Virus record (IMG/VR): IMGVR_UViG_3300019487_000029
Coordinates: 1-64,000 of that record
DNA length: 64,000 nucleotides
DNA from: a virus
Strand: one strand, 5' to 3'
Made by a program: the position numbers and the translations under genes. Below are positions 1 through 64,000 of this stretch, in pieces (the first letter of the stretch is position 1; every line of letters starts with the position of its first letter). Under the pieces are notes generated by a model. That model did not search any database. It saw only the letters and a program-made list of their open reading frames with translations, and was not told the origin of the DNA.

Positions 1-148
1 ATACTTCTTCTGGATAGTCAGTCACAAACTTGCAAATCTTCCGATAGTTCTTGTCCACTTCAAGACGAAGACGCTCACCAGTCGCCTGCACCTTCAATGC
101 ACGCTCTTTGATCTCAAGCTCTCGTTTCTTTCTGCTGTTATCTGCCAT
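1..148 (-). CDS. Unknown protein, N-terminal part (runs off window)
   Basis: From an ATG at 148 the frame reads leftward and stays open to the window edge (49 codons). The visible N-terminus begins MADNSRKKRELEIKERALK and is charged and probably helical. No family recognised. The HNH gene at 162-758 lies just upstream on the same strand, 13 bp away, suggesting that the HNH gene was inserted in front of this gene. Confidence 0.6.
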   Translation of the reverse strand, partial: MADNSRKKRELEIKERALKVQATGERLRLEVDKNYRKICKFVTDYPEEV

Positions 149-161
149 ACTTTGCCTTTTT

Positions 162-758
162 CTATCCTATAAACCGATTTCCTTTTTTGATGTTGTCTAT
201 CTTTAATTTTGGTTGCAAATTTGTTAATGACCAACATTCTTTGAATTTTGGGTCGTCAATATCTTTATATTGAAACCAAGATTTTGGAGTTATGTGATCA
301 ACGTGCCATACGTCTCCATAATTTTCCCAACAAATTCCCGTTGTAAATTTACTTTCAAGATGTTTAACTAAATCTTCAAGCGTATATCCAACTAAAACTT
401 CCCATTTTCTTCCGTTCTTCTTTTCTTTAAGAGCATGGTGTATGTTTCCTCGGATGTTATTGGAAAGACGATGGATGGGATTTTGCATTGCTTTTCTATC
501 CCAATTTCTCTTATATTCCTTCACTTTATCAGAATGCTTCGCATTCCATTTTTTGGTGTAAGAGTAGTTTAATTCTTTATTTTCACTCTTCCATGTTTTT
601 ATGTAATCAAGAATTTCTGATTTTTTGGTATCGTATCTTAAACGCTGAGTCTTTTTTTGACATTCTTTGCATCTGGAAGATAACTTATCCTTTGTTGTAG
701 GATGTCTATAAAAATATTCCTTAGCTTTCGGGGTTTTACATACAATACATTCTTTCAT
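162..758 (-). CDS. HNH homing endonuclease (type A)
   Basis: 198 residues. Two N-terminal CxxC pairs (ECIVC, CKEC) form a zinc-binding knuckle, followed by a basic helical linker. A C-terminal HNH core has VDHITPKSWF as the H-bearing strand and CWSLTNLQPKLKIDN as the alpha segment, close to residues 150-190. It is a close paralogue of the protein at 21438-22028. HNH enzymes of this type nick or cut phage DNA to spread their own gene. The AT-rich motif TATTTAT lies 6 nt before the ATG with no Shine-Dalgarno sequence. Confidence 0.9.
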   Translation of the reverse strand: MKECIVCKTPKAKEYFYRHPTTKDKLSSRCKECQKKTQRLRYDTKKSEILDYIKTWKSENKELNYSYTKKWNAKHSDKVKEYKRNWDRKAMQNPIHRLSNNIRGNIHHALKEKKNGRKWEVLVGYTLEDLVKHLESKFTTGICWENYGDVWHVDHITPKSWFQYKDIDDPKFKECWSLTNLQPKLKIDNIKKGNRFIG

Positions 759-875
759 TCTCTATAAATAGATTGTCTGACTCTAAAATAAACAAGAAGT
801 AGTATTTATATGAATTTCACCGATTTATTATCAAACGTATTTATCAAACGTATTTATAAAAGACTATTTATAACT

Positions 876-1028
876 ATGAAGAAATTCGTCTCATTTGAGT
901 ACATCAAACAGTTGCTCGGCTTCTCCAAAGAGATGCCTAAGTCTGTGGATATTCAAATGAAAACCTCAACAGAGAAATCCAAGAAGAAAGCCCCCAAGAA
1001 GAATCGCAGGGGTCGTGGAAAGAAATAA
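876..1028 (+). CDS. Small basic protein (50 aa)
   Basis: ATG at 876 follows TATTTAT after 4 nt, the same spacing seen at other starts in this window, so this start is preferred over the in-frame ATG at 810. The C-terminal third is very basic (KSKKKAPKKNRRGRGKK), suggesting nucleic-acid binding. The leader contains a tandem duplication of ATCAAACGTATTT. No family recognised. Confidence 0.6.
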   Translation: MKKFVSFEYIKQLLGFSKEMPKSVDIQMKTSTEKSKKKAPKKNRRGRGKK

Positions 1029-1030
1029 GG

Positions 1031-1783
1031 TCACTCGCCATTAAACTTGGCAAGCATCCTTACGAATTCACTGTCTGTTATTTGTTGAAGTAACTTTGCG
1101 TTCGGTACTACGCAATGCCCACCTATTTTCCCCACCGGCGGCGTCAACATCTGCTGAACAAACCTATCCTCATTCAGCTTTTTATATCCTTCGTTGTACA
1201 TCCGCTGATACCCCAAAATCACTTCCTCAAACTTCAACCCAAACTTGTCACACAATGCCTTCTGCTCGGCAGCAAAAAGAATGTTAATGCCATACCTCGT
1301 CGTAGAAAGTATCTTCCCCAACTCCGTCACCTTCGCATCCTCAAACGTCTCCACACTCAACCCAGTCCTCTTATAAAAAGCCCCAACCACCTTGCTATCC
1401 TTCCCACCTACCAACCGAGTAAACGTCTTGAACCCATCATACAACTTCGGATGCCTACCCTCAACAGGCGAATGAACAACATTCTCCCCAAGCCTCTCCG
1501 TCACCCCCGGCAACACAGTGCTATAAATAATCACATGCTTGCTCGGATATGCCTTCATATAATAACTCACATCCGTATGAAATCCCTCGGCACTAGAAAA
1601 AGGAATACATACATGCATCATGTCAAATTCATCCCCCTTCACACACTCACTCAAATGATCACGCTCCACTACCCGATCACCTAAGTCAATCCCACTAATC
1701 ACTCCCCTCTTCACATCATTCAATAAAAACGTATGCACACACGTTCCTATTTGCCCACGTATTCCAATTATTATATGCTTCAT
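1031..1783 (-). CDS. NDP-sugar dehydrogenase-like protein
   Basis: About 250 residues from the ATG at 1783. The N-terminus MKHIIIGIRGQIGTCV is a Rossmann NAD-binding start (GxxGxxG-like). STVLPGVTE, SPVEGRHP, ELGKILSTTRYGINI and GKIGGHCVVPN resemble blocks of the UDP-glucose/GDP-mannose 6-dehydrogenase family, although the protein is shorter than the usual ~430 residues and lacks the C-terminal NDP-binding domain. It may modify nucleotide sugars; GDP-fucose synthase is encoded at 43049. The frame stays open further upstream (ATG at 1820), but homology supports 1783. Confidence 0.65.
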   Translation of the reverse strand: MKHIIIGIRGQIGTCVHTFLLNDVKRGVISGIDLGDRVVERDHLSECVKGDEFDMMHVCIPFSSAEGFHTDVSYYMKAYPSKHVIIYSTVLPGVTERLGENVVHSPVEGRHPKLYDGFKTFTRLVGGKDSKVVGAFYKRTGLSVETFEDAKVTELGKILSTTRYGINILFAAEQKALCDKFGLKFEEVILGYQRMYNEGYKKLNEDRFVQQMLTPPVGKIGGHCVVPNAKLLQQITDSEFVRMLAKFNGE

Positions 1784-1929
1784 CACACACCCACGCTTTG
1801 TCGTCTGTTTTGGATTCTTCATGGTAAGTCTCTTGTCTCCCTCTTCGGTGCTCGGCAATCCTTCAATGCTCAAACCACACCATGCAGAATAACTATCATC
1901 AAAACATATCATACTCACTCCCCCATCAC

Positions 1930-2286
1930 AACAGCCAGTGTGATTGTGGTAAAATGAAGGTTGCATTTCGTAGTAGATTGCTTAGTGGAGCAATTAAATC
2001 ATGCGGGTGTTACCGAGGGGAGAATGTAAGATTAAAAAATCCACCTTACTATTGGATATATGGTAAACTCTTACATTCAGCAAATAATGCGGGAAGAGAA
2101 TGTTCTTTGACATTTGAAGATTTTTTGACATTTATAAATATATCTCAATGCCATTATTGTAATTCAAAAATAGAATGGTTTCCTTATTCCACATCTCGCA
2201 ATTTTTCATATTATTTAGATCGAGTAAATAATGAATTAGGATATTCAATCGAAAATTGTGTCGTCTGTTGTACGTTTCATTTTTAG
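1930..2286 (+). pseudogene. HNH endonuclease fragment
   Basis: The frame encodes CDCGKMKV...SGAIKSCGC, the zinc-binding N-terminal region of a common phage HNH family, then YYLDRVNNELGYSIENCVVCC, the HNH region, and stops right after the last CC. The N-terminus has no plausible start (the frame runs antisense through the dehydrogenase gene) and the C-terminal helix is missing. Probably a decayed homing endonuclease truncated at both ends. Confidence 0.55.
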
Positions 2287-2351
2287 ATATTCATAGATAT
2301 AATAAATTTGTTTCTATAAGGTCAAGTAACGTATAAAAAGAAATCCACATT

Positions 2352-2408
2352 GCCCCACAAAGACCCACAAAGACCCACAAAGACCCACGAGGATATTATA
2401 CCTCGTGT
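2352..2408. repeat. Tandem 10-bp repeat followed by perfect inverted repeat
   Basis: Just over three copies of CCCACAAAGA run from about 2353 to 2388, directly followed by CACGAGG-atattata-CCTCGTG, a 7-bp perfect hairpin at 2386-2407. No T-run follows. It sits upstream of the small membrane ORF at 2436. Confidence 0.7.
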
Positions 2409-2435
2409 ACGTGATACAGATACAAATCTTTTTTC

Positions 2436-2648
2436 ATGGGCGGCGATACGTATTCATATATGATACAACTTATTTGGTTTGCTATTCGGCCTTATCTGAT
2501 ACCGATAGGGATACCTTTGCTTATTACTTTGGGCATGGTGTATTGGTATTTCTATGATGAGATATAGACGAAGCTGGGTGAGAAGCAATTGGAGGATATA
2601 GAGGAGCCTGACGATGATGAAGATGAAGATAATATTCTTAATCCATAA
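2436..2648 (+). CDS. Small membrane protein interrupted by in-frame TAG
   Basis: ATG 2436 opens 43 codons with two hydrophobic stretches (LIWFAIRPYLIPIGIPLLI and LGMVYWYFY), then TAG at 2565-2567. The same frame continues for 26 more codons as an acidic tail (EEPDDDEDED) to TAA at 2648. A membrane anchor plus acidic cytoplasmic tail looks like one protein, so either TAG is read through, the gene is a nonsense mutant, or the tail is not translated. No family recognised. Confidence 0.45.
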
Positions 2649-2692
2649 ATACATACATACGTATTTACGTGTTTCACCGAATAGGTATTTAT

Positions 2693-3211
2693 TTATATTT
2701 TACCCATTGTTTTGGATGATTCGTATAGAAGTTTAAGTGTATCATAAAAAGTATTTGCTGAGTGGTATCCTTTGAGAGCATTAACTCCCCAACAACAGAA
2801 TACAGTGTTTTCTTTTGTATAGCCGAGGGTGGAGGAGTAACGGTCGAGGGAAATAAGAAGTGGGTCACGGTCTAAATGATGAATGGTACGAAGTGCCATA
2901 GGAATGCCTGTATAGAAACATTTCCCTTCTTGATTTTTATAAATGTCACGTAAATTTTGAATTGATAGAGAATATTCAATTCTTTTTGTTTTAGCATTAG
3001 AGCGAGATGATTGTGATATTTTGTAAAAAGTAGCTTCTAGCATGTCTTTTGGGTTAGTGCTATAAAAGAGTTTTTCTTGCCATTTTTTTGTATTGTGAGA
3101 TGTACATGATTTACATTTGGTAGCATATCTGTTTTTGTGTTGATTGTAATAAAATTCAGTTAATGATTTTTCTTGACTGCACCGAGGGCATAGTTTAGTT
3201 TCAATATTCAT
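2693..3211 (-). CDS. HNH homing endonuclease (type B)
   Basis: 172 residues. Two CxxC pairs (CPRC, CKSC) at the N-terminus; the C-terminal core GKCFYTGIPM...DPLLISLDRYSS..GYTKENTVFCCW is shared with the genes at 6089-6580 and 38896-39387. These three form one family of free-standing HNH enzymes. It stands alone between short intergenic segments carrying TTTCACCGAAT motifs. Confidence 0.85.
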   Translation of the reverse strand: MNIETKLCPRCSQEKSLTEFYYNQHKNRYATKCKSCTSHNTKKWQEKLFYSTNPKDMLEATFYKISQSSRSNAKTKRIEYSLSIQNLRDIYKNQEGKCFYTGIPMALRTIHHLDRDPLLISLDRYSSTLGYTKENTVFCCWGVNALKGYHSANTFYDTLKLLYESSKTMGKI

Positions 3212-3324
3212 AACAATAGATATTATGAAATAAGTGTAAAAATACTTATTTTAGATATTTCTTGAAAAATGGTCATTTTCACCGAATAGATATTTTTATA
3301 TTCTTTTTCTCACCGATTCGGAGC

Positions 3325-3351
3325 AAGTGTAATTTAAGTCCTGTAATTAGT
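3325..3351. repeat. 24-bp palindromic element, copy 1
   Basis: Contains TTAAGTCCTGTAATTAGT. Arms approximate AGTAATTA/TAATTAGT around TAGTCCTG. Lies in the intergenic stretch before the HNH gene at 3540. Confidence 0.7.
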
Positions 3352-3539
3352 CCCAAAAGCCAATTTTCGCAAAATACCTATATCCCATATGGAGCATATT
3401 GGTATGTGCTATTGGGGATATAGGTATGGAGGATGGAAATAAAATCAGGGCAGGGGAGGCACATAGTTATTATAACATACTTAAAAACAGATGTCAAATA
3501 AAAAGTGAAGAAATATATTTCTTCACATATTTATGGGAT

Positions 3540-3992
3540 ATGAAGAATTGCAAGTATTGTGGAAATCCGTGTAAGAGTATGATAACTTGTCCTTGTGGGA
3601 AATGGGTAGAAGAGCGTGGAAAGTATCAGAGGTCTAAGGCGAAGCGGTTATATTGGAAACAGCCATTTCGGAGGATGCTCAAGGTAATGGTTACGAATAA
3701 TCGCCAGAGGTCGCTTAGAGACCTTCCATTTGCCATTAGAGCGGTTGACTTGGCATTATTGGCCAAGAGGCAGAAAATGCTTTGTGCATTGACCGGGAGG
3801 CGTCTGACGAACGAGAACATATCTCCTGACCATATCATACCGATTTCCAAGGGCGGGACACATGACATAGGGAATATCCGTTTAGTGGACAGGGATGCCA
3901 ACATTGCTCGAGCATCATTATCTGATGAGGATTTCTTGAGGTTATGTAGGGATGTTGTAAAAACTCTTGACAAAGGGGATGGGGGTTGGTAA
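3540..3992 (+). CDS. HNH endonuclease (type E)
   Basis: 150 residues from the ATG at 3540, which lies 5 nt after ATATTTAT (3527-3534). N-terminal zinc knuckle CKYCGNPC...CPCG, basic middle region, then the HNH core CALTGRRL..ISPDHIIPISKGGTHDIGNIRLVDRDANIARASL. In-frame codons after its TAA continue open into the next ORF, suggesting insertion within or beside that gene. Confidence 0.85.
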   Translation: MKNCKYCGNPCKSMITCPCGKWVEERGKYQRSKAKRLYWKQPFRRMLKVMVTNNRQRSLRDLPFAIRAVDLALLAKRQKMLCALTGRRLTNENISPDHIIPISKGGTHDIGNIRLVDRDANIARASLSDEDFLRLCRDVVKTLDKGDGGW

Positions 3993-4073
3993 AGTGAAGA
4001 TGGAATAAGTCATAATAAAAACATTGTTGATAAAATAACGGAAGTTGCTTCCAAAGTTGCCGATGCTCAAAAA

Positions 4074-4382
4074 ATGATGGGAGATTATGACCATGTATTT
4101 GAGATGGTATGTGATCCCAAATCCATACCTGTAGAGCCTTTGGTTTTCTTTACTAGCGATTCTCATATAGGACAATCAGTTGACCATATTCAACCTATAA
4201 AAACGGTTGTACGGCATCCGGGGGTTAAGGTGGAGTATCCTTGTGTATTTCAGTCGAAGCCTAATGGGGTGATGTACAAGTTGAAGATTCCCAAGTCATT
4301 TCCGCCAGCGATAGAGTTGCCGAGTTCGGCGTTTGGGAAGATGGTGATGAAAAAGATTCAGGACTTAAAAAAAGTCTCTTGA
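4074..4382 (+). CDS. Unknown protein, start uncertain
   Basis: 102 residues from the ATG at 4074, but the frame is open back to the HNH stop at 3992 (about 27 further codons, reading NIVDKITEVASKVADAQK just before the ATG) with no ATG there. This may be the 3' part of a gene whose 5' end was displaced by the HNH insertion, or it may use a rare start. No family recognised. Confidence 0.5.
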   Translation: MMGDYDHVFEMVCDPKSIPVEPLVFFTSDSHIGQSVDHIQPIKTVVRHPGVKVEYPCVFQSKPNGVMYKLKIPKSFPPAIELPSSAFGKMVMKKIQDLKKVS

Positions 4383-4419
4383 CACTTTCTATAGAGTAGG
4401 TAAGGTAAGATGTGGATAT

Positions 4420-4593
4420 ATGGATACGTTTCATGTAACAATGAAAAGCCCGAAGGGGATTGAGAAGTTGTTTACTGGTGTGGCTGATTCTTTTGAAGAG
4501 ATTCGGAAGGATGCCGAGCGGGAGTATCCACGTCATGTGATTACGGAGATTGAGAATGCTACCACGGGTGAGACAAAGGAATTTCGTGAATAA
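4420..4593 (+). CDS. Unknown small protein (57 aa)
   Basis: ATG 4420 to TAA 4593; the last codons overlap the GTG start of the methyltransferase (GTGAATAA), suggesting translational coupling. The sequence is acidic and helical (FEEIRKDAEREYP). No family recognised. Confidence 0.6.
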   Translation: MDTFHVTMKSPKGIEKLFTGVADSFEEIRKDAEREYPRHVITEIENATTGETKEFRE

Positions 4594-5392
4594 ATCATTT
4601 TTGAAGTGGGCGGGAGGCAAGAGTTTGCTATTCCCTCAGATTATGGCTTTGGTGCCGCCCGATGAACGCAAGGGGGCATTCATTGAGCCTTTTGTGGGGT
4701 CGGGTGTGGTAGCCTTGAATGCACCATTTGAGCGAATCGTCATCAATGACACCAATGAGGGATTGATGCTTCTGTGGACTGAACTCAAATGGGGTCAAGA
4801 GGACTTCATCGAAGAGTGCCGTGAGTTATTCACCGGCGAGTTCAATAATCAGGTTTCTTTCCAAACCATTCGGGCATCCTTCAACAAGCAGCCATGTGGC
4901 AAGTACTTTTTATACCTCAACCGTCATTGTTTCAATGGGTTATGTCGCTTTAACCTGAAGGGTGAATTCAATGTCCCCTTCGGCAAGTATGACAAGCCCT
5001 ATTTCCCGGAGAAGGAACTGAGGGAAGCTCTTTTGGTCTTGAAGAAGACCAGAATGTACCAATTGGACTTTGGGGATATGATGAACATGGCGGAAGAGGG
5101 CGACGTGGTTTACTGTGACCCGCCTTACTTGCCGCTGTCGGACACTTCCAACTTCACGGCTTATTCCAAGGGTGGGTTCTCTATGGATGATCAAGTGAGA
5201 TTGGTTGACCGTGCTTTGCGGTTGCGTGACCGTGGGGCAACTGTGATTATTTCCAACAATGACACGCCTTTGGCACGGAATCTGTATAAAAAGGCTGATC
5301 ACATTCATTTTCTTCAGGTCGCCAAGCGGATTTCCTGCAAGGCTGATGGACGGAAGAAGTCGGGGGAATTGATGGCGGTGTACCGTCCTTGA
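4586..5392 (+). CDS. dam: DNA adenine methyltransferase, D12 class (Dam-like)
   Basis: 268 residues from GTG 4586, which overlaps the previous stop; the upstream ATG at 4550 would extend antisense-like codons with no family match. The FLKWAGGK start, IEPFVGSGVVAL (SAM-binding motif I), YFLYLNRHCFNGLCRFN and VVYCDPPYLPLS (catalytic DPPY motif) are in the order expected for D12-class N6-adenine methyltransferases such as Dam/T4 Dam. Its length matches the family. It probably methylates adenines in phage DNA to protect it from host restriction or to time replication. Confidence 0.95.
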   Translation: MNKSFLKWAGGKSLLFPQIMALVPPDERKGAFIEPFVGSGVVALNAPFERIVINDTNEGLMLLWTELKWGQEDFIEECRELFTGEFNNQVSFQTIRASFNKQPCGKYFLYLNRHCFNGLCRFNLKGEFNVPFGKYDKPYFPEKELREALLVLKKTRMYQLDFGDMMNMAEEGDVVYCDPPYLPLSDTSNFTAYSKGGFSMDDQVRLVDRALRLRDRGATVIISNNDTPLARNLYKKADHIHFLQVAKRISCKADGRKKSGELMAVYRP

Positions 5393-5397
5393 AGCTT

Positions 5398-5613
5398 ATG
5401 TTGTGCCAAGATGATAGTTGTGACATGAGTCACTGCACGGGTTGTGGTGCTCACATGATGGGTGCCCATTTACCGTTGGGTTCTATTTGCGACAGTTGCA
5501 AGGAATCCATTGGGAGTGAGATGGACCGCTATTCAGAGGCGGCATCTGTCATTATGCAGTATGAAAAAGGTTTAGAAAAAGCCTTGACTACTCGTTCGGG
5601 TAGTGTAAGGTAA
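5398..5613 (+). CDS. Small Cys/His-rich protein
   Basis: 71 residues. CQDDSCDMSHCTGC and CDSC give zinc-ribbon-like cysteine pairs in the first 40 residues, followed by a helix. ATG 5398 is 5 nt after the methyltransferase stop; an in-frame TTG at 5389 overlaps it. Probably the same operon as dam. Function unknown. Confidence 0.6.
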   Translation: MLCQDDSCDMSHCTGCGAHMMGAHLPLGSICDSCKESIGSEMDRYSEAASVIMQYEKGLEKALTTRSGSVR

Positions 5614-5616
5614 GAC

Positions 5617-5850
5617 ATGAACGCAACAACTGAACCGCCTCGTCAAACGAATTTCAAATGCCCGATCTGCGATCACTTGATGGTCGCCCGTGATGGGCAA
5701 GTCTTGGACCCGAAGGATGGAGTCACTGTCTGGTGTGGGAATACGCATGGCTCCGCACCCGGTCAATGTTCAGCACAAGAAGTTGCTGGGCACGGCAACA
5801 ATGAAAAAGCTGCTTACGAAATCATTACTCAGAAATACAAGAAAGGCTGA
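5617..5850 (+). CDS. Small zinc-ribbon protein
   Basis: 77 residues starting 3 nt after the preceding stop. CPIC at residues 15-18 and later single cysteines (WCGN, GQCS) plus histidines suggest a zinc ribbon. Followed after 3 nt by another small ORF, so it is part of a tight rightward operon. Function unknown. Confidence 0.6.
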   Translation: MNATTEPPRQTNFKCPICDHLMVARDGQVLDPKDGVTVWCGNTHGSAPGQCSAQEVAGHGNNEKAAYEIITQKYKKG

Positions 5851-5853
5851 ACT

Positions 5854-6030
5854 ATGACCCCACTCCCTGTCAATCCAAACGTCCTTATCCTCGTTGATAA
5901 GGAAGGCAAAGTCCTTGAAGCTGCAACCAATGTGGCTCCCGACTTGAAGGTTACTGTCACGTCGGATTTGGCTGTTTTCAATGAGGAAGCCAAAGGCAAG
6001 ACTTTCCGGCAGACCACACGGTCCAACTGA
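5854..6030 (+). CDS. Unknown small protein (58 aa)
   Basis: ATG 5854 to TGA 6030, 3 nt behind the previous gene. It reads like a small beta-rich protein (NVLILVDKEGKVLEAATNV). A strong hairpin at 6056-6083 ends the operon. No family recognised. Confidence 0.55.
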   Translation: MTPLPVNPNVLILVDKEGKVLEAATNVAPDLKVTVTSDLAVFNEEAKGKTFRQTTRSN

Positions 6031-6055
6031 TTCACCCCGCAGCGACCTCCACACG

Positions 6056-6083
6056 CAAGCCTCGGACGCAAGTCCGAGGCTTG
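6056..6083. terminator. Perfect 12-bp hairpin, terminator-like
   Basis: CAAGCCTCGGAC-gcaa-GTCCGAGGCTTG between the rightward operon and the leftward HNH gene; only a weak T-run (TTGCTTT) follows. Confidence 0.75.
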
Positions 6084-6088
6084 TTGCT

Positions 6089-6580
6089 TTATATCTTGTG
6101 ATTGGATTTAGCTCCCTCATAGAAGAGTTTTAGTGCATTAAACATTGTAGTTTCGTCATGGATATTTTTTAACCAATTCATTCCTAAACAGCAAAGCACA
6201 ATGTTGGTTTCATCATATCCAATTTTATAATCTATTCGATCAATTGACATAAGTAATGGGTCTTTAGAATAACTTGCTAATTTCATAGGAATTCCTGTGT
6301 AATAACATTTTCCGGCTTGAGATTCGTATATTTTTCTCAGTTCGGTCATTCCTATACTTTTAGTGCAGTTATTTCTATTTCGACAAGACACATGAAGTAT
6401 TTTTGCCAATCGTGTTAAACCTCCCGTCACAGATGTTTCATCCTTCAATGCATTTTTGGTCCATCTTTTAGATTCTAATTTGGAACATTTTTTACACCAA
6501 GAATATAATGTCCCTCGTCTTTTATTAACGTAAAATTCTGTAGAGTCTTTGTTGGTTTTACATTTGGCACAAATTTTCAT
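6089..6580 (-). CDS. HNH homing endonuclease (type B)
   Basis: 163 residues from the ATG at 6580. CAKC/CKKC knuckle, then GKCYYTGIPM, DPLLMSIDRIDY and YDETNIVLCCLGMNWLKN, paralogous to 2693-3211 and 38896-39387. It lies convergently against the operon end at 6030. Confidence 0.85.
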   Translation of the reverse strand: MKICAKCKTNKDSTEFYVNKRRGTLYSWCKKCSKLESKRWTKNALKDETSVTGGLTRLAKILHVSCRNRNNCTKSIGMTELRKIYESQAGKCYYTGIPMKLASYSKDPLLMSIDRIDYKIGYDETNIVLCCLGMNWLKNIHDETTMFNALKLFYEGAKSNHKI

Positions 6581-6695
6581 CAAAGTATAAGTACATTCAG
6601 GATACTATAATGTACTCATATAAAAACAAATAATTTTTGGTTTTTTAGATTTTCAAGTTTGTAATCTCTAATTCGATTATGATCATTTCGATTCG

Positions 6696-6722
6696 ATTAC
6701 TAAATCTAGTCCTGTAATTAGT
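6696..6722. repeat. 24-bp palindromic element, copy 2
   Basis: GATTACTAAATCTAGTCC followed by TGTAATTAGT; same core as the other copies. Confidence 0.7.
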
Positions 6723-6780
6723 AATTCGAGATCAGGGAGAAATTCGAAATAAGTATTAAAAAGGGATGCGTACAAAAAGA

Positions 6781-6850
6781 AGCGGCGGTTGAAGCAACCG
6801 AGTTTCGTATTTCTACGTCTCGGCTGGTATTCAACCGCCGTTATCTCTGT
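6781..6850. ncRNA. Long stable hairpin, possible structured RNA
   Basis: GGCGGTTGAA pairs with TTCAACCGCC, with an inner CCGAG/CTCGG helix. About 65 nt of base-paired structure in a non-coding region. Direction and function unknown. Confidence 0.45.
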
Positions 6851-7184
6851 CGTCTGATTCCGTTGCCCGTTTTGGTATCGGTATGCTTTATACGGATTCT
6901 TCAGCAGCTACCGGGTCTGCTAAGGCTTCTCTTACAGAGATTCGTTAAATCTGGCTCACGTTTGCTTGCTGGTTTCCCAACGTCGCTACTTGGGTTTTGC
7001 CAAACTTAACTTGCGACAACCTTACCACTTTCATGGCAGATGTCAAATTATTTTTTCAAAAACTTTGACAGCATCGGATTCAATATGGCAGTTGATCCGA
7101 CAGACTGGAGATTTATTTTACTGATATTTTCTACCTTGTCAAATTAAATCCCTCTTTTTATTTCAAAGAGGGATATTTATGGGC

Positions 7185-7550
7185 ATGAAATGTTTGTATT
7201 GTCAAGAAGAGTTTTCGCCTCGTCGAAGAGATCAAATTTATTGTAGAAAGCGATGTGGTAGTAGAGCAAGTGCATTACGAACCGGATCAAAAGAAAGAGC
7301 CGACAGACGATGTAGTTGGAAAAAGCAAGGAATTATTTTTACTTTTGAAGAATATCTAAAAATGATGGCGGTTCAAAAGCAAAAATGTAAAATTTGTCAA
7401 GGTCAATTTTCATCTTTAGAAGTTGATCATGATCATGTGTCGGGCAAAGTCCGAGGATTGCTCTGTGGAAATTGTAATCGGGGAATTGGGCATTTCAAAG
7501 ATAATACCAAATCTTTGCAACGAGCAATTTATTATCTAAAAAAAGAATGA
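7185..7550 (+). CDS. Recombination endonuclease VII-like protein
   Basis: 121 residues from ATG 7185 (an ATG at 7179 is inside the ATATTTAT leader motif). An N-terminal CLYCQEEFSPRR..YCRKRC zinc motif precedes CKICQ...LEVDHDHVSGKVRGLLCGNCNR, the DHDH core of the T4 endonuclease VII family, followed by LQRAIYYLKK. It could be a Holliday-junction-type nuclease or a homing relative; its isolated position and its leader motif, shared with the HNH genes, favour a homing role. Confidence 0.85.
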   Translation: MKCLYCQEEFSPRRRDQIYCRKRCGSRASALRTGSKERADRRCSWKKQGIIFTFEEYLKMMAVQKQKCKICQGQFSSLEVDHDHVSGKVRGLLCGNCNRGIGHFKDNTKSLQRAIYYLKKE

Positions 7551-7577
7551 AGGCGTCCTCAACGGACGCCTTCATTC
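7545..7577. terminator. Bidirectional 14-bp hairpin terminator
   Basis: GAATGAAGGCGTCC pairs with GGACGCCTTCATTC across a 5-nt loop. It separates the convergent genes ending at 7550 (+) and 7594 (-). Confidence 0.8.
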
Positions 7578-7593
7578 CGGGTTGGCCGGTGAC

Positions 7594-8019
7594 TTAGGCA
7601 GTCACGGGAGCCGCTTCAGTGGCGGGAGCAGCTTCGGGAGCCTGGGCGATCACGGGAGCAGCGGGAGCAAGCAGAGCCGCTTTCGTCGCTTCATAGTCCG
7701 CCGTGGGCTTCGCCGGGGCGATGGAAACGCTGACCTTGGACTTGATGGCAGTCTTCAGAGCGTTCATCTTGGACCGGCGGATGTACACGAACGTCTTGCG
7801 ACCCAAGCCCTTCTTGGAATTCGACTCACGGGTTTCGTCCTTCACGAGAACGATTTCCGACTTGCCTTTGCGGGCGAAATCCCGCTTGAGGAACTTGCGA
7901 AGCGTCAACGGTGTGACGTGCTCGTTCGCCTCGACCAGATCGGCGAAGGTGAACTTTCGGCTGGGGATGCTGATCTCAGCCATTGGACGACCGGGACCAC
8001 GTTGCGATTTGTTTTTCAT
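7594..8019 (-). CDS. Putative DNA-binding protein with Ala/Pro-rich tail
   Basis: 141 residues. The basic N-terminus contains RGPGRP, an AT-hook-like element. The middle has a possible helix-turn-helix (HVTPLTLRKFLKRDFARKG) followed by basic residues. The last 35 residues are Ala/Pro/Val-rich and low complexity. Histone-like or nucleoid-associated function is possible but not proven. Base composition is higher in GC than its neighbours. Confidence 0.6.
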   Translation of the reverse strand: MKNKSQRGPGRPMAEISIPSRKFTFADLVEANEHVTPLTLRKFLKRDFARKGKSEIVLVKDETRESNSKKGLGRKTFVYIRRSKMNALKTAIKSKVSVSIAPAKPTADYEATKAALLAPAAPVIAQAPEAAPATEAAPVTA

Positions 8020-8216
8020 GCTGTTTGTTGTGTTTGTTGTTTACTGACGTTACGAGATGAATATATCCGATCCCGTATGATTGTCAAATTCTTTTTGCAC
8101 TTTTTTATCAGTTGCGAATTTAGACTTAATAATCACGGCGGGACTATATCTATCTACGCAAAAATGTCAACAAGTATTTTCAAAATCTTTTGAAGAGGAG
8201 ACCACATCCGGCCAAG

Positions 8217-8239
8217 GTAAGTACAGCCCTGTAATTAGT
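8217..8239. repeat. 24-bp palindromic element, copy 3
   Basis: GTAAGTACAGCCCTGTAATT then AGT; flanked by short GGCC inverted repeats and ACATC/GATGT. Confidence 0.75.
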
Positions 8240-8282
8240 CCGGCCAGCAGGACCACGGAGATGTGGATGTTGGGGTAGAAAA

Positions 8283-8308
8283 GCAAAAACCCCCGCAAAG
8301 CGAGGGTT
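8283..8308 (-). terminator. Rho-independent terminator of the leftward operon
   Basis: On the minus strand ACCCTCGC-ttt-GCGGGGGT followed by TTTTGC; lies just past the stop of the gene at 8335-8577. Confidence 0.8.
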
Positions 8309-8334
8309 CTTGACGAGATGTGAGGAGGACCAGC

Positions 8335-8577
8335 TTAGGTCTGGCTGGCTACGGGTGTCTTGGCCGGAAGCCCAATCTTGCCCATGAACTTCACTTCCTT
8401 GAAGAGAAAGGTCTTGATTGATGTCCGATTGGAGGCTTGATCCCAATGTTCACCAACGACGTAGTTGGCAGCGGAGGTTGGGTCTTGACCATAGCCAATG
8501 CAGAGGAATTGGGTATTGGCGTCGATTTGGGTGACGAAGCATTGACCGATGATGGTGTTTGGATCGATGTGCAGCAT
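8335..8577 (-). CDS. Unknown protein (80 aa)
   Basis: Begins MLHIDPNTIIGQCFVTQIDA; mixed alpha/beta character, no motif recognised. It follows the gene at 8599-9015 by 21 nt on the same strand and precedes a terminator, so it is the last gene of a leftward operon. Confidence 0.6.
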   Translation of the reverse strand: MLHIDPNTIIGQCFVTQIDANTQFLCIGYGQDPTSAANYVVGEHWDQASNRTSIKTFLFKEVKFMGKIGLPAKTPVASQT

Positions 8578-8598
8578 AACTGTTCTTCTTGTTGTTGT

Positions 8599-9015
8599 TT
8601 AGGGGTTGGGGAGACCGTCGCCGATTTTTGCTACCTCGGCAACGAAATCACTATAAATCTTGTTGTTGGTGTTCCCATTCTTCTCCATCTCTTCAATCTC
8701 TTTGCGTCGCCATGTGGGGAGTTTGTCCAATACGATTTGGCGGGCACGCACGTATGGATTCTTGTCAGTGGAAGCCAACTTATCCTTCAGCTTCTCGGAA
8801 TCATCCTTCTTGGGGACCGATGTCTTCTTGGCTTTCTTGGCGGCTTCTTCGGCTAGGATTTCAAATCCTTCAGCACAGAGAGCTTGAATCAGTTTGTCAA
8901 CGGGGAGGTCGGGTGGACCAACCATACCGCCTTCTTTCCGCAGTTGAGCCATGCGGTCAGTGTACTTCTTGAAATTGTCCTCGTTCTCCTCAGTTTTCTT
9001 CATAGACTTTCCCAT
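8599..9015 (-). CDS. Unknown charged helical protein
   Basis: 138 residues from ATG 9015 (MGKSMKKTEENEDN). Largely helical with Lys/Glu-rich segments (EEAAKKAKKTSVPKKDDSEKLKDK). The start lies inside the end of the small upstream ORF at 8990-9121. No family recognised. Confidence 0.65.
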   Translation of the reverse strand: MGKSMKKTEENEDNFKKYTDRMAQLRKEGGMVGPPDLPVDKLIQALCAEGFEILAEEAAKKAKKTSVPKKDDSEKLKDKLASTDKNPYVRARQIVLDKLPTWRRKEIEEMEKNGNTNNKIYSDFVAEVAKIGDGLPNP

Positions 9016-9121
9016 AGCGTCCTCGCCGCCTATACCCACGACCCTTCGCCGGCCTCTCAATCTTTGTCGGAGGAGGCGTAGGTTTGCGGATCGATTTGTA
9101 GATGGCGAGTTGCCCTTTCAT
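8990..9121 (-). CDS. Small basic protein (43 aa)
   Basis: ATG at 9121 follows ATATTTAT on the minus strand after 6 nt, the recurrent leader motif. Encodes a Pro/Arg/Lys-rich peptide (RKPTPPPTKIERPAKGRGY) and overlaps the next gene by 26 nt, consistent with coupling. Confidence 0.55.
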   Translation of the reverse strand: MKGQLAIYKSIRKPTPPPTKIERPAKGRGYRRRGRYGKVYEEN

Positions 9122-9154
9122 ACTGAATAAATATCGCAGAGTTTACCCGAATTG

Positions 9155-9634
9155 TCAAACCTTCTTTAGAAATGAATTTCTTTCCGAGACTGCTTTTTTC
9201 AATGTTTCAAAAGTTCCAACATTGATTAAATCTCCCCGAATTGAAATTTGTACACGGTACTTTTTGTAAAAAGGATATTTTTTGGAATTGGTTGCGATGA
9301 TGTATCGTGGAAGACCGCTTTTCTTTCCACGAATTCCACGGTTTTGATTACTCACCAAACGGGTTACAAACCGACAATTTGAGGGAGAATAATCACCGTC
9401 ATTGTTAATACGGTCAATACATAGTGATTGTCTGTACCCGTTTAGAAGTGCCCATTTGATAAAGGATGTTGGTGAGATTGTCCATTGATGGCAAACGGCT
9501 ATTCCTCGTTTTCCGTAATTGCGGAAATCCTTATCATCTTTGTTATAACAACGAGATAACATTCGTATCCATTTAACAAGTAGCGGATGCCACTTAAACT
9601 TTGATGTATAATTTTGTTGGTTTCCCTTTGACAT
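9155..9634 (-). CDS. HNH/AP2-type homing endonuclease
   Basis: 159 residues. WIRMLSRCYN..DFRNYGKRGIAVCHQW..FIKWAL..GY..SLCIDRINNDGDYSPSNCRFV is the hallmark HNH arrangement of phage AP2/HNH endonucleases; the C-terminal YKKYRVQISIRGDLINVGTF resembles an AP2-like DNA-binding segment. Its start lies 40 bp inside the end of the upstream gene. Confidence 0.85.
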   Translation of the reverse strand: MSKGNQQNYTSKFKWHPLLVKWIRMLSRCYNKDDKDFRNYGKRGIAVCHQWTISPTSFIKWALLNGYRQSLCIDRINNDGDYSPSNCRFVTRLVSNQNRGIRGKKSGLPRYIIATNSKKYPFYKKYRVQISIRGDLINVGTFETLKKAVSERNSFLKKV

Positions 9635-10112
9635 TTCGTCTTTCCTCCCTTACAAATTTGATTTTGTTAGTACTCAAAGCATCTTTCATAAAAATAGATG
9701 CTGTAGCATATTGTATGCCATTTTTTTCAGCCAGTTCGATGGTACTGAATTCACCGACTGGAACAACAACTGCCTTGGCTGGCTTGGCTTCCTCTTCCGC
9801 CGCACCGGCAGCTTCCTTGGTCAAGTCTTCATACGCCTTCATCGCACGAGCACGGTTATTATAGGACCATGCGATGAATCCGAACTGACTTGTCCCCGGA
9901 TACTTTTCTTGATCATCCTCGGTGACAGTCTGGAAAACCTTGGTGCCCTTGGGGAGAATCTTGATGCGAAAGACTTCATAGTCCTTTGGAACCCCATTAC
10001 GGGACCGCTCATAGATGGCGGTGGTTTCGCTTCGGGCAAGCTGAGTGTATGTGAGAGGGTCTGTTGAGAATCCACCCTCACCTGATACGAAAGTCTTTTC
10101 GAGTTTAATCAT
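9594..10112 (-). CDS. Unknown protein with acidic/Ala-rich middle
   Basis: About 172 residues from ATG 10112, which overlaps the end of the upstream nuclease gene by 8 nt (GTG 10124 is an alternative). The first half is beta-rich (VFRIKILPKGTKVFQTVTED); an AAGAAEEEAKPAKAV linker precedes a C-terminal segment that looks like a winged-helix (STIELAEKNGIQYATASIFM). Function unknown. Confidence 0.65.
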   Translation of the reverse strand: MIKLEKTFVSGEGGFSTDPLTYTQLARSETTAIYERSRNGVPKDYEVFRIKILPKGTKVFQTVTEDDQEKYPGTSQFGFIAWSYNNRARAMKAYEDLTKEAAGAAEEEAKPAKAVVVPVGEFSTIELAEKNGIQYATASIFMKDALSTNKIKFVREERRNVKGKPTKLYIKV

Positions 10113-10632
10113 GTGTCCATTCACCGAGGCACTTCAGAGTCTTCGGGTTGAAGTATGCAATCAGTTTACGATTACCGTGGCATTTGTCAAATACTACTTT
10201 CACATTGATTGGAGCACTGACAGACCCCCATGCTTTCACCGAAGGATTGCGGCGATGTTCATTGAGCACGAGATCGATAAACCCCGCAACTTTAGTCTTG
10301 AGTTCCCGCACAAGGAACATCCGTATTTTCCCCGTGCGATCCTTTACGAGATAGTACTCAGCCTTGCACCGCATATCCCTACCTGTAATTCCCCGATCAA
10401 TGTCCTTCATGCACTCAAAGAGGACATCATCTCCACTCTCACGGAACTTGACCTGTACAGCAACCGTTGTGCCATCCCATTCCATCCACCCATCAATTTT
10501 GTCCTTGATGTCTTCCTCATCTGTGGGTTCAGCAATCTTGATGCCAGCCTTCCGCAACACATCAAGTATTTGCTTCTCACCAAGTTTTCCTTGGATGACT
10601 CTGGCGTCGTAATCTTCACCATTTAGCATCAT
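10105..10632 (-). CDS. PD-(D/E)XK-like nuclease
   Basis: 175 residues. GEKQILDVLRKAGIKIAEP, then DKIDGWMEWDGTTVAVQVKFRES: an acidic residue before a hydrophobic strand followed by QVK is the core of the PD-(D/E)XK nuclease fold. It could be a Holliday-junction resolvase-like or restriction-like enzyme acting on phage DNA. First gene of a leftward operon with 9594-10112. The fold is inferred from motif spacing only. Confidence 0.6.
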   Translation of the reverse strand: MMLNGEDYDARVIQGKLGEKQILDVLRKAGIKIAEPTDEEDIKDKIDGWMEWDGTTVAVQVKFRESGDDVLFECMKDIDRGITGRDMRCKAEYYLVKDRTGKIRMFLVRELKTKVAGFIDLVLNEHRRNPSVKAWGSVSAPINVKVVFDKCHGNRKLIAYFNPKTLKCLGEWTHD

Positions 10633-10689
10633 CCATACGCTACTCTCCTTTATTCAATTGTCAACAGTTAAAAAAAGATTTTTTGTCCA

Positions 10690-10717
10690 TTGACATCTCT
10701 ATAATAAAGGCTAGAGT
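10690..10717 (+). promoter_or_regulatory. Sigma70-like promoter with short leader
   Basis: TTGACA (10690-10695), 16-nt spacer, TAGAGT (10712-10717); the ATG at 10727 starts 9 nt after the -10 box. Confidence 0.8.
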
Positions 10718-10726
10718 GTGTATGTT

Positions 10727-10933
10727 ATGATGAAGACTGAATTTACCGTTGATGTGCCGAGCATCGGCAAAGTTGATGTGGTTCGTCAAGACAATGGCGA
10801 GGGCGAAGACGGTAAGACAGAGTACTTCTGGGACTTGTTCGATTCGGATGGTAGCTGCCTCAATGAAGGGGCTTGCTTCTGGACTAAGCCGACGAAAAAA
10901 GAAGTGCTTGACTTCTTCAAACAAACTGCCTAA
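10727..10933 (+). CDS. Unknown small protein (68 aa)
   Basis: First gene of a rightward operon behind the promoter at 10690. It is beta-rich and acidic (TVDVPSIGKVDVVRQDNGEG..FWDLFDSDGSC). No family recognised. The promoter position implies a nearly leaderless transcript. Confidence 0.65.
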   Translation: MMKTEFTVDVPSIGKVDVVRQDNGEGEDGKTEYFWDLFDSDGSCLNEGACFWTKPTKKEVLDFFKQTA

Positions 10934-10942
10934 GTTGTCGCC

Positions 10943-11293
10943 ATGAACGCTATCAAGAGCAGCTATCCTAACGGTGAGTGCCCCGATTGCGGGGAAGAAA
11001 TTCCTAGCGACGTTTGCACCGGCGATGCGTGCTCCAACTGTGAACATGTTTTCTCTGAACAGCGGAAGTCCGATGACCCGAAGCCGAGCTTTGCGGAGAT
11101 TACGGAGCGGCTTCTGAAAACCATCGCCCGCAGCGATGACGAATTTCAACAACAGATTGCCAATGGAATCGGCATTGAACTCGATGAGTTGCAAGACTAT
11201 CTTTTTTTGATCGTGTCGAGTTTCCCGTCGTTGGCGAGAAGAACAAACACGAAGTATGAGCAAGATCGCAACAGTCAATGTCATTCAGCTTGA
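10943..11293 (+). CDS. Zinc-ribbon protein
   Basis: 116 residues. Four cysteines in ECPDCGEEIPSDVCTGDACSNC form a likely zinc ribbon near the N-terminus, followed by a helical region (AEITERLLKTIARSDDEFQQQ). The 3' end overlaps the next gene by 38 nt. Function unknown. Confidence 0.6.
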   Translation: MNAIKSSYPNGECPDCGEEIPSDVCTGDACSNCEHVFSEQRKSDDPKPSFAEITERLLKTIARSDDEFQQQIANGIGIELDELQDYLFLIVSSFPSLARRTNTKYEQDRNSQCHSA

Positions 11294-11501
11294 CGACAAC
11301 GGCAACGTCTCTTCGGTTCGCTCGTGGGAAGATACTCCCGAAGGCAACAAGGAAGCTGAAAAGGTTTTCACCCGAATCATCAAGGAGCATACGAGTGAGA
11401 CAGCGTACGCCCCGGAGGAACTCCAAGCCATGCTTGATGAAGGTGTGTGCGATGACCCCTCGGTGGGCACAAAGCTCTTTCTCGCTCACAGCGAGCAGTG
11501 A
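11256..11501 (+). CDS. Unknown small protein (81 aa)
   Basis: MSKIATVNVIQLDDNGNVSS...; a beta hairpin followed by helix (KEAEKVFTRIIKEH). Part of the 10727-11756 operon; no family recognised. Confidence 0.6.
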   Translation: MSKIATVNVIQLDDNGNVSSVRSWEDTPEGNKEAEKVFTRIIKEHTSETAYAPEELQAMLDEGVCDDPSVGTKLFLAHSEQ

Positions 11502-11504
11502 TTT

Positions 11505-11756
11505 ATGACCAAGCGTGCGAAAGCTATTCGTGGGTTCGTTATAGAACTTCAAACGCTTGCCCTAGACGGAACGCCGCTAAGGATGGCACTGCAAGGGCAC
11601 AGCACAACTTGCACTGCACAGGAAGCAGAGGAAAGGCTTCACCAAAGCACTCTCAACCTTCAAGCTTATCTCGTTGACATGCTTGAGAACAACGAAGAGC
11701 AAGCAGAAGCCTTGATGAAAGAGCTTGGGGTTCGTTGGAACAAACCACCCCAATAA
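11505..11756 (+). CDS. Unknown helical protein (83 aa)
   Basis: Starts 3 nt after the preceding stop. Predicted helical (EEAEERLHQSTLNLQAYLVD). Last gene of the operon, followed by a terminator at 11783. Confidence 0.6.
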   Translation: MTKRAKAIRGFVIELQTLALDGTPLRMALQGHSTTCTAQEAEERLHQSTLNLQAYLVDMLENNEEQAEALMKELGVRWNKPPQ

Positions 11757-11782
11757 CGATTTACCTTCTCATTGCGAGATCA

Positions 11783-11808
11783 AGCCCGGAGAAATCCGGG
11801 CTTTTTCT
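11783..11808 (+). terminator. Rho-independent terminator
   Basis: AGCCCGGA-gaaa-TCCGGGCT followed by TTTTCTTTT. Confidence 0.9.
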
Positions 11809-11850
11809 TTTCCCATGATCCAGAATTCCAGAGATCGCCCGGACATCCGA

Positions 11851-11873
11851 AGTAAGTACAGCCCTGTAATTGC
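11851..11873. repeat. 24-bp palindromic element, copy 4
   Basis: AGTAAGTACAGCCCTGTAAT; flanked by CCGGACATC and GGGGTCCGAGATG, an outer imperfect inverted repeat. Confidence 0.7.
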
Positions 11874-11980
11874 TCCTGCCAGCCGGGGTCCGAGATGTGA
11901 GTTCGATTATCTCTAAATTGCTGATCCAATTAGCATGTAAATATACTAGGCTATTTACTGGTTAGTGAGTATTTATCTTT

Positions 11981-12682
11981 ATGCAATGTGGGATTTACAA
12001 AATAATCAATAGATTAAATGGAAATTATTATATTGGCTCGACCAATAATTTCTCAGGTAGATGTGGTAGGAAATATACCCATCGCTACAATCTTACATTA
12101 GGAATCCATCCAAACTGTCATCTACAAAATGCGTGGAACAAATATGGAGAATCCAATTTTGATTTTGTTTTTATAGAATCAATTGAAGAAGAAAACCTTC
12201 TTATTGTCGAGCAACAGTATCTTCACATTGCTCAACAGGAGAGTCGTAAATGCTATAATAAGAAGTTTATTGCCGGTGGTGGAGCGTATGGAGAAGTCAG
12301 CGAAGCTACTCGCCAGAAGCAAAGCAAACGTAAACAAGGTCAAAAGAACCCTCGATACAAATCACGCAACTACATGCTTAGACATAAAATGAGCGGGCAA
12401 CTTTTTAATGGCACACTTTATGATTTCGTTCAACTGACAGGTTCATGTAGAAAAGATGTCAACGAACTATTACTATGGGGAATGGCGGATAGTGTGAAGG
12501 GATGGATTCCATTGGATGAGGATGTTAAAGAGAAACGAAGAATAAATAAGAAGCCTCGTAAAAATACTTATGTATTCACCGAAGAGCACAGAAAAAACCT
12601 TCGAGAAAATTGGAAGTCTCGGAAAGTTACTTCTTATTCTCCGGGTGACACTTACACGAACAATCTCGCTTACACCATTTGA
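11981..12682 (+). CDS. GIY-YIG homing endonuclease
   Basis: 233 residues. CGIYKIINRLNGNYYIGSTNNFSGR is the GIY-YIG core (Tyr pair, then Arg), with catalytic-type ..WNKYGESNF and E at EQQYL. The C-terminal region holds NUMOD-like repeats (EATRQKQSKRKQGQKNP; TEEHRKNLRENWKSRK) as in phage I-TevI relatives. The ATG is 5 nt after GTATTTAT. Cuts DNA to mobilise its own gene. Confidence 0.93.
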   Translation: MQCGIYKIINRLNGNYYIGSTNNFSGRCGRKYTHRYNLTLGIHPNCHLQNAWNKYGESNFDFVFIESIEEENLLIVEQQYLHIAQQESRKCYNKKFIAGGGAYGEVSEATRQKQSKRKQGQKNPRYKSRNYMLRHKMSGQLFNGTLYDFVQLTGSCRKDVNELLLWGMADSVKGWIPLDEDVKEKRRINKKPRKNTYVFTEEHRKNLRENWKSRKVTSYSPGDTYTNNLAYTI

Positions 12683-12789
12683 ATTTACGTTTCAACCACA
12701 GTCCGAATGCGGGTGAAAGTAAGATCAATAACCAAAGAATGATGTCATCAAATGGGCAAAGTCCGGGGATAATCGCAATCATGGGATTA

Positions 12790-13278
12790 CTATACAATCT
12801 CCGTTTTCTTTGTCAACCAGTAAATGCGAAAACCTGCACATTCATGGTACAGCGGCAGACCGAGCTTTCTCACACGTCCTTGATACGTTCCTCGGCTACT
12901 TCTTCCCCACCCGTTCTTGGGACGATCATTGCGGACGGAGATGTAAGCCAATCCTTTGGGTTTGAGGCGTTTCTGGATGTCCCGCAAGACTTTCAATCGC
13001 TCTTCTTGGGGGAGCACGCAGAGGACGTAATTGCAAATGATGATGTCATATTGGCGTTTGTGCCAAATGGACCACGGGCGATAATGGGGGTCGTAATTGT
13101 CCCATGTTCGGAAGTTGATTGGACCACAGCGACCACAGCCATAATCCAACACTTGAATCCCTAGCTCCTCAAACTGAGCCTCGGTGTAATTGAGGGCGGG
13201 GCAGTGTTTCAGCAACCATCGGGTCGGCACTGGCTTTGTCTTGCGGACGATGGCGGTGAGATGTGACTTATCACTCAT
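12790..13278 (-). CDS. Class I SAM-dependent methyltransferase
   Basis: 162 residues. VLDYGCGRCG is SAM-binding motif I; DPHYRPW...YDIIICNYVLCVLPQEERLKVLRDIQKRLKPKGLAYISVR matches the later motifs of Rossmann-fold methyltransferases. Substrate unknown. It ends with TAG, showing TAG serves as a stop outside the HNH genes. Start overlaps the upstream gene (ATGAGTGA). Confidence 0.85.
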   Translation of the reverse strand: MSDKSHLTAIVRKTKPVPTRWLLKHCPALNYTEAQFEELGIQVLDYGCGRCGPINFRTWDNYDPHYRPWSIWHKRQYDIIICNYVLCVLPQEERLKVLRDIQKRLKPKGLAYISVRNDRPKNGWGRSSRGTYQGRVRKLGLPLYHECAGFRIYWLTKKTEIV

Positions 13279-13465
13279 CGGAATTTATCCTTCCTTTCAC
13301 CGAAGACGCCTTATCCCGCCTCTCTTCACGGTGAGCGTCCAGTTCATGAACTTCCTCTTCAACTTCCCTTCCAGACAGAGGAATCGTACCAAGGGCAAGG
13401 AGTTCTTGTTCTTGATGCCGTTTGGCGATTTCACGAATCATCTTGAGTCTTGCAGCTTTGTCCAT
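13271..13465 (-). CDS. Small helical protein (64 aa)
   Basis: From ATG 13465: MDKAARLKMIREIAKRHQEQ, a charged coiled-coil-like peptide. It overlaps the downstream methyltransferase start. No family recognised; an upstream extension of the frame exists but has no better start. Confidence 0.55.
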   Translation of the reverse strand: MDKAARLKMIREIAKRHQEQELLALGTIPLSGREVEEEVHELDAHREERRDKASSVKGRINSDE

Positions 13466-13478
13466 AGTAGTTTTTGTT

Positions 13479-13721
13479 TCAGATTGGGTGACACACACCA
13501 GAAATTTCACAGGTCCATTGATCCTTGTAAGGGTCCACGTCAATGAAGCCTTCAGTCAGCAAATACTTCACGGCATACTGAACCCTTCGAGTCATGTGAT
13601 CATGCACTTCCGGCGATGCCATTTGCATTGGAGCAGCTTTGACATGGACTAGCAAGGAGAAACTTTTCAGAACAGGATTGATGTTAGTCACTTCAACATC
13701 TCCTAGAATAAAAGAATTCAT
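13479..13721 (-). CDS. Unknown protein (80 aa)
   Basis: MNSFILGDVEVTNINPVLKS...; beta-rich start, then a helix and DVDPYKDQWTCEISG. Located upstream of the 13271-13465 gene in the same leftward run. No family recognised. Confidence 0.6.
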   Translation of the reverse strand: MNSFILGDVEVTNINPVLKSFSLLVHVKAAPMQMASPEVHDHMTRRVQYAVKYLLTEGFIDVDPYKDQWTCEISGVCHPI

Positions 13722-13762
13722 AGCTTTTTATATTGTACGGATTTCACCGAATGGTGTCAAGC

Positions 13763-13918
13763 TTAAAAGAACGTCCTTTCACCGAATTCCTTCAGTTTTT
13801 CTTTGACCGCCTCAATGCCGACCTCTTCAATCAATTGAAGCAAGAGTTGTGCCTTCTTGGGTCGTCCTCACCCATCAATCGTTAGCACTCGCTCAAGCTC
13901 TTTGACCAAGGTGTCCAT
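13763..13918 (-). CDS. Small protein with in-frame TGA
   Basis: ATG 13918 opens 16 codons (ending RVLTIDG), TGA at 13868-13870, then the frame continues as GRPKKAQLLLQLIEEVGIEA...FF to TAA 13763. The halves read as one helical protein, so this is a nonsense mutant, a sequencing error, or a UGA-readthrough gene. The upstream gene's stop overlaps this start (TAATG). Confidence 0.4.
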
Positions 13919-14136
13919 TATGGAAAGGCAATAATTTCGTAGTCCTGCTTGAATGTCAAGCCTTCGAGACAAACAGTACCGTTCAACACAAAGTTTTCTT
14001 TGAATGGGATAGCCTCGACTTCAGTTCCCGCCGGAAACCAATCCTTGTTCCATTCATCGTATGTGCAGCACCCATCGCCGCAAGTGCGGGTGGACTTCAC
14101 TTCTGGCTCAACATTTTTTAGGAATCTTACTATCAC
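13918..14136 (-). CDS. Unknown Cys-containing protein (72 aa)
   Basis: MIVRFLKNVEPEVKSTRTCG, then CCTYDEWNKDWFPAGTEVEA; reads as a small beta-barrel-like protein. Coupled to the downstream ORF by a TAATG overlap. No family recognised. Confidence 0.6.
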   Translation of the reverse strand: MIVRFLKNVEPEVKSTRTCGDGCCTYDEWNKDWFPAGTEVEAIPFKENFVLNGTVCLEGLTFKQDYEIIAFP

Positions 14137-14225
14137 GAGATGACTATGCAGTCATTGTTGAACAATGTCAATAAAAAAGTATTACTATGTTTCGAGCACG
14201 AGGGCTTGCCGGACTTCTCTCGAAG

Positions 14226-14250
14226 AGTAAGTACATTCCTGTAATTACTT
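14226..14250. repeat. 24-bp palindromic element, copy 5
   Basis: AGTAAGTACATTCCTGTAAT then TACTT; preceded by CTCTCGAAGAG. Confidence 0.7.
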
Positions 14251-14278
14251 TTGATGCTTAAACTTAATATGTATAAAC

Positions 14279-14737
14279 ATGAATTGTAAAAAATGTAATG
14301 CACAAATTCCGTATAAGTTATTGATAAATGGGAAGATGCGAGTGCTGAATCGGGTTTATTGTTTAATATGTCATCCGTGGAGATCATTTAATAATGTTCC
14401 ACGAAATAAGTCAGGGAAGATATGTGAACGGTGTAATCGGTTAGTGGGAAATGTCCGAGGTCGTTATTGTGCAAGTTGCATAGCAATAATGCACAAACAA
14501 AAGAAGAAGCGAACGCTGGTAGAATACAAAGGAGGGAAGTGTCAGGTATGTGGTTATGATAAATGCATTTCTAATTTATCATTTCACCATAAAAACCCTC
14601 ACGAGAAAGAAATGAGTATTTCTACTGCACTTCCATCTCGTGGGATGGATTATCTAAAAAAAGAAGCCGATAAATGCGTTTTGCTTTGTTGTCGGTGCCA
14701 CGGAGAAGTCCACGACGGACTAATTATCTTTTCTTAA
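14279..14737 (+). CDS. HNH homing endonuclease (type C)
   Basis: 152 residues with three zinc pairs (CKKC, CLIC, CERC) and the core GGKCQVCGYDKCISNLSFHHKNP...CVLLCCRCHGEVHDGL. The same core occurs at 51388, 51966, 56402, 58636 and 61956. The 3' end overlaps the convergent gene at 14724. Confidence 0.9.
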   Translation: MNCKKCNAQIPYKLLINGKMRVLNRVYCLICHPWRSFNNVPRNKSGKICERCNRLVGNVRGRYCASCIAIMHKQKKKRTLVEYKGGKCQVCGYDKCISNLSFHHKNPHEKEMSISTALPSRGMDYLKKEADKCVLLCCRCHGEVHDGLIIFS

Positions 14738-14993
14738 ATTCCCTTGAATTGATTTGACCATCAATAGTCAGAAGTCCCTGCTCCTTTGCCAGTTGCGTTG
14801 CCGCAAGGTAAGAGTAGGTGGTGCGATCACCGAATGAATTGCGTACGGGACCGAGGATCGCAAGCTTGTTCGTGTCCACTGGCTTCTTGTCCGTGACGCC
14901 CTTTCGCACGACGTTGAACATGGTGCGGAAGGCATAAGGGAAGCTCGTGCAGTCAACTTTCTGCACACCGTTTTGAAAAATCCAATTGCTCAT
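14724..14993 (-). CDS. Unknown protein (89 aa)
   Basis: MSNWIFQNGVQKVDCTSFPY...; C-terminal TTYSYLAATQLAKEQGLLTI resembles a winged-helix tail. Tail-to-tail with the HNH gene at 14279, overlapping by 14 bp. No family recognised. Confidence 0.6.
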   Translation of the reverse strand: MSNWIFQNGVQKVDCTSFPYAFRTMFNVVRKGVTDKKPVDTNKLAILGPVRNSFGDRTTYSYLAATQLAKEQGLLTIDGQINSREFKKR

Positions 14994-15017
14994 GGAGGAT
15001 ACATTAGCAGAGTTGTC

Positions 15018-15134
15018 TCACCGAGTCAACCATGATTTTTTCGCAAGTTGCTCCAAGAGCCGATTGTTGGCTTCCCATTGTTCAATGGTGATGCCCGTGA
15101 TGATTTCAATGACGATTTCTTTCATGGTTTTCAT
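15018..15134 (-). CDS. Small helical protein (38 aa)
   Basis: ATG 15134; MKTMKEIVIEIITGITIEQW... Upstream TTCGGTGAAACAACT lies directly before the ATG. Too short to classify. Confidence 0.4.
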   Translation of the reverse strand: MKTMKEIVIEIITGITIEQWEANNRLLEQLAKKSWLTR

Positions 15135-15141
15135 AGTTGTT

Positions 15142-15342
15142 TCACCGAAGAACTTCTTTGGCCGGGGCATCCACGAATGTAAGGGAATCTCTGCCCTCGT
15201 CGAACCCTTCCGTTTTGATCAGACGGGCATGAACCCGCTCAATAGTGATCGGACGATTGGATTGGAAGACTGTTACGGTTGGTCCGCAGTTGTCAAAGTG
15301 AATAATGACGGTCTGCTTGAACTTAAATCGTTTTCGTTTCAT
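15142..15342 (-). CDS. Unknown small basic protein (66 aa)
   Basis: MKRKRFKFKQTVIIHFDNCG, then TVTVFQSNRPITIERVHARL: a small beta protein with a basic N-terminus. Leftward, 7 bp upstream of the 38-aa ORF. No family recognised. Confidence 0.55.
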   Translation of the reverse strand: MKRKRFKFKQTVIIHFDNCGPTVTVFQSNRPITIERVHARLIKTEGFDEGRDSLTFVDAPAKEVLR

Positions 15343-15441
15343 AATCCCCACGTTACATCTTTATAGAAACTCTGTCAAATGTTTTTTTCTTGTTGACAAA
15401 AGAATATGGAAGTGTAAATTGATTTCGTAACGAGAAGACAC

Positions 15442-15469
15442 TTGACATTCTCCGAAGAACACGTAAAGT
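15442..15469 (+). promoter_or_regulatory. Sigma70-like promoter
   Basis: TTGACA, 16-nt spacer, TAAAGT; ATG 15479 follows after 9 nt. Confidence 0.75.
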
Positions 15470-15478
15470 AACAACACT

Positions 15479-15718
15479 ATGAGCAAACAAAAGTACCCTC
15501 AAACGGCATCAGCTTCAACCACTGGTGGGGTCGCACGGTCAACCAAGCGGCAACACTACTCACACGCCAAGGCGGATGCGAGAAAAGATCGCAAGCGTCT
15601 GGAAGCCCAGCTTGCCAGTGAAAAGGCGGCTCAGGTCAAGACCGCCCCGCTGACCAGTGAGCAGAAGGGTGCTAAGGTCGTGAAGAACGCCAAGGCTGCC
15701 GTCGCTGCGGCACACTAA
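15479..15718 (+). CDS. Small basic Ala/Lys-rich protein (79 aa)
   Basis: MSKQKYPQTASASTTGGVAR then KADARKDRKRLEAQLASEKA; low-complexity, strongly basic, ending AVAAAH. Could be a nucleoid or RNA-binding protein. Directly behind a promoter, so probably highly expressed; no family recognised. Confidence 0.6.
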   Translation: MSKQKYPQTASASTTGGVARSTKRQHYSHAKADARKDRKRLEAQLASEKAAQVKTAPLTSEQKGAKVVKNAKAAVAAAH

Positions 15719-15820
15719 CAACAATTTTGCCTCTCGTTCCCATTGCGACTACGTATCGAGGGAGCGGGCGTCTCTGAAAGACGTAACTGCGAAGGGTTTG
15801 GCAAACAGCTTTCAAACAAC

Positions 15821-16171
15821 ATGAAGATCACTATCAGCAAAGCCGAAATGCTCCGAGTCATGTCGGAACACTTTCGTATCGAAGTCACCGAAGTTGTTAT
15901 CTCCAAAAACAACAGTGCCGTGGTGGATAACTTCCTCACCAAGATGGCAAAGGAGATGGGAACTACCAACATCACCGAAGGAATGTTGGGTGGTGCGAAC
16001 AAAATCCCCGCTATCAAAGCCCTCCGCACTGTCACCAGCTACGGACTGGCTGAGGCAAAGTGGGCGGTGGAGAATTGGGGTGCCTACATCAAGGCATACA
16101 CCAAATTCGGACGCCAGCCCAAGATTGAAGGGAACTGCATGTCCTACGGAGAAGGACCGAAGCTCCTGTAA
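15821..16171 (+). CDS. Ribosomal protein bL12 C-terminal-domain-like protein
   Basis: 116 residues from ATG 15821. GGANKIPAIKALRTVTSYGL followed by AEAKWAVENWG aligns by eye with the bL12 C-terminal domain pattern (ANK.AVIK.VR..TGLGLKEAK.LVE), the surface that recruits translational GTPases. The N-terminal 65 residues do not resemble the bL12 stalk-dimerisation region. It could compete with or replace host bL12 on ribosomes during infection. Recognised from the motif only. Confidence 0.65.
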   Translation: MKITISKAEMLRVMSEHFRIEVTEVVISKNNSAVVDNFLTKMAKEMGTTNITEGMLGGANKIPAIKALRTVTSYGLAEAKWAVENWGAYIKAYTKFGRQPKIEGNCMSYGEGPKLL

Positions 16172-16223
16172 ATTTGGCTGTCAAGTCGTTGTAGCCTAAA
16201 GGCTCCGCTTCAGTCATAAGACG

Positions 16224-16254
16224 CCCTCGCTCGACCGTTTCGAGCGGGGGTTTC
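16224..16254 (+). terminator. Rho-independent terminator
   Basis: CCCTCGCTCGA pairs with TCGAGCGGGGG, then TTT. Confidence 0.8.
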
Positions 16255-16310
16255 TGCTTTTCACCGATCATCTTTCCCAATCACCGAACTCCCATCCATT
16301 GCCCGGCCTA

Positions 16311-16334
16311 AGTAATTGTAGTGCTGTAATTAGT
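16311..16334. repeat. 24-bp palindromic element, copy 6
   Basis: AGTAATTGTAGTGCTGTAAT then TAGT, bracketed by CCGGCC and GGCCGG. Confidence 0.8.
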
Positions 16335-16380
16335 AATGGCCGGGAGGTCCAGACATCTCGGCTCTTCAGAAAATTTCCTC

Positions 16381-16407
16381 TTGACTTTTTTCTGCCTAAC
16401 ATATAGT
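16381..16407 (+). promoter_or_regulatory. Sigma70-like promoter, leaderless arrangement
   Basis: TTGACT, 15-nt spacer, TATAGT; ATG 16414 starts 6 nt after the -10 box. Confidence 0.75.
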
Positions 16408-16413
16408 TCAGCA

Positions 16414-16650
16414 ATGAATAAATGGAAATTCGTATCTTTGACGGAAGGCTTTCAGCCGATCCCCGTTGACTCCTTCATGGAGGCTTGGGATGCGATGTTC
16501 AAGTGGATCAAGGATGCCGTTGCCCAAGGTCAGCTTGATTGGCAAATCTTGGAGACTGCCATTTGGATTGAACAACCAAACAGCAAACCACTGTTCTTTT
16601 ATGACGCTCGTGATCGGGCGATTGACAACGGATGGACTGAACCCAAATAA
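16414..16650 (+). CDS. Unknown protein (78 aa)
   Basis: MNKWKFVSLTEGFQPIPVDS..., rich in Trp, reading as an alpha/beta protein. The start is fixed by the promoter at 16381. 9 nt upstream of the next gene. No family recognised. Confidence 0.65.
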   Translation: MNKWKFVSLTEGFQPIPVDSFMEAWDAMFKWIKDAVAQGQLDWQILETAIWIEQPNSKPLFFYDARDRAIDNGWTEPK

Positions 16651-16659
16651 CTTTTCAAC

Positions 16660-17079
16660 ATGAAATACACCTACCGCTACGACATTCAAGGCAATGGAGA
16701 TAGCCATTACCTTCACATGTATTTTGATCGCCCACTCGCCGCCTCGTCTTTCTATCGTCACAACGATGATGTCAGTCCGAAGGATCGGGAACTCAGCGAC
16801 GCCATTGCTCACACTCCCAATGTCCTCTGCAACGACCAGTTCGCAGGTACGGGTGAGTTGAGTGGGGCTTCTGCGGAACTCATTCACGTTGATGGCACGG
16901 CGTTGACGGTCAAAATCGTTCCTCACCGAAACGTACCCGAAATTGCCAAACAGATTGTCAAGAAGGTGCAGCGTCGTTTGGCTCCCAAAGAATCTCGCCG
17001 CCGAGTCCTCAAAGCGACGTTGGACGCTTATGTGAAGCGTCTCAACGAACGCACTTACGGCAAACCCCGTAATACGTAA
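16660..17079 (+). CDS. Unknown protein (139 aa)
   Basis: MKYTYRYDIQGNGDSHYLHM...; beta-rich first half and a basic helical C-terminus (KKVQRRLAPKESRRRVLKAT). Second gene of the operon starting at 16414, followed by a terminator. No family recognised. Confidence 0.65.
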   Translation: MKYTYRYDIQGNGDSHYLHMYFDRPLAASSFYRHNDDVSPKDRELSDAIAHTPNVLCNDQFAGTGELSGASAELIHVDGTALTVKIVPHRNVPEIAKQIVKKVQRRLAPKESRRRVLKATLDAYVKRLNERTYGKPRNT

Positions 17080-17116
17080 GCCTCTCCGTCAGGAGTTAAG
17101 GCAAGTCGTATCCACG

Positions 17117-17146
17117 AAAGCCCGGAGCAATCCGGGCTTTTTGCTT
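17117..17146 (+). terminator. Rho-independent terminator
   Basis: AAAGCCCGGA-gcaa-TCCGGGCTTT followed by TTGCTTTT. Confidence 0.9.
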
Positions 17147-17189
17147 TTCACCGATCATCACCGAACTCGTGGTCCTCTTCCGGGCAGGG

Positions 17190-17211
17190 GAATTATAGTC
17201 CTGTAATTAGT
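17190..17211. repeat. 24-bp palindromic element, copy 7
   Basis: AATTATAGTCCTGTAATTAG core, bracketed by CCGGGCAGG and CCTGAAAAGCCGGG. Confidence 0.85.
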
Positions 17212-17257
17212 CTCCTGAAAAGCCGGGTGATGTCGAGGTCTCGAAGTGAAATAGTTG

Positions 17258-17285
17258 TTGACAAAAGTATAATAAAGACTAGAGT
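17258..17285 (+). promoter_or_regulatory. Sigma70-like promoter, leaderless arrangement
   Basis: TTGACA, 16-nt spacer, TAGAGT; ATG 17293 follows after 7 nt. Almost identical to the promoter at 10690. Confidence 0.85.
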
Positions 17286-17292
17286 GAAATAC

Positions 17293-18252
17293 ATGAGTCA
17301 TGCTATTTTAAGAATGTTTCAAGGGGCAATCGCCTTTATCGGACCTGAAACGGAGGTTCGTCGGGCAGACTTACTTGTCAACAAGTGGGATGCCATTCAC
17401 ACCAAGGTACAAACCATCTTTGATGATGGGCTGACCTATTGCAATCACTGCATGAGTCTGTACATCCAACACGATGCTTCGTGCTGGCGTGATATGGAAG
17501 ACTTGTTTCGTCGCACCAAACTTCAAGGCAAGACTGCGAAGACTATTCGGAAGAAAGCCGATTACTTCACCAAGCACTTTTGGAAAGTCCTTCATCGTCA
17601 CCCCGATCTCGCCAAGATCGAGCGAGAAAACGATTTCAAGAATGGCACGCCTTGGGATGAACAGTTTCGGGTTGACTCTTCGCTCTGCATCTGGTGGATG
17701 AATTACTACTTCGCCACACACGATGCGGAACTCAACGTCCCTCCCTTTCCTCTCTACACGGTGGAGGAAGATCATGCAAAAATCCTCGCTAATGCCAAGA
17801 AACTTGAACGGAGGATGAAAGGGAATCGCAAGGAACCCAAGTTCACCATCAAGGCAAGTGAGGTAAAGTTGGAAGTTCAAGCTCGTGATGACTGTTGGAT
17901 CAAGTTTGAATGGGATGACCTTTCCAATGCGTGTGAATTGATGGGCTTGTTTGAAACGAGCGGGTGGACTGCACGGGATGGAACTCATTACGACCATACC
18001 AAAGCTCCTCGGAAGAAACTCAACAAGATGTTTCCTCATGCCGAGATTGAGTGCATGGATACGCCCTCAAATCTTTACGGGGACACGAACAATTGGTTTT
18101 ACGTGTACTTCCATTGGAAGCCCGAACACTTCTCGTGGGCACAAGTCCGTAAAGCTGAACGGGCTATGAAAGAACTCGTGGTGCCCCGCCTCGGCACGTT
18201 TCGTCCGGCAGACAAGCCCAAGAAATATCAAGTGGTGACGTTGAAATTCTAA
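17293..18252 (+). CDS. Unknown protein (319 aa)
   Basis: From ATG 17293. Contains YCNHCMSLYIQHDASCWRDM, a possible metal site, basic helices (KLQGKTAKTIRKKADYF), and a C-terminal half rich in Trp/Phe/Asp. No family recognised. First gene after the palindromic element and promoter, followed at 35 nt by an independent promoter and gene. Confidence 0.75.
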   Translation: MSHAILRMFQGAIAFIGPETEVRRADLLVNKWDAIHTKVQTIFDDGLTYCNHCMSLYIQHDASCWRDMEDLFRRTKLQGKTAKTIRKKADYFTKHFWKVLHRHPDLAKIERENDFKNGTPWDEQFRVDSSLCIWWMNYYFATHDAELNVPPFPLYTVEEDHAKILANAKKLERRMKGNRKEPKFTIKASEVKLEVQARDDCWIKFEWDDLSNACELMGLFETSGWTARDGTHYDHTKAPRKKLNKMFPHAEIECMDTPSNLYGDTNNWFYVYFHWKPEHFSWAQVRKAERAMKELVVPRLGTFRPADKPKKYQVVTLKF

Positions 18253-18279
18253 TTGACAAAAGGATACAAAAGGCATACT
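18253..18279 (+). promoter_or_regulatory. Sigma70-like promoter, leaderless arrangement
   Basis: TTGACA, 15-nt spacer, CATACT; ATG 18288 follows after 8 nt. Confidence 0.7.
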
Positions 18280-18287
18280 GTCACTCC

Positions 18288-18587
18288 ATGAACGCAGCCA
18301 AAAAAGCAAAGATGGATAAAGAGCTTGAGGTAGTGGCTTTGGAAGCCGTGTTGAAGCACAAGAAGTCCAAGCTCTACGCCAAAGTTAATCACGAGGACAA
18401 TTTCTCCTTGGTCATGGCTCCGGTGGCTCGTGATGCCATTATGGAGGAACTCGGCTTGCTGGATACCGCCGATGACGTGGACTGGATCAATGAAATGTGC
18501 CGCAAGCCGTATGGCAAGTCCGTTGACTATCTCGATGCTTTCGCCCGCAATGTCAGTCGCACTGCATATCAACAACTCAGAGCATGA
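18288..18587 (+). CDS. Unknown helical protein (99 aa)
   Basis: MNAAKKAKMDKELEVVALEA...; mainly helical. Overlaps the start of the DUF262 gene (ATGA), so the two are translationally coupled and may act together. No family recognised. Confidence 0.65.
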   Translation: MNAAKKAKMDKELEVVALEAVLKHKKSKLYAKVNHEDNFSLVMAPVARDAIMEELGLLDTADDVDWINEMCRKPYGKSVDYLDAFARNVSRTAYQQLRA

Positions 18588-19273
18588 AACTTTCCTTCAA
18601 ACAACTTGAAAAGCGGTTCACCCCAATGCCAACGTATCGGGTGAACATCCCGTGGGATCACCTTGAGGAGAATTTGCAGCGGTACATTGACCGTGGTTCG
18701 AACGGCACTGCTGCACTTGATTTGGAACCCGACTTCCAACGTGAGCACGTATGGACTCCTGAGCAGCAAGTCAAGTATGTGGAGTACATCCTTTCGGGCG
18801 GCATGAGCGGAAGGGAAATCTACTTCAATTGCGTGGGGTGGATGAAGGATTGGAAGGGACCATTCGTGATTGTGGATGGGAAGCAGCGGCTTCATGCGGC
18901 TCGGCTCTTCATGGATAACAAACTTCAAGTGTTTGGAAAAAAGGTTGAAGTTAAACCTTGCATGTTAGCCCCGATGGGAGGAGAAGAAATCCAAGATGGG
19001 TACTTCCGCAAGGACATTGAGGGTCGCCTCTCACTCAACGCCCAATTCATCTTTGCGGTGAACGACCTGAAGACTCGTGCTGAAGTCCTCAAATGGTATT
19101 TGGAGATGAACACGGGTGGAACTCCTCACACGGCAACGGAAATCGCACGGGTCAAGAATCTTCTCACGAGTGAAGCTCCTCAAATGCCTCACTGCCCCAT
19201 GTGCAAAGGCGAAGTGGAATTAGATGGAAGTGGTGGATACAACTGCTTCTTCTGCGGTCACTCCTTCAAGTAA
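18584..19273 (+). CDS. DUF262 (ParB/GmrSD-N-like) protein with C-terminal zinc ribbon
   Basis: 229 residues. LDLEPDFQREHVWTPEQQVK, VIVDGKQRLHA and NTGGTPHTATEIARV are the DUF262 landmarks (the ParB-like nuclease fold found at the N-terminus of GmrSD). The C-terminus adds CPMCKGEVELDGSGGYNCFF, a CxxC-x-CxxC ribbon. Phage DUF262 proteins alone lack the HNH DUF1524 domain, as here. It may act on nucleotides or modified DNA; function not established. Confidence 0.8.
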   Translation: MKLSFKQLEKRFTPMPTYRVNIPWDHLEENLQRYIDRGSNGTAALDLEPDFQREHVWTPEQQVKYVEYILSGGMSGREIYFNCVGWMKDWKGPFVIVDGKQRLHAARLFMDNKLQVFGKKVEVKPCMLAPMGGEEIQDGYFRKDIEGRLSLNAQFIFAVNDLKTRAEVLKWYLEMNTGGTPHTATEIARVKNLLTSEAPQMPHCPMCKGEVELDGSGGYNCFFCGHSFK

Positions 19274-19295
19274 AATCACCGAATTCACCGATCAG

Positions 19296-19325
19296 AAGCC
19301 CGGATTTCTCCGGGCTTTTTTGTTT
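19296..19325 (+). terminator. Rho-independent terminator
   Basis: AAGCCCGGA-tttc-TCCGGGCTT followed by TTTTGTTTTT. A second hairpin, GCCCGGACAT/ATGTCCGGC, follows at about 19340. Confidence 0.9.
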
Positions 19326-19368
19326 TTCACCGACCAGAAAGCCCGGACATTTGATGTCCGGCTGGAGG

Positions 19369-19389
19369 AATTACAGGACTAGAATTAGT
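19369..19389. repeat. 24-bp palindromic element, copy 8 (reverse orientation)
   Basis: AATTACAGGACTAGAATTAG, the reverse complement of the usual orientation, next to GCCCGGACAT/ATGTCCGGC. Confidence 0.8.
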
Positions 19390-19413
19390 ATCGAGATGGC
19401 CGGCTCTTCGAAA

Positions 19414-19992
19414 TCACAAGAACATGTTGGGCAACTTGCCAAGGAAGTTCTCCAGACTTTGGAATGGACCGAGTGGCTGACCCTTTTTCTCTTTCTTATC
19501 AACCTTCGGCTCTCCCGAAGAGAGCTTGTAAGTCACTACACCATCTTGAATTACGAAGAGTGCTCGGAACGACCATCCTGTTATGTGGGTATTCTTCTTG
19601 AACCCCATTGCATCCATAGGAAGAGAACCAAACCTCTTCTTGTTGGTGGACTCAATGATCAGTTCGTATCCCTTGCAACAGTCCTTGGCTTTCAAGCACT
19701 CCAAGATGTCGCTCGGCAAATCTTCTTTGGTAATGGATTGGCTTGGGAAGAACCTCTGAAGCACATCAAGGTATGTGAGAACTTTGATGTTGGGACTATG
19801 AAGTGGATCGAACCCCATCACCGAAAGGTTACTGACAGTGGTCACATGAGGAATGACTTGCTCGAACGACGCCAACGCCTCCTCATAACTCCTCCATTTG
19901 TTGTCGGGGGAGACTCGTTCAGTTGGGAGGAGAGACTGACAGCCGGTGGTCAGAAGGACCAAGAGCATGAGGAGCGATAAAAGCGTCTTCAT
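19414..19992 (-). CDS. Lipoprotein (signal peptidase II type)
   Basis: 192 residues from ATG 19992. MKTLLSLLMLLVLLTTGCQS is a lipobox signal peptide (cleavage before Cys16). The mature part is mixed alpha/beta with CLKAKDCCKGYELIIEST and KKNTHITGWSFRALFVIQDG. A phage-made cell-envelope lipoprotein; superinfection exclusion is a possible role. An in-frame start further upstream would bury the signal peptide. Confidence 0.8.
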   Translation of the reverse strand: MKTLLSLLMLLVLLTTGCQSLLPTERVSPDNKWRSYEEALASFEQVIPHVTTVSNLSVMGFDPLHSPNIKVLTYLDVLQRFFPSQSITKEDLPSDILECLKAKDCCKGYELIIESTNKKRFGSLPMDAMGFKKNTHITGWSFRALFVIQDGVVTYKLSSGEPKVDKKEKKGQPLGPFQSLENFLGKLPNMFL

Positions 19993-20065
19993 AGAATGGA
20001 TTACCCCTAATAAATATAGTGAAATCAACCGTTTCACCGATCACCCGGCCTCCTGAAGAGCGAGT

Positions 20066-20086
20066 TTTTATAGTCCTGTAAATACT
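20066..20086. repeat. 24-bp palindromic element, copy 9
   Basis: TTTTATAGTCCTGTAAATAC, flanked by CCCGGCC and AGCCGGGC. Confidence 0.75.
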
Positions 20087-20277
20087 AGCCGGGCGTGCTC
20101 TTCGGATGTCGGTCTCGAACAGCCAGTTGTGAATGAATCTTTTAGGGGACTTCCCTAATACCTTGGGTAGTAGTGAGTACGAATAAAATAACTTTTGACT
20201 TTGTGAACACGAAAGGATACAGTAATGACGTAACACTGAAACAGTGAACCGACAATAACAACCAAGAAACAAATCGA

Positions 20278-20862
20278 ATGAAATACACTCAAAAGTTCGC
20301 ATGGCTCGCCGTGCTCGCCCTCACCCTCCTCGCCCTCCCCGCTTTCGCTGACAACGACAAGCATGACAAGTGTCACAAGAACCATCGTTGCGACAATCGT
20401 TGCCACGGCAACCATCACAACAACCACGTCTGCAATGCTCAATGCCACTCGTGCTGCACCGTGACCTTCACCGTGACCAACACCGTCGTTCAGTTCCGCA
20501 CGAACACGATTCACGTTCCCGTGTACGAAACGAACATCGTGACGGAAGTCGTGACCAACATCGTTGAGGCGTCTTTGGACGATGCGTCCGTCAACTACAC
20601 GCTGCTTGAACGTCATCGCTACGGCTTTTATGTGTGGAATGGCAAGCGTTGGGCGGCTAATGGTGCCATCATCAGTGCTTCCAATCAAGTCGTTCGCATC
20701 AGCGTTCCCGGTTATTTGGTCCGCCCCACTCCGCTCATTTGGCAGCTTGTGGACGTGACTGCGGGATTCCCTCGTACGGCAGTGCCCGCTGAGGAACCCG
20801 TTGCTCTACCGAACCTTTCCTTCGTGGCGATGAACGGTCGCCTCTATCGGGTGCTCCGCTGA
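20278..20862 (+). CDS. Secreted His/Cys-rich protein
   Basis: 194 residues. A Sec signal peptide (AWLAVLALTLLALPAFA) is followed at residues 25-60 by a dense His/Cys/Asn segment (DKCHKNHRCDNRCHGNHHNN...CNAQCHSCC), a likely metal-binding region. Then a Thr/Val-rich beta segment (TVTFTVTNTVVQFRTNTIHV) and a globular C-terminus. It could chelate metal in the periplasm or outside the cell. No family recognised. Confidence 0.8.
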   Translation: MKYTQKFAWLAVLALTLLALPAFADNDKHDKCHKNHRCDNRCHGNHHNNHVCNAQCHSCCTVTFTVTNTVVQFRTNTIHVPVYETNIVTEVVTNIVEASLDDASVNYTLLERHRYGFYVWNGKRWAANGAIISASNQVVRISVPGYLVRPTPLIWQLVDVTAGFPRTAVPAEEPVALPNLSFVAMNGRLYRVLR

Positions 20863-20883
20863 TTCACCGATTCCCCTCCCCGC

Positions 20884-20917
20884 CCCCCCGCTCGCAAGAG
20901 TCGGGGGTTTTTTGTTT
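20884..20917 (+). terminator. Rho-independent terminator
   Basis: CCCCCGCTC-gcaa-GAGTCGGGGG followed by TTTTTTG. Confidence 0.9.
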
Positions 20918-20924
20918 TTATCCC

Positions 20925-20952
20925 TTGACATTATTATACAAAAGAGTAGATT
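20925..20952 (+). promoter_or_regulatory. Sigma70-like promoter, leaderless arrangement
   Basis: TTGACA, 16-nt spacer, TAGATT; ATG 20959 follows after 6 nt. Confidence 0.8.
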
Positions 20953-20958
20953 GCTCAC

Positions 20959-21213
20959 ATGGCACAAGTAAAAATCAATTTCCCTAGTGACGCAGCGGCA
21001 AAGGAGTTTTGCACTTGGCTCTGTGAGCAAGGCGAGCAAGACTATTGGGGTTGGATGGAAATCTGCGATCCATCCAAGGAGAAGACGGTTGTCTTCAAGT
21101 ATCACGCTCCATTGGACATGAGCTTCCCGCAAGACGACAAACGCAGATACAAAAACGCCACGTTCTGCCCTAACTTTGAAATCGGCACTAACCTTTACAA
21201 CTTCACTGAATGA
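20959..21213 (+). CDS. Unknown protein (84 aa)
   Basis: MAQVKINFPSDAAAKEFCTW...; reads as a small alpha/beta protein with several Trp. Overlaps the next gene by ATGA. No family recognised. Confidence 0.65.
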   Translation: MAQVKINFPSDAAAKEFCTWLCEQGEQDYWGWMEICDPSKEKTVVFKYHAPLDMSFPQDDKRRYKNATFCPNFEIGTNLYNFTE

Positions 21214-21404
21214 AAACCGCCCTTGCACTAACGGCTCAACGATTTGAATCTGCGAGTCATCGCACTGAAGAATACCTTTCATGGCATCGCAATTTCAAGC
21301 GAGCCTTCACCAAGTTCCTCACCGAGAAAGGAGCCAAGGACATCTTCCGGGCAAGTAATTATAGTCCTGTAATTCCCTTGGCCGGACATCAGCCCGGTCA
21401 ATGA
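21210..21404 (+). CDS. Small protein whose 3' end covers a palindromic element
   Basis: 64 residues; the first 45 are basic and helical (RRTEEYLSWHRNFKRAF-like). The last codons run through palindromic copy 10 (21353-21374), so either the element is tolerated in coding sequence or the C-terminus is not conserved. No family recognised. Confidence 0.5.
   Translation: MKTALALTAQRFESASHRTEEYLSWHRNFKRAFTKFLTEKGAKDIFRASNYSPVIPLAGHQPGQ
21353..21374. repeat. 24-bp palindromic element, copy 10
   Basis: AAGTAATTATAGTCCTGTAA then TT, bracketed by CCGGGC and GGCCGG. Confidence 0.8.
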
Positions 21405-21437
21405 GGAACTCCTCCCCGAACCAAGCGGATGGGACTT

Positions 21438-22028
21438 TTATCCCATAAAGCGATTCCCTTTTAGAATGTTTTCAATCTTCAGTTTCGGTTGAAGGTTTTT
21501 TAGTGCCCAACATTCTTTGAATTGAGGGTCATCCGTGTCATCATATTTGAACCAAGACTTAGGAATTACGTGGTCAACCTGCCAATGACTACCATAATTT
21601 TCCCATGACATATCTCCGGAGAAGTGACTTTCAAGATGAGATGCTAATTCACCGATTGTATATCCAACCAAAGCTTCCCATTTCCTAAATCCCTTCATGG
21701 CTCTTAAAGCATGATACATATTACCACGTAGATTATTGCTCAAGCGGTGCATCGGGTCTTCCATTGCCTTCCGATCCCACTTACGCTTCCATAAACGACG
21801 CTTCAATTTCATTTCGGGCGTATTCAAATATGCCTTAAACTTCATAGCGTTCTTTCGCTTCCATTGCTTACTTCTTTCGGCAATGTCTTTTTTTCTTATG
21901 GGATACTTACTTTTGGAGTAATCACTACAACATGCTCTGCACCATACATGCAGACCATCTTTACCCCTCCCCCTGTAGAAATCAGTAGTCAATTTATCTA
22001 GTTGACACTTATTACATCGTCGATTCAT
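21438..22028 (-). CDS. HNH homing endonuclease (type A)
   Basis: 196 residues, closely paralogous to 162-758: both share a KWDRKAM..P.HRLSNN.RGN segment, a WE.LVGYT segment, VDHVIPKSWFKYDDTDDP and LKNLQPKLKIENILKGNRFM. N-terminal CNKC/CRAC knuckle. ATATTTAT lies 5 nt before the ATG on the minus strand. Confidence 0.9.
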   Translation of the reverse strand: MNRRCNKCQLDKLTTDFYRGRGKDGLHVWCRACCSDYSKSKYPIRKKDIAERSKQWKRKNAMKFKAYLNTPEMKLKRRLWKRKWDRKAMEDPMHRLSNNLRGNMYHALRAMKGFRKWEALVGYTIGELASHLESHFSGDMSWENYGSHWQVDHVIPKSWFKYDDTDDPQFKECWALKNLQPKLKIENILKGNRFMG

Positions 22029-22062
22029 TCACTATAAATATACTCGTCTTCACCGAAACGAG

Positions 22063-22086
22063 AGTAATTACAGGACTAGAATTAGT
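22063..22086. repeat. 24-bp palindromic element, copy 11 (reverse orientation)
   Basis: AGTAATTACAGGACTAGAAT then TAGT. A partial match (GTAATTACAGG) lies at about 22251, upstream of the next gene. Confidence 0.8.
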
Positions 22087-22279
22087 CGATGGGCTTACTC
22101 TTCGAAGGAACAAGTTAATCATGGGTTGTTTCACCGAACCTAATTATAGAAACTCCCTCGGCATCCTAGCATCAAGTATGCCAAGCTAACCAGAAATCTA
22201 CTCTAGGGGTTTCCCTTAATTTCAATCTTTTTATACTTTTCCGCTTGCGTGTAATTACAGGCAATGCGATAGTATCGGC

Positions 22280-22789
22280 ATGATGAATAACGAAACAACG
22301 CAAGCCGAAACAAAGGGCGGAATTCCCTTTCCCTCTCACGTCCATTCGCCCGCCCCTAATACGGACGTGCAAGCCGTTTCCCGTGAAATCGTGGACACTG
22401 CACGGGACAAAAACAACTTGCTAGACTCCGCTGGCAATGTCCATTACCTAGTCCGTGATCATTACGTTGACACTCAAACGGGAACGTACGGCATTGAATC
22501 CCTCATTGCCTCAATTCTCAAAGCTTCCGGTGCCGTATTCCCGAAAGGTATTGAAGAAACGGAATTCCGCAATGTCACAATTGCCGCTTCGCTCTTTACA
22601 ACGCAAGTGATTGAAGCCGTGCGGGATACGTTTGGAAACGAGCGTTATCCCGATGCAACGATTCTCTCTTACTTGGCACACTTCATGCTAAAGAATGGCA
22701 AAGTCGGCAAGCTCAAACTCAAAGGGCATGAAGATACGGATCGCAAAAGCGACAAGCCCCGTGTCAAGTACTACTTGATTGAACAATAA
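22280..22789 (+). CDS. Unknown protein (169 aa)
   Basis: The N-terminal ~40 residues look disordered; the middle (GIESLIASILKASGAVFPKG) and C-terminus (YPDATILSYLAHFMLKNGKV then KLKLKG) look helical with a winged-helix-like end. No family recognised. Followed by strong inverted repeats. Confidence 0.7.
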   Translation: MMNNETTQAETKGGIPFPSHVHSPAPNTDVQAVSREIVDTARDKNNLLDSAGNVHYLVRDHYVDTQTGTYGIESLIASILKASGAVFPKGIEETEFRNVTIAASLFTTQVIEAVRDTFGNERYPDATILSYLAHFMLKNGKVGKLKLKGHEDTDRKSDKPRVKYYLIEQ

Positions 22790-22793
22790 CGAC

Positions 22794-22823
22794 AAAGGGG
22801 ATAGGGAAATCCCCTATCCCTTT
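22794..22823 (+). terminator. Hairpin terminator
   Basis: AAAGGGGATAGGG-aaat-CCCCTATCCCTTT then TCCTTCCC. Confidence 0.75.
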
Positions 22824-23163
22824 CCTTCCCGAAACGCACCCTACGTAACCCCCTATCCCTACGGGGGTTAGGGTGCTTCTGAACAGGGCAAAAAGGCACC
22901 CCCAGCACCCCCCCGCCCCTACCTGTTTAACTATCGGACCTCACTTTTCAGAAAGATCGATAAGTACTTCCGTATCAGGCTCTTGTTCTTCTTTTGTGCT
23001 CCCAAAAATTGGGGGACTGATACGTTTTTATGTAGTTTACTGTATAAAGTGGGTTTATACAGTTTACGTCATATTTTCCGTTTACGTAGAGAACCGTTGT
23101 ACGGTCTTTTGGGAAAATGACTTTTTGGTTGGAGGGAGTGGCGAGAAAAAAATTCCGGGGGAA
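22824..23163. other. Gene-free convergent intergenic region with strong inverted repeats
   Basis: Holds CACCCT..AACCCCC/GGGGGTT..AGGGTG at 22837-22875; CGTATCAG/CTGATACG at 22971-23024 enclosing CCCAA/TTGGG and followed by TTTTTA; and CTGTATAAA-gtggg-TTTATACAG at 23040-23062 flanked by GTTTAC on both sides. It separates rightward genes from a long leftward run. Confidence 0.65.
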
Positions 23164-23451
23164 TCAGGAATTGGGGACATGTTTTCCGTCTATGAAACCT
23201 CCGGTCAGAATGGTGGCAGTCACTTCGGGCGGGTTTGGATATTCGGATAGGGCATATCCCCATCGTTTGCGGCATTCTTGGTTGACTTCGGACATAGGCA
23301 TCCATCCCCAATCGTACATGTCATTGCCATCTAGGATGAAGGTTCCTTGGCATCTTTTTATAGCGTCTTTGAGTTGGGCAAGTTCGGCTTTGAGGCTTTC
23401 GTTTTCTTTTTTGAGACGTTCTTCCTCTAAGTTGATATAAATTTGCGGCAT
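23164..23451 (-). CDS. Unknown protein with coiled-coil N-terminus (95 aa)
   Basis: From ATG 23451: LEEERLKKENESLKAELAQL is a clear coiled coil, followed by YDWGWMPMSEVNQECRKRWG. Last gene of the leftward run starting near 28.3 kb. No family recognised. Confidence 0.6.
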   Translation of the reverse strand: MPQIYINLEEERLKKENESLKAELAQLKDAIKRCQGTFILDGNDMYDWGWMPMSEVNQECRKRWGYALSEYPNPPEVTATILTGGFIDGKHVPNS

Positions 23452-23459
23452 ATGGGTGT

Positions 23460-23651
23460 TCAGCGTATGAAGGATTTGGGGTTTTGCTTCAAGGTGCATA
23501 TCTCGTGTCGCCAATAGGCAATTTCGTCTTTCATGATTTGGGCACATTGGTCTCCTTCGGTACAGGCAGCTATTTCCGATTTTAAGCGTTGTATATTGCT
23601 TTCAAGTTCGGATAGACGCTCTTGGACTCTTGGGTGGAGATATGTGCTCAT
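23460..23651 (-). CDS. Small coiled-coil protein (63 aa)
   Basis: RVQERLSELESNIQRLKSEI is a coiled coil. Its ATG overlaps the stop of the upstream membrane protein (TGATATG). No family recognised. Confidence 0.55.
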   Translation of the reverse strand: MSTYLHPRVQERLSELESNIQRLKSEIAACTEGDQCAQIMKDEIAYWRHEICTLKQNPKSFIR

Positions 23652-23652
23652 A

Positions 23653-23799
23653 TCATGGGTTCTTTTTCTTTTGACGATATTCTTTTATGGCATCTTTCAA
23701 GTTGCCGAGGAGGGAAATAACAGCGGGGAGGATTACCAAGAAAAACACGGCTATCCAGAAGATTAGCCAGATACAGAACTTTCCGTCATTGTAGTTCAT
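23653..23799 (-). CDS. Small single-pass membrane protein (48 aa)
   Basis: ATG 23799. FCIWLIFWIAVFFLVILPAV is a transmembrane helix followed by a basic tail (KEYRQKKKNP). Size and topology fit a small phage membrane effector, but nothing identifies it as a holin. Confidence 0.6.
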   Translation of the reverse strand: MNYNDGKFCIWLIFWIAVFFLVILPAVISLLGNLKDAIKEYRQKKKNP

Positions 23800-23827
23800 A
23801 GGATGATTAGTTTTTATAGAGTTGACA

Positions 23828-23929
23828 CTCCTGATCCTGAGCCTGCGGCAAAATGTGAATGTTGAGTTACATATGTGCGGTGGTATTGATATTATAAAAT
23901 TGAGAGTCCTGATCGTAAGCCTGCGGCAA
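23828..23929. repeat. Direct repeat pair TCCTGATCsTrAGCCTGCGG
   Basis: Two 23-bp copies (23829-23851 and 23907-23929) differing at two positions, about 78 bp apart in the gap between leftward genes. A TTGACA lies next to the first copy. Possibly regulatory. Confidence 0.6.
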
Positions 23930-23936
23930 GGTTATT

Positions 23937-24233
23937 TTATATGTAGTGTAACAGTTCAGCAAAGGCACGATTGAGTTCACCTTGGTCTTGGGCGGAAGGG
24001 TAATCAGAAGTCTTTGAAAGAATTTCTTTTACACGTTGCCGAGCGGGAAGATTGATGAACTTCTCATGGGTGTCACGATTGATGTTTGCCTTTTGAGTTG
24101 CATCTTGGGCAGTGAGTCCGATGCCGCAAACGACTTTGTTATCGGAGCAAAAGAGGAATTGACGCCAGTATTGCTCTGGTCGTCCCATGCAATCCTCTCC
24201 TTGGACAAAATGTGCTGGTTCGTCTTTTCTCAT
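23937..24233 (-). CDS. Unknown protein (98 aa)
   Basis: MRKDEPAHFVQGEDCMGRPE...; reads as a beta hairpin followed by helices. Overlaps the upstream gene by 4 nt (ATGA). No family recognised. Confidence 0.6.
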   Translation of the reverse strand: MRKDEPAHFVQGEDCMGRPEQYWRQFLFCSDNKVVCGIGLTAQDATQKANINRDTHEKFINLPARQRVKEILSKTSDYPSAQDQGELNRAFAELLHYI

Positions 24234-24595
24234 ACAGTGATAGCTTCTAGATCAGCGGCGGTGAGCCGCACACGGGAATCTCCTGTTTGGGAGAGTTTTG
24301 CCATTTGGATCAATTGTTTTGCTACTTTTTCTTGATTGGCATACCGACAATGATAGCTCAAAGATGCTTCACAGCCCAAGAAAGCCTTTTTATACTCTTC
24401 ATCTGTGAGAGTGATTAGTTTGGCTCCGAAGAATCTGCGAAAACGACCGGGTTGAAGAGATTTCTTGAAGAAGTCCACTTCACGCCGCAAATCTCTTTCT
24501 CGTGCCGCCAAGATAGCATTCAGGCAATTTTGAGCCATGTTGATAACGGCTTCTGCGGGGCAGAGAATGGTTGAAGATGCGTTTGGATTGATCAT
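24230..24595 (-). CDS. Unknown helical protein (121 aa)
   Basis: Predicted mostly helical (AVINMAQNCLNAILAARERD). Overlaps both neighbours by 4 nt in the leftward operon. No family recognised. Confidence 0.6.
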   Translation of the reverse strand: MINPNASSTILCPAEAVINMAQNCLNAILAARERDLRREVDFFKKSLQPGRFRRFFGAKLITLTDEEYKKAFLGCEASLSYHCRYANQEKVAKQLIQMAKLSQTGDSRVRLTAADLEAITV

Positions 24596-24957
24596 ACAAT
24601 CGGTGTTCTTGGGAATGCGTTATCTATGCCGGTGACATCGCATACGAGTTCGTAGCAAGCATGGCACAAGTGAGATTTTTTGGTGTAGAGTCCTTGATCA
24701 TAGGACAATCCCACGGCAGAATCTCTTGGAGGAGAGAATACCAAGGCTGCGGGCTTAGTAATGGGTTTTTGGCAACAGTCACAAGAAAGTTGAAGACCTG
24801 TGCGTTCGGTAGATTTTGGTGCCGACTTCTCTTCTGCCAACAGTCTGTTGAGCGTGGAGCCGGGGTTGGCGACACATTCTTGAGCAGAATGGTACGAGAC
24901 ATTGTTGTACCATTGATGGCAAAAACTACATTCTCCTCTTCCTCCCATAAGGTTCAT
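24592..24957 (-). CDS. Zinc-binding protein (121 aa)
   Basis: Three cysteine clusters: CSFCHQW, CDCCQKP and CHACYEL, with nearby His residues, suggest two zinc sites. Overlaps its neighbours by 4 nt. Function unknown. Confidence 0.6.
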   Translation of the reverse strand: MNLMGGRGECSFCHQWYNNVSYHSAQECVANPGSTLNRLLAEEKSAPKSTERTGLQLSCDCCQKPITKPAALVFSPPRDSAVGLSYDQGLYTKKSHLCHACYELVCDVTGIDNAFPRTPIV

Positions 24958-25136
24958 AGGCTTTTTTTGATAGCAATGTCAATTGCTTTGCGTAAATCTG
25001 TGTGACATCCGTCTCCTGCTCCGAGAGAATTTTTTGGGGTATAGACGACCCAAGCGGTGTCTTCTCCATCGGGAGCATCCAAATCGGCTTGATTATCGAT
25101 CAGCCATTGGAGTCTTTGTGTATCGGTGTTTTCCAT
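24954..25136 (-). CDS. Small phage protein (60 aa)
   Basis: MENTDTQRLQWLIDNQADLD then TDLRKAIDIAI; this DTxRLxWL...LRxAIDxA pattern is common in small uncharacterised phage proteins. Start chosen at ATG 25136. Function unknown. Confidence 0.65.
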   Translation of the reverse strand: MENTDTQRLQWLIDNQADLDAPDGEDTAWVVYTPKNSLGAGDGCHTDLRKAIDIAIKKSL

Positions 25137-25137
25137 G

Positions 25138-25362
25138 TTATTGATCGTTGTCCATTGCAAACCTTAGACGTGCTGCCGCAATGTTTGCTTTTGTTGGACG
25201 TTCGCATTGGCAGACGGGACATACTTTCCATTGTTTGGTGATGTATCGTCCTTCAAAAATCCATCCCTTTCGGTAGTTATGTTCGTTGTACCAAGTGATA
25301 TGCTGACACCAAGTTTTGGTGGACTTTCTTTTTGGCTTACCAGTTGATACAATGTAATCCAT
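25138..25362 (-). CDS. Small zinc-finger protein (74 aa)
   Basis: Contains KVCPVCQCERPTKANIAAAR with CxxC spacing, after a Trp/His-rich segment. Part of the leftward operon. Function unknown. Confidence 0.55.
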   Translation of the reverse strand: MDYIVSTGKPKRKSTKTWCQHITWYNEHNYRKGWIFEGRYITKQWKVCPVCQCERPTKANIAAARLRFAMDNDQ

Positions 25363-25557
25363 TTACAACTTCGGGTTAACTTGCTCTACAATCTTCATTC
25401 CGGTGAGTTGCTTGCAATTCGGACATTCATGATATGCATCGCCCCCGAAGAATTTGTGAAGCTCTTTGTATTCGCATTCAAATTTGCATTTGCAACGAGA
25501 ACAGTTTCCGACGAAGGTATCGTCGTTCAGATTGCGTCCTTGTTCAAGTATTTTCAT
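25363..25557 (-). CDS. Small zinc-ribbon protein (64 aa)
   Basis: CSRCKCKFECEY and CPNCKQL form a classic CxxC...CxxC ribbon. Abuts its neighbours. Function unknown. Confidence 0.6.
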   Translation of the reverse strand: MKILEQGRNLNDDTFVGNCSRCKCKFECEYKELHKFFGGDAYHECPNCKQLTGMKIVEQVNPKL

Positions 25558-25561
25558 AGAG

Positions 25562-25837
25562 TTAGCCGCCTGCGATGGAGGGAATAAGGGTGATAACGTC
25601 TCCGTCTTTGAGTTGGGTGTTTACTCCATTAAGAAAGCGAATATCTTCGTCATTGATGAAGAAGAGAATGAACTTGTTGGGTGTTCCGTCTTGGGCAAGA
25701 AGACGAGCCTTTACGTTGTTATATCTCTGCTCCAATTCTTCCACGACTTCGCCGATGGTATTTCCATTGACCTGTAGGGTCTCTTGGTTATCAAGGCATT
25801 TTCGTAGTTGAACGGGAACATTGAGTGTCTTAGGCAT
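25562..25837 (-). CDS. MoaD/ThiS/CysO-like ubiquitin-fold protein ending in GG
   Basis: 91 residues. VPVQLRKCLDNQETLQVNGN, then VVEELEQRYNNVKARLL and FFINDEDIRFLNGVNTQLKD..DVITLIPSIAGG match the beta-grasp sulfur-carrier pattern, including the exposed C-terminal Gly-Gly that is adenylated and thiocarboxylated in MoaD, ThiS and CysO. No E1-like or molybdopterin-synthase partner is visible here, so host enzymes or a distant phage gene would be needed. Overlaps the upstream gene by 8 nt. Confidence 0.8.
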   Translation of the reverse strand: MPKTLNVPVQLRKCLDNQETLQVNGNTIGEVVEELEQRYNNVKARLLAQDGTPNKFILFFINDEDIRFLNGVNTQLKDGDVITLIPSIAGG

Positions 25838-26123
25838 TTTCGTATTTTGATTTCTCCATTGAAGAGTCTGACTTCAAGGTAACTGCCGCAACCAATTGAT
25901 TGGTCGGGTGGGGAACGATCTTGTGAACGTCTTGAGCTTGAAAGGAGATTGCGGCATCAGGATAGAATCCGATCTCATAGGAGATTGTATGGTTTACCCA
26001 ATCGTGGTTGATGTGCAGTTCTCCGAAGAACACCTGACAGACGGTCCCACGAATGGGAATAGCAACAGAGATAGTCTGATGCTCAAATTCCGCCATTTGT
26101 CCTTCTACTTGTTCCAAGTTCAT
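25830..26123 (-). CDS. Unknown beta-rich protein (97 aa)
   Basis: Directly upstream of and overlapping the GG-ending beta-grasp gene. Beta-rich (HQTISVAIPIRGTVCQVFFG). No family recognised; tight coupling suggests a shared role. Confidence 0.6.
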   Translation of the reverse strand: MNLEQVEGQMAEFEHQTISVAIPIRGTVCQVFFGELHINHDWVNHTISYEIGFYPDAAISFQAQDVHKIVPHPTNQLVAAVTLKSDSSMEKSKYENA

Positions 26124-26281
26124 TTTGCTTCGTTGTTTTCTTCTTGAAAGCGTTTGTACAGTGCCTCAAGAATCTTCTCTTTGTCTTCCATGCGAAGGAA
26201 TGGATTTCTCAATTCCTTGGCTTCAGGTTGGGTATTGTACCAAACCTGAAACCGTTTTAGTTCCCGCCTACCGACGTTCAT
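26120..26281 (-). CDS. Unknown small basic protein (53 aa)
   Basis: ATG 26281; MNVGRRELKRFQVWYNTQPE..., basic and helical. Overlaps both neighbours by 3-4 nt. No family recognised. Confidence 0.55.
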   Translation of the reverse strand: MNVGRRELKRFQVWYNTQPEAKELRNPFLRMEDKEKILEALYKRFQEENNEAK

Positions 26282-27090
26282 CATAGAATGTTGTGTTCTT
26301 CTTTGTATGCCTTGACGCCCTGCATAGCAATGTCAGCATATCCTTTGCGTTCCCAAAACCAACCATTAGAAATCAATTGCAAGGCATTGCCTTGAAGACG
26401 TATGACTTCTTTCAAGTGACGTATTTCGGATTGCAACGCCTTACGGAGTTCCGTTTCACGAGTCAAATCGGTTTCAATGCAGTTTTTGACAGTCAAATCG
26501 GCTTGTGCGGCGGACTTAACTGCTTGATTCTCACGAGTTAGTTTCTGAAAGTTCTCAACCGTTTGATTCAGAACGCTCTTGCTGAACTGAACTTCTTTCA
26601 GAGCAGCGTCTCGTTCTTTTTCCAACTTAGCGACGCTGGCGGTTATACGTTCAATGATTCCATTAGCAGATTCCAATTGGCAAGCCGTGCATTTTCCACA
26701 ACCGAGAAAATCACCATGAATCCCGCCCTGTTTTCGATACCCACAGCGTTCAGAATCTCCTTGAAGGGTCAACTTGTTGTTGAGTTCAACGACTTTCTTT
26801 GCCAGATGAGCGGCTTGAGTTTTGTTTCCTTCGTTCTCGCTGCGGAGAGTTTCAAACGCATGTTTGGCATCACGAATCAATTGATTTTGTTGACTGATGT
26901 GGTCGCAAGCGTACTTCTTGTTGGCTTCAACCGTTTCCAAATCACGAAGGAGTTTGGCAACACGAGACTCAAGGTCTGCCTTCTCTCGTGAGTTAAGAAG
27001 CTTGACACCATTCAGTTCGGCACGAACAATTCCAAAATCACCGAGCAATTGGGAGTGTCGTTCCTTCAAATCCGTCAACTGCAAATCCAA
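26281..27090 (-). CDS. Long coiled-coil protein with cysteine cluster (269 aa)
   Basis: Heptad-rich along most of its length (for example KADLESRVAKLLRDLETVEA and LEKERDAALKEVQFSKSVLN), with a central GCGKCTACQL motif that may bind metal between two coiled coils. Resembles SMC/Rad50-type hinge organisation only superficially; no ATPase motifs. Function unknown. Confidence 0.7.
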   Translation of the reverse strand: MDLQLTDLKERHSQLLGDFGIVRAELNGVKLLNSREKADLESRVAKLLRDLETVEANKKYACDHISQQNQLIRDAKHAFETLRSENEGNKTQAAHLAKKVVELNNKLTLQGDSERCGYRKQGGIHGDFLGCGKCTACQLESANGIIERITASVAKLEKERDAALKEVQFSKSVLNQTVENFQKLTRENQAVKSAAQADLTVKNCIETDLTRETELRKALQSEIRHLKEVIRLQGNALQLISNGWFWERKGYADIAMQGVKAYKEEHNIL

Positions 27091-27105
27091 TTCCTCGGCA
27101 TAGTC

Positions 27106-27249
27106 TTAAAGATGTTCAAGGTTGGCTTCGGCATTCACGCAATCACGGATCACGTCTTCCCATTGTTTCTTTTGCACAACAATGGTTTCCGGTGTTGGAA
27201 ACGAAAGAACTCCGAGAGTGGCTTTGGTGATTTTCTTAGACGATTTCAT
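27106..27249 (-). CDS. Unknown small protein (47 aa)
   Basis: ATG 27249; MKSSKKITKATLGVLSFPTP... Lies between larger leftward genes; its start overlaps the end of the gene at 27236. No family recognised. Confidence 0.5.
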   Translation of the reverse strand: MKSSKKITKATLGVLSFPTPETIVVQKKQWEDVIRDCVNAEANLEHL

Positions 27250-27490
27250 TTTTCTTTTTTGGCCAAGGGTCATCTACTGTGATTGCGATTGGTGGTGAGG
27301 TTCTGCCGCTTTGGACATAAACCCATACAGGACCACCAAAAACGAGTTTAAGCCATTCCTTGAAGGATGGCTTCCAACATGAAATGCAATAGGTTCCATC
27401 GTTGTAAACGGAAAGGCTGCTGCATGTTTCTTCTTGTCCTTTTGGAGCAAGAAGTGTCTTGTTGGATTCTGGAAAGTGAATTGGTTTCAT
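27236..27490 (-). CDS. Unknown protein (84 aa)
   Basis: From ATG 27490 (MKPIHFPESNKTLLAPKGQE). Contains GTYCISCWKPSFKEWLKLVF, a single CxxC. No family recognised. Confidence 0.55.
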   Translation of the reverse strand: MKPIHFPESNKTLLAPKGQEETCSSLSVYNDGTYCISCWKPSFKEWLKLVFGGPVWVYVQSGRTSPPIAITVDDPWPKKKNEIV

Positions 27491-27687
27491 CGGTATCCTC
27501 GGTCGCCGCCACAAGTTGAACTATCATGTTGGTCTTGAGCTTTACCAATTCTACAGTTTTCTTTGTGACCCACTTGATAAAATTCATCACACCTTGAACA
27601 GTAAGAGTTGCTGATGGTATTCTTACACACCGTACACTTACGTTCGTTGGCGTATTTGTCTCTGTCTTCTCCGCTTAGAAATGGCAT
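27487..27687 (-). CDS. Small zinc-finger protein (66 aa)
   Basis: CTVCKNTISNSYCSRCDEFY is a CxxC-x-CxxC zinc site. The ATG lies directly at the stop of the phosphoesterase gene. Function unknown. Confidence 0.6.
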   Translation of the reverse strand: MPFLSGEDRDKYANERKCTVCKNTISNSYCSRCDEFYQVGHKENCRIGKAQDQHDSSTCGGDRGYR

Positions 27688-28301
27688 TATTTTACCTCCT
27701 GCCCGTCAACCATGTTTTCGGCATGGGTGAGCTTGGCTTCTTCAACTTCCCGTGGCTTCACTTCTTTGTGATGGTCAACGGGCTTCCATTGTTTCTTTGC
27801 CATGATTGCTCCGACTTCATCAAAACTGATTGGTCGGTAATTATGACAATCAACTCCACAATCAAACGACCTTGCATTTGGGTCATCTGGCAGACTCCCA
27901 TGTGAGTGCCCATACAGATGCCATGTTCCGTGATGGCTTCGGTTCCACACCCGCATTGCGTAATGGCACATGGTAATACCTTGTCCATTGATCTCCGTCT
28001 CGTAATACGAGTCGTGAGCAGCGTAGAACTTCTTCCTGTTCCGCCATGCGAGGCGATCATGGTTTCCCTTGATAAAGATGATTGAGCCTTGCAGACGTTT
28101 GAAGTAAACGTCAAACATGTAATCCTCTTTGCCGAGGCAGAAATCTCCCAAGTGAAACACCAAGTCTTCGGGTTTGACCACGGCGTTCCAGTTGTTAATC
28201 AACGCTTCGTTCATTTCAACCGAATCTTTGAACGGGCGATGACAGTACTTGATAATGTTTGCGTGTCCGAAATGTGTGTCGGACGTAAACCAATAGTTCA
28301 T
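27687..28301 (-). CDS. Calcineurin-like metallophosphoesterase
   Basis: 204 residues. DTHFGH (motif I), HLGDF (II), GNHD (III), CHYAM (IV) and YGHSHG (V) are all present in order, giving a complete two-metal active site. This small single-domain form, common in phages, may act on nucleic-acid or nucleotide phosphoesters. The C-terminal 25 residues are charged and probably flexible. First large gene of the leftward operon. Confidence 0.93.
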   Translation of the reverse strand: MNYWFTSDTHFGHANIIKYCHRPFKDSVEMNEALINNWNAVVKPEDLVFHLGDFCLGKEDYMFDVYFKRLQGSIIFIKGNHDRLAWRNRKKFYAAHDSYYETEINGQGITMCHYAMRVWNRSHHGTWHLYGHSHGSLPDDPNARSFDCGVDCHNYRPISFDEVGAIMAKKQWKPVDHHKEVKPREVEEAKLTHAENMVDGQEVK

Positions 28302-28423
28302 TTTTTCTTTCTTTGTTTTCTACCACCTTCTTGTTTGGTGGACTTATTTTTTCTTTTGTTGGCAGAACTGTACCAAAAAAGACCCCATTTGTCAAGAAGT
28401 TACTTTGGGGATTTTTACGACCA

Positions 28424-28675
28424 TTACTGCAAGGTTTTTCCAACGGAGGGATGGCTTTTGATGCGGGATTGGATGAAGTTGCGGAGATTGGCTTCACAAG
28501 CAATCAGAAACTCTTCACTGACTCTTGTAAACTTATGAGAACGATTTGCCTTGGCAAATTCAAGAGCAAATGTCTTGCATTTGGAGCGGCAAAGGTACTT
28601 GAATTTGTGCGGGATTCGCCTTGAAGGTTCAGGTGTCGGTTCTGTGAACGATGTTGATGAAATATCTTCAGTCAT
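28424..28675 (-). CDS. Unknown basic protein (83 aa)
   Basis: From ATG 28675. CRSKCKTFALEFAKANRSHK has a possible metal site and basic character. Upstream and leftward of the phosphoesterase; 28302-28423 between them holds no supported gene. Function unknown. Confidence 0.55.
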   Translation of the reverse strand: MTEDISSTSFTEPTPEPSRRIPHKFKYLCRSKCKTFALEFAKANRSHKFTRVSEEFLIACEANLRNFIQSRIKSHPSVGKTLQ

Positions 28676-28740
28676 GATCCGAATATAACAGAATGTCATT
28701 TTTTTGTCAACTGTGAATGTTTTTTCGACGAGATTCTGCT

Positions 28741-28968
28741 ATGTATTGGAGGTATCAGCAACGTGTTATGCTCAAGTTTAGAAAAAGCCGAGTATTGCTT
28801 CTCAAAGAATTGCGTGAACTTGTCACGCACGGCTTAGAACATTCCGAAGATCGTCGTTCTTCCCGCAGGTATCGCTTGATGCGACGAGAAGTGGATAAGT
28901 GGATTTCCGAACTCAAAGAAGCTGCACAAAAGGACGAAAATGTGGTTATCTCTTCTCCAAATTCTTAA
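28741..28968 (+). CDS. Unknown basic helical protein (75 aa)
   Basis: From ATG 28741 (MYWRYQQRVMLKFRKSRVLL). Arg-rich and helical. Divergent from the leftward operon. No family recognised. Confidence 0.55.
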   Translation: MYWRYQQRVMLKFRKSRVLLLKELRELVTHGLEHSEDRRSSRRYRLMRREVDKWISELKEAAQKDENVVISSPNS

Positions 28969-29003
28969 TCATTACTCAACATTCCACCCGGAACTGTTGG
29001 CGT

Positions 29004-29339
29004 TCATTCTATACCGGCTAGTCTCTTGACTTGCCCAAGAACGTTGAGTTGGTTTTCCAACCTAAGCGATTTCACCACGATTGTATGAGGGTAAACTCCA
29101 ATCGTATCAATTCTCACTCCCTCTTCCCATTCTCTCTCGTTTAGAATGTACGCCACGTAGTCCATCAGACCACGGGTTTTCATCCAATGATAGTACAAGT
29201 CCTTCATATCCTGCGTGGTATGAAGAAGGATGTTCATGTCCAAATCGGAGTGACAAATGAGGGTGATGGTGCGAAAGACCATCGGTTCGGAAGGCGGCTC
29301 AAGTAATGCATCGGAGATAGTTAAAATATCTCTTTTCAT
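29004..29339 (-). CDS. Unknown protein (111 aa)
   Basis: MKRDILTISDALLEPPSEPM...; mixed alpha/beta. The ATG is 6 nt after ATATTTAT on the minus strand; the same AT-rich box lies between it and the divergent gene at 29362. No family recognised. Confidence 0.65.
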   Translation of the reverse strand: MKRDILTISDALLEPPSEPMVFRTITLICHSDLDMNILLHTTQDMKDLYYHWMKTRGLMDYVAYILNEREWEEGVRIDTIGVYPHTIVVKSLRLENQLNVLGQVKRLAGIE

Positions 29340-29361
29340 ACATCAATAAATATGTATCACC

Positions 29362-29763
29362 ATGAGGTTCAACTCTAAAAGTGTGTTATTAAATGACGGG
29401 GTTAACATGAAAGTCATGGTTGACATTCCCGAAGTGTTCTCAAAACTCGATTTCCCGGAGTGCATTTGGACGACCGCAATCCGAGAATTCAACAACCGGC
29501 TCAACGAACGAGCATCAGTTACCGAAGAAGTACTCGGCAAGCCAGTAGATGTTCTTCAACTTGAACGTGGCGAATCATCCATCAAAGTTTCCCTTGGAGT
29601 CAAGCGGGACGATGTTGAAGCATTTGAGGACGTATGGTTCAAACTCAAAGGACAGATTGTTTTCAGAGACCATACCTGTGGAATCGTGGAAGAAGTCTTG
29701 ATTAAAGACCTTACATACACAGATTCCACCGGCACCGTTCGGGGTGTGTTAAATAAAACTTGA
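29362..29763 (+). CDS. Unknown protein (133 aa)
   Basis: MRFNSKSVLLNDGVNMKVMV...; beta-rich with a central helix (TTAIREFNNRLNERASVTEE). Divergent from 29004-29339 and directly upstream of the tmRNA promoter, which overlaps its 3' end. No family recognised. Confidence 0.65.
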   Translation: MRFNSKSVLLNDGVNMKVMVDIPEVFSKLDFPECIWTTAIREFNNRLNERASVTEEVLGKPVDVLQLERGESSIKVSLGVKRDDVEAFEDVWFKLKGQIVFRDHTCGIVEEVLIKDLTYTDSTGTVRGVLNKT

Positions 29764-29791
29764 CATCTTACCCCCGTTCTGTCATATTTAT
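29760..29791 (+). promoter_or_regulatory. tmRNA promoter region
   Basis: TTGACA (29760-29765), 17-nt spacer, CATATT (29783-29788) within ATATTTAT (29784-29791), 10 nt before the tmRNA 5' end. Confidence 0.65.
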
Positions 29792-29801
29792 TGTCAATAG
29801 T

Positions 29802-30208
29802 GGGGCCGTAATGGTCTCGACTGTGATCTTTGACTGTGGAGAGCATGTAGGAGTTGGTCAGATGGCTCCTTAAAAATCAGACCAAAAATCAAATGCTAAT
29901 CGTCTTGCACAATTGGCCTCTCTCGATTTCTCGTTCGAAATGAACGAAGCCGAGACCGAACTGGCTGTGGCTTAATCGCCCCCACTCGGAGATAAGGAAG
30001 AGATTCTCGCTATTGACCTTATCGGAGCTTGCAGCGAGGAAGACCCGTCAATGTCCTAATGTTGGCACTGTTGATTGACCAGTTGTCAGTCTATATCGGC
30101 GACTTTTAGTTTGTTTATATTGCCGAAAGAAACTCAAACAGACTAAACATGTAGTGCTTCTCAGAATAAGGCCATAGGACAGGGGTTCAACTCCCCTCGG
30201 CTCCACCA
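29802..30208 (+). ncRNA. ssrA: tmRNA (one-piece)
   Basis: 407 nt. The 5' end GGGGCCGTAATGGTCTCGAC pairs with the 3' end CGGCTCC, followed by ACCA; the T-arm is GGGGTTCAACTCCCC. The tag frame starts at GCT 29895 and ends at TAA 29973-29975, encoding 26 residues that begin ANRLAQLASL and end ETELAVA. An ending in small hydrophobic residues is the usual ClpXP degron form. It rescues stalled ribosomes with a phage-specific tag. The tag is long compared with the common 8-15 residues. No SmpB gene is seen in this window. Confidence 0.93.
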
Positions 30209-30256
30209 CTTCTTTTTATCGGGCTTCCTCCGGTTCTCCATATTTATCTATGTACT

Positions 30257-33200
30257 ATGGCGATTTCTCTTAAAGAACAACTGACTCAGGTTCAACAACT
30301 GAATGAAGTTACGTACCATGTGCCTCTCTTCGACGACACTTATTATGGAAAGGCGGATCATTCCGAGGGTCGTAAAGCGGGAAGAAGCATGTTTTACGAC
30401 TTCTATGCAATGGAATTCCTGTGGTCATTTCTTGGTAGTGGTCAGATTCCAAAAGCCGAGCGTGAAAAGCTTGTTGGATTGGATTTGGACGATCCCCGCC
30501 GAGACATCATCTTAAACAAGTCTCACCGTTTTCTTCCTCATGCCGCTGTCAAAACCATTGACAGCATGTACGAACAAGTTACCAATACTGTTGCCGAGAA
30601 TTTGATTGGTTACGTTGAGCGGGCAGTTGTTCAAGAGTTTCAATACTTGGTAAGCATGTCAAATGGTTGGAAGGGATTTCGTCAAGAAATTATTTCCAAG
30701 TATAACAAAGCAAAGCAAAGCAACAGTCCATTTACCAAATCGGAGTTTGATTCTATTATCAAAAAGCACATCCCGGAAATGCAACCATATCCGGAGCTTG
30801 TGAAGCGTTTATTGAAGTATTCCAAGTACTTCAGTGAAATGCATTCAATGGATGACAAAGACCCGTTTGATCTTACTCGTGATTTCTCCAAGAAGCCGAG
30901 AGATACAAAAGAACCAGAAGAATTTCCAAATGGTCCTGCACCCGAAGAACCTGCTAAACCAGAAGAGCCAGATGATACTGATTATGGTGCAGAAATTCCC
31001 GGACGTGAGTTCGGAAAGTATGGTGGACCGGGACAACCCGAATATCCCGACAAACAAGATTGGTCGGGCATGTCTGCATTCAAAGATGCGGGCGATCTTC
31101 CACAAATTCCTGCCGATGACGACGAGGATGAAGATGAAAAGGATAAGGGTGATGTAAAAGAACGTGTTGGTCGTCTTCTCAAAGAAGAGTACATCAACCC
31201 AAGCAAAATCAAAAAGGTAAGAGCCGCAATGGAGAAAGCGGGTATTACGCTTGATGACATTGAAAAGGCATATAATTTAATTCCGTGGGGTGGAGGTTAT
31301 GGTGGACCTAAATGGGGTGCTGGTGCTGTTGCTCTGCTGAAACTGACGCACGCAAAGACAAAGCTTTCAACCGAAGATATGAATCATATCATTGATCATA
31401 TCTATGACTTACAACACAACACTGGTTCTTTGTTAAACAAAGGACCGATGTTCATTGATGACACTGATCTTAATCGTCGTTACAAAATTACTGACGTGTC
31501 ACGTTTCCTTCCGTTTGTATCGCCGGTAATCAAGAACATGATTCTTCGTTACTACAGGTATCTTTCCAACGATCCTGCTAAAGCCGAATTGGAAGCCAAC
31601 ATGGAGACACTTACTAAGTCTCCAAAAGTTGCATTGACTCCTGAAGAAATCAAGAAGCTCACCGACCTTGGATTCAAGAGCATGAACGATAATTCTTACC
31701 GAGTTGGAATCAAGTTCAAGAACAAAAAAGGAGAGTCTGTTGGTGGAGTTTACTATCAATTTAGCAAAAACGAGGTAGGAAGCTTTGATAGCAAGGGACA
31801 ATTTGTAAAGAAGCCCGAAACAAATCCGCTGTATGTTGTTGCTGATAATCTCAAGGCAGATGTAAAAGCATTTCCTACATTTGAACAAGCGTTTTCTTAT
31901 GTCAATGGCTATAAGAATGACATGCAACCAAGTGGAAGTGTTGCTGATCCATACGCACCAACGCCGATGGTCAAGTCCGAGAAGGACATGTATATTGATG
32001 CTCATACAAAGATCAAACTTCCACCAGATAAGGAACAAAAACTTCTTGACATAAACATCGGATGGAGAACGAAAAGTGGAAGCAAGTATTACAAAGGATA
32101 CTATGCCGCTGGACATCGCCTCTTGCTTTACGCTTTCAGTGATGGATCGTTTTTGATTACTCACAATAACACCACCGCATACAACACTTATCTCAGTTGG
32201 GATCAAGCATATGCGGCGGCAAAGTTGTATTTCCCGCAATTGCAAGAGTATCCTGAAAAGGCTCAGGCTCAGGCAGACATTTTGGCTGCACAAGGAAAGG
32301 CACCGGCTCCAACTACTTCCGCCGCTGGTCCGGGAGCACCCCCACTGTCCAATAAGGATTACTATCTTCCATCAAGTGATCTCGCCGAATTGACTGCTCT
32401 TGTTAATACCGAACTTCCTCAGTTTCAATACGACAAATATATCCTCGGAACAGCATCCGATGGTATGACTGTTATTTCCAAGGCAAAGTATCATAAGACT
32501 ACGGTACTGTTTGCAGTAGGAAAGCACATGGATGCTTCCGGTAAGCCATACAAAGTAGCCCATCATTTGAATCATGGGAACAAAGAAGCTTGGCCATTCG
32601 GTTCATGGGCGGATACTTTGAAGTTCATCAAAACCAATTTGAAGGCATTGGTGAATACGGGTCTATCCAGTCCTACTCCTATTTCTATGCAAAAGGCGAC
32701 GGTTACGCCAACTGCATATTCTCAGCCAAGTGGAAAATCGTTGCCTCCAAACTCTACTTCCAAGGCATCTTACTCTGTTCATACAGGAATCGCCAAAGCT
32801 CCGACGAGCACCATTCGTCTTACAAAAGAAGATGAAAATGGATTGATTGGTATAGGATTTGAACCACGTCTTGTTGGTGATGATGTTTGGTACATTCACA
32901 AGACCACAGGAGACACGGTAAAATTCTTCCCAAACAACCAAGCAAAAGTGTTGTTTACTAGCAAGGGAAGTGGAATGAAGGTTCCCGGAATCAATGGATC
33001 GATTGACAAGATTCTTGCTTGGTTGCCAACTAAGTACTCTGCAACCACCACCAAATCTCCAATTGATACTGGTGCATCTGTTGTTCCTCCATCGGCGGCT
33101 CTTGGTGGAACTCCAACCCCAAGTCCAGAACCGGGCATCAAGGCGGGAGTCATGTTTGAGAAGACCTTTACGGATGCAGGATTCATTTGGGATGACATGG

Positions 33201-33385
33201 GTAAGGATTATATTGACTATCCTAACAAAATTCCCGGAGAAGCAGCTAACATTCTCAAGATTGCTCCCAACCGTTCTTCAACTCTGACTTTTGTGGATGG
33301 AACAAGTAGGAACTTTAAGGATTTGGCTTCTCTCGTTTCCTACATCAAGACCGAGTATCCGGCTCAAAAAAAAGTAGTTCCTTAA
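30257..33385 (+). CDS. Giant repeat protein, part a (1042 aa)
   Basis: The N-terminal ~170 residues are globular (KAGRSMFYDFYAMEFLWSFL); residues 220-300 are Pro/Glu/Asp-rich and disordered; the rest is a series of ~100-residue beta-rich repeats with LGFKS/IGFEP..Y...GxxxxF..G patterns separated by Pro/Ala/Ser linkers. The end GCTCAAAAAAAAGTA carries an A8 run from which a -1 shift leads directly into the next ORF. Likely a virion or cell-surface protein. ATG is 9 nt after ATATTTAT. Confidence 0.85.
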   Translation: MAISLKEQLTQVQQLNEVTYHVPLFDDTYYGKADHSEGRKAGRSMFYDFYAMEFLWSFLGSGQIPKAEREKLVGLDLDDPRRDIILNKSHRFLPHAAVKTIDSMYEQVTNTVAENLIGYVERAVVQEFQYLVSMSNGWKGFRQEIISKYNKAKQSNSPFTKSEFDSIIKKHIPEMQPYPELVKRLLKYSKYFSEMHSMDDKDPFDLTRDFSKKPRDTKEPEEFPNGPAPEEPAKPEEPDDTDYGAEIPGREFGKYGGPGQPEYPDKQDWSGMSAFKDAGDLPQIPADDDEDEDEKDKGDVKERVGRLLKEEYINPSKIKKVRAAMEKAGITLDDIEKAYNLIPWGGGYGGPKWGAGAVALLKLTHAKTKLSTEDMNHIIDHIYDLQHNTGSLLNKGPMFIDDTDLNRRYKITDVSRFLPFVSPVIKNMILRYYRYLSNDPAKAELEANMETLTKSPKVALTPEEIKKLTDLGFKSMNDNSYRVGIKFKNKKGESVGGVYYQFSKNEVGSFDSKGQFVKKPETNPLYVVADNLKADVKAFPTFEQAFSYVNGYKNDMQPSGSVADPYAPTPMVKSEKDMYIDAHTKIKLPPDKEQKLLDINIGWRTKSGSKYYKGYYAAGHRLLLYAFSDGSFLITHNNTTAYNTYLSWDQAYAAAKLYFPQLQEYPEKAQAQADILAAQGKAPAPTTSAAGPGAPPLSNKDYYLPSSDLAELTALVNTELPQFQYDKYILGTASDGMTVISKAKYHKTTVLFAVGKHMDASGKPYKVAHHLNHGNKEAWPFGSWADTLKFIKTNLKALVNTGLSSPTPISMQKATVTPTAYSQPSGKSLPPNSTSKASYSVHTGIAKAPTSTIRLTKEDENGLIGIGFEPRLVGDDVWYIHKTTGDTVKFFPNNQAKVLFTSKGSGMKVPGINGSIDKILAWLPTKYSATTTKSPIDTGASVVPPSAALGGTPTPSPEPGIKAGVMFEKTFTDAGFIWDDMGKDYIDYPNKIPGEAANILKIAPNRSSTLTFVDGTSRNFKDLASLVSYIKTEYPAQKKVVP
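33366..33373 (+). promoter_or_regulatory. Probable -1 ribosomal frameshift site (A8)
   Basis: In the upstream frame the codons are CAA AAA AAA GTA; a -1 slip on A-AAA-AAA continues as AGT AGT TCC TTA into the 33373-37248 frame, which is open without a stop from this point. Twelve nt later the zero frame ends at TAA 33383-33385. Confidence 0.7.
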
Positions 33386-36300
33386 CTAACGCTTCTAAAG
33401 CCATCAAGGTATATCCTTCTTGGATGCCTCCTAAGATGCTTGAACTCCTCGAAAAAGGACAGTACAAGTATTTTGGAGCCAATAACGGAAAAGCATATGG
33501 TTATAAAAATGCTGCGGGCGATGAAATAGTCATTGATCCAGATACTAAGAAGTCCACGGTCAAAGACTCCAAAACTCCCGGATATTCCGAACCCTATGAT
33601 ACTCTTGAAGAAGTAATCCAATATCTCCAAGAGAAATTTGGAAGTCTTCCTACTACAAACATTCATTTTGAAAAAGCTCTCCATAATGCAGGGTTTGGTG
33701 CGGGACATTCGTTACCCGACAAAACTGTTCAATTCTTGAATAACAAGACGGGAGAGGCAGTTTACTATAGTCCAGATGGGAGTGTAAAATACGTTCAACC
33801 TAACGGGAACGACACCACCAAGACGACCAACTTCAAGAATCCCTATGATGCAACTAGCTTCTTCAATGGAGTAGCATTTGGAACCCCAAGTTCGGACATC
33901 ATGACCAAGGATGAAGAAGATGCAATCGCACAGATTGTGTCTTCGGTTTCGGGGCTGAAATTCAAGAAGGGATATTTGACGGAAGCCAAGAAGAAACCTC
34001 AGATTCAATACGTTTCCATTTCCGATGCCAAGGGAAAGCCTTTGTTTGCCGTTACCAAACGCCGTGGAAAGTATCGTATTTACAAAGTGATTGATAACAC
34101 TTGGGATTTGGCATATGAAGACGAACAATTTGGTGGAATCAAAGTCTATCTTCAAAGCGTTCTTCAATCTCATGTAGTCAATACAGATTCTCGTAAACTG
34201 ACGGAAGAAGAAATGGATTGGGTGGAAGCATACGTAAAAACACGATTGCCATCTGATGATGTAAAGGTTATTAAACAAACAGATAACAGCGTAGCTGTCA
34301 TGAATGAGGGTGGAGACATCTTCCGTGTAATGAAGGATAAGTCTGGTGGATATGTTGTTCGTTACAGTGTGAATGAATATCTACCGGGATATGGATGGAA
34401 ATTTTCACTTGATAACTACAAGACATTCCCCGAACTTGCTGCGGGAGTAGAATCAAAGTTTGAGACATACACTCAGACTGTAAATGCAAAAGCCGACCCA
34501 TCAACGACAGGAATTGTATTGCTTGACATTAAGCTCAAAGAGTACGGATTCAAATTTGCCGGACCAACAACGGATGGTGGAAATGGAACCAAAAACGACG
34601 GCAATGTCTATGATGATGCGAAGAAGAATAGGGTCATCTATTACTTCGATGGAAAATCCAACACATATGTCAACGATTCCCTTTCTTCAAAGTTCGGTGC
34701 TCATATTCAATTGGATGACGTTCATTCATTGATTGAGACACTGGATAGTTTGTTTGGAAAAGTCAATCCCAATACTCCTAAGAGAAAATCCATGTCAATA
34801 TGGGCGGGATACCACCATCAATTAGACGTTGCGGGATTTGTTGAAAAGCCAGATGCTAATGGAAATGTTGGATATATTCACGGAACATATTTCAGTTTCA
34901 TGGTTTTTGAAAAGAAGGATGGTGTAGCAGTTAGATGGTCAACTGAAAAGGGAATGAAAGAGTTCACAATGCCCGCAGATAAACTTTCCGAATTCTTGAT
35001 GGTACTGGAGAAAGTATCCCCCGGAATGGATGGAGATTCTGTTGATAATCTTTTCAGCCGTCAAACCAAAAGCCGAGAGGACAAGGCATTTGACGACCTT
35101 TTGAATGAAGCTGCGGATTTGAATGGTGTGGGCGGATACCTTGAGATGGGTGCGGAGTTTGAAGCAAGCATCGGAAATAAAGGATTCTTGTGGAGTTCCG
35201 ACTATACTTGTTATATCAATGATGAAATTCAACAGGCACTTGTTATTCGCATCGTTACCAATCAAGTTGGAAATCAAATGTATCAATACATCTTGTTCTA
35301 CCTAGATGCAAATACGATTATGCAACAAGCAACTATCAATGCCAATGGAATCTTTTATAGTATTGGTAAGGATGGAACATACAATAAGCAAAAGAGAAGC
35401 CAAAAGTCCAAAGCTATTGTCGAACCTAGTGGGGAAACTTACAAGACGCATGATAATGCCGCCAATGCTTCGTTGGTAACTCTAAACGAGCACGATACAA
35501 AACTGATGGAGTACTGTGGGTTCAAATATACACCTTCGGAAAACAAGTACTATAAGAATCCACAAGGAAGCAGGATTAGTTTCTATGACACTGGCAAAGC
35601 TGAATTTTATGATGCAGAGTCGGGCGATGCAATACCATTTGACAACATCCCACACGCTCTCAAGTTCGCAGTAGCTAAGTACATTGGACAAACTGATCCA
35701 AACCCTGTAGGATATGGTTCTTCCTTGGAGAGCAAGTTGGCTCCGCTTGGCTTTGTGAAACAATCTCCTGTAACTTTGTCGGGATGGTTTGGAGTTTTGG
35801 TATCAGAAGTCTATTACAACAAAGACACTGATCAAGTCATTCAGATAAGAAAGGGTGGAGATTCTTCTCTGTATGGGCATACAGAAGATAAGACGGCGTG
35901 GAAGCCTATACTGAATGATCGTCCAATTGGTGAGATTTTAGCATACCTGATTCAGAATCAATCAAAAAGTTCCAAAGATGATTCTCGTGGACCACTGACT
36001 GAATATGGACCCCAACTAAAGAAAAAGGGATTCCGATGGAATCCAGACTTGGCATCCTATGTTAAGAAATCCAAGGGAGGAGAACAAGAAAAAGTAGTAG
36101 TAACCGAAGAAGGATTGGAGTATTACTATGTAAATCCGAATGGAGAGACAAAAGTCTTTCAATCCACAAGTACTTCTGCGGTGATAAACATGATTACCGC
36201 AAACACTTTCAATAAGAACGTAGCTCGATTGCATGGATTGGGATATGTTCCGACCGATAAGCCAATAGGTCCGGGAAATAAGAAAGTAAAGACCAATGCA

Positions 36301-37248
36301 GATTTTTACAAGGCATCTACCAAAGAAATCGTAGAATACTTCGTAAATGGGTCTGCCAAGTATGGTGCATTTGACAAGACCACGGGCAATTACATTCCAT
36401 ACATGACGTTTGACACCTTGGAAGATGCTGTTGATTATCTTTCACCATCGGGTTCCTTGACACATGAAGGAACGCCGGTGATGGCGTCTCCCAACATAGA
36501 CGACAATCTTCAATTCACGTTCGGATTCAAGTGGAAAGGTGGAAATTATCACAAAGGAAACCAGAAAATCAATTTTGATAAGGGTGGATTGATTAACTAT
36601 CATTATGTCGGAAACATGGGAGAAATGGTCACGTATTCGTCCAACTGGAAGACTGCCGATGGAATTGAGAATTTTATCAATCGCCTAGAACTCAACAATA
36701 CCGGAAATCCTCCATTCAAGTACTCGGAGATGGGTAAAACTCCCGTTAGAGTAAAGGCTGTTATACCAGTTGATCATAACTTACAGGCTAAGTATGGATA
36801 CAAGTGGGATGATTCGTCAAAGCAATATGTAAAGAAAACCGATGCATTAAATAGTATCATCTTCACAAGTAATGGAGCAATATACTACTATCCAACTGGA
36901 GGTTCGGGACAAAATCATAAGTTTGAAGATGTAGTTCAATTATTCAATATATTGGATAAAGAGCAGGGAACCCAGATAGAACCCGGAGTTGTTGAAGCCA
37001 TAGCCAACAGACTTAAAGAACATGGATTCGAGAAGACATTTGGTGATGCTTTACATGACAAGTTCAAGCACAAGTCCAATGGACAATGGATAGTCTTTAA
37101 TAAGCAGGACGGAAAGTCGGCATTGTATAATGATGACAATCTTATCATATGGAACTATGATACTCCCGAAAAACTTATGAAGGAATTTCCAAAGAAATCG
37201 GTGAATGAGATCAATTACAAAAGCATGATGAAAATCATGCTTCAGTAA
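33373..37248 (+). CDS. Giant repeat protein, part b (about 1290 aa)
   Basis: Open from the A8 slip site; the first in-frame ATG is at 33424, inside a repeat (AIKVYPSWMPPKMLELLEKG), which argues against independent initiation. It contains about a dozen copies of the same ~100-residue module (for example YGFKFAGPTT, GFKYTPSENKYYKNPQGSRI, GYKWDDSSKQYVKKTDALNS, each followed by an IxYYxxG strand and a helix). Likely continues part a into a ~2,330-residue fusion; structural or host-binding role inferred from size and repeats. Confidence 0.85.
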   Translation, partial: SSSLTNASKAIKVYPSWMPPKMLELLEKGQYKYFGANNGKAYGYKNAAGDEIVIDPDTKKSTVKDSKTPGYSEPYDTLEEVIQYLQEKFGSLPTTNIHFEKALHNAGFGAGHSLPDKTVQFLNNKTGEAVYYSPDGSVKYVQPNGNDTTKTTNFKNPYDATSFFNGVAFGTPSSDIMTKDEEDAIAQIVSSVSGLKFKKGYLTEAKKKPQIQYVSISDAKGKPLFAVTKRRGKYRIYKVIDNTWDLAYEDEQFGGIKVYLQSVLQSHVVNTDSRKLTEEEMDWVEAYVKTRLPSDDVKVIKQTDNSVAVMNEGGDIFRVMKDKSGGYVVRYSVNEYLPGYGWKFSLDNYKTFPELAAGVESKFETYTQTVNAKADPSTTGIVLLDIKLKEYGFKFAGPTTDGGNGTKNDGNVYDDAKKNRVIYYFDGKSNTYVNDSLSSKFGAHIQLDDVHSLIETLDSLFGKVNPNTPKRKSMSIWAGYHHQLDVAGFVEKPDANGNVGYIHGTYFSFMVFEKKDGVAVRWSTEKGMKEFTMPADKLSEFLMVLEKVSPGMDGDSVDNLFSRQTKSREDKAFDDLLNEAADLNGVGGYLEMGAEFEASIGNKGFLWSSDYTCYINDEIQQALVIRIVTNQVGNQMYQYILFYLDANTIMQQATINANGIFYSIGKDGTYNKQKRSQKSKAIVEPSGETYKTHDNAANASLVTLNEHDTKLMEYCGFKYTPSENKYYKNPQGSRISFYDTGKAEFYDAESGDAIPFDNIPHALKFAVAKYIGQTDPNPVGYGSSLESKLAPLGFVKQSPVTLSGWFGVLVSEVYYNKDTDQVIQIRKGGDSSLYGHTEDKTAWKPILNDRPIGEILAYLIQNQSKSSKDDSRGPLTEYGPQLKKKGFRWNPDLASYVKKSKGGEQEKVVVTEEGLEYYYVNPNGETKVFQSTSTSAVINMITANTFNKNVARLHGLGYVPTDKPIGPGNKKVKTNADFYKASTKEIVEYFVNGSAKYGAFDKTTGNYIPYMTFDTLEDAVDYLSPSGSLTHEGTPVMASPNIDDNLQFTFGFKWKGGNYHKGNQKINFDKGGLINYHYVGNMGEMVTYSSNWKTADGIENFINRLELNNTGNPPFKYSEMGKTPVRVKAVIPVDHNLQAKYGYKWDDSSKQYVKKTDALNSIIFTSNGAIYYYPTGGSGQNHKFEDVVQLFNILDKEQGTQIEPGVVEAIANRLKEHGFEKTFGDALHDKFKHKSNGQWIVFNKQDGKSALYNDDNLIIWNYDTPEKLMKEFPKKSVNEINYKSMMKIMLQ

Positions 37249-37249
37249 G

Positions 37250-38881
37250 TTAAGCCGTTGGTTGCTCTGCTTGTGGAGGAGCCGTAGGGTTCTGGAAATC
37301 TTTCAAGATGCGAACACGATTGATTCTCGTTTGAGGACGATTGGTGTATTTGTTAATAGCCTCATATCCCACGATAGTTCCATCAATGATGTACTTTCCG
37401 TTCTCAGCGAATCCATCGGCATTTGAAGAGAACCACAAAAAATCGTTTCCATAATCGTCTCGGAAAGAGATACGATAACCAATGCCAGAATCTCCATATC
37501 CAAAGGTTTGGGTCTTTTCGTATTCGGTAATCTTTTTGACGGTGACTTCCCATCCCCATTCCTTGCCACGGATAGCCTTTTTGATGGCTTTCTCGTCCAT
37601 TCCCCCAGCCGCCAGCCGCTTGACTTCGGTTTCTTTAGCAACGTCACGAAGACGTTTCTTTTCAAGTGTTGCATCAAATTTGACGGGAGATGCAGGAAGT
37701 GCTGCCATTTGTTTTTCGGCATCGGCTTTCTTTTCGGCGTCTCGTTTGTCTCGGATGAACAATTGAACAAGGGCAGCGTAGAACCCGAAGTGGTTTCCAC
37801 GGAGATATTCTTGTCCCGAAACCAGTTTTAGATTGTGAAAGAAGTCGGCGAAGTCTGGCTTCTCTTTCGCCATTGCGTCAAAGTCCTTGGTTTTTAGCCA
37901 AGCATGAAACTCTTCCATGAATGCTTCAACCTTCTTGAGAAATTCTTCGTCGTGGTGTATTCTCCAGTAAACTGGATAGCGGTGTTCAGGATTTTTGACT
38001 TGAGGAGAGGGACGCATTTCTTCTAAGGCACGGTTTAGAGTAGATTGAGTAGTCTTCCCTATTTCCGCATCGGCGTTGGCTTGCTTTTTGGAAATATATG
38101 TTCCAGTGTAGAGATACGTGGCGAGCAAAAATTTCAACAGATGGTCAGTATCTTCATAATACTTTCCTCCCCCTCCACCCATTCCTCCTTCGGAGTCTTG
38201 ATCCATTTCGCCCGCTTGGGAAATATCATCACGAAGATTCTCAATCATCTTTGTGTAGGCAACGAGACTCGCAATGGAGATACCGGGCATGAAACGTGCT
38301 AGGCAGTTGCGTCCGACAATCAGTAAATCTCCTGCCTTCTTGGTCGGAAATCTCTTAGGGTCATCTTGCTCCATCTTGATGATGAAGGTGTCATTCCGGT
38401 CTCGGTTCGTATTGCAAACGTCGCAGCGTTGATTCATTGATTTGAACTCTGCGGGAAGGTTTGATACTGAGGAGTTGGGATTGGTGTAAACGAAATTTCC
38501 TTCGGGAGTATGCTCAAGGCGAGCAACAAACTCGTAACCTTCAACTTGAGGAGCTTTGCCCTCAATTCTCACGGTATATTCTTTGACGTTAACCCATGAA
38601 TTGGGGTCGTCAAGAATCGCCTTATCTAACGCAAACACAACTGGTTGTGACATCTGCATCTTCTTGATGTCGGGGTGGATTTCCTTGACCATTTCCTCCT
38701 TTAAGATGCGGATTGCCATAGGAGGAACTTTGTATTTGGCAGCTTTCTTATTGAGAGCATCTACACGAGACTTCAAGAATGCAAGACCAACATCCCTAAC
38801 TTTGAATTCCTCTGGCAAGTTAGCGTCCTTGGTTTCAAGGACAAGAACTTGTGGGCTGACGAGATCGAGCAGTTTTACCAT
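37250..38881 (-). CDS. Unknown 543-aa protein with CxxC..NDTF motif
   Basis: Residues ~150-190 hold RCDVCNTNRDRNDTFIIKME and VGRNCLARFMPG, a cysteine-containing block that recurs in uncharacterised plasmid and phage proteins. A Gly-rich stretch (EGGMGGGGGKYYED) splits it from a helical middle and a C-terminal OB-like region (YGNDFLWFSSNADGFAENGK...IIDGTIVGY). It could bind single-stranded nucleic acid, but that is a guess. ATG is 6 nt after ATATTTAT. Confidence 0.7.
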   Translation of the reverse strand: MVKLLDLVSPQVLVLETKDANLPEEFKVRDVGLAFLKSRVDALNKKAAKYKVPPMAIRILKEEMVKEIHPDIKKMQMSQPVVFALDKAILDDPNSWVNVKEYTVRIEGKAPQVEGYEFVARLEHTPEGNFVYTNPNSSVSNLPAEFKSMNQRCDVCNTNRDRNDTFIIKMEQDDPKRFPTKKAGDLLIVGRNCLARFMPGISIASLVAYTKMIENLRDDISQAGEMDQDSEGGMGGGGGKYYEDTDHLLKFLLATYLYTGTYISKKQANADAEIGKTTQSTLNRALEEMRPSPQVKNPEHRYPVYWRIHHDEEFLKKVEAFMEEFHAWLKTKDFDAMAKEKPDFADFFHNLKLVSGQEYLRGNHFGFYAALVQLFIRDKRDAEKKADAEKQMAALPASPVKFDATLEKKRLRDVAKETEVKRLAAGGMDEKAIKKAIRGKEWGWEVTVKKITEYEKTQTFGYGDSGIGYRISFRDDYGNDFLWFSSNADGFAENGKYIIDGTIVGYEAINKYTNRPQTRINRVRILKDFQNPTAPPQAEQPTA

Positions 38882-38895
38882 ACTGGTATAAATAT

Positions 38896-39387
38896 CTACG
38901 GATTATCAAATCTTCGTATTTTGGAAAATGTAGCAATGGTTTGGCACAACGTCAAGAAACTTTTTTCGGAATGTTCTCGCTTCATTTGATTAACGTCCCA
39001 ACAACACAATACAAAGTTGTCTTTCAAATATCCTTTGGAAGAATCTATTCGATCAATACTCATAAGGGTAGAATCTCCAGTTTTCCATGTCATCGAAACT
39101 CCACTATAATAACATCGTCCGTTTTGTTTTTCGTATTGTTGTATGACATCATATTGGTTTATTTCAAATGACAAATTTCTCTTTTTACCATTACTTTTTG
39201 CCGCATTACATAGAATTGCCGAACGCCGTTTATAAGAAGAGCTAGAGCGACGTTGATTTTCGATAATATCACATTTTTTACAACGTGAGGAATACACACC
39301 TGTTTTTTTAGCCATGTAAAAATTTGAGTGTGGTAATTCAGATAAACATCCAATACACGTTTTGGTAATTTTTAACTGTTGTGTCAT
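38896..39387 (-). CDS. HNH homing endonuclease (type B)
   Basis: 163 residues from ATG 39387. CIGC/CKKC knuckle; GRCYYSGVSMTWKTGDSTLM, SIDRIDSSKGYLKDNFVLCC match the genes at 2693 and 6089. Inserted between the 543-aa gene and the 39532 gene. Confidence 0.85.
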   Translation of the reverse strand: MTQQLKITKTCIGCLSELPHSNFYMAKKTGVYSSRCKKCDIIENQRRSSSSYKRRSAILCNAAKSNGKKRNLSFEINQYDVIQQYEKQNGRCYYSGVSMTWKTGDSTLMSIDRIDSSKGYLKDNFVLCCWDVNQMKREHSEKSFLTLCQTIATFSKIRRFDNP

Positions 39388-39531
39388 AAAAATATGTATG
39401 TCATGTTTTTCTAAAAACACATATTATATTACAAAATGTTTTCATTTTTGTTTGGATAATAGCTATGTACGTTATGAACACACTTGTCAACTATTTTGTT
39501 AACAGACAACACATACACAGAAAGGTCACAT

Positions 39532-40428
39532 ATGAGTGCAATCCTCGAAGAAGGCATTGGTTTTGGTGGAAATGACAACCAAGACAATTCCAAAACATCC
39601 CCCGATAAGAAAGTCCAGACTAATTCCATTCTCAATGGAATCAAAGAGGAACGACCCAATGCTCTTCAAAATGCTAAAGAAGCTTTGGAAAAATCTTTCC
39701 CACGGGCTTGTAAAGTTATTACTGATTCAACCGAGTCAAAAGTTCAAGAATTAGTTACACCTAAAGAACCCTATGTCAAATCTCAAGTTGTTCTTGAAAC
39801 CGAAAAACTAATCACCACGTTCCGCAAGAAAATGGCGGACTATCCAAAGCACATGTCGTATGAAGGTTCGATGGTGCTTTGTGTATTGCTTTCCATGAAG
39901 AGGGTCGCCGCAGTAAGTATGCGAAACATTCCCTCCGTGGACCAAACCTTGATTCGTAGTCTTCTTCCCAAAGATGCCGAAGTATCAAGCTTTGATGTCA
40001 AATTTGATGATGCAAAAGATTTTGTCCTTATCTTCAATCCTACCACAAGCAACAATCTCACATTGACTTTGTTCAATACCGTTGCTCATCCCCGCCCAGA
40101 AGACTTGGTTGTCAATGCCGACGTTCAGGTTGAGAGTCAAGGCGATAATATCGCTGTTGGAGGCGGGAAAATCAAAATGAATCGTAAGACGATTCAACGC
40201 CTGTTTGGAAACGAAACACCCGAACCAGACCGAGAAGAACGAGAAGAGACTCCGAAAAAGCCAGTTGCTACGAATCGAAATGCATATGAAATTCGTGCCG
40301 ACGTTCTTCAAATGGCAATTGATTGGGCAAAGGTTGAAGACTCCAGTGGCGATTACAAGAAACCCACCGAAGAACAGTTATTGAGTCTCGCAAGAAAGTT
40401 TTACTCGTTTGTCGAAAACAGACGGTAA
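39532..40428 (+). CDS. Unknown protein (298 aa)
   Basis: From ATG 39532 behind AAGGTCACAT, one of the few clear Shine-Dalgarno-like leaders here. The N-terminal half is helical; the middle is beta-rich (DVKFDDAKDFVLIFNPTTSN); the C-terminus NRNAYEIRADVLQMAIDWAK resembles tails of T4-type structural proteins, where a short conserved C-terminal helix follows an acidic linker (PEPDREEREETPKKP). Possible virion or assembly protein. Confidence 0.65.
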   Translation: MSAILEEGIGFGGNDNQDNSKTSPDKKVQTNSILNGIKEERPNALQNAKEALEKSFPRACKVITDSTESKVQELVTPKEPYVKSQVVLETEKLITTFRKKMADYPKHMSYEGSMVLCVLLSMKRVAAVSMRNIPSVDQTLIRSLLPKDAEVSSFDVKFDDAKDFVLIFNPTTSNNLTLTLFNTVAHPRPEDLVVNADVQVESQGDNIAVGGGKIKMNRKTIQRLFGNETPEPDREEREETPKKPVATNRNAYEIRADVLQMAIDWAKVEDSSGDYKKPTEEQLLSLARKFYSFVENRR

Positions 40429-40431
40429 GTT

Positions 40432-40728
40432 ATGCCAACGCCCGAACAACTGCGAGAATGGCATTCTGCGTTCAGTGCAATTGAACGTGTGGATGATTAT
40501 CGTAAATTGAAGGAGCACTTCCATTCGGTCTGTGCTCAGATTGACCGACTAAATGAAGAAATCCCTCTCTTCAAACGACCAACCAATCCTCGTCAAGATG
40601 TTCAGCAATGGCAAGAGAAGCACAATCTCAGTATGCTTATTAAACAAAAATCTCGGCTTGAAAAACAGCTAAGTTTGATGGAAGAGCAGATCAAAATAGA
40701 GATTGAAGCTTCAAAAAAAGAGTTATAA
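40432..40728 (+). CDS. Unknown coiled-coil protein (98 aa)
   Basis: Starts 3 nt after the previous stop. The C-terminal KQKSRLEKQLSLMEEQIKIE is a coiled coil. No family recognised; rightward operon with 39532. Confidence 0.6.
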   Translation: MPTPEQLREWHSAFSAIERVDDYRKLKEHFHSVCAQIDRLNEEIPLFKRPTNPRQDVQQWQEKHNLSMLIKQKSRLEKQLSLMEEQIKIEIEASKKEL

Positions 40729-40751
40729 CTAACCCTTAACACACACAGCAT

Positions 40752-41546
40752 ATGGTCAACGAATACACGAAAAAATCCCTCGAAGGAGTATGGATTGGGG
40801 ATTGCATTGGCAATCTCGGTCAACTATACTACGTTCACGACATCCTTGCTGCACTTGAAAACGGTGTAGCAAAGTTTGGTTCTCAATTGAATCAGTTCTC
40901 CAAACAGTTTCAATACTCAATGCAGGATGTAAATTCCACATTGTCTAAACAGCGTCAAGAACAACTTGGGAAGACCAAAGAAGGTTCTTGTGGAAATGGT
41001 TCGGCTATGCGAATTGCTCCGCTCGGAGCGTTCTTTGCTGGCACCAAGAACTTGAATGAGTTGGGAGAACTTGCCCGTTTATCTGCCGAAGTTACTCATT
41101 GTCATCCTGAAGGCATTGCCGGTGCAGTGGCAATTGCTGCGGCATCATACTATGTCACAACCCTTGCACAATGTCAAACTCCATTGGATGATAGTAACTT
41201 GTTGAGCACGGTGTATTTCTTTATACCCGATGGACAAGTGCGAGAAGGCATTAAACGTGCAATTGATATGCCTCTCAATACACCCATTGGAAAGGCAAGA
41301 GAAATCTTGGGCAATGGAACCCATGTTACATGTCAAGATACGGTTCCTCTGTGTTGCTGGCTTGCTCATAAAGCATTGTTGGCATATCCTGCGGAGAACA
41401 TGTATCAGAGATCAATCGTCGAAACCTCAATGGCATTTGGCGACGTTGATACAAATTGTGCCATTGTTGGAGGAATCGTTGGGATTGTTAGTCCTCCTCC
41501 CGAAAAATGGGTGAAATTCTGTCAAGAAATGGAAGGAGTCTTATGA
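40752..41546 (+). CDS. ADP-ribosylglycohydrolase family protein
   Basis: 264 residues. LEGVWIGDCIGN (first metal-binding acidic motif), SCGNGSAMRIAPLGAF, EVTHCHPEGIAGAVAIA and FGDVDTNCAIVGGIVG (the DxDT motif coordinating the Mg2+ pair) are the DraG/ARH signature in the right order. Removes ADP-ribose from proteins or nucleic acids; in a phage it could reverse a host ADP-ribosylating defence or a phage modification. Overlaps the next gene by ATGA. Confidence 0.92.
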   Translation: MVNEYTKKSLEGVWIGDCIGNLGQLYYVHDILAALENGVAKFGSQLNQFSKQFQYSMQDVNSTLSKQRQEQLGKTKEGSCGNGSAMRIAPLGAFFAGTKNLNELGELARLSAEVTHCHPEGIAGAVAIAAASYYVTTLAQCQTPLDDSNLLSTVYFFIPDGQVREGIKRAIDMPLNTPIGKAREILGNGTHVTCQDTVPLCCWLAHKALLAYPAENMYQRSIVETSMAFGDVDTNCAIVGGIVGIVSPPPEKWVKFCQEMEGVL

Positions 41547-42265
41547 GTAGCTTATCTCTAATTTCAATCATGCGTGACGACCCCGATTTCGGGAAGCGTC
41601 TTACCAAAAAAGTTGAAGAAGTCAAAAAGAACAAAGAAGACTTGTTGACTGCCGCCGATGAATACGCTTCAAAGTATCGGGAAGAAATCATTGAGGGCAC
41701 AGAACTCAGAGCAAAACTTCTTACTGAAGGGACATCCAAAGGTTTGTCAGAAGACCAAATTATGGCGACCTATGGTAAGTTCGTCCCCACAGTTTACACT
41801 CCGATCCTGAACATGCTGTATTTCTTGCTCCGAGAATCTGAGCCAAGAGATGCAATGAAGTATCGCCAGCGAGACGCCATCAATGAGGTTCTTCTCAAGA
41901 CAAAACAACTGAGTCATGACGACAAAGAGCAAGATTTGTCTGCCGAGGAACTAACCGCTATTCTCGATGAGAAGCTGAAAGAGCTTCATAGTCAAACAGT
42001 TGCAGAGGACCGACGAAAGAAAGTCAATCAACAGTTTGCTACCGAAGACCGTGAAGAAGCCCACCTGAAAGAACCAGAAGACATGGAGTCTTTTCTCTTC
42101 GGGCATTTGACATTGGATCAATTCAATACGTTGAAGAAGTTGAAGGCACTGACGCATTCAAGTAATGTCTCCGAAGCTTCCACGGCATTTGAGACGGGCA
42201 AGAAATTGTCCTTGAAATACAAGGTGGATTGGGATAAGATACCCGATTACTACAACAAGAAGTAA
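41543..42265 (+). CDS. Unknown helical protein (240 aa)
   Basis: Almost entirely helical and charged (LTKKVEEVKKNKEDLLTAAD; LKELHSQTVAEDRRKKVNQQ). Coupled to the ADP-ribosylglycohydrolase by a 4-nt overlap. No family recognised. Confidence 0.65.
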   Translation: MSSLSLISIMRDDPDFGKRLTKKVEEVKKNKEDLLTAADEYASKYREEIIEGTELRAKLLTEGTSKGLSEDQIMATYGKFVPTVYTPILNMLYFLLRESEPRDAMKYRQRDAINEVLLKTKQLSHDDKEQDLSAEELTAILDEKLKELHSQTVAEDRRKKVNQQFATEDREEAHLKEPEDMESFLFGHLTLDQFNTLKKLKALTHSSNVSEASTAFETGKKLSLKYKVDWDKIPDYYNKK

Positions 42266-42271
42266 CATCAT

Positions 42272-43006
42272 ATGAAAGCATTTGTAAAAACACGCAAGGG
42301 AAACTTTCCAGATGTCAACTATTATGTGGCATGGAAAGGGTTTGATGAAATCGGGTATGAAGTCATTAAATTTGAAGAAGATTTTGAGGCTACCATTCCA
42401 GTAACCGAACAGACACCCGTCTTTGCGGGCGTAGGCTCCTGCCGAAAAATCATCAAGCGGGTCTTTGCATGGGACTACGTTGGTATCAATCCATATCCAA
42501 CGGAGCTTATTCCTTTCATGCATAGAAAATTTGAAAGAAAGAAATGGATAGATGCACGAGACGAAGCCCTTGAAGGACATAAGTTTATCAAGTCCGTTAT
42601 TCAAAAACAATTTAATGGAAAGGTCTTGTCCACGCTTCTGGACACAATTCGGACTGCCAAAATGGAATCAGACCATGAAGTTTTTGTGTGTGATCCAGTT
42701 GAATTTCTATCTGAATATAGGGTATATGTTCATGAAAATGAAATTGTTGGAGTCAAACATTATCATGGTGATTGGTCGTTGCCACTGAATGTGGAGATTA
42801 TTAAGGAAGCAATCAATGCCTATAAACCTTCCGCCCCTGTTGCATATGGGTTGGATTTGGGAGTTTTGAATGATTCCAATCGAAACATAGCATTGGTTGA
42901 AATTAACGATGGCATTTGTCTTGGGAACTATGGATTGGACTCTATTCATTATGCTGAAATGATTTCGGCAAGATGGTTAGAACTGACGACCAATGGCAGT
43001 AGTTAA
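42272..43006 (+). CDS. ATP-grasp protein (DUF4343/R2K-like)
   Basis: 244 residues. The C-terminal half EVFVCDPVEFLSEYRVYVHE, VGVKHYHGDWS, YGLDLGVL and NIALVEINDGICLGNYGLDS matches the R2K/DUF4343 ATP-grasp pattern common in phages, with the Asn-Asp metal-binding end of ATP-grasp enzymes (EIND). Probably ligates an amino or acid group to a peptide or nucleotide. Follows the helical protein by 6 nt. Confidence 0.8.
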   Translation: MKAFVKTRKGNFPDVNYYVAWKGFDEIGYEVIKFEEDFEATIPVTEQTPVFAGVGSCRKIIKRVFAWDYVGINPYPTELIPFMHRKFERKKWIDARDEALEGHKFIKSVIQKQFNGKVLSTLLDTIRTAKMESDHEVFVCDPVEFLSEYRVYVHENEIVGVKHYHGDWSLPLNVEIIKEAINAYKPSAPVAYGLDLGVLNDSNRNIALVEINDGICLGNYGLDSIHYAEMISARWLELTTNGSS

Positions 43007-43012
43007 AATAAC

Positions 43013-43040
43013 TTGAACTTTTGCTAAAAAAGATTACAAT
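43013..43040 (+). promoter_or_regulatory. Sigma70-like promoter, leaderless arrangement
   Basis: TTGAAC, 16-nt spacer, TACAAT; ATG 43049 follows after 8 nt. Confidence 0.75.
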
Positions 43041-43048
43041 AACACGTT

Positions 43049-43993
43049 ATGATGGATAAAGACAGCAAGATATTCGTTACAGGTCACACGGGACTGGTCG
43101 GCAGTGCCCTTGTTCGCAGACTCAGAAGCAATGGATATTGGAACATCGTCACGGTTCCCCATAGCCAGCTTGATCTGACAGACAAAGAACAGGTAGAGCA
43201 TTTTTTCTATGTCAAACAACCAGAGTATGTCATCAATGCGGCGGCACGAGTTGGAGGAATTCATGCGAATGACAAGTATTCCGCCGAATTCATCTATCAA
43301 AACTTGGCAATCCAAACAAACGTCATTGATGCGTGCCATAGGCATGGCGTCAAGAAGTTGATGTTCCTTGGGAGTGTCTGTATTTATCCAAAATTTGCTC
43401 CGGTTCCCGTCAAAGAAGAGTATTTGCTCACAGGAGAATTGGAGCCAACGAATCAGTGGTATGCTACCGCAAAAATCGCCGGTATCAAAATGTGTCAAGC
43501 ATACCGAAAACAATACGGACATGACTATGTTTCCGCAATGCCGTGTAATTTGTACGGTGAGGGCGACAATTTCCATCCCGAAAACTCTCACGTCATTCCT
43601 GCCCTTCTTCGCAAGTTTTTGGAAGCAAAAGCCACCAATTCTCCATCGGTTACGTGTTGGGGGACCGGCACAGCCCGCAGAGAATTTCTGTATGTTGATG
43701 ACATGGCTGATGCTTGTGAATTTCTGATGCATAATTATAGTGATGGACAAATCATCAATATCGGCTTCGGCGAAGATTTCACCATCAAGGAATTGGTTGA
43801 ACAGATTGCAGAAGTCACCGAATACAAAGGAGAAATCGTTTGGGATACAAGTAAACCCGATGGAACTCCAAAAAGAATTTTAGACACAACTCGCCTATTT
43901 GGATTGGGTTGGAAACCAAAAATATCACTCCGAGAAGGCTTGACAAAAACGCTCAATTGGTATAGGCTTCAAGAGCAAAGAAGAGAAAAATGA
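43049..43993 (+). CDS. fcl: GDP-L-fucose synthase
   Basis: 314 residues. IFVTGHTGLVGSALVRRL is the NADPH-binding GxxGxxG; AARVGGIHAN, LGSVCIYPKFAPVPVKEEYL and NQWYATAKIAG (catalytic Ser/Tyr/Lys: GSVC, YATAK) are diagnostic of the Fcl/WcaG short-chain dehydrogenase. Converts GDP-4-keto-6-deoxymannose to GDP-fucose. It may build glycans for phage DNA, virions or the host surface. It has its own promoter; the next gene starts 4 nt before its end. Confidence 0.95.
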   Translation: MMDKDSKIFVTGHTGLVGSALVRRLRSNGYWNIVTVPHSQLDLTDKEQVEHFFYVKQPEYVINAAARVGGIHANDKYSAEFIYQNLAIQTNVIDACHRHGVKKLMFLGSVCIYPKFAPVPVKEEYLLTGELEPTNQWYATAKIAGIKMCQAYRKQYGHDYVSAMPCNLYGEGDNFHPENSHVIPALLRKFLEAKATNSPSVTCWGTGTARREFLYVDDMADACEFLMHNYSDGQIINIGFGEDFTIKELVEQIAEVTEYKGEIVWDTSKPDGTPKRILDTTRLFGLGWKPKISLREGLTKTLNWYRLQEQRREK

Positions 43994-44430
43994 ACGACAA
44001 CACAGAAAAAACCCTAGATTACTGGATCAATCTTGCCAAGAAAATTGCAACTGAGGCACACACTGGTCAGTTCCGCAATGACAAGACAACCCCGTATATT
44101 AAACATCCCGAAGCAGTTGCAAATGCTGTTGACTCCCGCCTAAAGCCAATTGCATGGCTCCATGACGTAGTGGAAGACACCCACGTCTCTATTCAAGATT
44201 TGCGTGATGCAGGATTCCCCAATTACATTGTGGATGCGGTGGATGCTATTACCCACCGAAAGAATGATACCAACGTCGTGTATTGGCAACAAGTTCTGAG
44301 AAATGCGGATGCCGTGGAAGTCAAGATTGCCGACATTAAGACCAATCTCGGCGACGCCCCGAATGATTATCAGAAAATGAAATACGCTCGTGCGTTAAAG
44401 ATTTTCGCCGATGCTGGTTATACAGTTTGA
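43990..44430 (+). CDS. HD-domain (p)ppGpp hydrolase-like protein
   Basis: 146 residues. IATEAHTGQFRNDKTTPYIK..HP, AWLHDVVEDT (HD motif plus ED), and VKIADIKTNLGD follow the RelA/SpoT-type hydrolase domain (MESH1-sized, no synthetase or regulatory domains). It could lower alarmone levels to keep host metabolism running. Nucleotide substrate not proven. Overlaps the fucose synthase end by ATGA; followed by a terminator. Confidence 0.85.
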   Translation: MNDNTEKTLDYWINLAKKIATEAHTGQFRNDKTTPYIKHPEAVANAVDSRLKPIAWLHDVVEDTHVSIQDLRDAGFPNYIVDAVDAITHRKNDTNVVYWQQVLRNADAVEVKIADIKTNLGDAPNDYQKMKYARALKIFADAGYTV

Positions 44431-44479
44431 GAATTTACCGAGCAATTGGTAAATGGTGGAGGGCTTAACCCGCCCCCGA

Positions 44480-44507
44480 AGCGAGGAATCACTTCCTCGC
44501 TTTTTTG
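44480..44507 (+). terminator. Rho-independent terminator
   Basis: AGCGAGGAA-tcac-TTCCTCGCT followed by TTTTTG. Confidence 0.92.
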
Positions 44508-44512
44508 TTTTC

Positions 44513-44542
44513 TTGACAAATCATGCCCAATCATGCTAAAGT
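44513..44542 (+). promoter_or_regulatory. Sigma70-like promoter, leaderless arrangement
   Basis: TTGACA, 18-nt spacer, TAAAGT; ATG 44550 follows after 7 nt. Confidence 0.65.
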
Positions 44543-44549
44543 ACTTGTC

Positions 44550-44801
44550 ATGAGCACTAAATACGTCGATCCTGCGACGGTAAAAATCATCGATCTCGTC
44601 AAGGGAGATAAGAAAGTTCGCTTTGCTTATTACCGTGACCGTGAGTTTTGGTATCAACATGAAGACGGTCTTCTTTTCCCTGTAGCATTGAAAGATGTGG
44701 ATGATCCCGCATCAAAAGCTACGCTACCAGCCGAAGAGAAAGCTATGCTTTTTATGCGATGGATGCGAAAGTATATTGAAGCTGCAAAGGAAGCGTCATG
44801 A
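44550..44801 (+). CDS. Unknown protein (83 aa)
   Basis: MSTKYVDPATVKIIDLVKGD...; beta-rich start, helical C-terminus. Overlaps the next gene by ATGA. No family recognised. Confidence 0.65.
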   Translation: MSTKYVDPATVKIIDLVKGDKKVRFAYYRDREFWYQHEDGLLFPVALKDVDDPASKATLPAEEKAMLFMRWMRKYIEAAKEAS

Positions 44802-44956
44802 CTTGGTACTACATTTGGTACATGCTGCACAAAATTCCTGCTTACGAGCGAACCTGCGGCACAAAAGAAGCGGCTGATGAACGAGTTTCTAAACTTCGTT
44901 CACAAGGCAAAGAAGCGTGGTGGACAACCACTGTGTTCAAACATTTCTGGTACTAA
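44798..44956 (+). CDS. Unknown small protein (52 aa)
   Basis: MTWYYIWYMLHKIPAYERTC...; Trp/Tyr-rich N-terminus. Overlaps its neighbours (ATGA before, TAATG after). No family recognised. Confidence 0.55.
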   Translation: MTWYYIWYMLHKIPAYERTCGTKEAADERVSKLRSQGKEAWWTTTVFKHFWY

Positions 44957-45252
44957 TGGCTGCACAAATGGACAATTGCGTGTTCTGTGGGTTCTATACA
45001 TGGACTCGTGGGCATCATATTATCCCCAAGTGCAAAGGAGGCACGGAGATCGTTGCCACTTGCCAAACATGCGAGGATTACATACACAAAACATGGTCCC
45101 ACAACGAACTTCGTGACGTTTACAATAACGTTGACATCATTCTCGCCAATGAAGGATTCCAAAAGTTTCTCAAGTGGCGTAGAAAACAATCGCCCAACAC
45201 TCTTTTCAAATCTGATGCCGGAAAACACCGAGACCGAAGAAAGTTCTCGTGA
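44956..45252 (+). CDS. Small HNH-type protein (98 aa)
   Basis: [20 protein letters not shown] followed by [20 protein letters not shown]: CxxC, HHIIP and a second CxxC with ExxxH give a compact HNH fold embedded in an operon rather than free-standing, so it may be a phage function and not a homing enzyme. Start overlaps the previous stop (TAATG). Confidence 0.75.
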
Positions 45253-45520
45253 GAGACATTTTGTCTATATTCTAAAATGTGTTGACAATTCCCTTTACAC
45301 GGGCTACACTACTGATATAGAGCGGCGGTGTGTCGTACACAACAAAGGCAAGGGTGCTAAATACACCCGAACCAGATTACCCGTGGTGCTCGTGTATTTT
45401 GAAGAGTTTGATACAAAGTCGGATGCAATGAGGCGAGAGTATCAAATCAAGCAGTTATCACGAAGCCAAAAACTGAAACTTATTTATGGACATCAAAAAC
45501 CTAAAACTTCACGAGCTTGA
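45215..45520 (+). CDS. GIY-YIG nuclease, YhbQ/UPF0213-like
   Basis: 101 residues. [20 protein letters not shown] followed by [17 protein letters not shown] and [20 protein letters not shown] fits the short UPF0213/YhbQ GIY-YIG family (Tyr pair, Arg, Glu). Overlaps both neighbours by 30-40 nt. Substrate unknown, probably structured DNA. Confidence 0.88.
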
Positions 45521-45830
45521 AGAATTGCAAGAAGATGTTGAGGATCAAATCAACAAACTGAAACGTGCCGCAAAGCTTGCCAAGAAGCACACCAAGGAGG
45601 AAATCCTTGCCATGTTCTCTCATTGGGGATACATCGTTCCCAAGGGAGCAAAAATTTGGCGACTGCATGATTCAAAGCATGAAGGAGCATACGGCATGGA
45701 AGTCGGTGGGTATGAACACTCATGCCACATTGAATCCACCGATTTTCTTGTGTTGCTGGTTGTTGATGGCGACTATCATGGGGTTGAAAGCTATGGAGAT
45801 TTGTGGCTCGGTGAATTGACTGTTGTATGA
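45486..45830 (+). CDS. Unknown protein (114 aa)
   Basis: N-terminal coiled coil ([20 protein letters not shown]) then a beta-rich region ([20 protein letters not shown]). Start lies inside the previous gene. No family recognised. Confidence 0.6.
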
Positions 45831-46018
45831 ACAGCACTCTTTTTGAACAGTATATTTCCTTGAATGATCAGCTTCTTTGCTACATCATGCAAGGAGGGTC
45901 GGAATCCAAGCAAGCCAACGAAATCCGTTCCAATATGGACCGAGTATGGAAGCAGTTGAGCTTGATTGAGCAACAGTTGGCGAAAGAGAAACTTGAAGGT
46001 CCAATTTCAAAGCGATGA
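45827..46018 (+). CDS. Small helical protein (63 aa)
   Basis: [20 protein letters not shown]...; helical; overlaps the previous gene by ATGA; last of the rightward operon. No family recognised. Confidence 0.55.
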   Translation: MNSTLFEQYISLNDQLLCYIMQGGSESKQANEIRSNMDRVWKQLSLIEQQLAKEKLEGPISKR

Positions 46019-46037
46019 AAATCCTCTTACTCATGAT

Positions 46038-46778
46038 TTATGAGAACAGTTCTGTTCTGAGTGTCTCTTCTACTTTCTTAATTTCTGTATGTGGAATGCG
46101 TCGCAATTTTATTCCCTTTTGTTTGCAAAACTCAGTTTTGATGGAGTCATTTTCTTGAATTGATGGCGACCAATACTTACTTGTTTTATCAAAGTGATGT
46201 CGTCCATCGTATTCAATACACATGTTTTGTTTTGGCAAATAAAAATCAAATCGTAATGCAACTCCGTGCTTTCCTACACATCCTTTGAATTTGTGTTCAC
46301 TATGAAATGGAATGTTTAATAAGCGAAGAAGCAAGGTGATTTTTTCTTCACCGTGAGATTGGCGGCAATAAGGACACCCACTTTCTTCATATAAATGTCC
46401 TCGTGGCAATTGAAGAAATGATTGATCACACATGTTGCATTTGATTTTAACCTTGGTTTTAGCATTGACATAAGTGGTATTGGTATAGTCGTAGTTGTCT
46501 CCGTGGATTGCCGTTGCTAAAGCAATGAATTCTTTGGAACTCTTTCGCTGTGATGTAATTGTACAGGTCGGACAGTTCTTACAATTAAGGAAATTGTACG
46601 GGTTTGGATAGAACGTGTTCCGACATTGGTTACATAGGATTTCAATCGGAGTTCTATTGTTGGCATATTTGACTTTAGAATAATCAAATTTCTTGCCATG
46701 TTTGGTGATTGCTTGCTTTATAAAATCATCTTGACTTTTTAGGTTGGTTCGCATACACTTATACATATTGGGATTCAT
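46038..46778 (-). CDS. Vsr-like homing endonuclease with zinc-ribbon repeats
   Basis: 246 residues. Two N-terminal ~55-residue repeats (HGKKFDYSKVKYANNRTPIE..C.QC; HGDNYDYTNTTYVNAKTKVK..C.MC) are DUF723-type zinc ribbons. The C-terminal half ALRFDFYLPKQNMCIEYDGR and HHFD...KTEFCKQKGIKLRRI is a Vsr/PD-(D/E)XK nuclease core as in phage homing enzymes of the I-Bth0305I type. Stands alone between two rightward genes on the opposite strand. Confidence 0.88.
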   Translation of the reverse strand: MNPNMYKCMRTNLKSQDDFIKQAITKHGKKFDYSKVKYANNRTPIEILCNQCRNTFYPNPYNFLNCKNCPTCTITSQRKSSKEFIALATAIHGDNYDYTNTTYVNAKTKVKIKCNMCDQSFLQLPRGHLYEESGCPYCRQSHGEEKITLLLRLLNIPFHSEHKFKGCVGKHGVALRFDFYLPKQNMCIEYDGRHHFDKTSKYWSPSIQENDSIKTEFCKQKGIKLRRIPHTEIKKVEETLRTELFS

Positions 46779-46936
46779 CGGAAAAGATGAATGGATTTAT
46801 GCATCATGACTAAAATAGTATCTCTGTGGACTCGGCAACATTCCCGACCTTTTGATGAATTCTCGGAATCGTCCCGAACGTCTTCTTCTCTAAAATCGTG
46901 GGCATCTTTCTTTAGTACAGTGATATTTATACCTGT

Positions 46937-47428
46937 ATGAATGAAAAGATTCAAGCTATTCTGCTCAAAATTGTCCTCGGAATGAAGAAGGAACATTGGG
47001 CAGTCGCTCCTGATTGGGAAGTGACATTGAAGAGCGAGGGTCATGTTCCCCTATCCAAAAGTATTCGGGTTCAAGGAAACTTTAATGATGACGAATGGAG
47101 TGACTCAATCGAAACCACAATTGATTTGAGACTTACATCCACCGACGAATTGACTTATTTTCCAGAATACACCATCTACGCCAGCATTTTAATTCAAGGT
47201 GGTCAAATTCATGACATCGCATATAAACTAGATGCCGATGTTGCATTTACTGACCAAGATGTTCGGGACGAAGAAAAAGCAACTGCGTCGGCAAAAAAGA
47301 TTTCTCGATTAGTGGAAGATCACATTGAATCTGAGTACAGCGATTACGTTGATCAGAACGCCCAAGACATTCAAGCATATGAACAGGGTGGTTGGAAGGC
47401 AGACGACGATTCCGTAGATGATCGATAA
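46937..47428 (+). CDS. Unknown protein (163 aa)
   Basis: MNEKIQAILLKIVLGMKKEH...; beta-rich core and an acidic C-terminus (GGWKADDDSVDDR). ATG is 6 nt after ATATTTAT. Ends at a TAATCCG/CGGATTA hairpin. No family recognised. Confidence 0.65.
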   Translation: MNEKIQAILLKIVLGMKKEHWAVAPDWEVTLKSEGHVPLSKSIRVQGNFNDDEWSDSIETTIDLRLTSTDELTYFPEYTIYASILIQGGQIHDIAYKLDADVAFTDQDVRDEEKATASAKKISRLVEDHIESEYSDYVDQNAQDIQAYEQGGWKADDDSVDDR

Positions 47429-47449
47429 TCCGTAGTTTTTCGGATTATT
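47427..47449. terminator. Weak hairpin
   Basis: TAATCCG-tagtttttc-CGGATTA style inverted repeat overlapping the stop codon; no long T-run after it. Confidence 0.5.
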
Positions 47450-47469
47450 AGTAGATATTTATTAGTGTT

Positions 47470-48414
47470 GTGAAGGCACTACAGTTTATTATACTGTTAG
47501 TAGTGCTGCTAAGTATGAACGGACTTCGGGCAGCTAACCCAACAACTGTCCCCGACTACCTCTCCTCCATCTCTGTCAGAGTAAAAACCCCAATCGGCTC
47601 ATCTGGTTCGGGTATTGCTTTCACTAGAAAAGATGCATATGGAAAAGATGTAACTTATGTATGGACCGCTGGACATGTATGTCTTCACCGAGAGACTATA
47701 CCATTTGTGTATATTGGACCAAAAATCCCTATGTCCAAAATCCGCTCGGTGGTTCCAACAGAAATCACATATTACACCAATCTCACAGTCTCTCAGGATG
47801 TTGTAATCAATGGGAAGTTTGCATATACAACCAATCTCTCAGCCACTTTAATCAAATGCAGCCCCGACGACGAGGGCAATGATTTGGCGGTTCTCCGAGT
47901 GAATGGTAAATTTTTCAATAACAACAAAGTCGAATTTGATCTGTCCGGACGAATTCCAAAACTCGGAGAGCCGCTGTACGCTTTCGCATTTCCCTATGGT
48001 GAACCAATGTTTACCACAGGAATGTTTTCTTATGTCGGTCGTGTTTACGATGATTATGTCTATGACCAAAGTTCGTTGATTGTCTATCCGGGTTCAAGCG
48101 GTGGTGGTGTTTTCAATGAAAATCAGAAGTGCGTAGGACTTGTCATGAGAATGAGGGGTGCCGGTCTCAATTATATTGCTCCAATTCGTAGAATGCAAGA
48201 ATGGGCAAAGGAAGAAGGAATTGAATGGGCGTTAAATTCTTCTAAACCAATGCCTTCGGCAGAAGAACTGAAGAAAATTCCACTTCTTGACAAAGAGACA
48301 GATGAATGCGAAGATGAAGTAATTCTGCCAAATCCGTTTAAGCCATTCATGAAGGACTTCAAGCTTAAACCGCCCGCTCTCAAGCCTGACGAAGATAAAA
48401 AGCTGGCAAAGTAA
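47470..48414 (+). CDS. Secreted trypsin-like serine protease
   Basis: 314 residues from GTG 47470, 7 nt after ATATTTAT. A signal peptide (FIILLVVLLSMNGLRAA) precedes a chymotrypsin-fold domain with TAGHVC (catalytic His), GNDLAVLRV (Asp) and YPGSSGGGVF (Ser), in order and at DegP-like spacing, no PDZ domain visible. The C-terminal 60 residues are Pro/Lys-rich. Exported protease that might process envelope or virion proteins. Confidence 0.92.
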   Translation: MKALQFIILLVVLLSMNGLRAANPTTVPDYLSSISVRVKTPIGSSGSGIAFTRKDAYGKDVTYVWTAGHVCLHRETIPFVYIGPKIPMSKIRSVVPTEITYYTNLTVSQDVVINGKFAYTTNLSATLIKCSPDDEGNDLAVLRVNGKFFNNNKVEFDLSGRIPKLGEPLYAFAFPYGEPMFTTGMFSYVGRVYDDYVYDQSSLIVYPGSSGGGVFNENQKCVGLVMRMRGAGLNYIAPIRRMQEWAKEEGIEWALNSSKPMPSAEELKKIPLLDKETDECEDEVILPNPFKPFMKDFKLKPPALKPDEDKKLAK

Positions 48415-48423
48415 ACTTTCCAC

Positions 48424-48451
48424 TTGACAATTTCAAGGGATGGGATATACT
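48424..48451 (+). promoter_or_regulatory. Sigma70-like promoter upstream of the tRNA array
   Basis: TTGACA, 16-nt spacer, TATACT. Confidence 0.8.
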
Positions 48452-48500
48452 TCACCCACGCTACTCGTAAAGGGTTTCACCAAAAAAGTGACATTTTTTG

Positions 48501-48529
48501 TTGACATGACCATATTTATGCAGTAGAGT
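48501..48529 (+). promoter_or_regulatory. Sigma70-like promoter, second, at the tRNA array
   Basis: TTGACA, 17-nt spacer, TAGAGT; ends 12 nt before the first tRNA. Confidence 0.85.
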
Positions 48530-48541
48530 GTCGGTATAAAT

Positions 48542-48615
48542 GCCAGATTGATGTAATAGTAGCCTAACGCTCTCATAAGGCGAATGCACTGGGGCAGAAC
48601 CAGTATCTGGCACCA
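48542..48615 (+). tRNA. tRNA-Met (CAT), elbow variant
   Basis: Acceptor GCCAGAT/ATCTGGC, discriminator A, encoded CCA; anticodon loop CTCATAA; T-stem ACTGG/CCAGT with loop GGCAGAA in place of TTCRAnn; D-loop AATAGTA (A18, G19). CAT could also be Ile2 if lysidine-modified. Confidence 0.85.
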
Positions 48616-48730
48616 ATTTTGGGTTAGTTGCACTTTCCCTAGATTAAAAAGGCAACGGTTGTTTGTACTTACGTTTTGGACCTAACATGAAAAACGTGAA
48701 CGTCGGTTGGAGTAATTTACCAATCGTCAT

Positions 48731-48804
48731 GCGGGTGTGGTGTAGTGGTAGCCCACGACATTGCCAATGTTGAAGTGAGGGTTCGATTCCCTTCACCCGC
48801 TCCA
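48731..48804 (+). tRNA. tRNA-Gly (GCC)
   Basis: Acceptor GCGGGTG/CACCCGC, T CCA; anticodon loop TTGCCAA; canonical T-loop TTCGATT and D-loop AGTGGTA. Confidence 0.95.
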
Positions 48805-48809
48805 ATTTT

Positions 48810-48883
48810 GCACCATTGACATAGTGGCTGTGTGTCAGCCTTCCAAGCTGAATAGGTCGGTTCGATCCCGACATGGTGCTCCA
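48810..48883 (+). tRNA. tRNA-Gly (TCC)
   Basis: Acceptor GCACCAT/ATGGTGC, T CCA; stem TCAGC/GCTGA with loop CTTCCAA; T-arm GTCGG-TTCGATC-CCGAC. Confidence 0.93.
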
Positions 48884-48887
48884 ATTT

Positions 48888-49040
48888 TTGCTAGAGTTGG
48901 TGTTGTCGAAGGAAGAAGCAGACAACGAATATGCTTCGCCAAAGCCTTCTATGGAGCCGCAGAGTGAGTCAGAGTCGGTCGTTACATTCCCTCACTATCA
49001 GACAACAACACAGCCCCTCGGTCAAAGGCTATAGCAAGAT
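48888..49040 (+). ncRNA. Structured RNA with closing stem
   Basis: TTGCTAGAG pairs with CTATAGCAA (one mismatch) around ~135 nt containing GTTGTC/GACAAC and GTGAG/CTCAC helices. No tRNA fold, no ORF. Lies between two tRNA-Gly genes. Confidence 0.5.
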
Positions 49041-49118
49041 GCGTTAGTGGTGTTTTGAACGGCAGCATGATGGGCTTCCAACTCATAGGTGAGGATTCGA
49101 CTTCCTCCTAACGCTCCA
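49041..49118 (+). tRNA. tRNA-Gly (TCC), second
   Basis: Acceptor GCGTTAG/CTAACGC, T CCA; stem ATGGG/CTCAT with loop CTTCCAA; T-arm GAGGA-TTCGACT-TCCTC; D-loop long with GG. Confidence 0.85.
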
Positions 49119-49123
49119 AATTT

Positions 49124-49187
49124 TGTCAGTGGAAATGCCGAGTCAGCGGAAATAATTCTGACCATAGATAAATGAAACTGACAGATT
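49124..49187 (+). ncRNA. Small structured RNA
   Basis: TGTCAGT pairs with ACTGACA; inner GTCAG/CTGAC hairpin. About 60 nt immediately upstream of tRNA-Thr. Confidence 0.4.
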
Positions 49188-49261
49188 GCCGCATTAGTAT
49201 AAAAGCATTACACGGCTTTGGTAAAGCTGAGACGACGGGGCAGTACCGTCATGTGGCTCCA
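49188..49261 (+). tRNA. tRNA-Thr (GGT), elbow variant
   Basis: Acceptor GCCGCAT/ATGTGGC, T CCA; stem CGGCT/AGCTG, loop TTGGTAA; T-arm GACGG-GGCAGTA-CCGTC; D-loop AAAAGCA. Confidence 0.87.
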
Positions 49262-49265
49262 ATTT

Positions 49266-49355
49266 GGTCCTGACCCTTGGAGGGACGTTCGACTTATGAT
49301 CGAATTCGCACTAGATTAGTGCCGGGATAGGGTTCGATTCCCTACGGGACTACCA
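49266..49355 (+). tRNA. Long-variable-arm tRNA with anticodon TAT
   Basis: Acceptor GGTCCTG/CGGGACT, A CCA; anticodon stem TTCGA/TCGAA with loop CTTATGA; variable hairpin GCACTA/TAGTGC; T-arm TAGGG-TTCGATT-CCCTA. Very small D-arm (CCC-TTGGA-GGG). A type II (Ser/Leu/Tyr) shape with an Ile-type anticodon. An alternative fold with loop TAGATTA is less regular. Confidence 0.65.
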
Positions 49356-49361
49356 TTTTAT

Positions 49362-49437
49362 TGCGGGGTACAGTTCTGGTGAACTGGGATGTCTCATAAG
49401 CATCTTCAGAAAAGTTCGATTCTTTTCTCCGCTACCA
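49362..49437 (+). tRNA. tRNA-Met (CAT), possibly initiator
   Basis: Acceptor GCGGGG/CTCCGC with an unpaired 1-72 position (T/T), as in initiator tRNAs; loop CTCATAA; canonical T-loop TTCGATT; D-loop with GG. The GGG/CCC initiator anticodon-stem pairs are absent. Confidence 0.8.
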
Positions 49438-49487
49438 TTTTGTGAGATGCAAAGCAACTCATGCGGGGACGCAAAGCGACCTCAGAG

Positions 49488-49640
49488 ATGAAAAAAACTC
49501 AGTCCTATAAAAACGAAAAAGTTAAGGTGATCAAGGAATTGAACATCAAGGACAAAGAAGGAGAATGGGTTCAGATTGAGTTTTTGACAGGAGACAAAAA
49601 AGGATGTAGAGTTCCTGTATCGTTGAAAGATTTAGAATAA
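49488..49640 (+). CDS. Small protein within tRNA array (50 aa)
   Basis: ATG 49488 to TAA 49640: KVKVIKELNIKDKEGEWVQI then EFLTGDKKGCRVPVSLKDLE. A small SH3-like beta protein by appearance. Lies between tRNA-Met and a structured RNA. No family recognised. Confidence 0.6.
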   Translation: MKKTQSYKNEKVKVIKELNIKDKEGEWVQIEFLTGDKKGCRVPVSLKDLE

Positions 49641-49642
49641 TT

Positions 49643-49769
49643 TGTTCAGTGTCATTGAGGGCGGCTACAGATACCGATTTGACATCATACCCCGAAAGGG
49701 ATTGATACGGGACGCTTGCGACAGGGCGACTGTTGGCTGCTGGATGCCGAGTGACCTGAAACACTGAAC
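49643..49769 (+). ncRNA. Structured RNA with 10-bp closing stem
   Basis: TGTTCAGTGT pairs perfectly with ACACTGAACA around ~105 nt with an inner CCCCGAAAGGG hairpin. No CCA, no ORF, not a tRNA. Confidence 0.55.
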
Positions 49770-49774
49770 ATTTT

Positions 49775-49859
49775 GCCCATGTGGATAAGCGAAGCTGGAA
49801 CAAGCAATGTGCTCAAAACACGTCATCCTTTATCCGTTCGAATCGGTTCGTGGGCACCA
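49775..49859 (+). tRNA. tRNA-Leu (CAA)
   Basis: 85 nt. Acceptor GCCCATG/CGTGGGC, A CCA; stem ATGTG/CACGT, loop CTCAAAA; T-loop TTCGAAT. Unusual in that the extra length lies in the D region and the variable loop is only ~8 nt. Sister of the next gene. Confidence 0.85.
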
Positions 49860-49864
49860 ATTTC

Positions 49865-49949
49865 CGTCGTGTGGATAAGCGAAGCTGGCACAAGCAACTT
49901 ACTTAAAATAAGTCATCCTCTATCGGTTCGAATCCGTTCACGACGACCA
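49865..49949 (+). tRNA. tRNA-Leu (TAA)
   Basis: 85 nt, duplicated from the previous gene: acceptor CGTCGTG/CACGACG, A CCA; loop CTTAAAA; T-arm ATCGG-TTCGAAT-CCGTT; same enlarged D region. Confidence 0.87.
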
Positions 49950-49961
49950 ATTTGATACCAA

Positions 49962-50339
49962 ATGGAAAATAGTTACGCCAACGAATCAACGGTGTATGAC
50001 CAATCACCGGCAGTTGAAAAACAACAAATTGATTTTATGCACGAGCTTGGGTTTCGTGCAGTCGCCCGAAAGGATACGTGGGTTTTGTGGGAGATGCAAG
50101 GTTGGCCGGAAGTCTCTGTGTGGCTTCAAGGATTTCAAGTGGATTTGAGTCATCGGTATATTCTGATGCAAGTCTATAAGTCGGGAGTGAACAGTGGAAA
50201 GGAATTTCAAGCAAATGAAATTCGTTTATCGTTGGGACTGTCACCGATGAAGAAGGATGACCTTCTCCGACTGTCCTCATTCGATCATCCGTGGCTTGCG
50301 ATTGAAATGAATCCAAGACACGGGCGACACGAATCATGA
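49962..50339 (+). CDS. Unknown protein (125 aa)
   Basis: MENSYANESTVYDQSPAVEK...; the middle is Trp-rich (KDTWVLWEMQGWPEVSVWLQ). Sits inside the tRNA array and overlaps the next small gene (ATGA). No family recognised. Confidence 0.65.
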   Translation: MENSYANESTVYDQSPAVEKQQIDFMHELGFRAVARKDTWVLWEMQGWPEVSVWLQGFQVDLSHRYILMQVYKSGVNSGKEFQANEIRLSLGLSPMKKDDLLRLSSFDHPWLAIEMNPRHGRHES

Positions 50340-50515
50340 CAACTTGTAGCAATTGTAAGCAAGAACGTGAATTGCCCGATGGCATTTCTTGTGAAGAATG
50401 TTTGATCTACAAACAATATCTTGACAAGGAAGACGAGTATGTTATAGTGACTCGTGAAATGGCAAAAGACGCAGGCGACCTTCAATTGGAAGGTCAACTG
50501 TGGAAGTGGAATTGA
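50336..50515 (+). CDS. Small zinc-finger protein (59 aa)
   Basis: MTTCSNCKQERELPDGISCE followed by ECLIYKQYL gives CxxC...CxxC at the N-terminus. Coupled to the previous gene by ATGA overlap. Confidence 0.6.
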   Translation: MTTCSNCKQERELPDGISCEECLIYKQYLDKEDEYVIVTREMAKDAGDLQLEGQLWKWN

Positions 50516-50519
50516 TTTT

Positions 50520-50585
50520 TTCTCGTTGGTGTAGTGATAGCACACTCCGTAAGGAGAAGCGTTGGCTCTAATCCAATACGAGGAT
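50520..50585 (+). tRNA. tRNA-like RNA with truncated anticodon arm, no CCA
   Basis: Acceptor TTCTCGT/ACGAGGA; D-arm GTGT-AGTGATA-GCAC; T-arm GTTGG-CTCTAAT-CCAAT. The anticodon arm is only CTCC-GTAA-GGAG, a 4-bp stem with a GNRA tetraloop, so it cannot decode. It ends directly before tRNA-Cys. Confidence 0.55.
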
Positions 50586-50587
50586 AT

Positions 50588-50662
50588 GTACCGTTCGTAG
50601 AGTGGCACATGCGATTGGCTGCAACCCTTTAGACGTTGGTTCGATTCCAACACGGTACTCCA
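50588..50662 (+). tRNA. tRNA-Cys (GCA)
   Basis: Acceptor GTACCGT/ACGGTAC, T CCA (T73, as in Cys tRNAs); loop CTGCAAC in an imperfect stem; T-arm GTTGG-TTCGATT-CCAAC. Confidence 0.8.
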
Positions 50663-50729
50663 AATTTGAGTCTAAAACACTCAGTTTCAAGCACTTGTGA
50701 AAAAAGTGCAAGAAAGATGAAAAAGTAGT

Positions 50730-50757
50730 TGACATTTGCCGTGGATGCGGTATAATG
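50730..50757 (+). promoter_or_regulatory. Sigma70 promoter, near consensus
   Basis: TTGACA, 16-nt spacer, TATAAT; ATG 50768 follows after 10 nt. Confidence 0.88.
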
Positions 50758-50767
50758 TCTCTCGTAA

Positions 50768-50962
50768 ATGAAAGTTCGGAACTGTTTTCCGAGCGAAAAG
50801 AAAACTAGCACGCTATTTATTAGCAAGCAAATGAGAACAATGCGATCACAACATAAACAATGGTTTAGCCCCTTGGCAATCAAGGGAGAGAACCTCTCTG
50901 TTCAGATTAGTCTGACAAAGAATGTTTATCTCAATGATCGCCCAGAAGGATTCGGCTCATGA
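50768..50962 (+). CDS. Small protein behind a near-consensus promoter (64 aa)
   Basis: MKVRNCFPSEKKTSTLFISK...; an internal ATG at 50831 is possible. The C-terminal part looks beta-rich (NLSVQISLTKNVYLNDRPEG). Terminator 30 nt downstream. No family recognised. Confidence 0.6.
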   Translation: MKVRNCFPSEKKTSTLFISKQMRTMRSQHKQWFSPLAIKGENLSVQISLTKNVYLNDRPEGFGS

Positions 50963-50991
50963 TGTAACGTACTCACATACCTTACACCAAG

Positions 50992-51019
50992 AGCCGAGGA
51001 AAAAATCCTCGGCTTTTTT
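50992..51019 (+). terminator. Rho-independent terminator
   Basis: AGCCGAGGA-aaaaa-TCCTCGGCT followed by TTTTTG. Confidence 0.93.
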
Positions 51020-51054
51020 GTTGCCCGAAAACAACAAAGAAGAGAAAGAACGCT

Positions 51055-51243
51055 GTGAAAGAAAAAGTTGAATTTGTCGGTGTGGTTTTGAAGGTCAATG
51101 GAAAAGAAGTGACCTTCCCGAAGGAAAAGGTATCCTTTTCTGCTTCGGAAAGTGAGTGCGACTTGTGCGGCTCACATGGCTCAGTGAACTTGAGCGTGGT
51201 TGATGGAAAGAAAGTTCTTGACGTAGAAGTTCACGAGTGGTAA
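51055..51243 (+). CDS. Small protein with CxxC (62 aa)
   Basis: GTG start at 51055 after AAAGAACGCT. Beta-rich (VGVVLKVNGKEVTFPKEKVS) with CDLCGSHG. Just after the terminator. No family recognised. Confidence 0.55.
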   Translation: MKEKVEFVGVVLKVNGKEVTFPKEKVSFSASESECDLCGSHGSVNLSVVDGKKVLDVEVHEW

Positions 51244-51261
51244 GTTGAGAAAGTAGATTTT

Positions 51262-51380
51262 GATAGGTTTACATGGTGTTGTTCAACCTAGAAAAAGCAC
51301 CCGTAGAGGCGAGCCGTGGGAAATCGGAGACGCCGGTATCAGTGGGGACACTGATGCTACCAACGAAGGTTCACAAATCC
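51262..51380 (+). ncRNA. Candidate structured RNA
   Basis: TAGGTT/AACCTA hairpin (a related one, TAGGTTAA/TTAACCTA, recurs at 53650), then GGCG/CGCC and ATCAGTG-ggga-CACTGAT helices. No coding signal. Confidence 0.45.
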
Positions 51381-51387
51381 CTTTAAT

Positions 51388-51774
51388 TTAGGGAACAAAT
51401 GCAATACCTGCATGAACTTCCCGATGGCAATTAGCACAAAGAAGATTGCATTTTTTAATCTCTTCCTTTGCCACATCAATGGATGCAAGTCGCAACAGTT
51501 CGGAAACTGATTCTAACTTGGTTGTCATATCTTTGTGATGAAATTCCAATGCGTTTAGACAACGGTTGTAGCCACAAATTTGGCATTTACCTCCACCAAG
51601 TTCTTTTAACAATGTCAAGTTGTTACGGCGACTTTTTGATTTTCGTTTTTGGGCACATTCTTTGTAATGTGGAGAGCAATGATAGCGGATCGTGCTCATG
51701 GATGCTCCCGTTATTTTTTCAATGGCAGAATATGATTTGCCTTCGCCTCTCAATTTCAAAATTTGTTCTTTCAT
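51388..51774 (-). CDS. HNH homing endonuclease (type C)
   Basis: 128 residues from ATG 51774. The N-terminal KLRGEGKSYSAIEKITGASM is a resolvase-like helix-turn-helix, then GGGKCQICGYNRCLNALEFH and CNLLCANCHREVHAGI form the HNH core. On the opposite strand to the tRNAs. Confidence 0.88.
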   Translation of the reverse strand: MKEQILKLRGEGKSYSAIEKITGASMSTIRYHCSPHYKECAQKRKSKSRRNNLTLLKELGGGKCQICGYNRCLNALEFHHKDMTTKLESVSELLRLASIDVAKEEIKKCNLLCANCHREVHAGIAFVP

Positions 51775-51837
51775 AAGTGTTGTGGCGAGTCTTATGTTGT
51801 CTCGCCATACATAAATAGTTTTCAAAAAACATAAAAT

Positions 51838-51914
51838 GGGATGCAAGCTCTAATAGTGGTAAGCTACCGGCTTTTAACCGGAAGGACACGGGGCAGTACC
51901 GTGGCGTCCTACCA
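51838..51914 (+). tRNA. tRNA-Lys (TTT), elbow variant
   Basis: Acceptor GGGATGC/GCGTCCT, A CCA; stem CCGG/CCGG, loop CTTTTAA; T-arm CACGG-GGCAGTA-CCGTG. D-loop longer (AATAGTGGTA). Confidence 0.85.
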
Positions 51915-51965
51915 ATTTTCAAACCCTTTAACGTGTTTTGGAGACTATAAGAAATATGTAGTCTT

Positions 51966-52310
51966 ATGCCAACAGAACAATGGAGAAAAGAACATGTTAA
52001 AAAATTGCGACAATATCGTCGCCAGTGGTATGCTTCTAACAAAAGACATGCCAAGAAAAAGATTATTCAACGTAAGGAAGAATTAAAGCGATGGATGGAT
52101 ACTCTCAAAGAAACTCTTCAATGTAATTGTGGAGCATCACACGTTGCTGTTCTTACGTTTCATCATCGTGATCCTAAGAAAAAAGAAATAGAAGTATCAC
52201 GAGCAGTTGCCGATGGATGGAGCAAAGAACGAATTTTGAAAGAGATTGAAAAGTGTGATGTTCTTTGTAGAAATTGTCATGCAATTATTCATTGGGAAGA
52301 AAACAAATAG
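51966..52310 (+). CDS. HNH homing endonuclease (type C, short)
   Basis: 114 residues. Basic helical N-terminus (RKEHVKKLRQYRRQWYASNK), then CNCGASHVAVLTFHHRDPKK and CDVLCRNCHAIIHWEEN. Its TAG stop overlaps the first two nucleotides of the following tRNA-Trp. Confidence 0.88.
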   Translation: MPTEQWRKEHVKKLRQYRRQWYASNKRHAKKKIIQRKEELKRWMDTLKETLQCNCGASHVAVLTFHHRDPKKKEIEVSRAVADGWSKERILKEIEKCDVLCRNCHAIIHWEENK

Positions 52311-52381
52311 GCGGGGTGCCAGCAGCACAGTAGAGTCTCCAAAACTCAGCTTGGTCGGGGCAGCACCGACTCCGCTTGCCA
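52309..52381 (+). tRNA. tRNA-Trp (CCA), elbow variant
   Basis: Acceptor AGGCGGG/TCCGCTT, G73, CCA; stem GAGT/ACTC, loop CTCCAAA; T-arm GTCGG-GGCAGCA-CCGAC; reduced D-loop with AGCA. Confidence 0.82.
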
Positions 52382-52437
52382 ATTTGCGGAAACAGCGTGC
52401 GTCTGAAAAGACGAGGGTCGCTACCGCCACAATTTAT

Positions 52438-52508
52438 AGGCAGTTGCTTTAGAAGCAGACCGAACTCCAAATCCGGTTAAGTGGGAGCGTAACCTACACT
52501 GCCTGCCA
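52438..52508 (+). tRNA. tRNA-Trp (CCA), elbow variant, second
   Basis: Acceptor AGGCAGT/ACTGCCT, G73, CCA; loop CTCCAAA; T-arm GTGGG-AGCGTAA-CCTAC; very short D-arm (GCTT-TAG-AAGC). A tRNA-like scrap (GCGG/CCGC) lies between the two Trp genes. Confidence 0.8.
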
Positions 52509-52509
52509 A

Positions 52510-52768
52510 TTTCTCGTTTAGTGTATATTAACACTTCAAGGTAACTGAGGATATACGTAAAGGCTACATATAAATCCTTAACGCAACAATGCGATGGGCA
52601 ACCATAAAAAACGTGAGCCAGCAGAAAGGCAGAAAGGCTGGACAGGCGTTGCGGATGCTAAGGTAGCACAATATCGTAAAAAGTAGGGGAAGTAGATTTG
52701 CTTGTAGCACAGAAGGCACCCGCACATCGCATTTGAGCCTTCAGGAGTTGGAACGCCAACACGAGAAA
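52510..52768 (+). ncRNA. Structured RNA with small ORF
   Basis: TTTCTCGT pairs with ACGAGAAA around ~245 nt. Inside, ATG 52594 to TAG 52686 encodes a 30-residue basic peptide (MGNHKKREPAERQKGWTGVA...). Could be an mRNA leader, an ncRNA, or both. Confidence 0.4.
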
Positions 52769-52776
52769 ATTTTTAT

Positions 52777-52851
52777 GGTGATGTTGTTGTAATAGTAGCA
52801 TCCTAGCTTGTGAAGCTTGTAGAGCGGGAGCGTAACCCGTACATCACCCCA
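52777..52851 (+). tRNA. tRNA-His (GTG), elbow variant
   Basis: Extra G at -1 opposite C73 (tRNA-His hallmark), acceptor GTGATGT/ACATCAC, CCA; loop TTGTGAA; T-arm GCGGG-AGCGTAA-CCCGT; D-loop AATAGTA. Confidence 0.88.
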
Positions 52852-52860
52852 ATTTCAATT

Positions 52861-52934
52861 GCCTCGGTCGTATAATGGTATTATGCGACTTTCGTAAAGT
52901 TGAGACGGGGGTTCGATTCCCTTCCGAGGCTCCA
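52861..52934 (+). tRNA. tRNA-Thr (CGT)
   Basis: Acceptor GCCTCGG/CCGAGGC, T CCA; stem CGACT/AGTTG, loop TTCGTAA; canonical T-loop. Confidence 0.93.
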
Positions 52935-52977
52935 TTTAAGTTGTAGTTTTGAACCATTGAATCATATTTATTAGAAT

Positions 52978-53478
52978 ATGACAATACTTCGAGAATGCAA
53001 CCAATGTGGTAATAGTTTAACTAAACGGTGGCAAACGAAATTTTGCTCTTCAGAATGTTCTGCTACCTATAACAATTTACATCATAAAACTGGCAGATTC
53101 AAACATGGAATGTTTACAAAAAAATTGTGTAAAGAATGTGGCAATGAAACAAAAAACCGAAAATACTGTTCGTCTGAGTGTGCGAATAAAGGAAGAAAAA
53201 AAGAATGGGAGCAGAAACTCCAAACCGGAAAAATCACTTATTCATACACAAATGGACAAGTTCGAAAATGGTTGTTAAACAACAGAGAACATAAATGTGA
53301 AAGTTGTCATCTTACAGATTGGTTGGATAAACCAATAAATTTGACAATGGAACATAAAGATGGGAATGCTTGCAATAACATTCCTGAAAATTTAATGCTT
53401 TTGTGTTGGAATTGTCATAGTATGACGTTGACGTTTGGCCGTAAAAACATAAATGGCACACGACATTACAGAAAATAA
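52978..53478 (+). CDS. HNH homing endonuclease (type D)
   Basis: 166 residues. Several zinc pairs (CNQCG, CSSEC, CKECG), then CESCHLTDWLDKPINLTMEH followed by KDGNACNNIPENLMLLCWNC, the HNH core shared with 54406 and 61390. ATG is 6 nt after ATATTTAT. Confidence 0.9.
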   Translation: MTILRECNQCGNSLTKRWQTKFCSSECSATYNNLHHKTGRFKHGMFTKKLCKECGNETKNRKYCSSECANKGRKKEWEQKLQTGKITYSYTNGQVRKWLLNNREHKCESCHLTDWLDKPINLTMEHKDGNACNNIPENLMLLCWNCHSMTLTFGRKNINGTRHYRK

Positions 53479-53496
53479 TCTCTGAAATAAATCAAT

Positions 53497-53570
53497 TTGG
53501 TTCTTCATTCGGTGAACCAGAAGTAATGCCCTTTCCACAAGGTCATGTAAATCTTCAAAAACCGACTTCT
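53497..53570 (+). ncRNA. Hairpin RNA upstream of tRNA-Lys
   Basis: GGTTC/GAACC, and CCAGAAGT pairing with ACTTCTGG, which runs into the tRNA-Lys 5' end; the two structures may compete. Confidence 0.35.
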
Positions 53571-53645
53571 GGTCTCTAAACTTTGATGGTGAAGCACTGG
53601 CTCTTAACCAGTTGGAACTCGGTTCGAGTCCGAGAGGGACCACCA
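53571..53645 (+). tRNA. tRNA-Lys (CTT)
   Basis: Acceptor GGTCTCT/AGGGACC, A CCA; stem CTGG/CCAG, loop CTCTTAA; canonical T-loop TTCGAGT. Confidence 0.92.
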
Positions 53646-53683
53646 ATTTGATAGGTTAATCAATGTTCGGTTAACCTAGTGGA

Positions 53684-53763
53684 ATGAGATAGATGTGAAA
53701 GCCGCAAGCTCCACAGAACAAGTGAGACATTTGCAAGACGGTGCAACTCCGTTGCGATCTCAG
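53684..53763 (+). ncRNA. Possible tRNA-like RNA without CCA
   Basis: TGAGAT pairs with ATCTCA; a T-arm-like hairpin GACGG-TGCAACT-CCGTT lies just before the 3' strand. No convincing anticodon arm, no CCA. Confidence 0.35.
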
Positions 53764-53788
53764 TGTGAAATCCTCAGAAAACTATTTC

Positions 53789-53864
53789 GGGCCAGTAGCA
53801 TCAATGTAATGCGTCTCACTTGCAATGAGAAAATTGCGGGTTCAAGTCCCGCCTGTGTCCACCA
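53789..53864 (+). tRNA. tRNA-Ala (TGC)
   Basis: Stem CTCA/TGAG, loop CTTGCAA; T-arm GCGGG-TTCAAGT-CCCGC; A CCA. Acceptor GGGCCAG/TGTGTCC has two mismatches but keeps G3-T70, the Ala identity pair. D-loop CAATGTA. Confidence 0.75.
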
Positions 53865-53869
53865 ATTTG

Positions 53870-53957
53870 TAAAGTGAAAGACAGAATATGTCAGAGAGCG
53901 AGTAAACACTCGGTCAACATAGCAATGGCTCTTCATGTTGAGAACATGACACTTCAC
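53870..53957 (+). ncRNA. Structured RNA
   Basis: Several helices: GACA/TGTC, GCGAGT/ACTCG, AGAGC/GCTCT, CATGTT-gag-AACATG. No tRNA fold. Confidence 0.4.
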
Positions 53958-53959
53958 AT

Positions 53960-54037
53960 CTCTCCGTCGCCTAACTTGGTATGGCACTTGATTTGGGGTC
54001 AAGAATAATGTAGGTTCAAATCCTATCGGGGAGACCA
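53960..54037 (+). tRNA. tRNA-Pro (TGG)
   Basis: Acceptor CTCTCCG/CGGGGAG, A CCA; stem CTTGA/TCAAG, loop TTTGGGG; canonical T-loop TTCAAAT and GG in the D-loop. Confidence 0.88.
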
Positions 54038-54043
54038 ATTTAT

Positions 54044-54124
54044 CGTCTGATCGTCTAAAACCTAAGACACCAACACTGTACTAACGTTGGAGATGCGTGG
54101 ATGAAGTCATGACAACGACGACCA
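54044..54124 (+). tRNA. Possible tRNA-Tyr (GTA), aberrant
   Basis: D-arm GTCT-AAAACCTA-AGAC; stem CCAAC/GTTGG with an 11-nt loop containing CTGTA; A CCA end. Acceptor only partly paired and no regular T-stem. Could be a degraded gene. Confidence 0.4.
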
Positions 54125-54129
54125 ATTTG

Positions 54130-54235
54130 AGCTAGTAGGTAAGTAAGCCCCGGAAGGGGACACTAGGAGCGAAACTCTGCTTAGACCCCCGTGTGAACGG
54201 TGTGGGAGGCTACCTTCGGTATCTAATTTGAGATA
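54130..54235 (+). ncRNA. Structured RNA
   Basis: Nested helices: TAGGT/ACCTT-side pairing, TAAGC/GCTTA, CCCC-ggaa-GGGG, GAG-cgaa-CTC. No CCA or ORF. Followed by alternative GTATCT/AGATAC and GAGATAC/GGTATCTC pairings. Confidence 0.4.
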
Positions 54236-54293
54236 CTAACAGCAACCAAAAAACTTGTTTATTCAACAAACCAAAAAATGGTATCTCGCTTTT

Positions 54294-54368
54294 GGGCATA
54301 TAAAGTAAGAGGAACCTACCTGTCTGTCACACAGGAGTTCGTGAGTGCGATTCTCCGTATGCCCGCCA
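54294..54368 (+). tRNA. tRNA-Asp (GTC), elbow variant
   Basis: Acceptor GGGCATA/TATGCCC, G73 (Asp identity), CCA; stem CCTGT/ACAGG, loop CTGTCAC; T-loop TGCGATT with a bulged T in the stem (CG-T-GAG/CTCCG); D-loop AAGAGGA. Confidence 0.88.
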
Positions 54369-54405
54369 ATTTGAACTTGACATGTTTTTCCATTTATACG
54401 ATAAT

Positions 54406-54858
54406 GTGAAAATGATATATCAGGTTGTCTGTCCATATTGTAAAAATGAGTTTGCGTGTCCTAAAAATAAGGATACTAGATTCTGTTCAAAACGATGTTG
54501 GGGAAATTTTCAAGTCGAAGCTCGTCTCATTAAAAACTCTATCTATGATAAATCCATTCGTGGATGGTGTTATAGACATCTTGAACAAAAATGTTATGAA
54601 TGTGGTCAAAGTACTCAATGGAATAATAAACCATTGAGATTACAAGTAAACCACAGAAATGGCAATACTCGTGACAATCGCCGCAGTAACTTGGGAATGA
54701 TTTGCCCAAATTGCCACACTCAAACAGAAAATTGGGGTGTAAAGAATGCATCAGAAAAAGGAAAGCTGAAAATGGTTGAGGGAGCAGCACTGATGCGGAA
54801 ATCAAATTTGGGGTCGAGGAAGAACAGCAGACTCGCCTGCCTGTCACGCAGGAGATAG
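54406..54858 (+). CDS. HNH homing endonuclease (type D)
   Basis: About 150 residues from GTG 54406 (ATG 54412 also possible). CPYCKNEFACPKNKDTRFCS knuckle, then CYECGQSTQWNNKPLRLQVN and MICPNCHTQT. Its last ~16 codons run into the following tRNA-Asp (54810), so the C-terminus is shared sequence. Confidence 0.88.
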   Translation: MKMIYQVVCPYCKNEFACPKNKDTRFCSKRCWGNFQVEARLIKNSIYDKSIRGWCYRHLEQKCYECGQSTQWNNKPLRLQVNHRNGNTRDNRRSNLGMICPNCHTQTENWGVKNASEKGKLKMVEGAALMRKSNLGSRKNSRLACLSRRR

Positions 54859-54885
54859 CGGGGGCAGCACCCGTCGATCCCGCCA
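54810..54885 (+). tRNA. tRNA-Asp (GTC), elbow variant, second
   Basis: Acceptor GGGGTCG/CGATCCC, G73, CCA; stem CCTGC/GCAGG, loop CTGTCAC; T-arm GCGGG-GGCAGCA-CCCGT; D-loop AACAGCA but a weak D-stem. Overlaps the HNH gene end. Confidence 0.82.
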
Positions 54886-54887
54886 TT

Positions 54888-54961
54888 CGTCATATAACTC
54901 AATAGTAGAGCAGCCGCCCGATAAGCGGAAGACCGTGGAGCGTAACCACGTATGACGACCA
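54888..54961 (+). tRNA. tRNA-Ile (GAT), elbow variant
   Basis: Acceptor CGTCATA/TATGACG, A CCA; stem CCGC/GCGG, loop CCGATAA (C33 instead of U33); T-arm CGTGG-AGCGTAA-CCACG; D-loop AATAGTA. Starts 2 nt after tRNA-Asp. Confidence 0.83.
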
Positions 54962-54964
54962 TTT

Positions 54965-55040
54965 CGCTCCGTAGCTCATTCAGCAGAGCGTTCTCTTGAT
55001 AAGGGAAGGGTGGTTGGAGCAAAGCCAACCGGAGCGACCA
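54965..55040 (+). tRNA. tRNA-Ile (GAT), elbow variant, second
   Basis: Acceptor CGCTCCG/CGGAGCG, A CCA; stem TTCTC/GGGAA, loop TTGATAA; T-arm GTTGG-AGCAAAG-CCAAC; D-loop ATTCAGCA. Confidence 0.87.
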
Positions 55041-55046
55041 ATTTAT

Positions 55047-55120
55047 GGGTTTACAGAGAGTACAAACTCTGTTAGTCAGCCTTGTCTTAAAAACGTTTGA
55101 CGAGGCAAGCCATCCGATTT
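55047..55120 (+). ncRNA. Two-hairpin RNA
   Basis: ACAGAG/CTCTGT and GCCTTGTC/GACGAGGC hairpins between tRNA-Ile and tRNA-Gln. Confidence 0.4.
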
Positions 55121-55123
55121 CAT

Positions 55124-55199
55124 TCCCGTTTCAAGTATAAAAGTAGTACGCATGGCTTTGAACCATGAGGCGGTGGGGCAGTACCATCAACGGGAGCCA
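55124..55199 (+). tRNA. tRNA-Gln (TTG), elbow variant
   Basis: Acceptor TCCCGTT/AACGGGA, G73, CCA; stem CATGG/CCATG, loop CTTTGAA; T-arm GGTGG-GGCAGTA-CCATC; D-loop AAAAGTA; 4-nt acceptor/D linker. Confidence 0.85.
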
Positions 55200-55337
55200 A
55201 TTTACGGGGGTGTCGGAGCAGCGGAGTTCTAAGAACCATTCATGAGTGGAGTATCTGACGTTGAAGCTGTGCCTATTCCCCATCTTAATTTCTGTCTCAT
55301 ATACAATAGGAAGACGGTGTGTTGATCCTTCGCATGT

Positions 55338-55412
55338 CGGGCGTGAGGAAGACAGCAATCCGCACCGTTTGGGACGGTGAGACACTGAGGGCAGCACTCA
55401 GACGCCCGACCA
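55338..55412 (+). tRNA. tRNA-Pro (TGG), elbow variant
   Basis: Acceptor CGGGCGT/ACGCCCG, A CCA; stem CACCG/CGGTG, loop TTTGGGA; T-arm CTGAG-GGCAGCA-CTCAG; D-loop GACAGCA. Same anticodon as the canonical tRNA at 53960. Confidence 0.88.
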
Positions 55413-55418
55413 CTTTTT

Positions 55419-55505
55419 GCACTTGTCGTCAAATTGGATTGGCAGCAGCCTACGAAGCTGTGTAGCGAAAGCTCTATGAGAGTTCGAATCTCTCCAAGTG
55501 TACCA
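55419..55505 (+). tRNA. Long-variable-arm tRNA with anticodon ACG
   Basis: 87 nt. Acceptor GCACTTG/CAAGTGT, A CCA; stem CAGC/GCTG, loop CTACGAA; variable hairpin AGC-gaaa-GCT; T-arm GAGAG-TTCGAAT-CTCTC; D-loop with GG. Arg anticodon on a Ser/Leu-type shape. Confidence 0.75.
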
Positions 55506-55511
55506 TTTTAT

Positions 55512-55587
55512 GCTCTCGTGGTGAAATTGGACATCACGCAACCCTGCGAAGGTTGAGTTTCCAGTTCGACTCTGGACGTGAGCACCA
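55512..55587 (+). tRNA. tRNA-Arg (GCG)
   Basis: Stem CAACC/GGTTG, loop CTGCGAA; T-arm TCCAG-TTCGACT-CTGGA; acceptor GCTCTCG/CGTGAGC with one mismatch; A CCA. Confidence 0.88.
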
Positions 55588-55590
55588 ATT

Positions 55591-55683
55591 TCAAACACAA
55601 CCCCAGACGTGGGTGGACAAAACGCAAAAAACTGCGACCGCTTGAATAACATATAGATGAATACGTGGCATTGACGTGTTTGA
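55591..55683 (+). ncRNA. tRNA-like RNA, no CCA
   Basis: TCAAACAC pairs with GTGTTTGA; inner hairpins CCC/GGG, CGCA-aaaaac-TGCG and ACGT-ggcattg-ACGT (T-arm-like loop with GGCA). Not a decodable tRNA. Confidence 0.45.
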
Positions 55684-55687
55684 TTAT

Positions 55688-55762
55688 GGGGAGGATAGTG
55701 AAGTGGCATCACACAACTATGACACAGTTGAAACATCCGTTCGATTCGGAACCACCCTACCA
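55688..55762 (+). tRNA. tRNA-Val (GAC)
   Basis: Stem CAACT/AGTTG, loop ATGACAC; T-loop TTCGATT; acceptor GGGGAGG/CCACCCT (one mismatch); A CCA. Confidence 0.87.
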
Positions 55763-55768
55763 ATTTAT

Positions 55769-55843
55769 GGCCCTGTAGTGCAAGAGAAGCACGGTTGGCT
55801 TTCAACCAACAAATCGTGAGTGCAACGCTCCGCAGGGCTACCA
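55769..55843 (+). tRNA. tRNA-Glu (TTC), elbow variant
   Basis: Acceptor GGCCCTG/CAGGGCT, A CCA; stem TTGG/CCAA, loop CTTTCAA; T-loop TGCAACG with bulged T in CG-T-GAG/CTCCG; D-loop AAGAGAA. Confidence 0.88.
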
Positions 55844-55849
55844 ATTTCC

Positions 55850-55922
55850 GCTCCTGTAAGATAATGTAGTCCCTTCGCCTGATTAGCGTTGTATATCGGT
55901 TCAAGTCCGGTCGGGAGCACCA
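55850..55922 (+). tRNA. tRNA-Ile (GAT), third
   Basis: Acceptor GCTCCTG/CGGGAGC, A CCA; stem CGC/GCG (two T-T mismatches outside), loop CTGATTA; T-loop TTCAAGT; D-loop AATGTA. Confidence 0.82.
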
Positions 55923-55931
55923 ATTTCATAT

Positions 55932-56017
55932 GCCTCACTATACCTCTAAAGATGGGGTTCTGACTGTAAATCAGACGCCTTCGGGCTGGGTAGGTGCAAT
56001 ACCTACGTGGGGCACCA
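55932..56017 (+). tRNA. tRNA-Tyr (GTA), elbow variant
   Basis: Acceptor GCCTCAC/GTGGGGC, A CCA; stem TCTGA/TCAGA, loop CTGTAAA; variable hairpin GCC-ttcg-GGC; T-arm GTAGG-TGCAATA-CCTAC. Confidence 0.9.
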
Positions 56018-56022
56018 TTTTC

Positions 56023-56181
56023 GGGGATGTGGGCAAGAGTGACGAAAGCCATCGGCATTAGAAGCCGTGAACAACTCCTTAGTAAGTAACTGTGAGGTAG
56101 GGGATAAACTAGGATAAACCCCTTGCATAGATTGCTGATCAGGAGCGAACATCGCAGGTTCAAATCCTGCTGTCCCCACCA
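56023..56181 (+). tRNA. tRNA-Leu (TAG) with giant variable arm
   Basis: Acceptor GGGGATG/TGTCCCC, A CCA; D-arm GGC/GCC; stem CGGC/GCCG, loop ATTAGAA; T-arm GCAGG-TTCAAAT-CCTGC. The variable region is ~85 nt, apparently closed by CTCCT/AGGAG and containing a GGGG/CCCC hairpin. An inner GGGGATA at 56100 could also pair with the 3' acceptor strand, so an inserted second tRNA is an alternative. Confidence 0.6.
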
Positions 56182-56207
56182 CTTTCAGAAAACCAAACAA
56201 AAAACAT

Positions 56208-56360
56208 ATGAATCTAGGACACATTCTCGGCAAAAAGCGTAATCGTCTCAGTCGTTGTGGAAAGCGTCTCGCCTCCAAAGAGTTGACGGCAGACCAACGT
56301 TCTCGTATTACGCAACGAGCGGCAGACTTGGAGAAAGAACTTCGAGTTGCCAAAAAGTAA
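56208..56360 (+). CDS. Small basic protein (50 aa)
   Basis: ATG 56208 to TAA 56360: MNLGHILGKKRNRLSRCGKR..., Lys/Arg-rich, helical C-terminus. Between tRNA-Leu and an HNH gene. No family recognised. Confidence 0.6.
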   Translation: MNLGHILGKKRNRLSRCGKRLASKELTADQRSRITQRAADLEKELRVAKK

Positions 56361-56401
56361 GCTTGGCATAACTTTCACTGTTATGCCAACTATGTATAGT
56401 C

Positions 56402-56761
56402 ATGGAAAAGATTATACAAAAAGAATGCGAATATCATGGAGTAACGGATTATATCCTTGAAGGAAGAGGAACCCATCGGTGCCGCAAATGCCGAAGTGAA
56501 CGAGTAAGTCGATGGAGAAAAAATAATAAGGAAAGGTTGGTTGCGGAATTTGGGGGAGCGTGTAAAATTTGTGGTTACAACAAATGTGTGGGAAATATGG
56601 TGTTCCATCATATGGACCCAATGCAAAAGGGGTTTTCAATTGCAGAAAAAGGAAACACCATTTCGTATGAGCGATTAAAAAAAGAAGCTCAAAAATGCAC
56701 TTTACTTTGTTGTCGCTGTCATGGAGAAGTTCATGCAGGTTTGACCTTTATTCCAGTGTGA
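56402..56761 (+). CDS. HNH homing endonuclease (type C)
   Basis: 119 residues. CRKCRSERVSRWRKNNKERL, then GGACKICGYNKCVGNMVFHH and CTLLCCRCHGEVHAGL. The last 10 nt of the gene, including the TGA stop, form the 5' end of the next tRNA-Asn. Confidence 0.9.
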   Translation: MEKIIQKECEYHGVTDYILEGRGTHRCRKCRSERVSRWRKNNKERLVAEFGGACKICGYNKCVGNMVFHHMDPMQKGFSIAEKGNTISYERLKKEAQKCTLLCCRCHGEVHAGLTFIPV

Positions 56762-56825
56762 TGAAACAGTATCATGCCAAGCTGTTACCTTGGACTTCTT
56801 CGGGCGGAACGAAGCACTAGAGCCA
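56752..56825 (+). tRNA. tRNA-Asn (GTT), elbow variant
   Basis: Acceptor TCCAGTG/CACTAGA (one mismatch), G73, CCA; D-arm ATGA-AACAGTA-TCAT; stem CCAAG/CTTGG, loop CTGTTAC; T-arm CTTCG-GGCGGAA-CGAAG. Overlaps the HNH stop. Confidence 0.88.
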
Positions 56826-56853
56826 TTTCGCAGTTTGGATCATATTTATACGT

Positions 56854-57180
56854 ATGAATGAGTCTGATCTTCAAGCCCTAATCAAACAGGTTCGTAAAGA
56901 AACTCTCAACGAAGAGCTTATGAACCTTGACAAACTTACCGATGGAATATCAACCGTCTCGTTGGTCGGTAAGGAATGGAACAAGTTGATTTCCGGGTTG
57001 GAAGGTCTTTTGAACGAGACTAAGGATTTCAATCAAATGTATTCAGCAGCACTGCATGGTCCTCAACCAAATACCGGCGGGGCAATGGTGAACTTGGCAA
57101 TGATTCTGAAGTTGTTAGGGGCTATCAAGCCCGTGGTCCTTGGTATGGATGACATTCAGAAAAAAGACATGTATTCATGA
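56854..57180 (+). CDS. Unknown helical protein (108 aa)
   Basis: MNESDLQALIKQVRKETLNE...; mainly helical. ATG is 4 nt after ATATTTAT. Overlaps the next gene (ATGA). No family recognised. Confidence 0.7.
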   Translation: MNESDLQALIKQVRKETLNEELMNLDKLTDGISTVSLVGKEWNKLISGLEGLLNETKDFNQMYSAALHGPQPNTGGAMVNLAMILKLLGAIKPVVLGMDDIQKKDMYS

Positions 57181-57539
57181 TTAGACTGAGACAACTCGTT
57201 AAAGAAAACTCATACGAGCAGTTTTCATGGTTGGACCCCGATGGAAATTTCCACGTTGTTCCAACTGAAGGACATTCGGCGTTCGCCAAGGAAATGCTGA
57301 ATAAACTGAGAATGCCGTCGTCAGATGTCTATGGAACCATGTACGATTTGGGATGGGTCCGAGTGACCATGTTTGGTTACATGGGTCAATACGGAGTGCA
57401 TTTCAATCTTCGAAAAGGTAAGCGTCCTACGTCAATTCAAAAAGATGCTCTGATTGATCTTGCAAAACGGAACGGGGCGTATGAGATAATTGACGACACA
57501 AACGGAGGCGTCGCTTACACAGATGAATTTTGGGAATAA
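57177..57539 (+). CDS. Unknown alpha/beta protein (120 aa)
   Basis: [20 protein letters not shown]...; the middle has [20 protein letters not shown]. Coupled to the previous gene; the next gene starts 5 nt later. No family recognised. Confidence 0.7.
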
Positions 57540-57543
57540 CAAT

Positions 57544-58218
57544 ATGAAACGAAAAAATGGATTTACGTTGATCGAACTGTTGGTAGTGATTGCTATCATT
57601 GCAATCCTTGCCGCCATGTTACTGCCCGCTTTGTCAAAGGCAAAGGGGTCTGCACAAAAGATTCAATGTGTGAACAACATCCGTCAACTCGGAATGTCTG
57701 CAAAGATGTATGCCGATGAAAACGATGACAAGTTCATGCCTCGCTTGGGTGGAGCACAGAACTTTTGGCCAGCACAGTTGAGCAATTACATTGCTACGCC
57801 TACGTTTTTGCGTTGTCCGTCCGATGTTTCAAAACCAGCTACGTTTGGGGCGGGTGATCCAAATGCATACATTTCGGCACCACGAAGTTTCATCTTCAAT
57901 GGATTCAACGACTATTTCAAAAAAGACCTGACCGACAATTCTCCGCTTCCGCAAGGGGCTGAGATGCCAGAGTCCGCAATTCAACAGAGTAGCGAAACCA
58001 TTCTCTTCGGAGAAAAGGAATCAAACTCTGGTCACTATTGGATGGACTATTGGCAAGGCGATGACTACCGAGAAGTAGAACAGGTTCGTCACAACGGTAG
58101 TTCAAACTATGCGTTTGATGACGGTAGTGCTAGGAGTCTCCGATTCGGCGAATCTTTCATACCAGTCAATCTCTGGTTCGTCAAAGAAGAATGGAGAAAC
58201 TTGGGTGCTGCATTTTAA
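57544..58218 (+). CDS. Pilin-like protein with prepilin and H-X9-DG motifs
   Basis: 224 residues from ATG 57544 (an upstream in-frame ATG at 57490 lies inside the previous gene). [20 protein letters not shown] is a class III prepilin signal with the conserved Glu5; the C-terminal [14 protein letters not shown] fits H-X9-DG. This pair is abundant in Verrucomicrobia, Lentisphaerae and Planctomycetes and rare elsewhere, so the gene was probably acquired from such a host. It might decorate the virion or interfere with host pseudopili. Confidence 0.92.
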
Positions 58219-58220
58219 TT

Positions 58221-58304
58221 GGGAGTTAGGACTAATGATGGTCGCTTGGCTGTAAACCAAGTAACATGCATGTGTAGGTGGTTCGATTCCGCCAACTCCC
58301 ACCA
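58221..58304 (+). tRNA. tRNA-Tyr (GTA)
   Basis: Acceptor GGGAGTT/AACTCCC, A CCA; stem CTTGG/CCAAG, loop CTGTAAA; variable arm ACATGCATGT; canonical T-loop. Begins 2 nt after the pilin-like gene's stop. Confidence 0.93.
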
Positions 58305-58331
58305 CTTTACATCCCTACTCCGAGGCAATCT

Positions 58332-58466
58332 ATGTGTATGAAGTGCTTGAAACATTAGCCAGACGTAGTAATACACGAAGACGGAGAATGGTTGCAGCTA
58401 CCATTCATTAAAAGATTGTTTGATGTATTTATGCCACGTAAAACTTGCAAGCTTTTCGTTTCATGA
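58332..58466 (+). CDS. Small ORF with in-frame TAG
   Basis: ATG 58332 reads MCMKCLKH, TAG at 58356-58358, then continues in frame as PDVVIHEDGEWLQLPFIKRL... to TGA 58466. A protein-like sequence on both sides of one TAG; may be a nonsense mutant or chance. Confidence 0.3.
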
Positions 58467-58485
58467 GCGAAAAGGAGTGGCACCA
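58433..58485 (+). tRNA. tRNA-like RNA lacking a T-arm (CAT loop)
   Basis: GCCAC/GTGGC, A CCA, with an 8-bp hairpin CTTTTCGT/GCGAAAAG carrying loop TTCATGA. Only ~53 nt; no T-arm. Overlaps the ORF at 58332. Confidence 0.4.
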
Positions 58486-58492
58486 CTTTCAT

Positions 58493-58587
58493 TGGCAGTT
58501 ACTCTAATTGGTAAGAGATCAGGTTGTTACCCTGACGTAATCGGTAGAAATAACCGTATGGAGGTTCAAGTCCTTTGCTGCCAGCCA
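58493..58587 (+). tRNA. Long-variable-arm tRNA with anticodon GTT
   Basis: 95 nt. Acceptor TGGCAGT/GCTGCCA, G73, CCA; stem TCAGG/CCTGA, loop TTGTTAC; variable arm CGGT-agaaata-ACCG; T-arm GGAGG-TTCAAGT-CCTTT. Asn anticodon on a type II shape. Confidence 0.82.
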
Positions 58588-58635
58588 TTTTACTAAAATA
58601 AGTAATTAACCACTATTGGTTAACTATTTATTACC

Positions 58636-59202
58636 ATGTCAAAACAAAGTCAAAGAGTCATTGATTGGAGACGCAGAACCAAAGAACGTATAATTCAAGC
58701 ATTTGGAGGTTCCTGTGGAATTTGTGGCTATAACAAATGCCAACGGTCGTTAGACATTCATCATCTTAACCCTTTGCAGAAAGAGTTTTCGTTGGCAAGT
58801 ATTCGGGCTTGGCCAAAAGCATGGACATCAATTGTAGTTGAGTTACGTAAGTGTGTGTTGCTTTGTAAAAATTGTCACGGAGAAGTTCATGATAATGTAA
58901 CACAGATTCCTTTTAGCATATCAAAATTTGATGAATCATTTTCCGATTACAAAACGCTTCGATCTCTTGACAAAAAAAGCAAAACAACTAAAAATTGCCC
59001 TGTTTGTAAAGCCGAAATGTTTGCAGCGTCAAAGACATGTTCCAAATCCTGTGCAGCAACCTTGTCGTGGTCAATAGATTGGGATAAAATTGACTTATAT
59101 GATTTGATTGTCAATCAAAAGAAATCTCAATATTCAGTTGCAAAAATGTTAGGATGTTCACCCGCAGCGGTGTGGAAGCGTATAAAAAAGTTAATTCCAT
59201 AG
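58636..59202 (+). CDS. HNH homing endonuclease (type C, long)
   Basis: 188 residues. GGSCGICGYNKCQRSLDIHH and CVLLCKNCHGEVHDNV give the HNH core; a second zinc ribbon (CPVCKAEMFAASKTCSKSC) and a C-terminal helix-turn-helix (YSVAKMLGCSPAAVWKRIKK) provide DNA binding. ATG is 4 nt after TATTTAT. Its TAG overlaps the next tRNA-Asn. Confidence 0.92.
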   Translation: MSKQSQRVIDWRRRTKERIIQAFGGSCGICGYNKCQRSLDIHHLNPLQKEFSLASIRAWPKAWTSIVVELRKCVLLCKNCHGEVHDNVTQIPFSISKFDESFSDYKTLRSLDKKSKTTKNCPVCKAEMFAASKTCSKSCAATLSWSIDWDKIDLYDLIVNQKKSQYSVAKMLGCSPAAVWKRIKKLIP

Positions 59203-59268
59203 TAGCTCAATGGTAGAGCTTGGCTGTTAACCGAATGGTTCTTGGTTCGAGTCCAGTTGTTAGGGCCA
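59196..59268 (+). tRNA. tRNA-Asn (GTT), damaged acceptor
   Basis: D-arm GCTC-AATGGTA-GAGC; loop CTGTTAA; T-loop TTCGAGT; G CCA. The 5' acceptor strand, which lies inside the HNH gene end, pairs poorly with TGTTAGG, suggesting the HNH insertion replaced it. Confidence 0.65.
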
Positions 59269-59275
59269 AATTAAA

Positions 59276-59345
59276 TCGCCGTGGATGGTATCGCCCATCC
59301 GTAGAAATAATAAGTTCTTAGTGTTAAGATGCGGCGTAAATCATT
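59276..59345 (+). ncRNA. Three-helix RNA
   Basis: CGCCG/CGGCG closing stem, GGATGG/CCATCC and TCTTA/TAAGA hairpins. Confidence 0.4.
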
Positions 59346-59495
59346 TCTAGTTTTCAACACCGAAAAATATCACTGCTCGCAAGAAGTAGTGAATTCACAC
59401 AGGCATGATGTCTGTGTGACGCATGTTGACTTGTTACGGCTGAAATCGAACATGAATATGGGACGACGTTAGCCATATTAAAAACCGTCTTTAAT
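59345..59495 (+). ncRNA. Multi-hairpin RNA
   Basis: TCACT/AGTGA, TCACACAG/CTGTGTGA and AATATGG/CCATATT hairpins in series. No ORF, no CCA. Confidence 0.45.
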
Positions 59496-59572
59496 GCTAT
59501 CGTGGTGATAATGGAATCATGCTTGGCTTCGAACCAAGAGAATAGGGGGTTCGATTCCCTCCGGTAGCACCA
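59496..59572 (+). tRNA. tRNA-Arg (TCG)
   Basis: Acceptor GCTATCG/CGGTAGC, A CCA; stem CTTGG/CCAAG, loop CTTCGAA; canonical T-loop and D-loop. Confidence 0.93.
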
Positions 59573-59576
59573 ATTT

Positions 59577-59672
59577 GGAAAAGGTAGTGTCAGAGTGGTT
59601 TATTGTGCCGTCGTGCAGACGGGCGAAATGGTAAAACATTTCCGTGGGTTCGAATCCCACTTATCTTTTCCG
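59577..59672 (+). tRNA. Ser-type tRNA with shortened anticodon loop, no CCA
   Basis: Acceptor GGAAAAG/CTTTTCC, G73, then CAC instead of CCA; Ser-like D-arm; variable arm GAAATG/CATTTC; T-loop TTCGAAT. Anticodon hairpin CCGTC-gtgca-GACGG has a 5-nt loop and no Ser anticodon. Confidence 0.6.
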
Positions 59673-59675
59673 CAC

Positions 59676-59753
59676 CCCGCTTGAGCTAGTGCGGTCATTC
59701 AGCACTCGCCTGAAGAGCGAGACAACTCGGTTCGACTCCGAGAGGCGGGACCA
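59676..59753 (+). tRNA. tRNA-Phe (GAA)
   Basis: Acceptor CCCGCTT/AGGCGGG, A CCA; stem CTCGC/GCGAG, loop CTGAAGA; canonical T-loop. Confidence 0.9.
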
Positions 59754-59757
59754 ATTT

Positions 59758-59973
59758 ATGAAATTCATCTGCGATACCAAACGACATCTTGTGTGTGAGC
59801 CATATTCGCTTGACAATTTGCACAAGATGGCGGATACTCTTGGAATCAAAAAATGTTGGTTTCACAAGGATCATTACGACATTCCTAAGAAACGGATTGT
59901 CGAAATCACCGCAAAATGCGAAGTAGTTTCAAGCAAAGAGATTGTGAAACTAATCAAAACCGGAAATAGCTGA
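59758..59973 (+). CDS. DUF4031-like protein (71 aa)
   Basis: MKFICDTKRHLVCEPYSLDN, then HKMADTLGIKKCWFHKDHYD resembles the short DUF4031 family (LHxxAxxLGxxxxWFxxxHYD). Function of the family unknown. Its last 14 nt form the 5' end of a tRNA-Phe. Confidence 0.7.
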   Translation: MKFICDTKRHLVCEPYSLDNLHKMADTLGIKKCWFHKDHYDIPKKRIVEITAKCEVVSSKEIVKLIKTGNS

Positions 59974-60034
59974 GATAGATTAGCGTTAGTCTGAAAAACT
60001 AAAGAGGTCGGAGCGTTACCGACATTCCGGGCCA
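59960..60034 (+). tRNA. tRNA-Phe (GAA), elbow variant
   Basis: Acceptor CCGGAA/TTCCGG, G73, CCA; stem TTAGT/ACTAA, loop CTGAAAA; T-arm GTCGG-AGCGTTA-CCGAC. 5' end lies inside the preceding gene. Confidence 0.82.
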
Positions 60035-60038
60035 ATTT

Positions 60039-60221
60039 ATGGAAGATGAAAAGCCACATGTAGAGCTTACTCCTGAAGAGGAACTTTACTATGCAAATCA
60101 CGCATTGATTGATCTGTGTGATGACTGTGGAGATTTCACTCCTATTCACAACAATCGTGACGGAAGCAATTACTTGACGTGGGTCAATGGAAAGCTTATC
60201 TGTCAAGCTTGTTTGAAATGA
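60039..60221 (+). CDS. Small zinc-ribbon protein (60 aa)
   Basis: LIDLCDDCGDFTPIHNNRDG...ICQACLK gives CxxC...CxxC. Directly behind tRNA-Phe. Function unknown. Confidence 0.6.
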   Translation: MEDEKPHVELTPEEELYYANHALIDLCDDCGDFTPIHNNRDGSNYLTWVNGKLICQACLK

Positions 60222-60223
60222 TT

Positions 60224-60347
60224 AAGATGCGGACAGCGAACCAAATGCTATGAAGAACCCTGTGTCGGTGTGTTCGAATCCACCCTCCACGACCAATACC
60301 GTGGGGTAGCTCAGTGGTAGAGCAGGGGTATGCAAAAAACGCATCTT
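60224..60347 (+). tRNA. Circularly permuted tRNA, probably Phe (GAA)
   Basis: Order: closing strand AAGATGCG; 3' half with anticodon-stem strand ACCCT (60257-60261), T-arm GGTG-t-G/TTCGAAT/CCACC, acceptor 3' strand CTCCACG, A CCA (60293-60295); 4 nt; 5' half with acceptor CGTGGGG (60300-60306), TA, D-arm GCTC-AGTGGTA-GAGC, A, stem GGGGT; closing strand CGCATCTT. The acceptor (7 bp) and anticodon stem (5 bp) pair only in permuted order. Loop nucleotides 60250-60256 give GAA. Confidence 0.75.
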
Positions 60348-60352
60348 GTTTT

Positions 60353-60473
60353 TGTGTTGATAAATATAGGAACTAAATGCGGTTCGATTCCGCTTAATCT
60401 CTGGAGAGCGTGTGGGTGCGACTCCCACTTTAAGGAAAAGCATCCGGCGTGGTTCAAATCCATGTATTAACAC
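60353..60473 (+). ncRNA. RNA with three T-arm-like hairpins
   Basis: Closing stem GTGTTGATA/TATTAACAC (9 bp with one G-T). Inside: GCGG-TTCGATT-CCGC, GTGGG-TGCGACT-CCCAC and CGTGG-TTCAAAT-CCATG. No anticodon arm or CCA. Confidence 0.55.
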
Positions 60474-60479
60474 GTTTAT

Positions 60480-60554
60480 GGCCCTGTCGTCTAAGAGAAG
60501 GACATATGCCTCTCAAGCATAAGGTCGTGAGTGCGACGCTCCGCAGGGCTACCA
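60480..60554 (+). tRNA. tRNA-Glu (CTC), elbow variant
   Basis: Acceptor GGCCCTG/CAGGGCT, A CCA; stem TATGC/GCATA, loop CTCTCAA; T-loop TGCGACG with bulged T; D-loop AAGAGAA. Sister of 55769. Confidence 0.88.
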
Positions 60555-60562
60555 ATTTCAGT

Positions 60563-60648
60563 GCCGAAGTGCCTCAGTGGACGACAGGATTAGTTTTGTA
60601 AACTAACGGAGAAATCCCTCGTGGGTTCGAATCCCACCTTCGGCTCCA
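60563..60648 (+). tRNA. Long-variable-arm tRNA with anticodon TGT
   Basis: 86 nt. Acceptor GCCGAAG/CTTCGGC, T CCA; stem TTAGT/ACTAA, loop TTTGTAA; variable arm GGA-gaaa-TCC; T-arm GTGGG-TTCGAAT-CCCAC. Thr anticodon on a type II shape. Confidence 0.85.
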
Positions 60649-60651
60649 ATT

Positions 60652-60784
60652 TAGATACGGACAGCAAGAAAAACTCTTATGTCAAACCGCTAATGTGGGT
60701 GAAAATCCCGCCTGAGCCGCCAGATGGCTCGGTCGTCTAATTTAGGACAGCGGTCCCGAAAGGGAAGAAAAAAACCGTATCTAG
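60652..60784 (+). tRNA. Circularly permuted tRNA-Asp (GTC)
   Basis: Closing stem TAGATACGG/CCGTATCTA (9 bp). 3' half: loop ATGTCAA with GTC at 60681-60683, stem strand ACCGC, T-arm GTGGG-TGAAAAT-CCCGC, acceptor CTGAGCC, G73, CCA (60720-60722). After GAT: 5' half with acceptor GGCTCGG (60726-60732), TC, D-arm GTCT-AATTTA-GGAC, A, stem strand GCGGT (60750-60754), then a CCCGAAAGGG hairpin. All helices pair fully only in permuted order; G73 and GTC agree with Asp. Confidence 0.82.
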
Positions 60785-60790
60785 TTTTTT

Positions 60791-60867
60791 GCAGTCGAAG
60801 CTACAGTGGACCGGCACCCGGCTCTTACCCGGATATGGTTGGGTTTCAACTACCCACGGCTGCACCA
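60791..60867 (+). tRNA. tRNA-Lys (CTT), second
   Basis: Acceptor GCAGTCG/CGGCTGC, A CCA; stem CCGG/CCGG, loop CTCTTAC; T-arm TGGGT-TTCAACT-ACCCA. Confidence 0.85.
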
Positions 60868-60874
60868 ATTTAAT

Positions 60875-60996
60875 GCCACTTATGCATACGGGTGCGATCC
60901 CCGTACGGTCCACCAAACGGGCTGTCCTAGCGGAACAAATAGCTACAGCAACGGGTTTAGCTGACCTAGACGGTGCGATTCCGTCAAGTGGCTCCA
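60875..60996 (+). tRNA. Interleaved tRNA pair
   Basis: Outer acceptor GCCACTT (60875)/AAGTGGC (60986) with T-arm GACGG-TGCGATT-CCGTC and T CCA. Inside: T-arm ACGGG-TGCGATC-CCCGT, acceptor ACGGTCC, A CCA (60913-60915), AAC, then acceptor GGGCTGT (pairs with ACGGTCC, including G3-T70), D-arm TAGC/GCTA and one anticodon-like hairpin CAGC/GCTG. Two acceptors and two T-arms share one D-arm. Confidence 0.5.
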
Positions 60997-61000
60997 ATTT

Positions 61001-61104
61001 AGGTGCCCGTTTCTACAGCAAATCCCAAAAGGAAAAGTAATCCACTTGTAATGGAAAACCAGTTGGGTTCAAACCCCGACACCCTCGGAAGAGGTTGGGC
61101 ATCT
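61001..61104 (+). ncRNA. tRNA-like RNA with 8-bp closing stem, no CCA
   Basis: AGGTGCCC/GGGCATCT; inner hairpins TCCA-CTTGTAA-TGGA (anticodon-like TGT), GTTGGG-TTCAAAC-CCCGAC (T-arm) and CCTC-ggaa-GAGG. Confidence 0.5.
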
Positions 61105-61115
61105 AGTTTTCATAT

Positions 61116-61249
61116 GGGCGTGTGGCGGAATAGCAGACGCACCGAGTTGAGTTCGGCGTTGAGTAAGTTGACATATTGGATGTGACGACCACTTTGATGA
61201 TATGTCTAGTCTCAACATTACAGGTGTCAAATCCTGTCGTAGCCCACCA
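61116..61249 (+). tRNA. tRNA-Ser (TGA) with giant variable arm
   Basis: Acceptor GGGCGTG paired with CGT-a-GCCC (bulged A), A CCA; D-arm GCG/CGC with AATAGCAGA; stem CCGA/TCGG, loop GTTGAGT; variable arm ~65 nt, helices GTTGAG/CTCAAC and GACATAT/ATATGTC; T-stem ACAGG/CCTGT with an 8-nt loop. Confidence 0.6.
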
Positions 61250-61253
61250 TTTT

Positions 61254-61330
61254 GCTGCCTTAGACCAATGGAAGGAGTCGTTCCCCTGAGAAGGGAAAAT
61301 GTATCGGTTCGAATCCGATAGGCAGCACCA
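61254..61330 (+). tRNA. tRNA with Leu anticodon GAG and short variable loop
   Basis: Acceptor GCTGCCT/AGGCAGC, A CCA; stem TTCCC/GGGAA, loop CTGAGAA; variable loop 5 nt; T-arm ATCGG-TTCGAAT-CCGAT. Leu tRNAs normally have a long variable arm. Confidence 0.88.
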
Positions 61331-61334
61331 ATTT

Positions 61335-61374
61335 ATGGAAGACGTGTAAGATTCGTATGTTTTCACGTCTTCCA
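61335..61374. repeat. 12-bp perfect inverted repeat
   Basis: ATGGAAGACGTG and CACGTCTTCCAT separated by ~16 bp, before the HNH gene at 61390. Confidence 0.7.
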
Positions 61375-61389
61375 TTACTATGTATGTTC

Positions 61390-61896
61390 ATGCGAACTGA
61401 TGGAAAAATCTATAAGGACATTGACAATTTCAAGAAAATTGTATCGGAATCTTTTAGTATTCGAGATGTTTACACAAAACTCGGCTACAAAGAATCGGGT
61501 GGTATTTACAAATATATCCGAATTGCAATACAAAAACTTGAACTAGACACGTCACACTTTACAGGATCATTGTGGAGTAAAGGTAAGACGGCAAAATCAG
61601 ATGATCGAGTGGCAGCGGCAGCAAAGCGTCAACGACTTCCATTCACTCTCATATTTTGTAAAGATTCCACATATCGTGGACACAATCAAAATCTTTTGAA
61701 ACGTCTAGTAAATGAAGGATTGAAAACGTATCATTGTGAAGAATGTGGTATTTCTGAATGGCAATCAAAACCACTTACATTACATCTTGACCATATTGAT
61801 GGTGATAATGTGAACAATTCACTTGACAATTTGAGGATATTATGTCCAAATTGTCACACTCAAACTCCAACATTTTCGATTGGATTGAGAAAATAA
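61390..61896 (+). CDS. HNH homing endonuclease (type D)
   Basis: 168 residues from ATG 61390 (MRTDGKIYKDI). An N-terminal segment typical of phage HNH enzymes (FKKIVSESFSIRDVYTKLGY), then CEECGISEWQSKPLTLHLDH and IDGDNVNNSLDNLRILCPNC. Matches 52978 and 54406. Confidence 0.92.
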   Translation: MRTDGKIYKDIDNFKKIVSESFSIRDVYTKLGYKESGGIYKYIRIAIQKLELDTSHFTGSLWSKGKTAKSDDRVAAAAKRQRLPFTLIFCKDSTYRGHNQNLLKRLVNEGLKTYHCEECGISEWQSKPLTLHLDHIDGDNVNNSLDNLRILCPNCHTQTPTFSIGLRK

Positions 61897-61901
61897 TTTA
61901 A

Positions 61902-62050
61902 CGCACTGTAGTTGGTCGTAGGGCTGAGGCGTACCTCAGAGGTATCGACAAGTAATCAACGCCATGATTCGGGGTCACGCCCGATGAGGATCAGAAATGA
62001 TTCGCAGACGGGTGTGGAGAAGGTAGGTGAAAATCCTATTGGTGCGACCG
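61902..62050 (+). tRNA. tRNA-like RNA with giant variable region, CCG end
   Basis: Acceptor CGCACTG/TGGTGCG, A then CCG; T-arm GTAGG-TGAAAAT-CCTAT, the same T-loop as the permuted tRNA-Asp. Hairpin CTGAGG-cgta-CCTCAG where the anticodon arm should be; ~80 nt variable region with TCGGG/CCCGA. Confidence 0.45.
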
Positions 62051-62654
62051 ATTTCAATAATCCATTGTGTAATTTGCGGTGGCAATTAGAACATACGACA
62101 ATACATTTTTCAATTTCCGATTGAACATCTTCAAGGGTATATTGTTTTTGCTTTGTCATGTTACCTATGGTATCAATTTTGTCTTTCAAATGATGAAAGT
62201 CAAGACACGCATAGTAGTTCTCCGAACAAAAATGACATCCACGTTCACATTTTATTTTGTATGCTAATTTGAATTTAAGCATACGATTTTGGGAAGGTTT
62301 ATTACAATGTATTTTCCTATGGCAATTAGAACAGACAATTTTACATTTAGAAATTTCAGATTGTAGTTTTTCAGTGGAAACAGCATTAGACACCAATCGA
62401 GCAATAAGGGCATCTTTATCTCGCAGATGATGGAACTCCAAACAACATGTAGCAGTTTCTCCACATGAACATGCCGAATTATATTTGATTTCTTGGATAA
62501 GTTCACGTAGTTTGGTTTTTTGAGTGTCTTTACATTTTTTCTTGTAACTGCGAACTTTTTCCTTGTTTTCTTTTTGCCATTGTGATATGTTCTCTTTCAG
62601 AGATACCTTGTTTTTTTGATAATAATCTTTGAAATAAGCCTGTTTTTCAGTCAT
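61956..62654 (-). CDS. Tandem double-HNH protein
   Basis: 232 residues with two HNH units: CSCGETATCCLEFHHLRDKD..CKIVCSNCHRKIHC and CHFCSENYYACLDFHHLKDK..CIVVCSNCHRKLHNGL, after a long basic N-terminus. The last ~30 residues are antisense to the tRNA-like gene at 61902. Probably an internal duplication of a type C HNH enzyme. Confidence 0.87.
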   Translation of the reverse strand: MTEKQAYFKDYYQKNKVSLKENISQWQKENKEKVRSYKKKCKDTQKTKLRELIQEIKYNSACSCGETATCCLEFHHLRDKDALIARLVSNAVSTEKLQSEISKCKIVCSNCHRKIHCNKPSQNRMLKFKLAYKIKCERGCHFCSENYYACLDFHHLKDKIDTIGNMTKQKQYTLEDVQSEIEKCIVVCSNCHRKLHNGLLKSVAPIGFSPTFSTPVCESFLILIGRDPESWR

Positions 62655-62672
62655 ATATTAAAATCTCCTACA

Positions 62673-63233
62673 ATGAATACATCAATAAATAGTTTCAATG
62701 TGCATGATAATCTCAAAAATCTCACGGAAAATGAGATACAAAAACATTACGCTAAACATAGTTGTTCAGCAGCGGTTGGTGGTATGCACATTCAAGGGGA
62801 TTTCAATTTGGGCAACGTAATTCGTTCAGCAAACTTTTTCGGCTTCAAGGAAGTCTTCTATGTCGGTGGAAAGAAGAGCTATGACCGCCGTAGTACTGTG
62901 GGAACGCATCACTACATTCCAGTTAATTTCCTTCGTACCGAAGAAGAGTTTCTGGCTTCTATCAAGGATAAGTATTCTTTGGTGTGTGTTGAAAACAACA
63001 CCCCAAAGTATTCGTGGAAGACGATTTCACTCTATGACAAGGATGCGTTTGGTGAACTCATTTTACCACCACTCTTTTTGTTTGGAGAAGAACAGCTTGG
63101 AATTCCAGAATCAATGTTGGATGCGTGTGGATACGTCCTCACCATTCCCCCGTTTGGTTCTGTACGATCCATGAACGTAGGTTCATGTGCATCAATCATC
63201 ATGGCAATGTATCGCCAGTCAATCAGCGTATAG
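62673..63233 (+). CDS. SPOUT (SpoU/TrmH family) RNA 2'-O-methyltransferase
   Basis: 186 residues from ATG 62673. NLGNVIRSANFFGF (motif 1 with catalytic Arg), LFLFGEEQLGIP (motif 2) and LTIPPFGSVRSMNVGSCASI (motif 3) are all present, giving the knotted SAM-binding fold. TrmH itself methylates G18 of tRNAs, so an RNA in the adjoining tRNA array is a natural candidate substrate; rRNA is the alternative. Its last ten bases form the 5' end of tRNA-Pro. Confidence 0.9.
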   Translation: MNTSINSFNVHDNLKNLTENEIQKHYAKHSCSAAVGGMHIQGDFNLGNVIRSANFFGFKEVFYVGGKKSYDRRSTVGTHHYIPVNFLRTEEEFLASIKDKYSLVCVENNTPKYSWKTISLYDKDAFGELILPPLFLFGEEQLGIPESMLDACGYVLTIPPFGSVRSMNVGSCASIIMAMYRQSISV

Positions 63234-63301
63234 GATAGCTTGGTTATTCCGCAAGTCTGGGGGACTTGAGATCGGGAGTTCAAATCTCCCTACGCTGACC
63301 A
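63224..63301 (+). tRNA. tRNA-Pro (GGG)
   Basis: Acceptor CAGCGTA/TACGCTG, A CCA; stem CAAGT/ACTTG, loop CTGGGGG; T-arm GGGAG-TTCAAAT-CTCCC. Overlaps the methyltransferase stop. Confidence 0.93.
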
Positions 63302-63304
63302 ATT

Positions 63305-63460
63305 TGGAATAGGAACGTCAGAGATAGACATCCCGTCGATAGTTTATGTGGTAAAACGTCGCTTTCACAGCGAAGAAGCGGTATTCAAGCTCCGCAAGAC
63401 CTTGTGTGGATGGAACTCAAAGTCGCAGACGTGCGACCCCGTGGAATCCTCTGATGGAGA
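63305..63460 (+). ncRNA. tRNA-derived region
   Basis: D-arm GTTT/AAAC, anticodon-like hairpin TCGC-TTTCACA-GCGA (would read TCA), GCGG/CCGC T-arm-like hairpin, then GTCGCA-gacg-TGCGAC. No matching acceptor or CCA; probably decayed or non-decoding. Confidence 0.4.
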
Positions 63461-63462
63461 TA

Positions 63463-63546
63463 GACGGTAATGCTAGTATGTGGGTTCGAATCCCACCTTC
63501 CCCACCATTTACGGGGAAGTCAGCATAAATGGCTAATGCTCGGCAC
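63463..63546 (+). tRNA. Probable third circularly permuted tRNA
   Basis: T-arm GTGGG-TTCGAAT-CCCAC, acceptor CTTCCCC, A CCA (63505-63507), TTTAC, then acceptor GGGGAAG (perfect 7-bp match), TC, D-arm AGCA/TGCT with GG. Anticodon-stem strands ATGCT and GGCAC pair at four of five positions; loop ACGGTAA suggests GGT. No closing stem seen. Confidence 0.6.
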
Positions 63547-63584
63547 GCTGGAACACGATTGAAATCCTCCCCTACTCTATTTTC

Positions 63585-63612
63585 TTGACAAAATGGAAAT
63601 CCAAGGTAGAAT
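63585..63612 (+). promoter_or_regulatory. Sigma70-like promoter, leaderless arrangement
   Basis: TTGACA, 16-nt spacer, TAGAAT; ATG 63619 follows after 6 nt (GGAG overlaps). Confidence 0.8.
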
Positions 63613-63618
63613 GGAGTA

Positions 63619-64000
63619 ATGTCCGTACAAGTCTTGAATTCTCAAATTGACCGCTCGGTGAACTTCGTTGAAGAACAACTGGTCGGCTTCCTTGAATCTC
63701 GGTTCGTTCGTAAGTGCGACGAGTATTTCATTGCATATCTCTCTTCTCAAACCGGCTGCAATCGTGGTTGTGAATTCTGCCATCTTACGGCAACAGGACA
63801 AACGTCCTTCGTGGATTCAAGTCACAATGATTTCATGGCTCAAGCCATTCAAGTCTTCAAGCATTATCGCAAGCAAAGTAAGCCTGCGAAGTATATGCAT
63901 TACAATTTCATGGCTCGTGGAGAGGCTTTAGCAAACAAAATCATTTTGGATTCCGGTGACGAACTTCTTTTGAAGCTCGGTCAAGTTGCCAAAGATGAAG
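63619..64000 (+). CDS. Radical SAM protein, RlmN-like (partial)
   Basis: 127 codons visible, open at the window edge. SSQTGCNRGCEFCHLTATGQ contains the CxxxCxxC radical SAM cluster in the context typical of RlmN (SSQxGCxxxCxFC), and YNFMARGEALAN corresponds to the RlmN MGMGEPLxN block. RlmN methylates A2503 of 23S rRNA and A37 of some tRNAs. Next to the tRNA array and the SPOUT enzyme, tRNA modification is plausible. Confidence 0.85.
   Translation, partial: MSVQVLNSQIDRSVNFVEEQLVGFLESRFVRKCDEYFIAYLSSQTGCNRGCEFCHLTATGQTSFVDSSHNDFMAQAIQVFKHYRKQSKPAKYMHYNFMARGEALANKIILDSGDELLLKLGQVAKDE

Follow-up and report, generated by a model that had tools for sequence, protein, structure and literature searches.

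A 122-nt stretch within the tRNA gene array of a large phage holds tRNA-like parts with two acceptor stems, one nested within the other. Does it encode two tRNAs sharing parts, an evolutionary intermediate towards permutation, as an earlier note had offered, or an RNA of another kind? The window analysed here covers 64,000 nucleotides of a virus record 65,620 bases long, and the dense array lies at about 48.5–63.5 kb. ARAGORN called 22 tRNAs in the array, Rfam gave 23 tRNA matches and one tmRNA, which lies apart at 29802–30208, and a search for T-arm, acceptor and NCCA returned more than 40 tRNA-like sites. At the stretch in question, here called element c, ARAGORN called nothing, and Rfam scans found neither a tRNA (RF00005), at the gathering score or at E up to 5, nor a ribozyme at a lax threshold. 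Distant blastn against known phages gave ordinary tRNAs only, among the matches listed.

Anatomy of element c

Element c is built as an outer acceptor stem enclosing a second, rearranged tRNA top half (Table 1). Its description in the earlier note as a GCCACTT/AAGTGGC pair around a complete T-arm and CCA, followed by an outer T-arm and a second CCA, is accurate in every part. So is that of the second acceptor, with ACGGTCC preceding GGGCTGT: all seven pairs form (five Watson–Crick, G3:U70 and U5:G68), and this order is conserved and common to neighbouring genes. A D-arm and a single anticodon-like hairpin had also been proposed; both hairpins are present, but in neither phage known to carry c, the window phage and that of contig L002, is there an anticodon loop of 7 nt with U at position 33 (and a purine at 37), so the second hairpin is not an anticodon arm as drawn. 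Its loop is AACGGGTTTA in the window, or TAGCT in the MFE fold, and 8 or 15 nt in L002, depending on register. No anticodon-stem strand was found in the inner 3' half of c.

Table 1 Element c, its parts and its permuted or related neighbours, in window coordinates
Feature	Position	Strand	Remarks
Element c, nested tRNA-like RNA gene, 122 nt	60875..60996	+	Homologue L002:4850-4975
Outer acceptor 5' strand GCCACTT	60875..60881	+	7/7 Watson–Crick with 60986-60992; identical in L002
T-arm 1 ACGGG-TGCGATC-CCCGT	60888..60904	+	Sequence
Inner acceptor 3' strand ACGGTCC (60905-60911), then A and CCA	60905..60915	+	CCA is TCA in L002
Inner acceptor 5' strand GGGCTGT	60919..60925	+	Permuted order, 3 nt after CCA (linker AAC); G3:U70
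D-like hairpin TAGC-GGAACAAATA-GCTA	60928..60945	+	GGTT/AACC at the corresponding place in L002
Single hairpin CAGC-AACGGGTTTA-GCTG	60946..60963	+	MFE fold favours GGGTT-TAGCT-GACCT
T-arm 2 GACGG-TGCGATT-CCGTC (60969-60985), outer acceptor 3' strand AAGTGGC (60986-60992), T73 and CCA (60993-60996)	60969..60996	+	
Permuted tRNA-like RNA (a)	60226..60353	+	Basal stem GATGCG/CGCATC, ACCCT, T-arm, CTCCACG-ACCA, CGTGGGG, D-arm GCTCAGTGGTAGAGC, GGGGT; orthologue L002:3786-3908
Permuted tRNA-like RNA (b)	60654..60790	+	Basal stem GATACGG/CCGTATC, ACCGC, T-arm, CTGAGCC-GCCA, GGCTCGG, D-arm, GCGGT; fold z -4.8; orthologues L002:4383-4514, L016:9291-9415
Related RNA (d)	61002..61110	+	Basal stem GGTGCCC/GGGCATC, T-arm, closed hairpin CCTC-GGAA-GAGG; without CCA; orthologue L002:4981-5081
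Permuted module (e)	63480..63540	+	T-arm, CTTCCCC-ACCA, GGGGAAG, D-arm; orthologues L002:7356-7410, L016:13170-13230

MFE folds of both copies contain the outer helix, both T-arms, the inner acceptor, the D-like hairpin and one further hairpin, the L002 fold consisting of the window's outer helix plus five hairpins. Enforcing four helices (outer, both T-arms and inner acceptor) costs no more than 1 kcal/mol over the optimum in either copy, and the best alternative 7-mer for the inner strand in either element pairs at only 5/7 positions. The folding-energy z is -1.5 for the window copy and -2.4 for that of L002; folding energy alone is not strong evidence for c.

The second copy and the competing explanations

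Contig L002, whose SpoU methylase within the array is 68% identical, carries the nested layout between tRNA genes at nearly the same place, directly 5' of its orthologue of element d. The two copies agree exactly in the outer stem, the ATG that follows it and the TCCA, and differ in the interior. On a hand-made structural alignment, used because MAFFT misplaces the inner 5' strand by one base, the five helices show 10 pairs with double-sided changes, 1 with a one-sided change, 2 broken and 15 unchanged; leaving out the D-like arm, for which the register was picked separately in each phage and is somewhat different between the copies, gives 6 double-sided, 1 one-sided and 2 broken. By helix, the outer acceptor has 7 unchanged pairs; T-arm 1 has 3 unchanged, 1 doubly changed and 1 broken; the inner acceptor 3 unchanged (including G3:U70), 1 one-sided, 2 double and 1 broken; the D-like arm 4 double changes; and T-arm 2 has 2 unchanged and 3 doubly changed. 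Within each phage the two T-loops are of one type (TGCGATY in the window, TTCRAYT in L002), which is what linked parts should show. With its layout kept through compensatory changes in two phages, the only two in which it is known, c looks like a maintained structured RNA. To call it an evolutionary intermediate captures a permuted order that is real, but understates this conservation.

As neither copy has a usable anticodon, c points to an RNA that imitates tRNA rather than to two overlapping tRNAs. The interpretation we favour, with modest confidence, is a maintained, non-decoding tRNA mimic in which a YrlA-like permuted module is set on a tRNA acceptor/T-arm minihelix. The minihelix would be formed by GCCACTT, T-arm 2 and AAGTGGC-TCCA, with the D/anticodon half replaced by the permuted second tRNA top half and one hairpin; the inner module would comprise T-arm 1, an inner acceptor closed by a 7–8-nt loop, and the D-like arm. 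Enzymes acting on tRNA ends would recognise the outer acceptor/T stack and cut c out of the array transcript, with predicted cleavage by RNase P at G60875 and 3' processing at CCA-60996. The freed RNA may then act, when bound by proteins that recognise tRNA, as a mimic, decoy or scaffold, taking no part in decoding.

The main rival, which we judge unlikely, is that c is what remains of two tandem tRNAs, a decaying relic in which the first has lost its D and anticodon arms while the acceptors, alike at the start, still cross-pair. The likeness of the T-arms within each phage would fit an origin by tandem duplication and agrees with this account, as do the missing anticodon loop in both copies and an array rich in odd tRNA-like pieces. 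The inner and outer acceptors nevertheless differ in sequence and each is paired in both phages, the double-sided changes outnumber the broken pairs across the two copies known, and the outer stem, ATG and TCCA have stayed identical; the compensatory changes thus disfavour a relic.

Alternative processing, by which two CCA-ended RNAs would share the D arm and the hairpin, yielding two charged tRNAs or a two-headed RNA, is improbable. Both acceptor/T stacks resemble RNase P substrates, both carry CCA in the window phage, and the inner one combines G3:U70 with A73, the alanine identity. The proposal of two tRNAs sharing parts is nonetheless not supported: both phages lack an anticodon loop with U33, and L002 has TCA in place of the inner CCA. 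For these reasons it is unlikely that one or two tRNAs from c decode, and either product would lack parts of a tRNA. The two-headed form, in which a cut at the inner acceptor would leave one body with two acceptor/T-arm stacks, each with a 3' CCA, is similarly doubtful; if true, each end of a single molecule could undergo charging or binding.

Permuted tRNA genes occur in red algae and Thermofilum. That c is a permuted or intron-bearing gene of the red-algal or archaeal kind, cut and joined into one decoding tRNA, is very improbable. As in those genes, the T-arm 3' half lies upstream of the D-arm 5' half, the inner acceptor has its 3' half before its 5' half with a CCA-like sequence between them, and in the neighbours (a) and (b) a CCA is retained between the two halves, together with an anticodon-like stem. 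Against this, the inner 3' half of c lacks an anticodon-stem strand, there is no candidate anticodon, no RtcB gene (PF01139) was found on ten contigs, and c differs from the red-algal and Thermofilum genes in having no anticodon loop or recognisable splice motif and in being nested in another acceptor stem. Permuted tRNA is also mentioned in PMC3400036. The permuted, two-piece tmRNA (RF04321) likewise has acceptor pieces in permuted order with G3:U70, but the match reaches 13.3 of 47 bits over model positions 36–93 of 213 only, there is no mRNA-like tag region, and the phage already has its separate tmRNA.

Chance pairing among adjoining pieces of ordinary tRNAs, to which the two G–U pairs of the inner acceptor and the 6/7 pairing of GGACCGG at 60808, in the preceding tRNA, with ACGGTCC would lend themselves, is scarcely credible given that the layout recurs in L002 and that 4 of 53 T-arm+NCCA sites in the array have a downstream partner within 5 nt (7/7 pairs, at least 5 of them Watson–Crick), whereas 0.25 would be expected from reassigning acceptor strands across the 53 sites. 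Element c is one of the four, and the other three, in the same array, are stronger cases. A partner with seven Watson–Crick pairs 90–200 nt upstream occurs by chance at 1.2% of sites. Among 2,109 T-arm+NCCA sites scanned in the collected sequences, the full nested layout occurs only at c and its L002 homologue, and an IMG/VR pattern scan for the outer stem matched L002 only, plus an apparent chance match (L089) in a protein gene.

Permuted neighbours and the comparison with YrlA

The permuted order is not unique to c: array genes (a) (here taken as 60226-60345), (b) (60654-60781) and (e) share it, with compensatory changes, in up to three phages. The acceptors of (a) (2 phages) and (b) (3 phages) vary in sequence and are always 7/7 paired, and the discriminator and CCA are kept in all copies, as A-CCA for (a) in 2/2 phages and as G-CCA for (b) in 3/3; module (e) is present in 3 phages, with its CCA lost in L002. 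The anticodon-like stem of (a) is GGGGT/ACCCT in the window and AGAGT/ACTCT in L002. Common to (a), (b) and (d) is a basal stem with CAGCAA on its 5' side (CAGCGA in the window copy of (a)), followed by C-T(A/T)G(T/C)TTT. The pattern of this motif also matches four other viral contigs: L011, L012 and L014 have closed-acceptor permuted modules without CCA, and the fourth is L013. Pattern scans of IMG/VR for the tails of (a) and (b) matched L002 alone, and the basal-stem motif, sought in bacterial genomes, matched once (L090), a match judged to be chance. The possibility was weighed that A-rich and U-rich stretches of the CAGCAA...CTAGTTTT elements form a pseudoknot.

In YrlA, a bacterial Y RNA, a stem joins the RNA ends and the tRNA-like domain resembles the D, T and acceptor arms (PMC8394870; the Salmonella structure is PDB 6CU1, as cited there), and the RNA is modified by DusA and TruB (PMC8394870). 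TruB could not act on the T-loops of c in the window, which have G at position 55. The Rfam model of YrlA, RF02553, has the arm order T, acceptor, D; the same T-arm, closed acceptor and D-arm within a basal stem are seen across elements (a), (b) and (c) and the window, L002, L011, L012, L014 and L016, and module (e) has this order with a basal stem recognised by eye only. Only gene (a) matches the model, over its whole length, at E 2.6e-5 and 31.4 bits, against a gathering score of 69, and its L002 copy scores 16.5 bits; the Rfam scan gave no match of element c to RF02553.

Element c thus resembles YrlA in its permuted T-arm, closed acceptor and D-arm within an end-joining stem, and in its proposed role as a non-decoding tRNA mimic. 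It differs in that a tRNA acceptor, complete with T-arm and CCA, serves as its basal stem, and in that its inner loop carries CCA in the window phage; in (a), (b) and (d), the motif of the basal stem (CAGCAA ... CTAGTTTT) departs from the YrlA consensus. Some jumbo phages encode Ro60/TROVE (PMC7824862; PMC7765460), and a search of the ten contigs, apparently pieces of larger genomes, turned up no TROVE/Ro60 gene (PF05731). Because (a) falls under the cut-off, its basal stem differs and no Ro60 gene was seen on these fragment-like contigs, we speak of likeness to YrlA rather than membership: (a), (b), (c) and (e) may work like the tRNA-mimic part of YrlA, and no claim is made that they belong to that family.

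Permuted tRNA-like modules are already known in bacterial Y RNAs, and YrlA binds Rsr and PNPase. The literature searched described no phage tRNA cluster in which several permuted modules occur, CCA lies within the acceptor loop of some, and one sits inside a tRNA acceptor stem; standard tRNA finders miss these permuted genes. If expressed, they would be natural phage-made tRNA mimics, directly testable as decoys for tRNA-cutting defences or as binding partners of host Ro60/PNPase.

Two further repeated arrangements were seen. One is an RNA family built on a GATAC-type basal stem; its 5' side bears CAGCAA or CCGCAA, C-T(A/T/C)G(T/C)TTT usually follows the stem, a tRNA-like insert may or may not be present, and a tRNA often lies just downstream (window 54232-54285; L003 5011-5063 and 10717-10776; L012 4497-4604 and 5590-5720; L016 about 12831-12890 and 16645-16797). 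The other, recognised by eye, is the motif (stem)-GATAGAC ... GTGAAATCC-(stem), which encloses tRNA-like pieces including module (e) (window 63313-63570 and 53685-53775; L002 3424-3580 and 7240-7450; L016 13020-13280).

An alternative tRNA elbow in these arrays

In the tRNAs of the arrays of these phages, T-loop bases 55–56 covary almost perfectly with D-loop bases 18–19 in two groups of loci (Fisher p 5e-8 and 2e-6). A script counted TC with GG in 76 tRNAs and GC with AG in 15, to which inspection adds 2; a few tRNAs stay unclassified, and one TC tRNA from outside the clade was scored AG. T-loops with G55 (AGCGTAA, GGCAGYA and TGCRANY) accompany A18-G19, and TTC T-loops accompany G18-G19; the listing of window tRNAs shows this covariation too. 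The alternative elbow is found in about 14 tRNA genes at 48542-60034 of the window (for example 49188, 52778, 54888, 54965 and 55124) and, beyond it, in L002, L008, L011, L013 and L014, and ARAGORN missed most of these genes. The swap occurs even within permuted gene (a), which has TTC and GG in the window, TGC and AG in L002. T-loop base 55 has been called universally conserved in a review (PMC4810234), and the covariation may be of more weight than element c.

Other unusual sequences are present in or near these arrays. L002 13410-13800, RNA-looking, contains AGTACGAGAGGA, the sarcin–ricin loop sequence of 23S rRNA, which the window lacks. At L002 11380-12530, inside the tRNA array, an open frame is a candidate for a TnpB-type transposon-associated protein, as recognised by eye. 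Three tRNA-like genes of about 130–156 nt with CCA (window 61118-61252 and 56023-56178; L002 4710-4842) apparently have long inserts in the anticodon or variable region.
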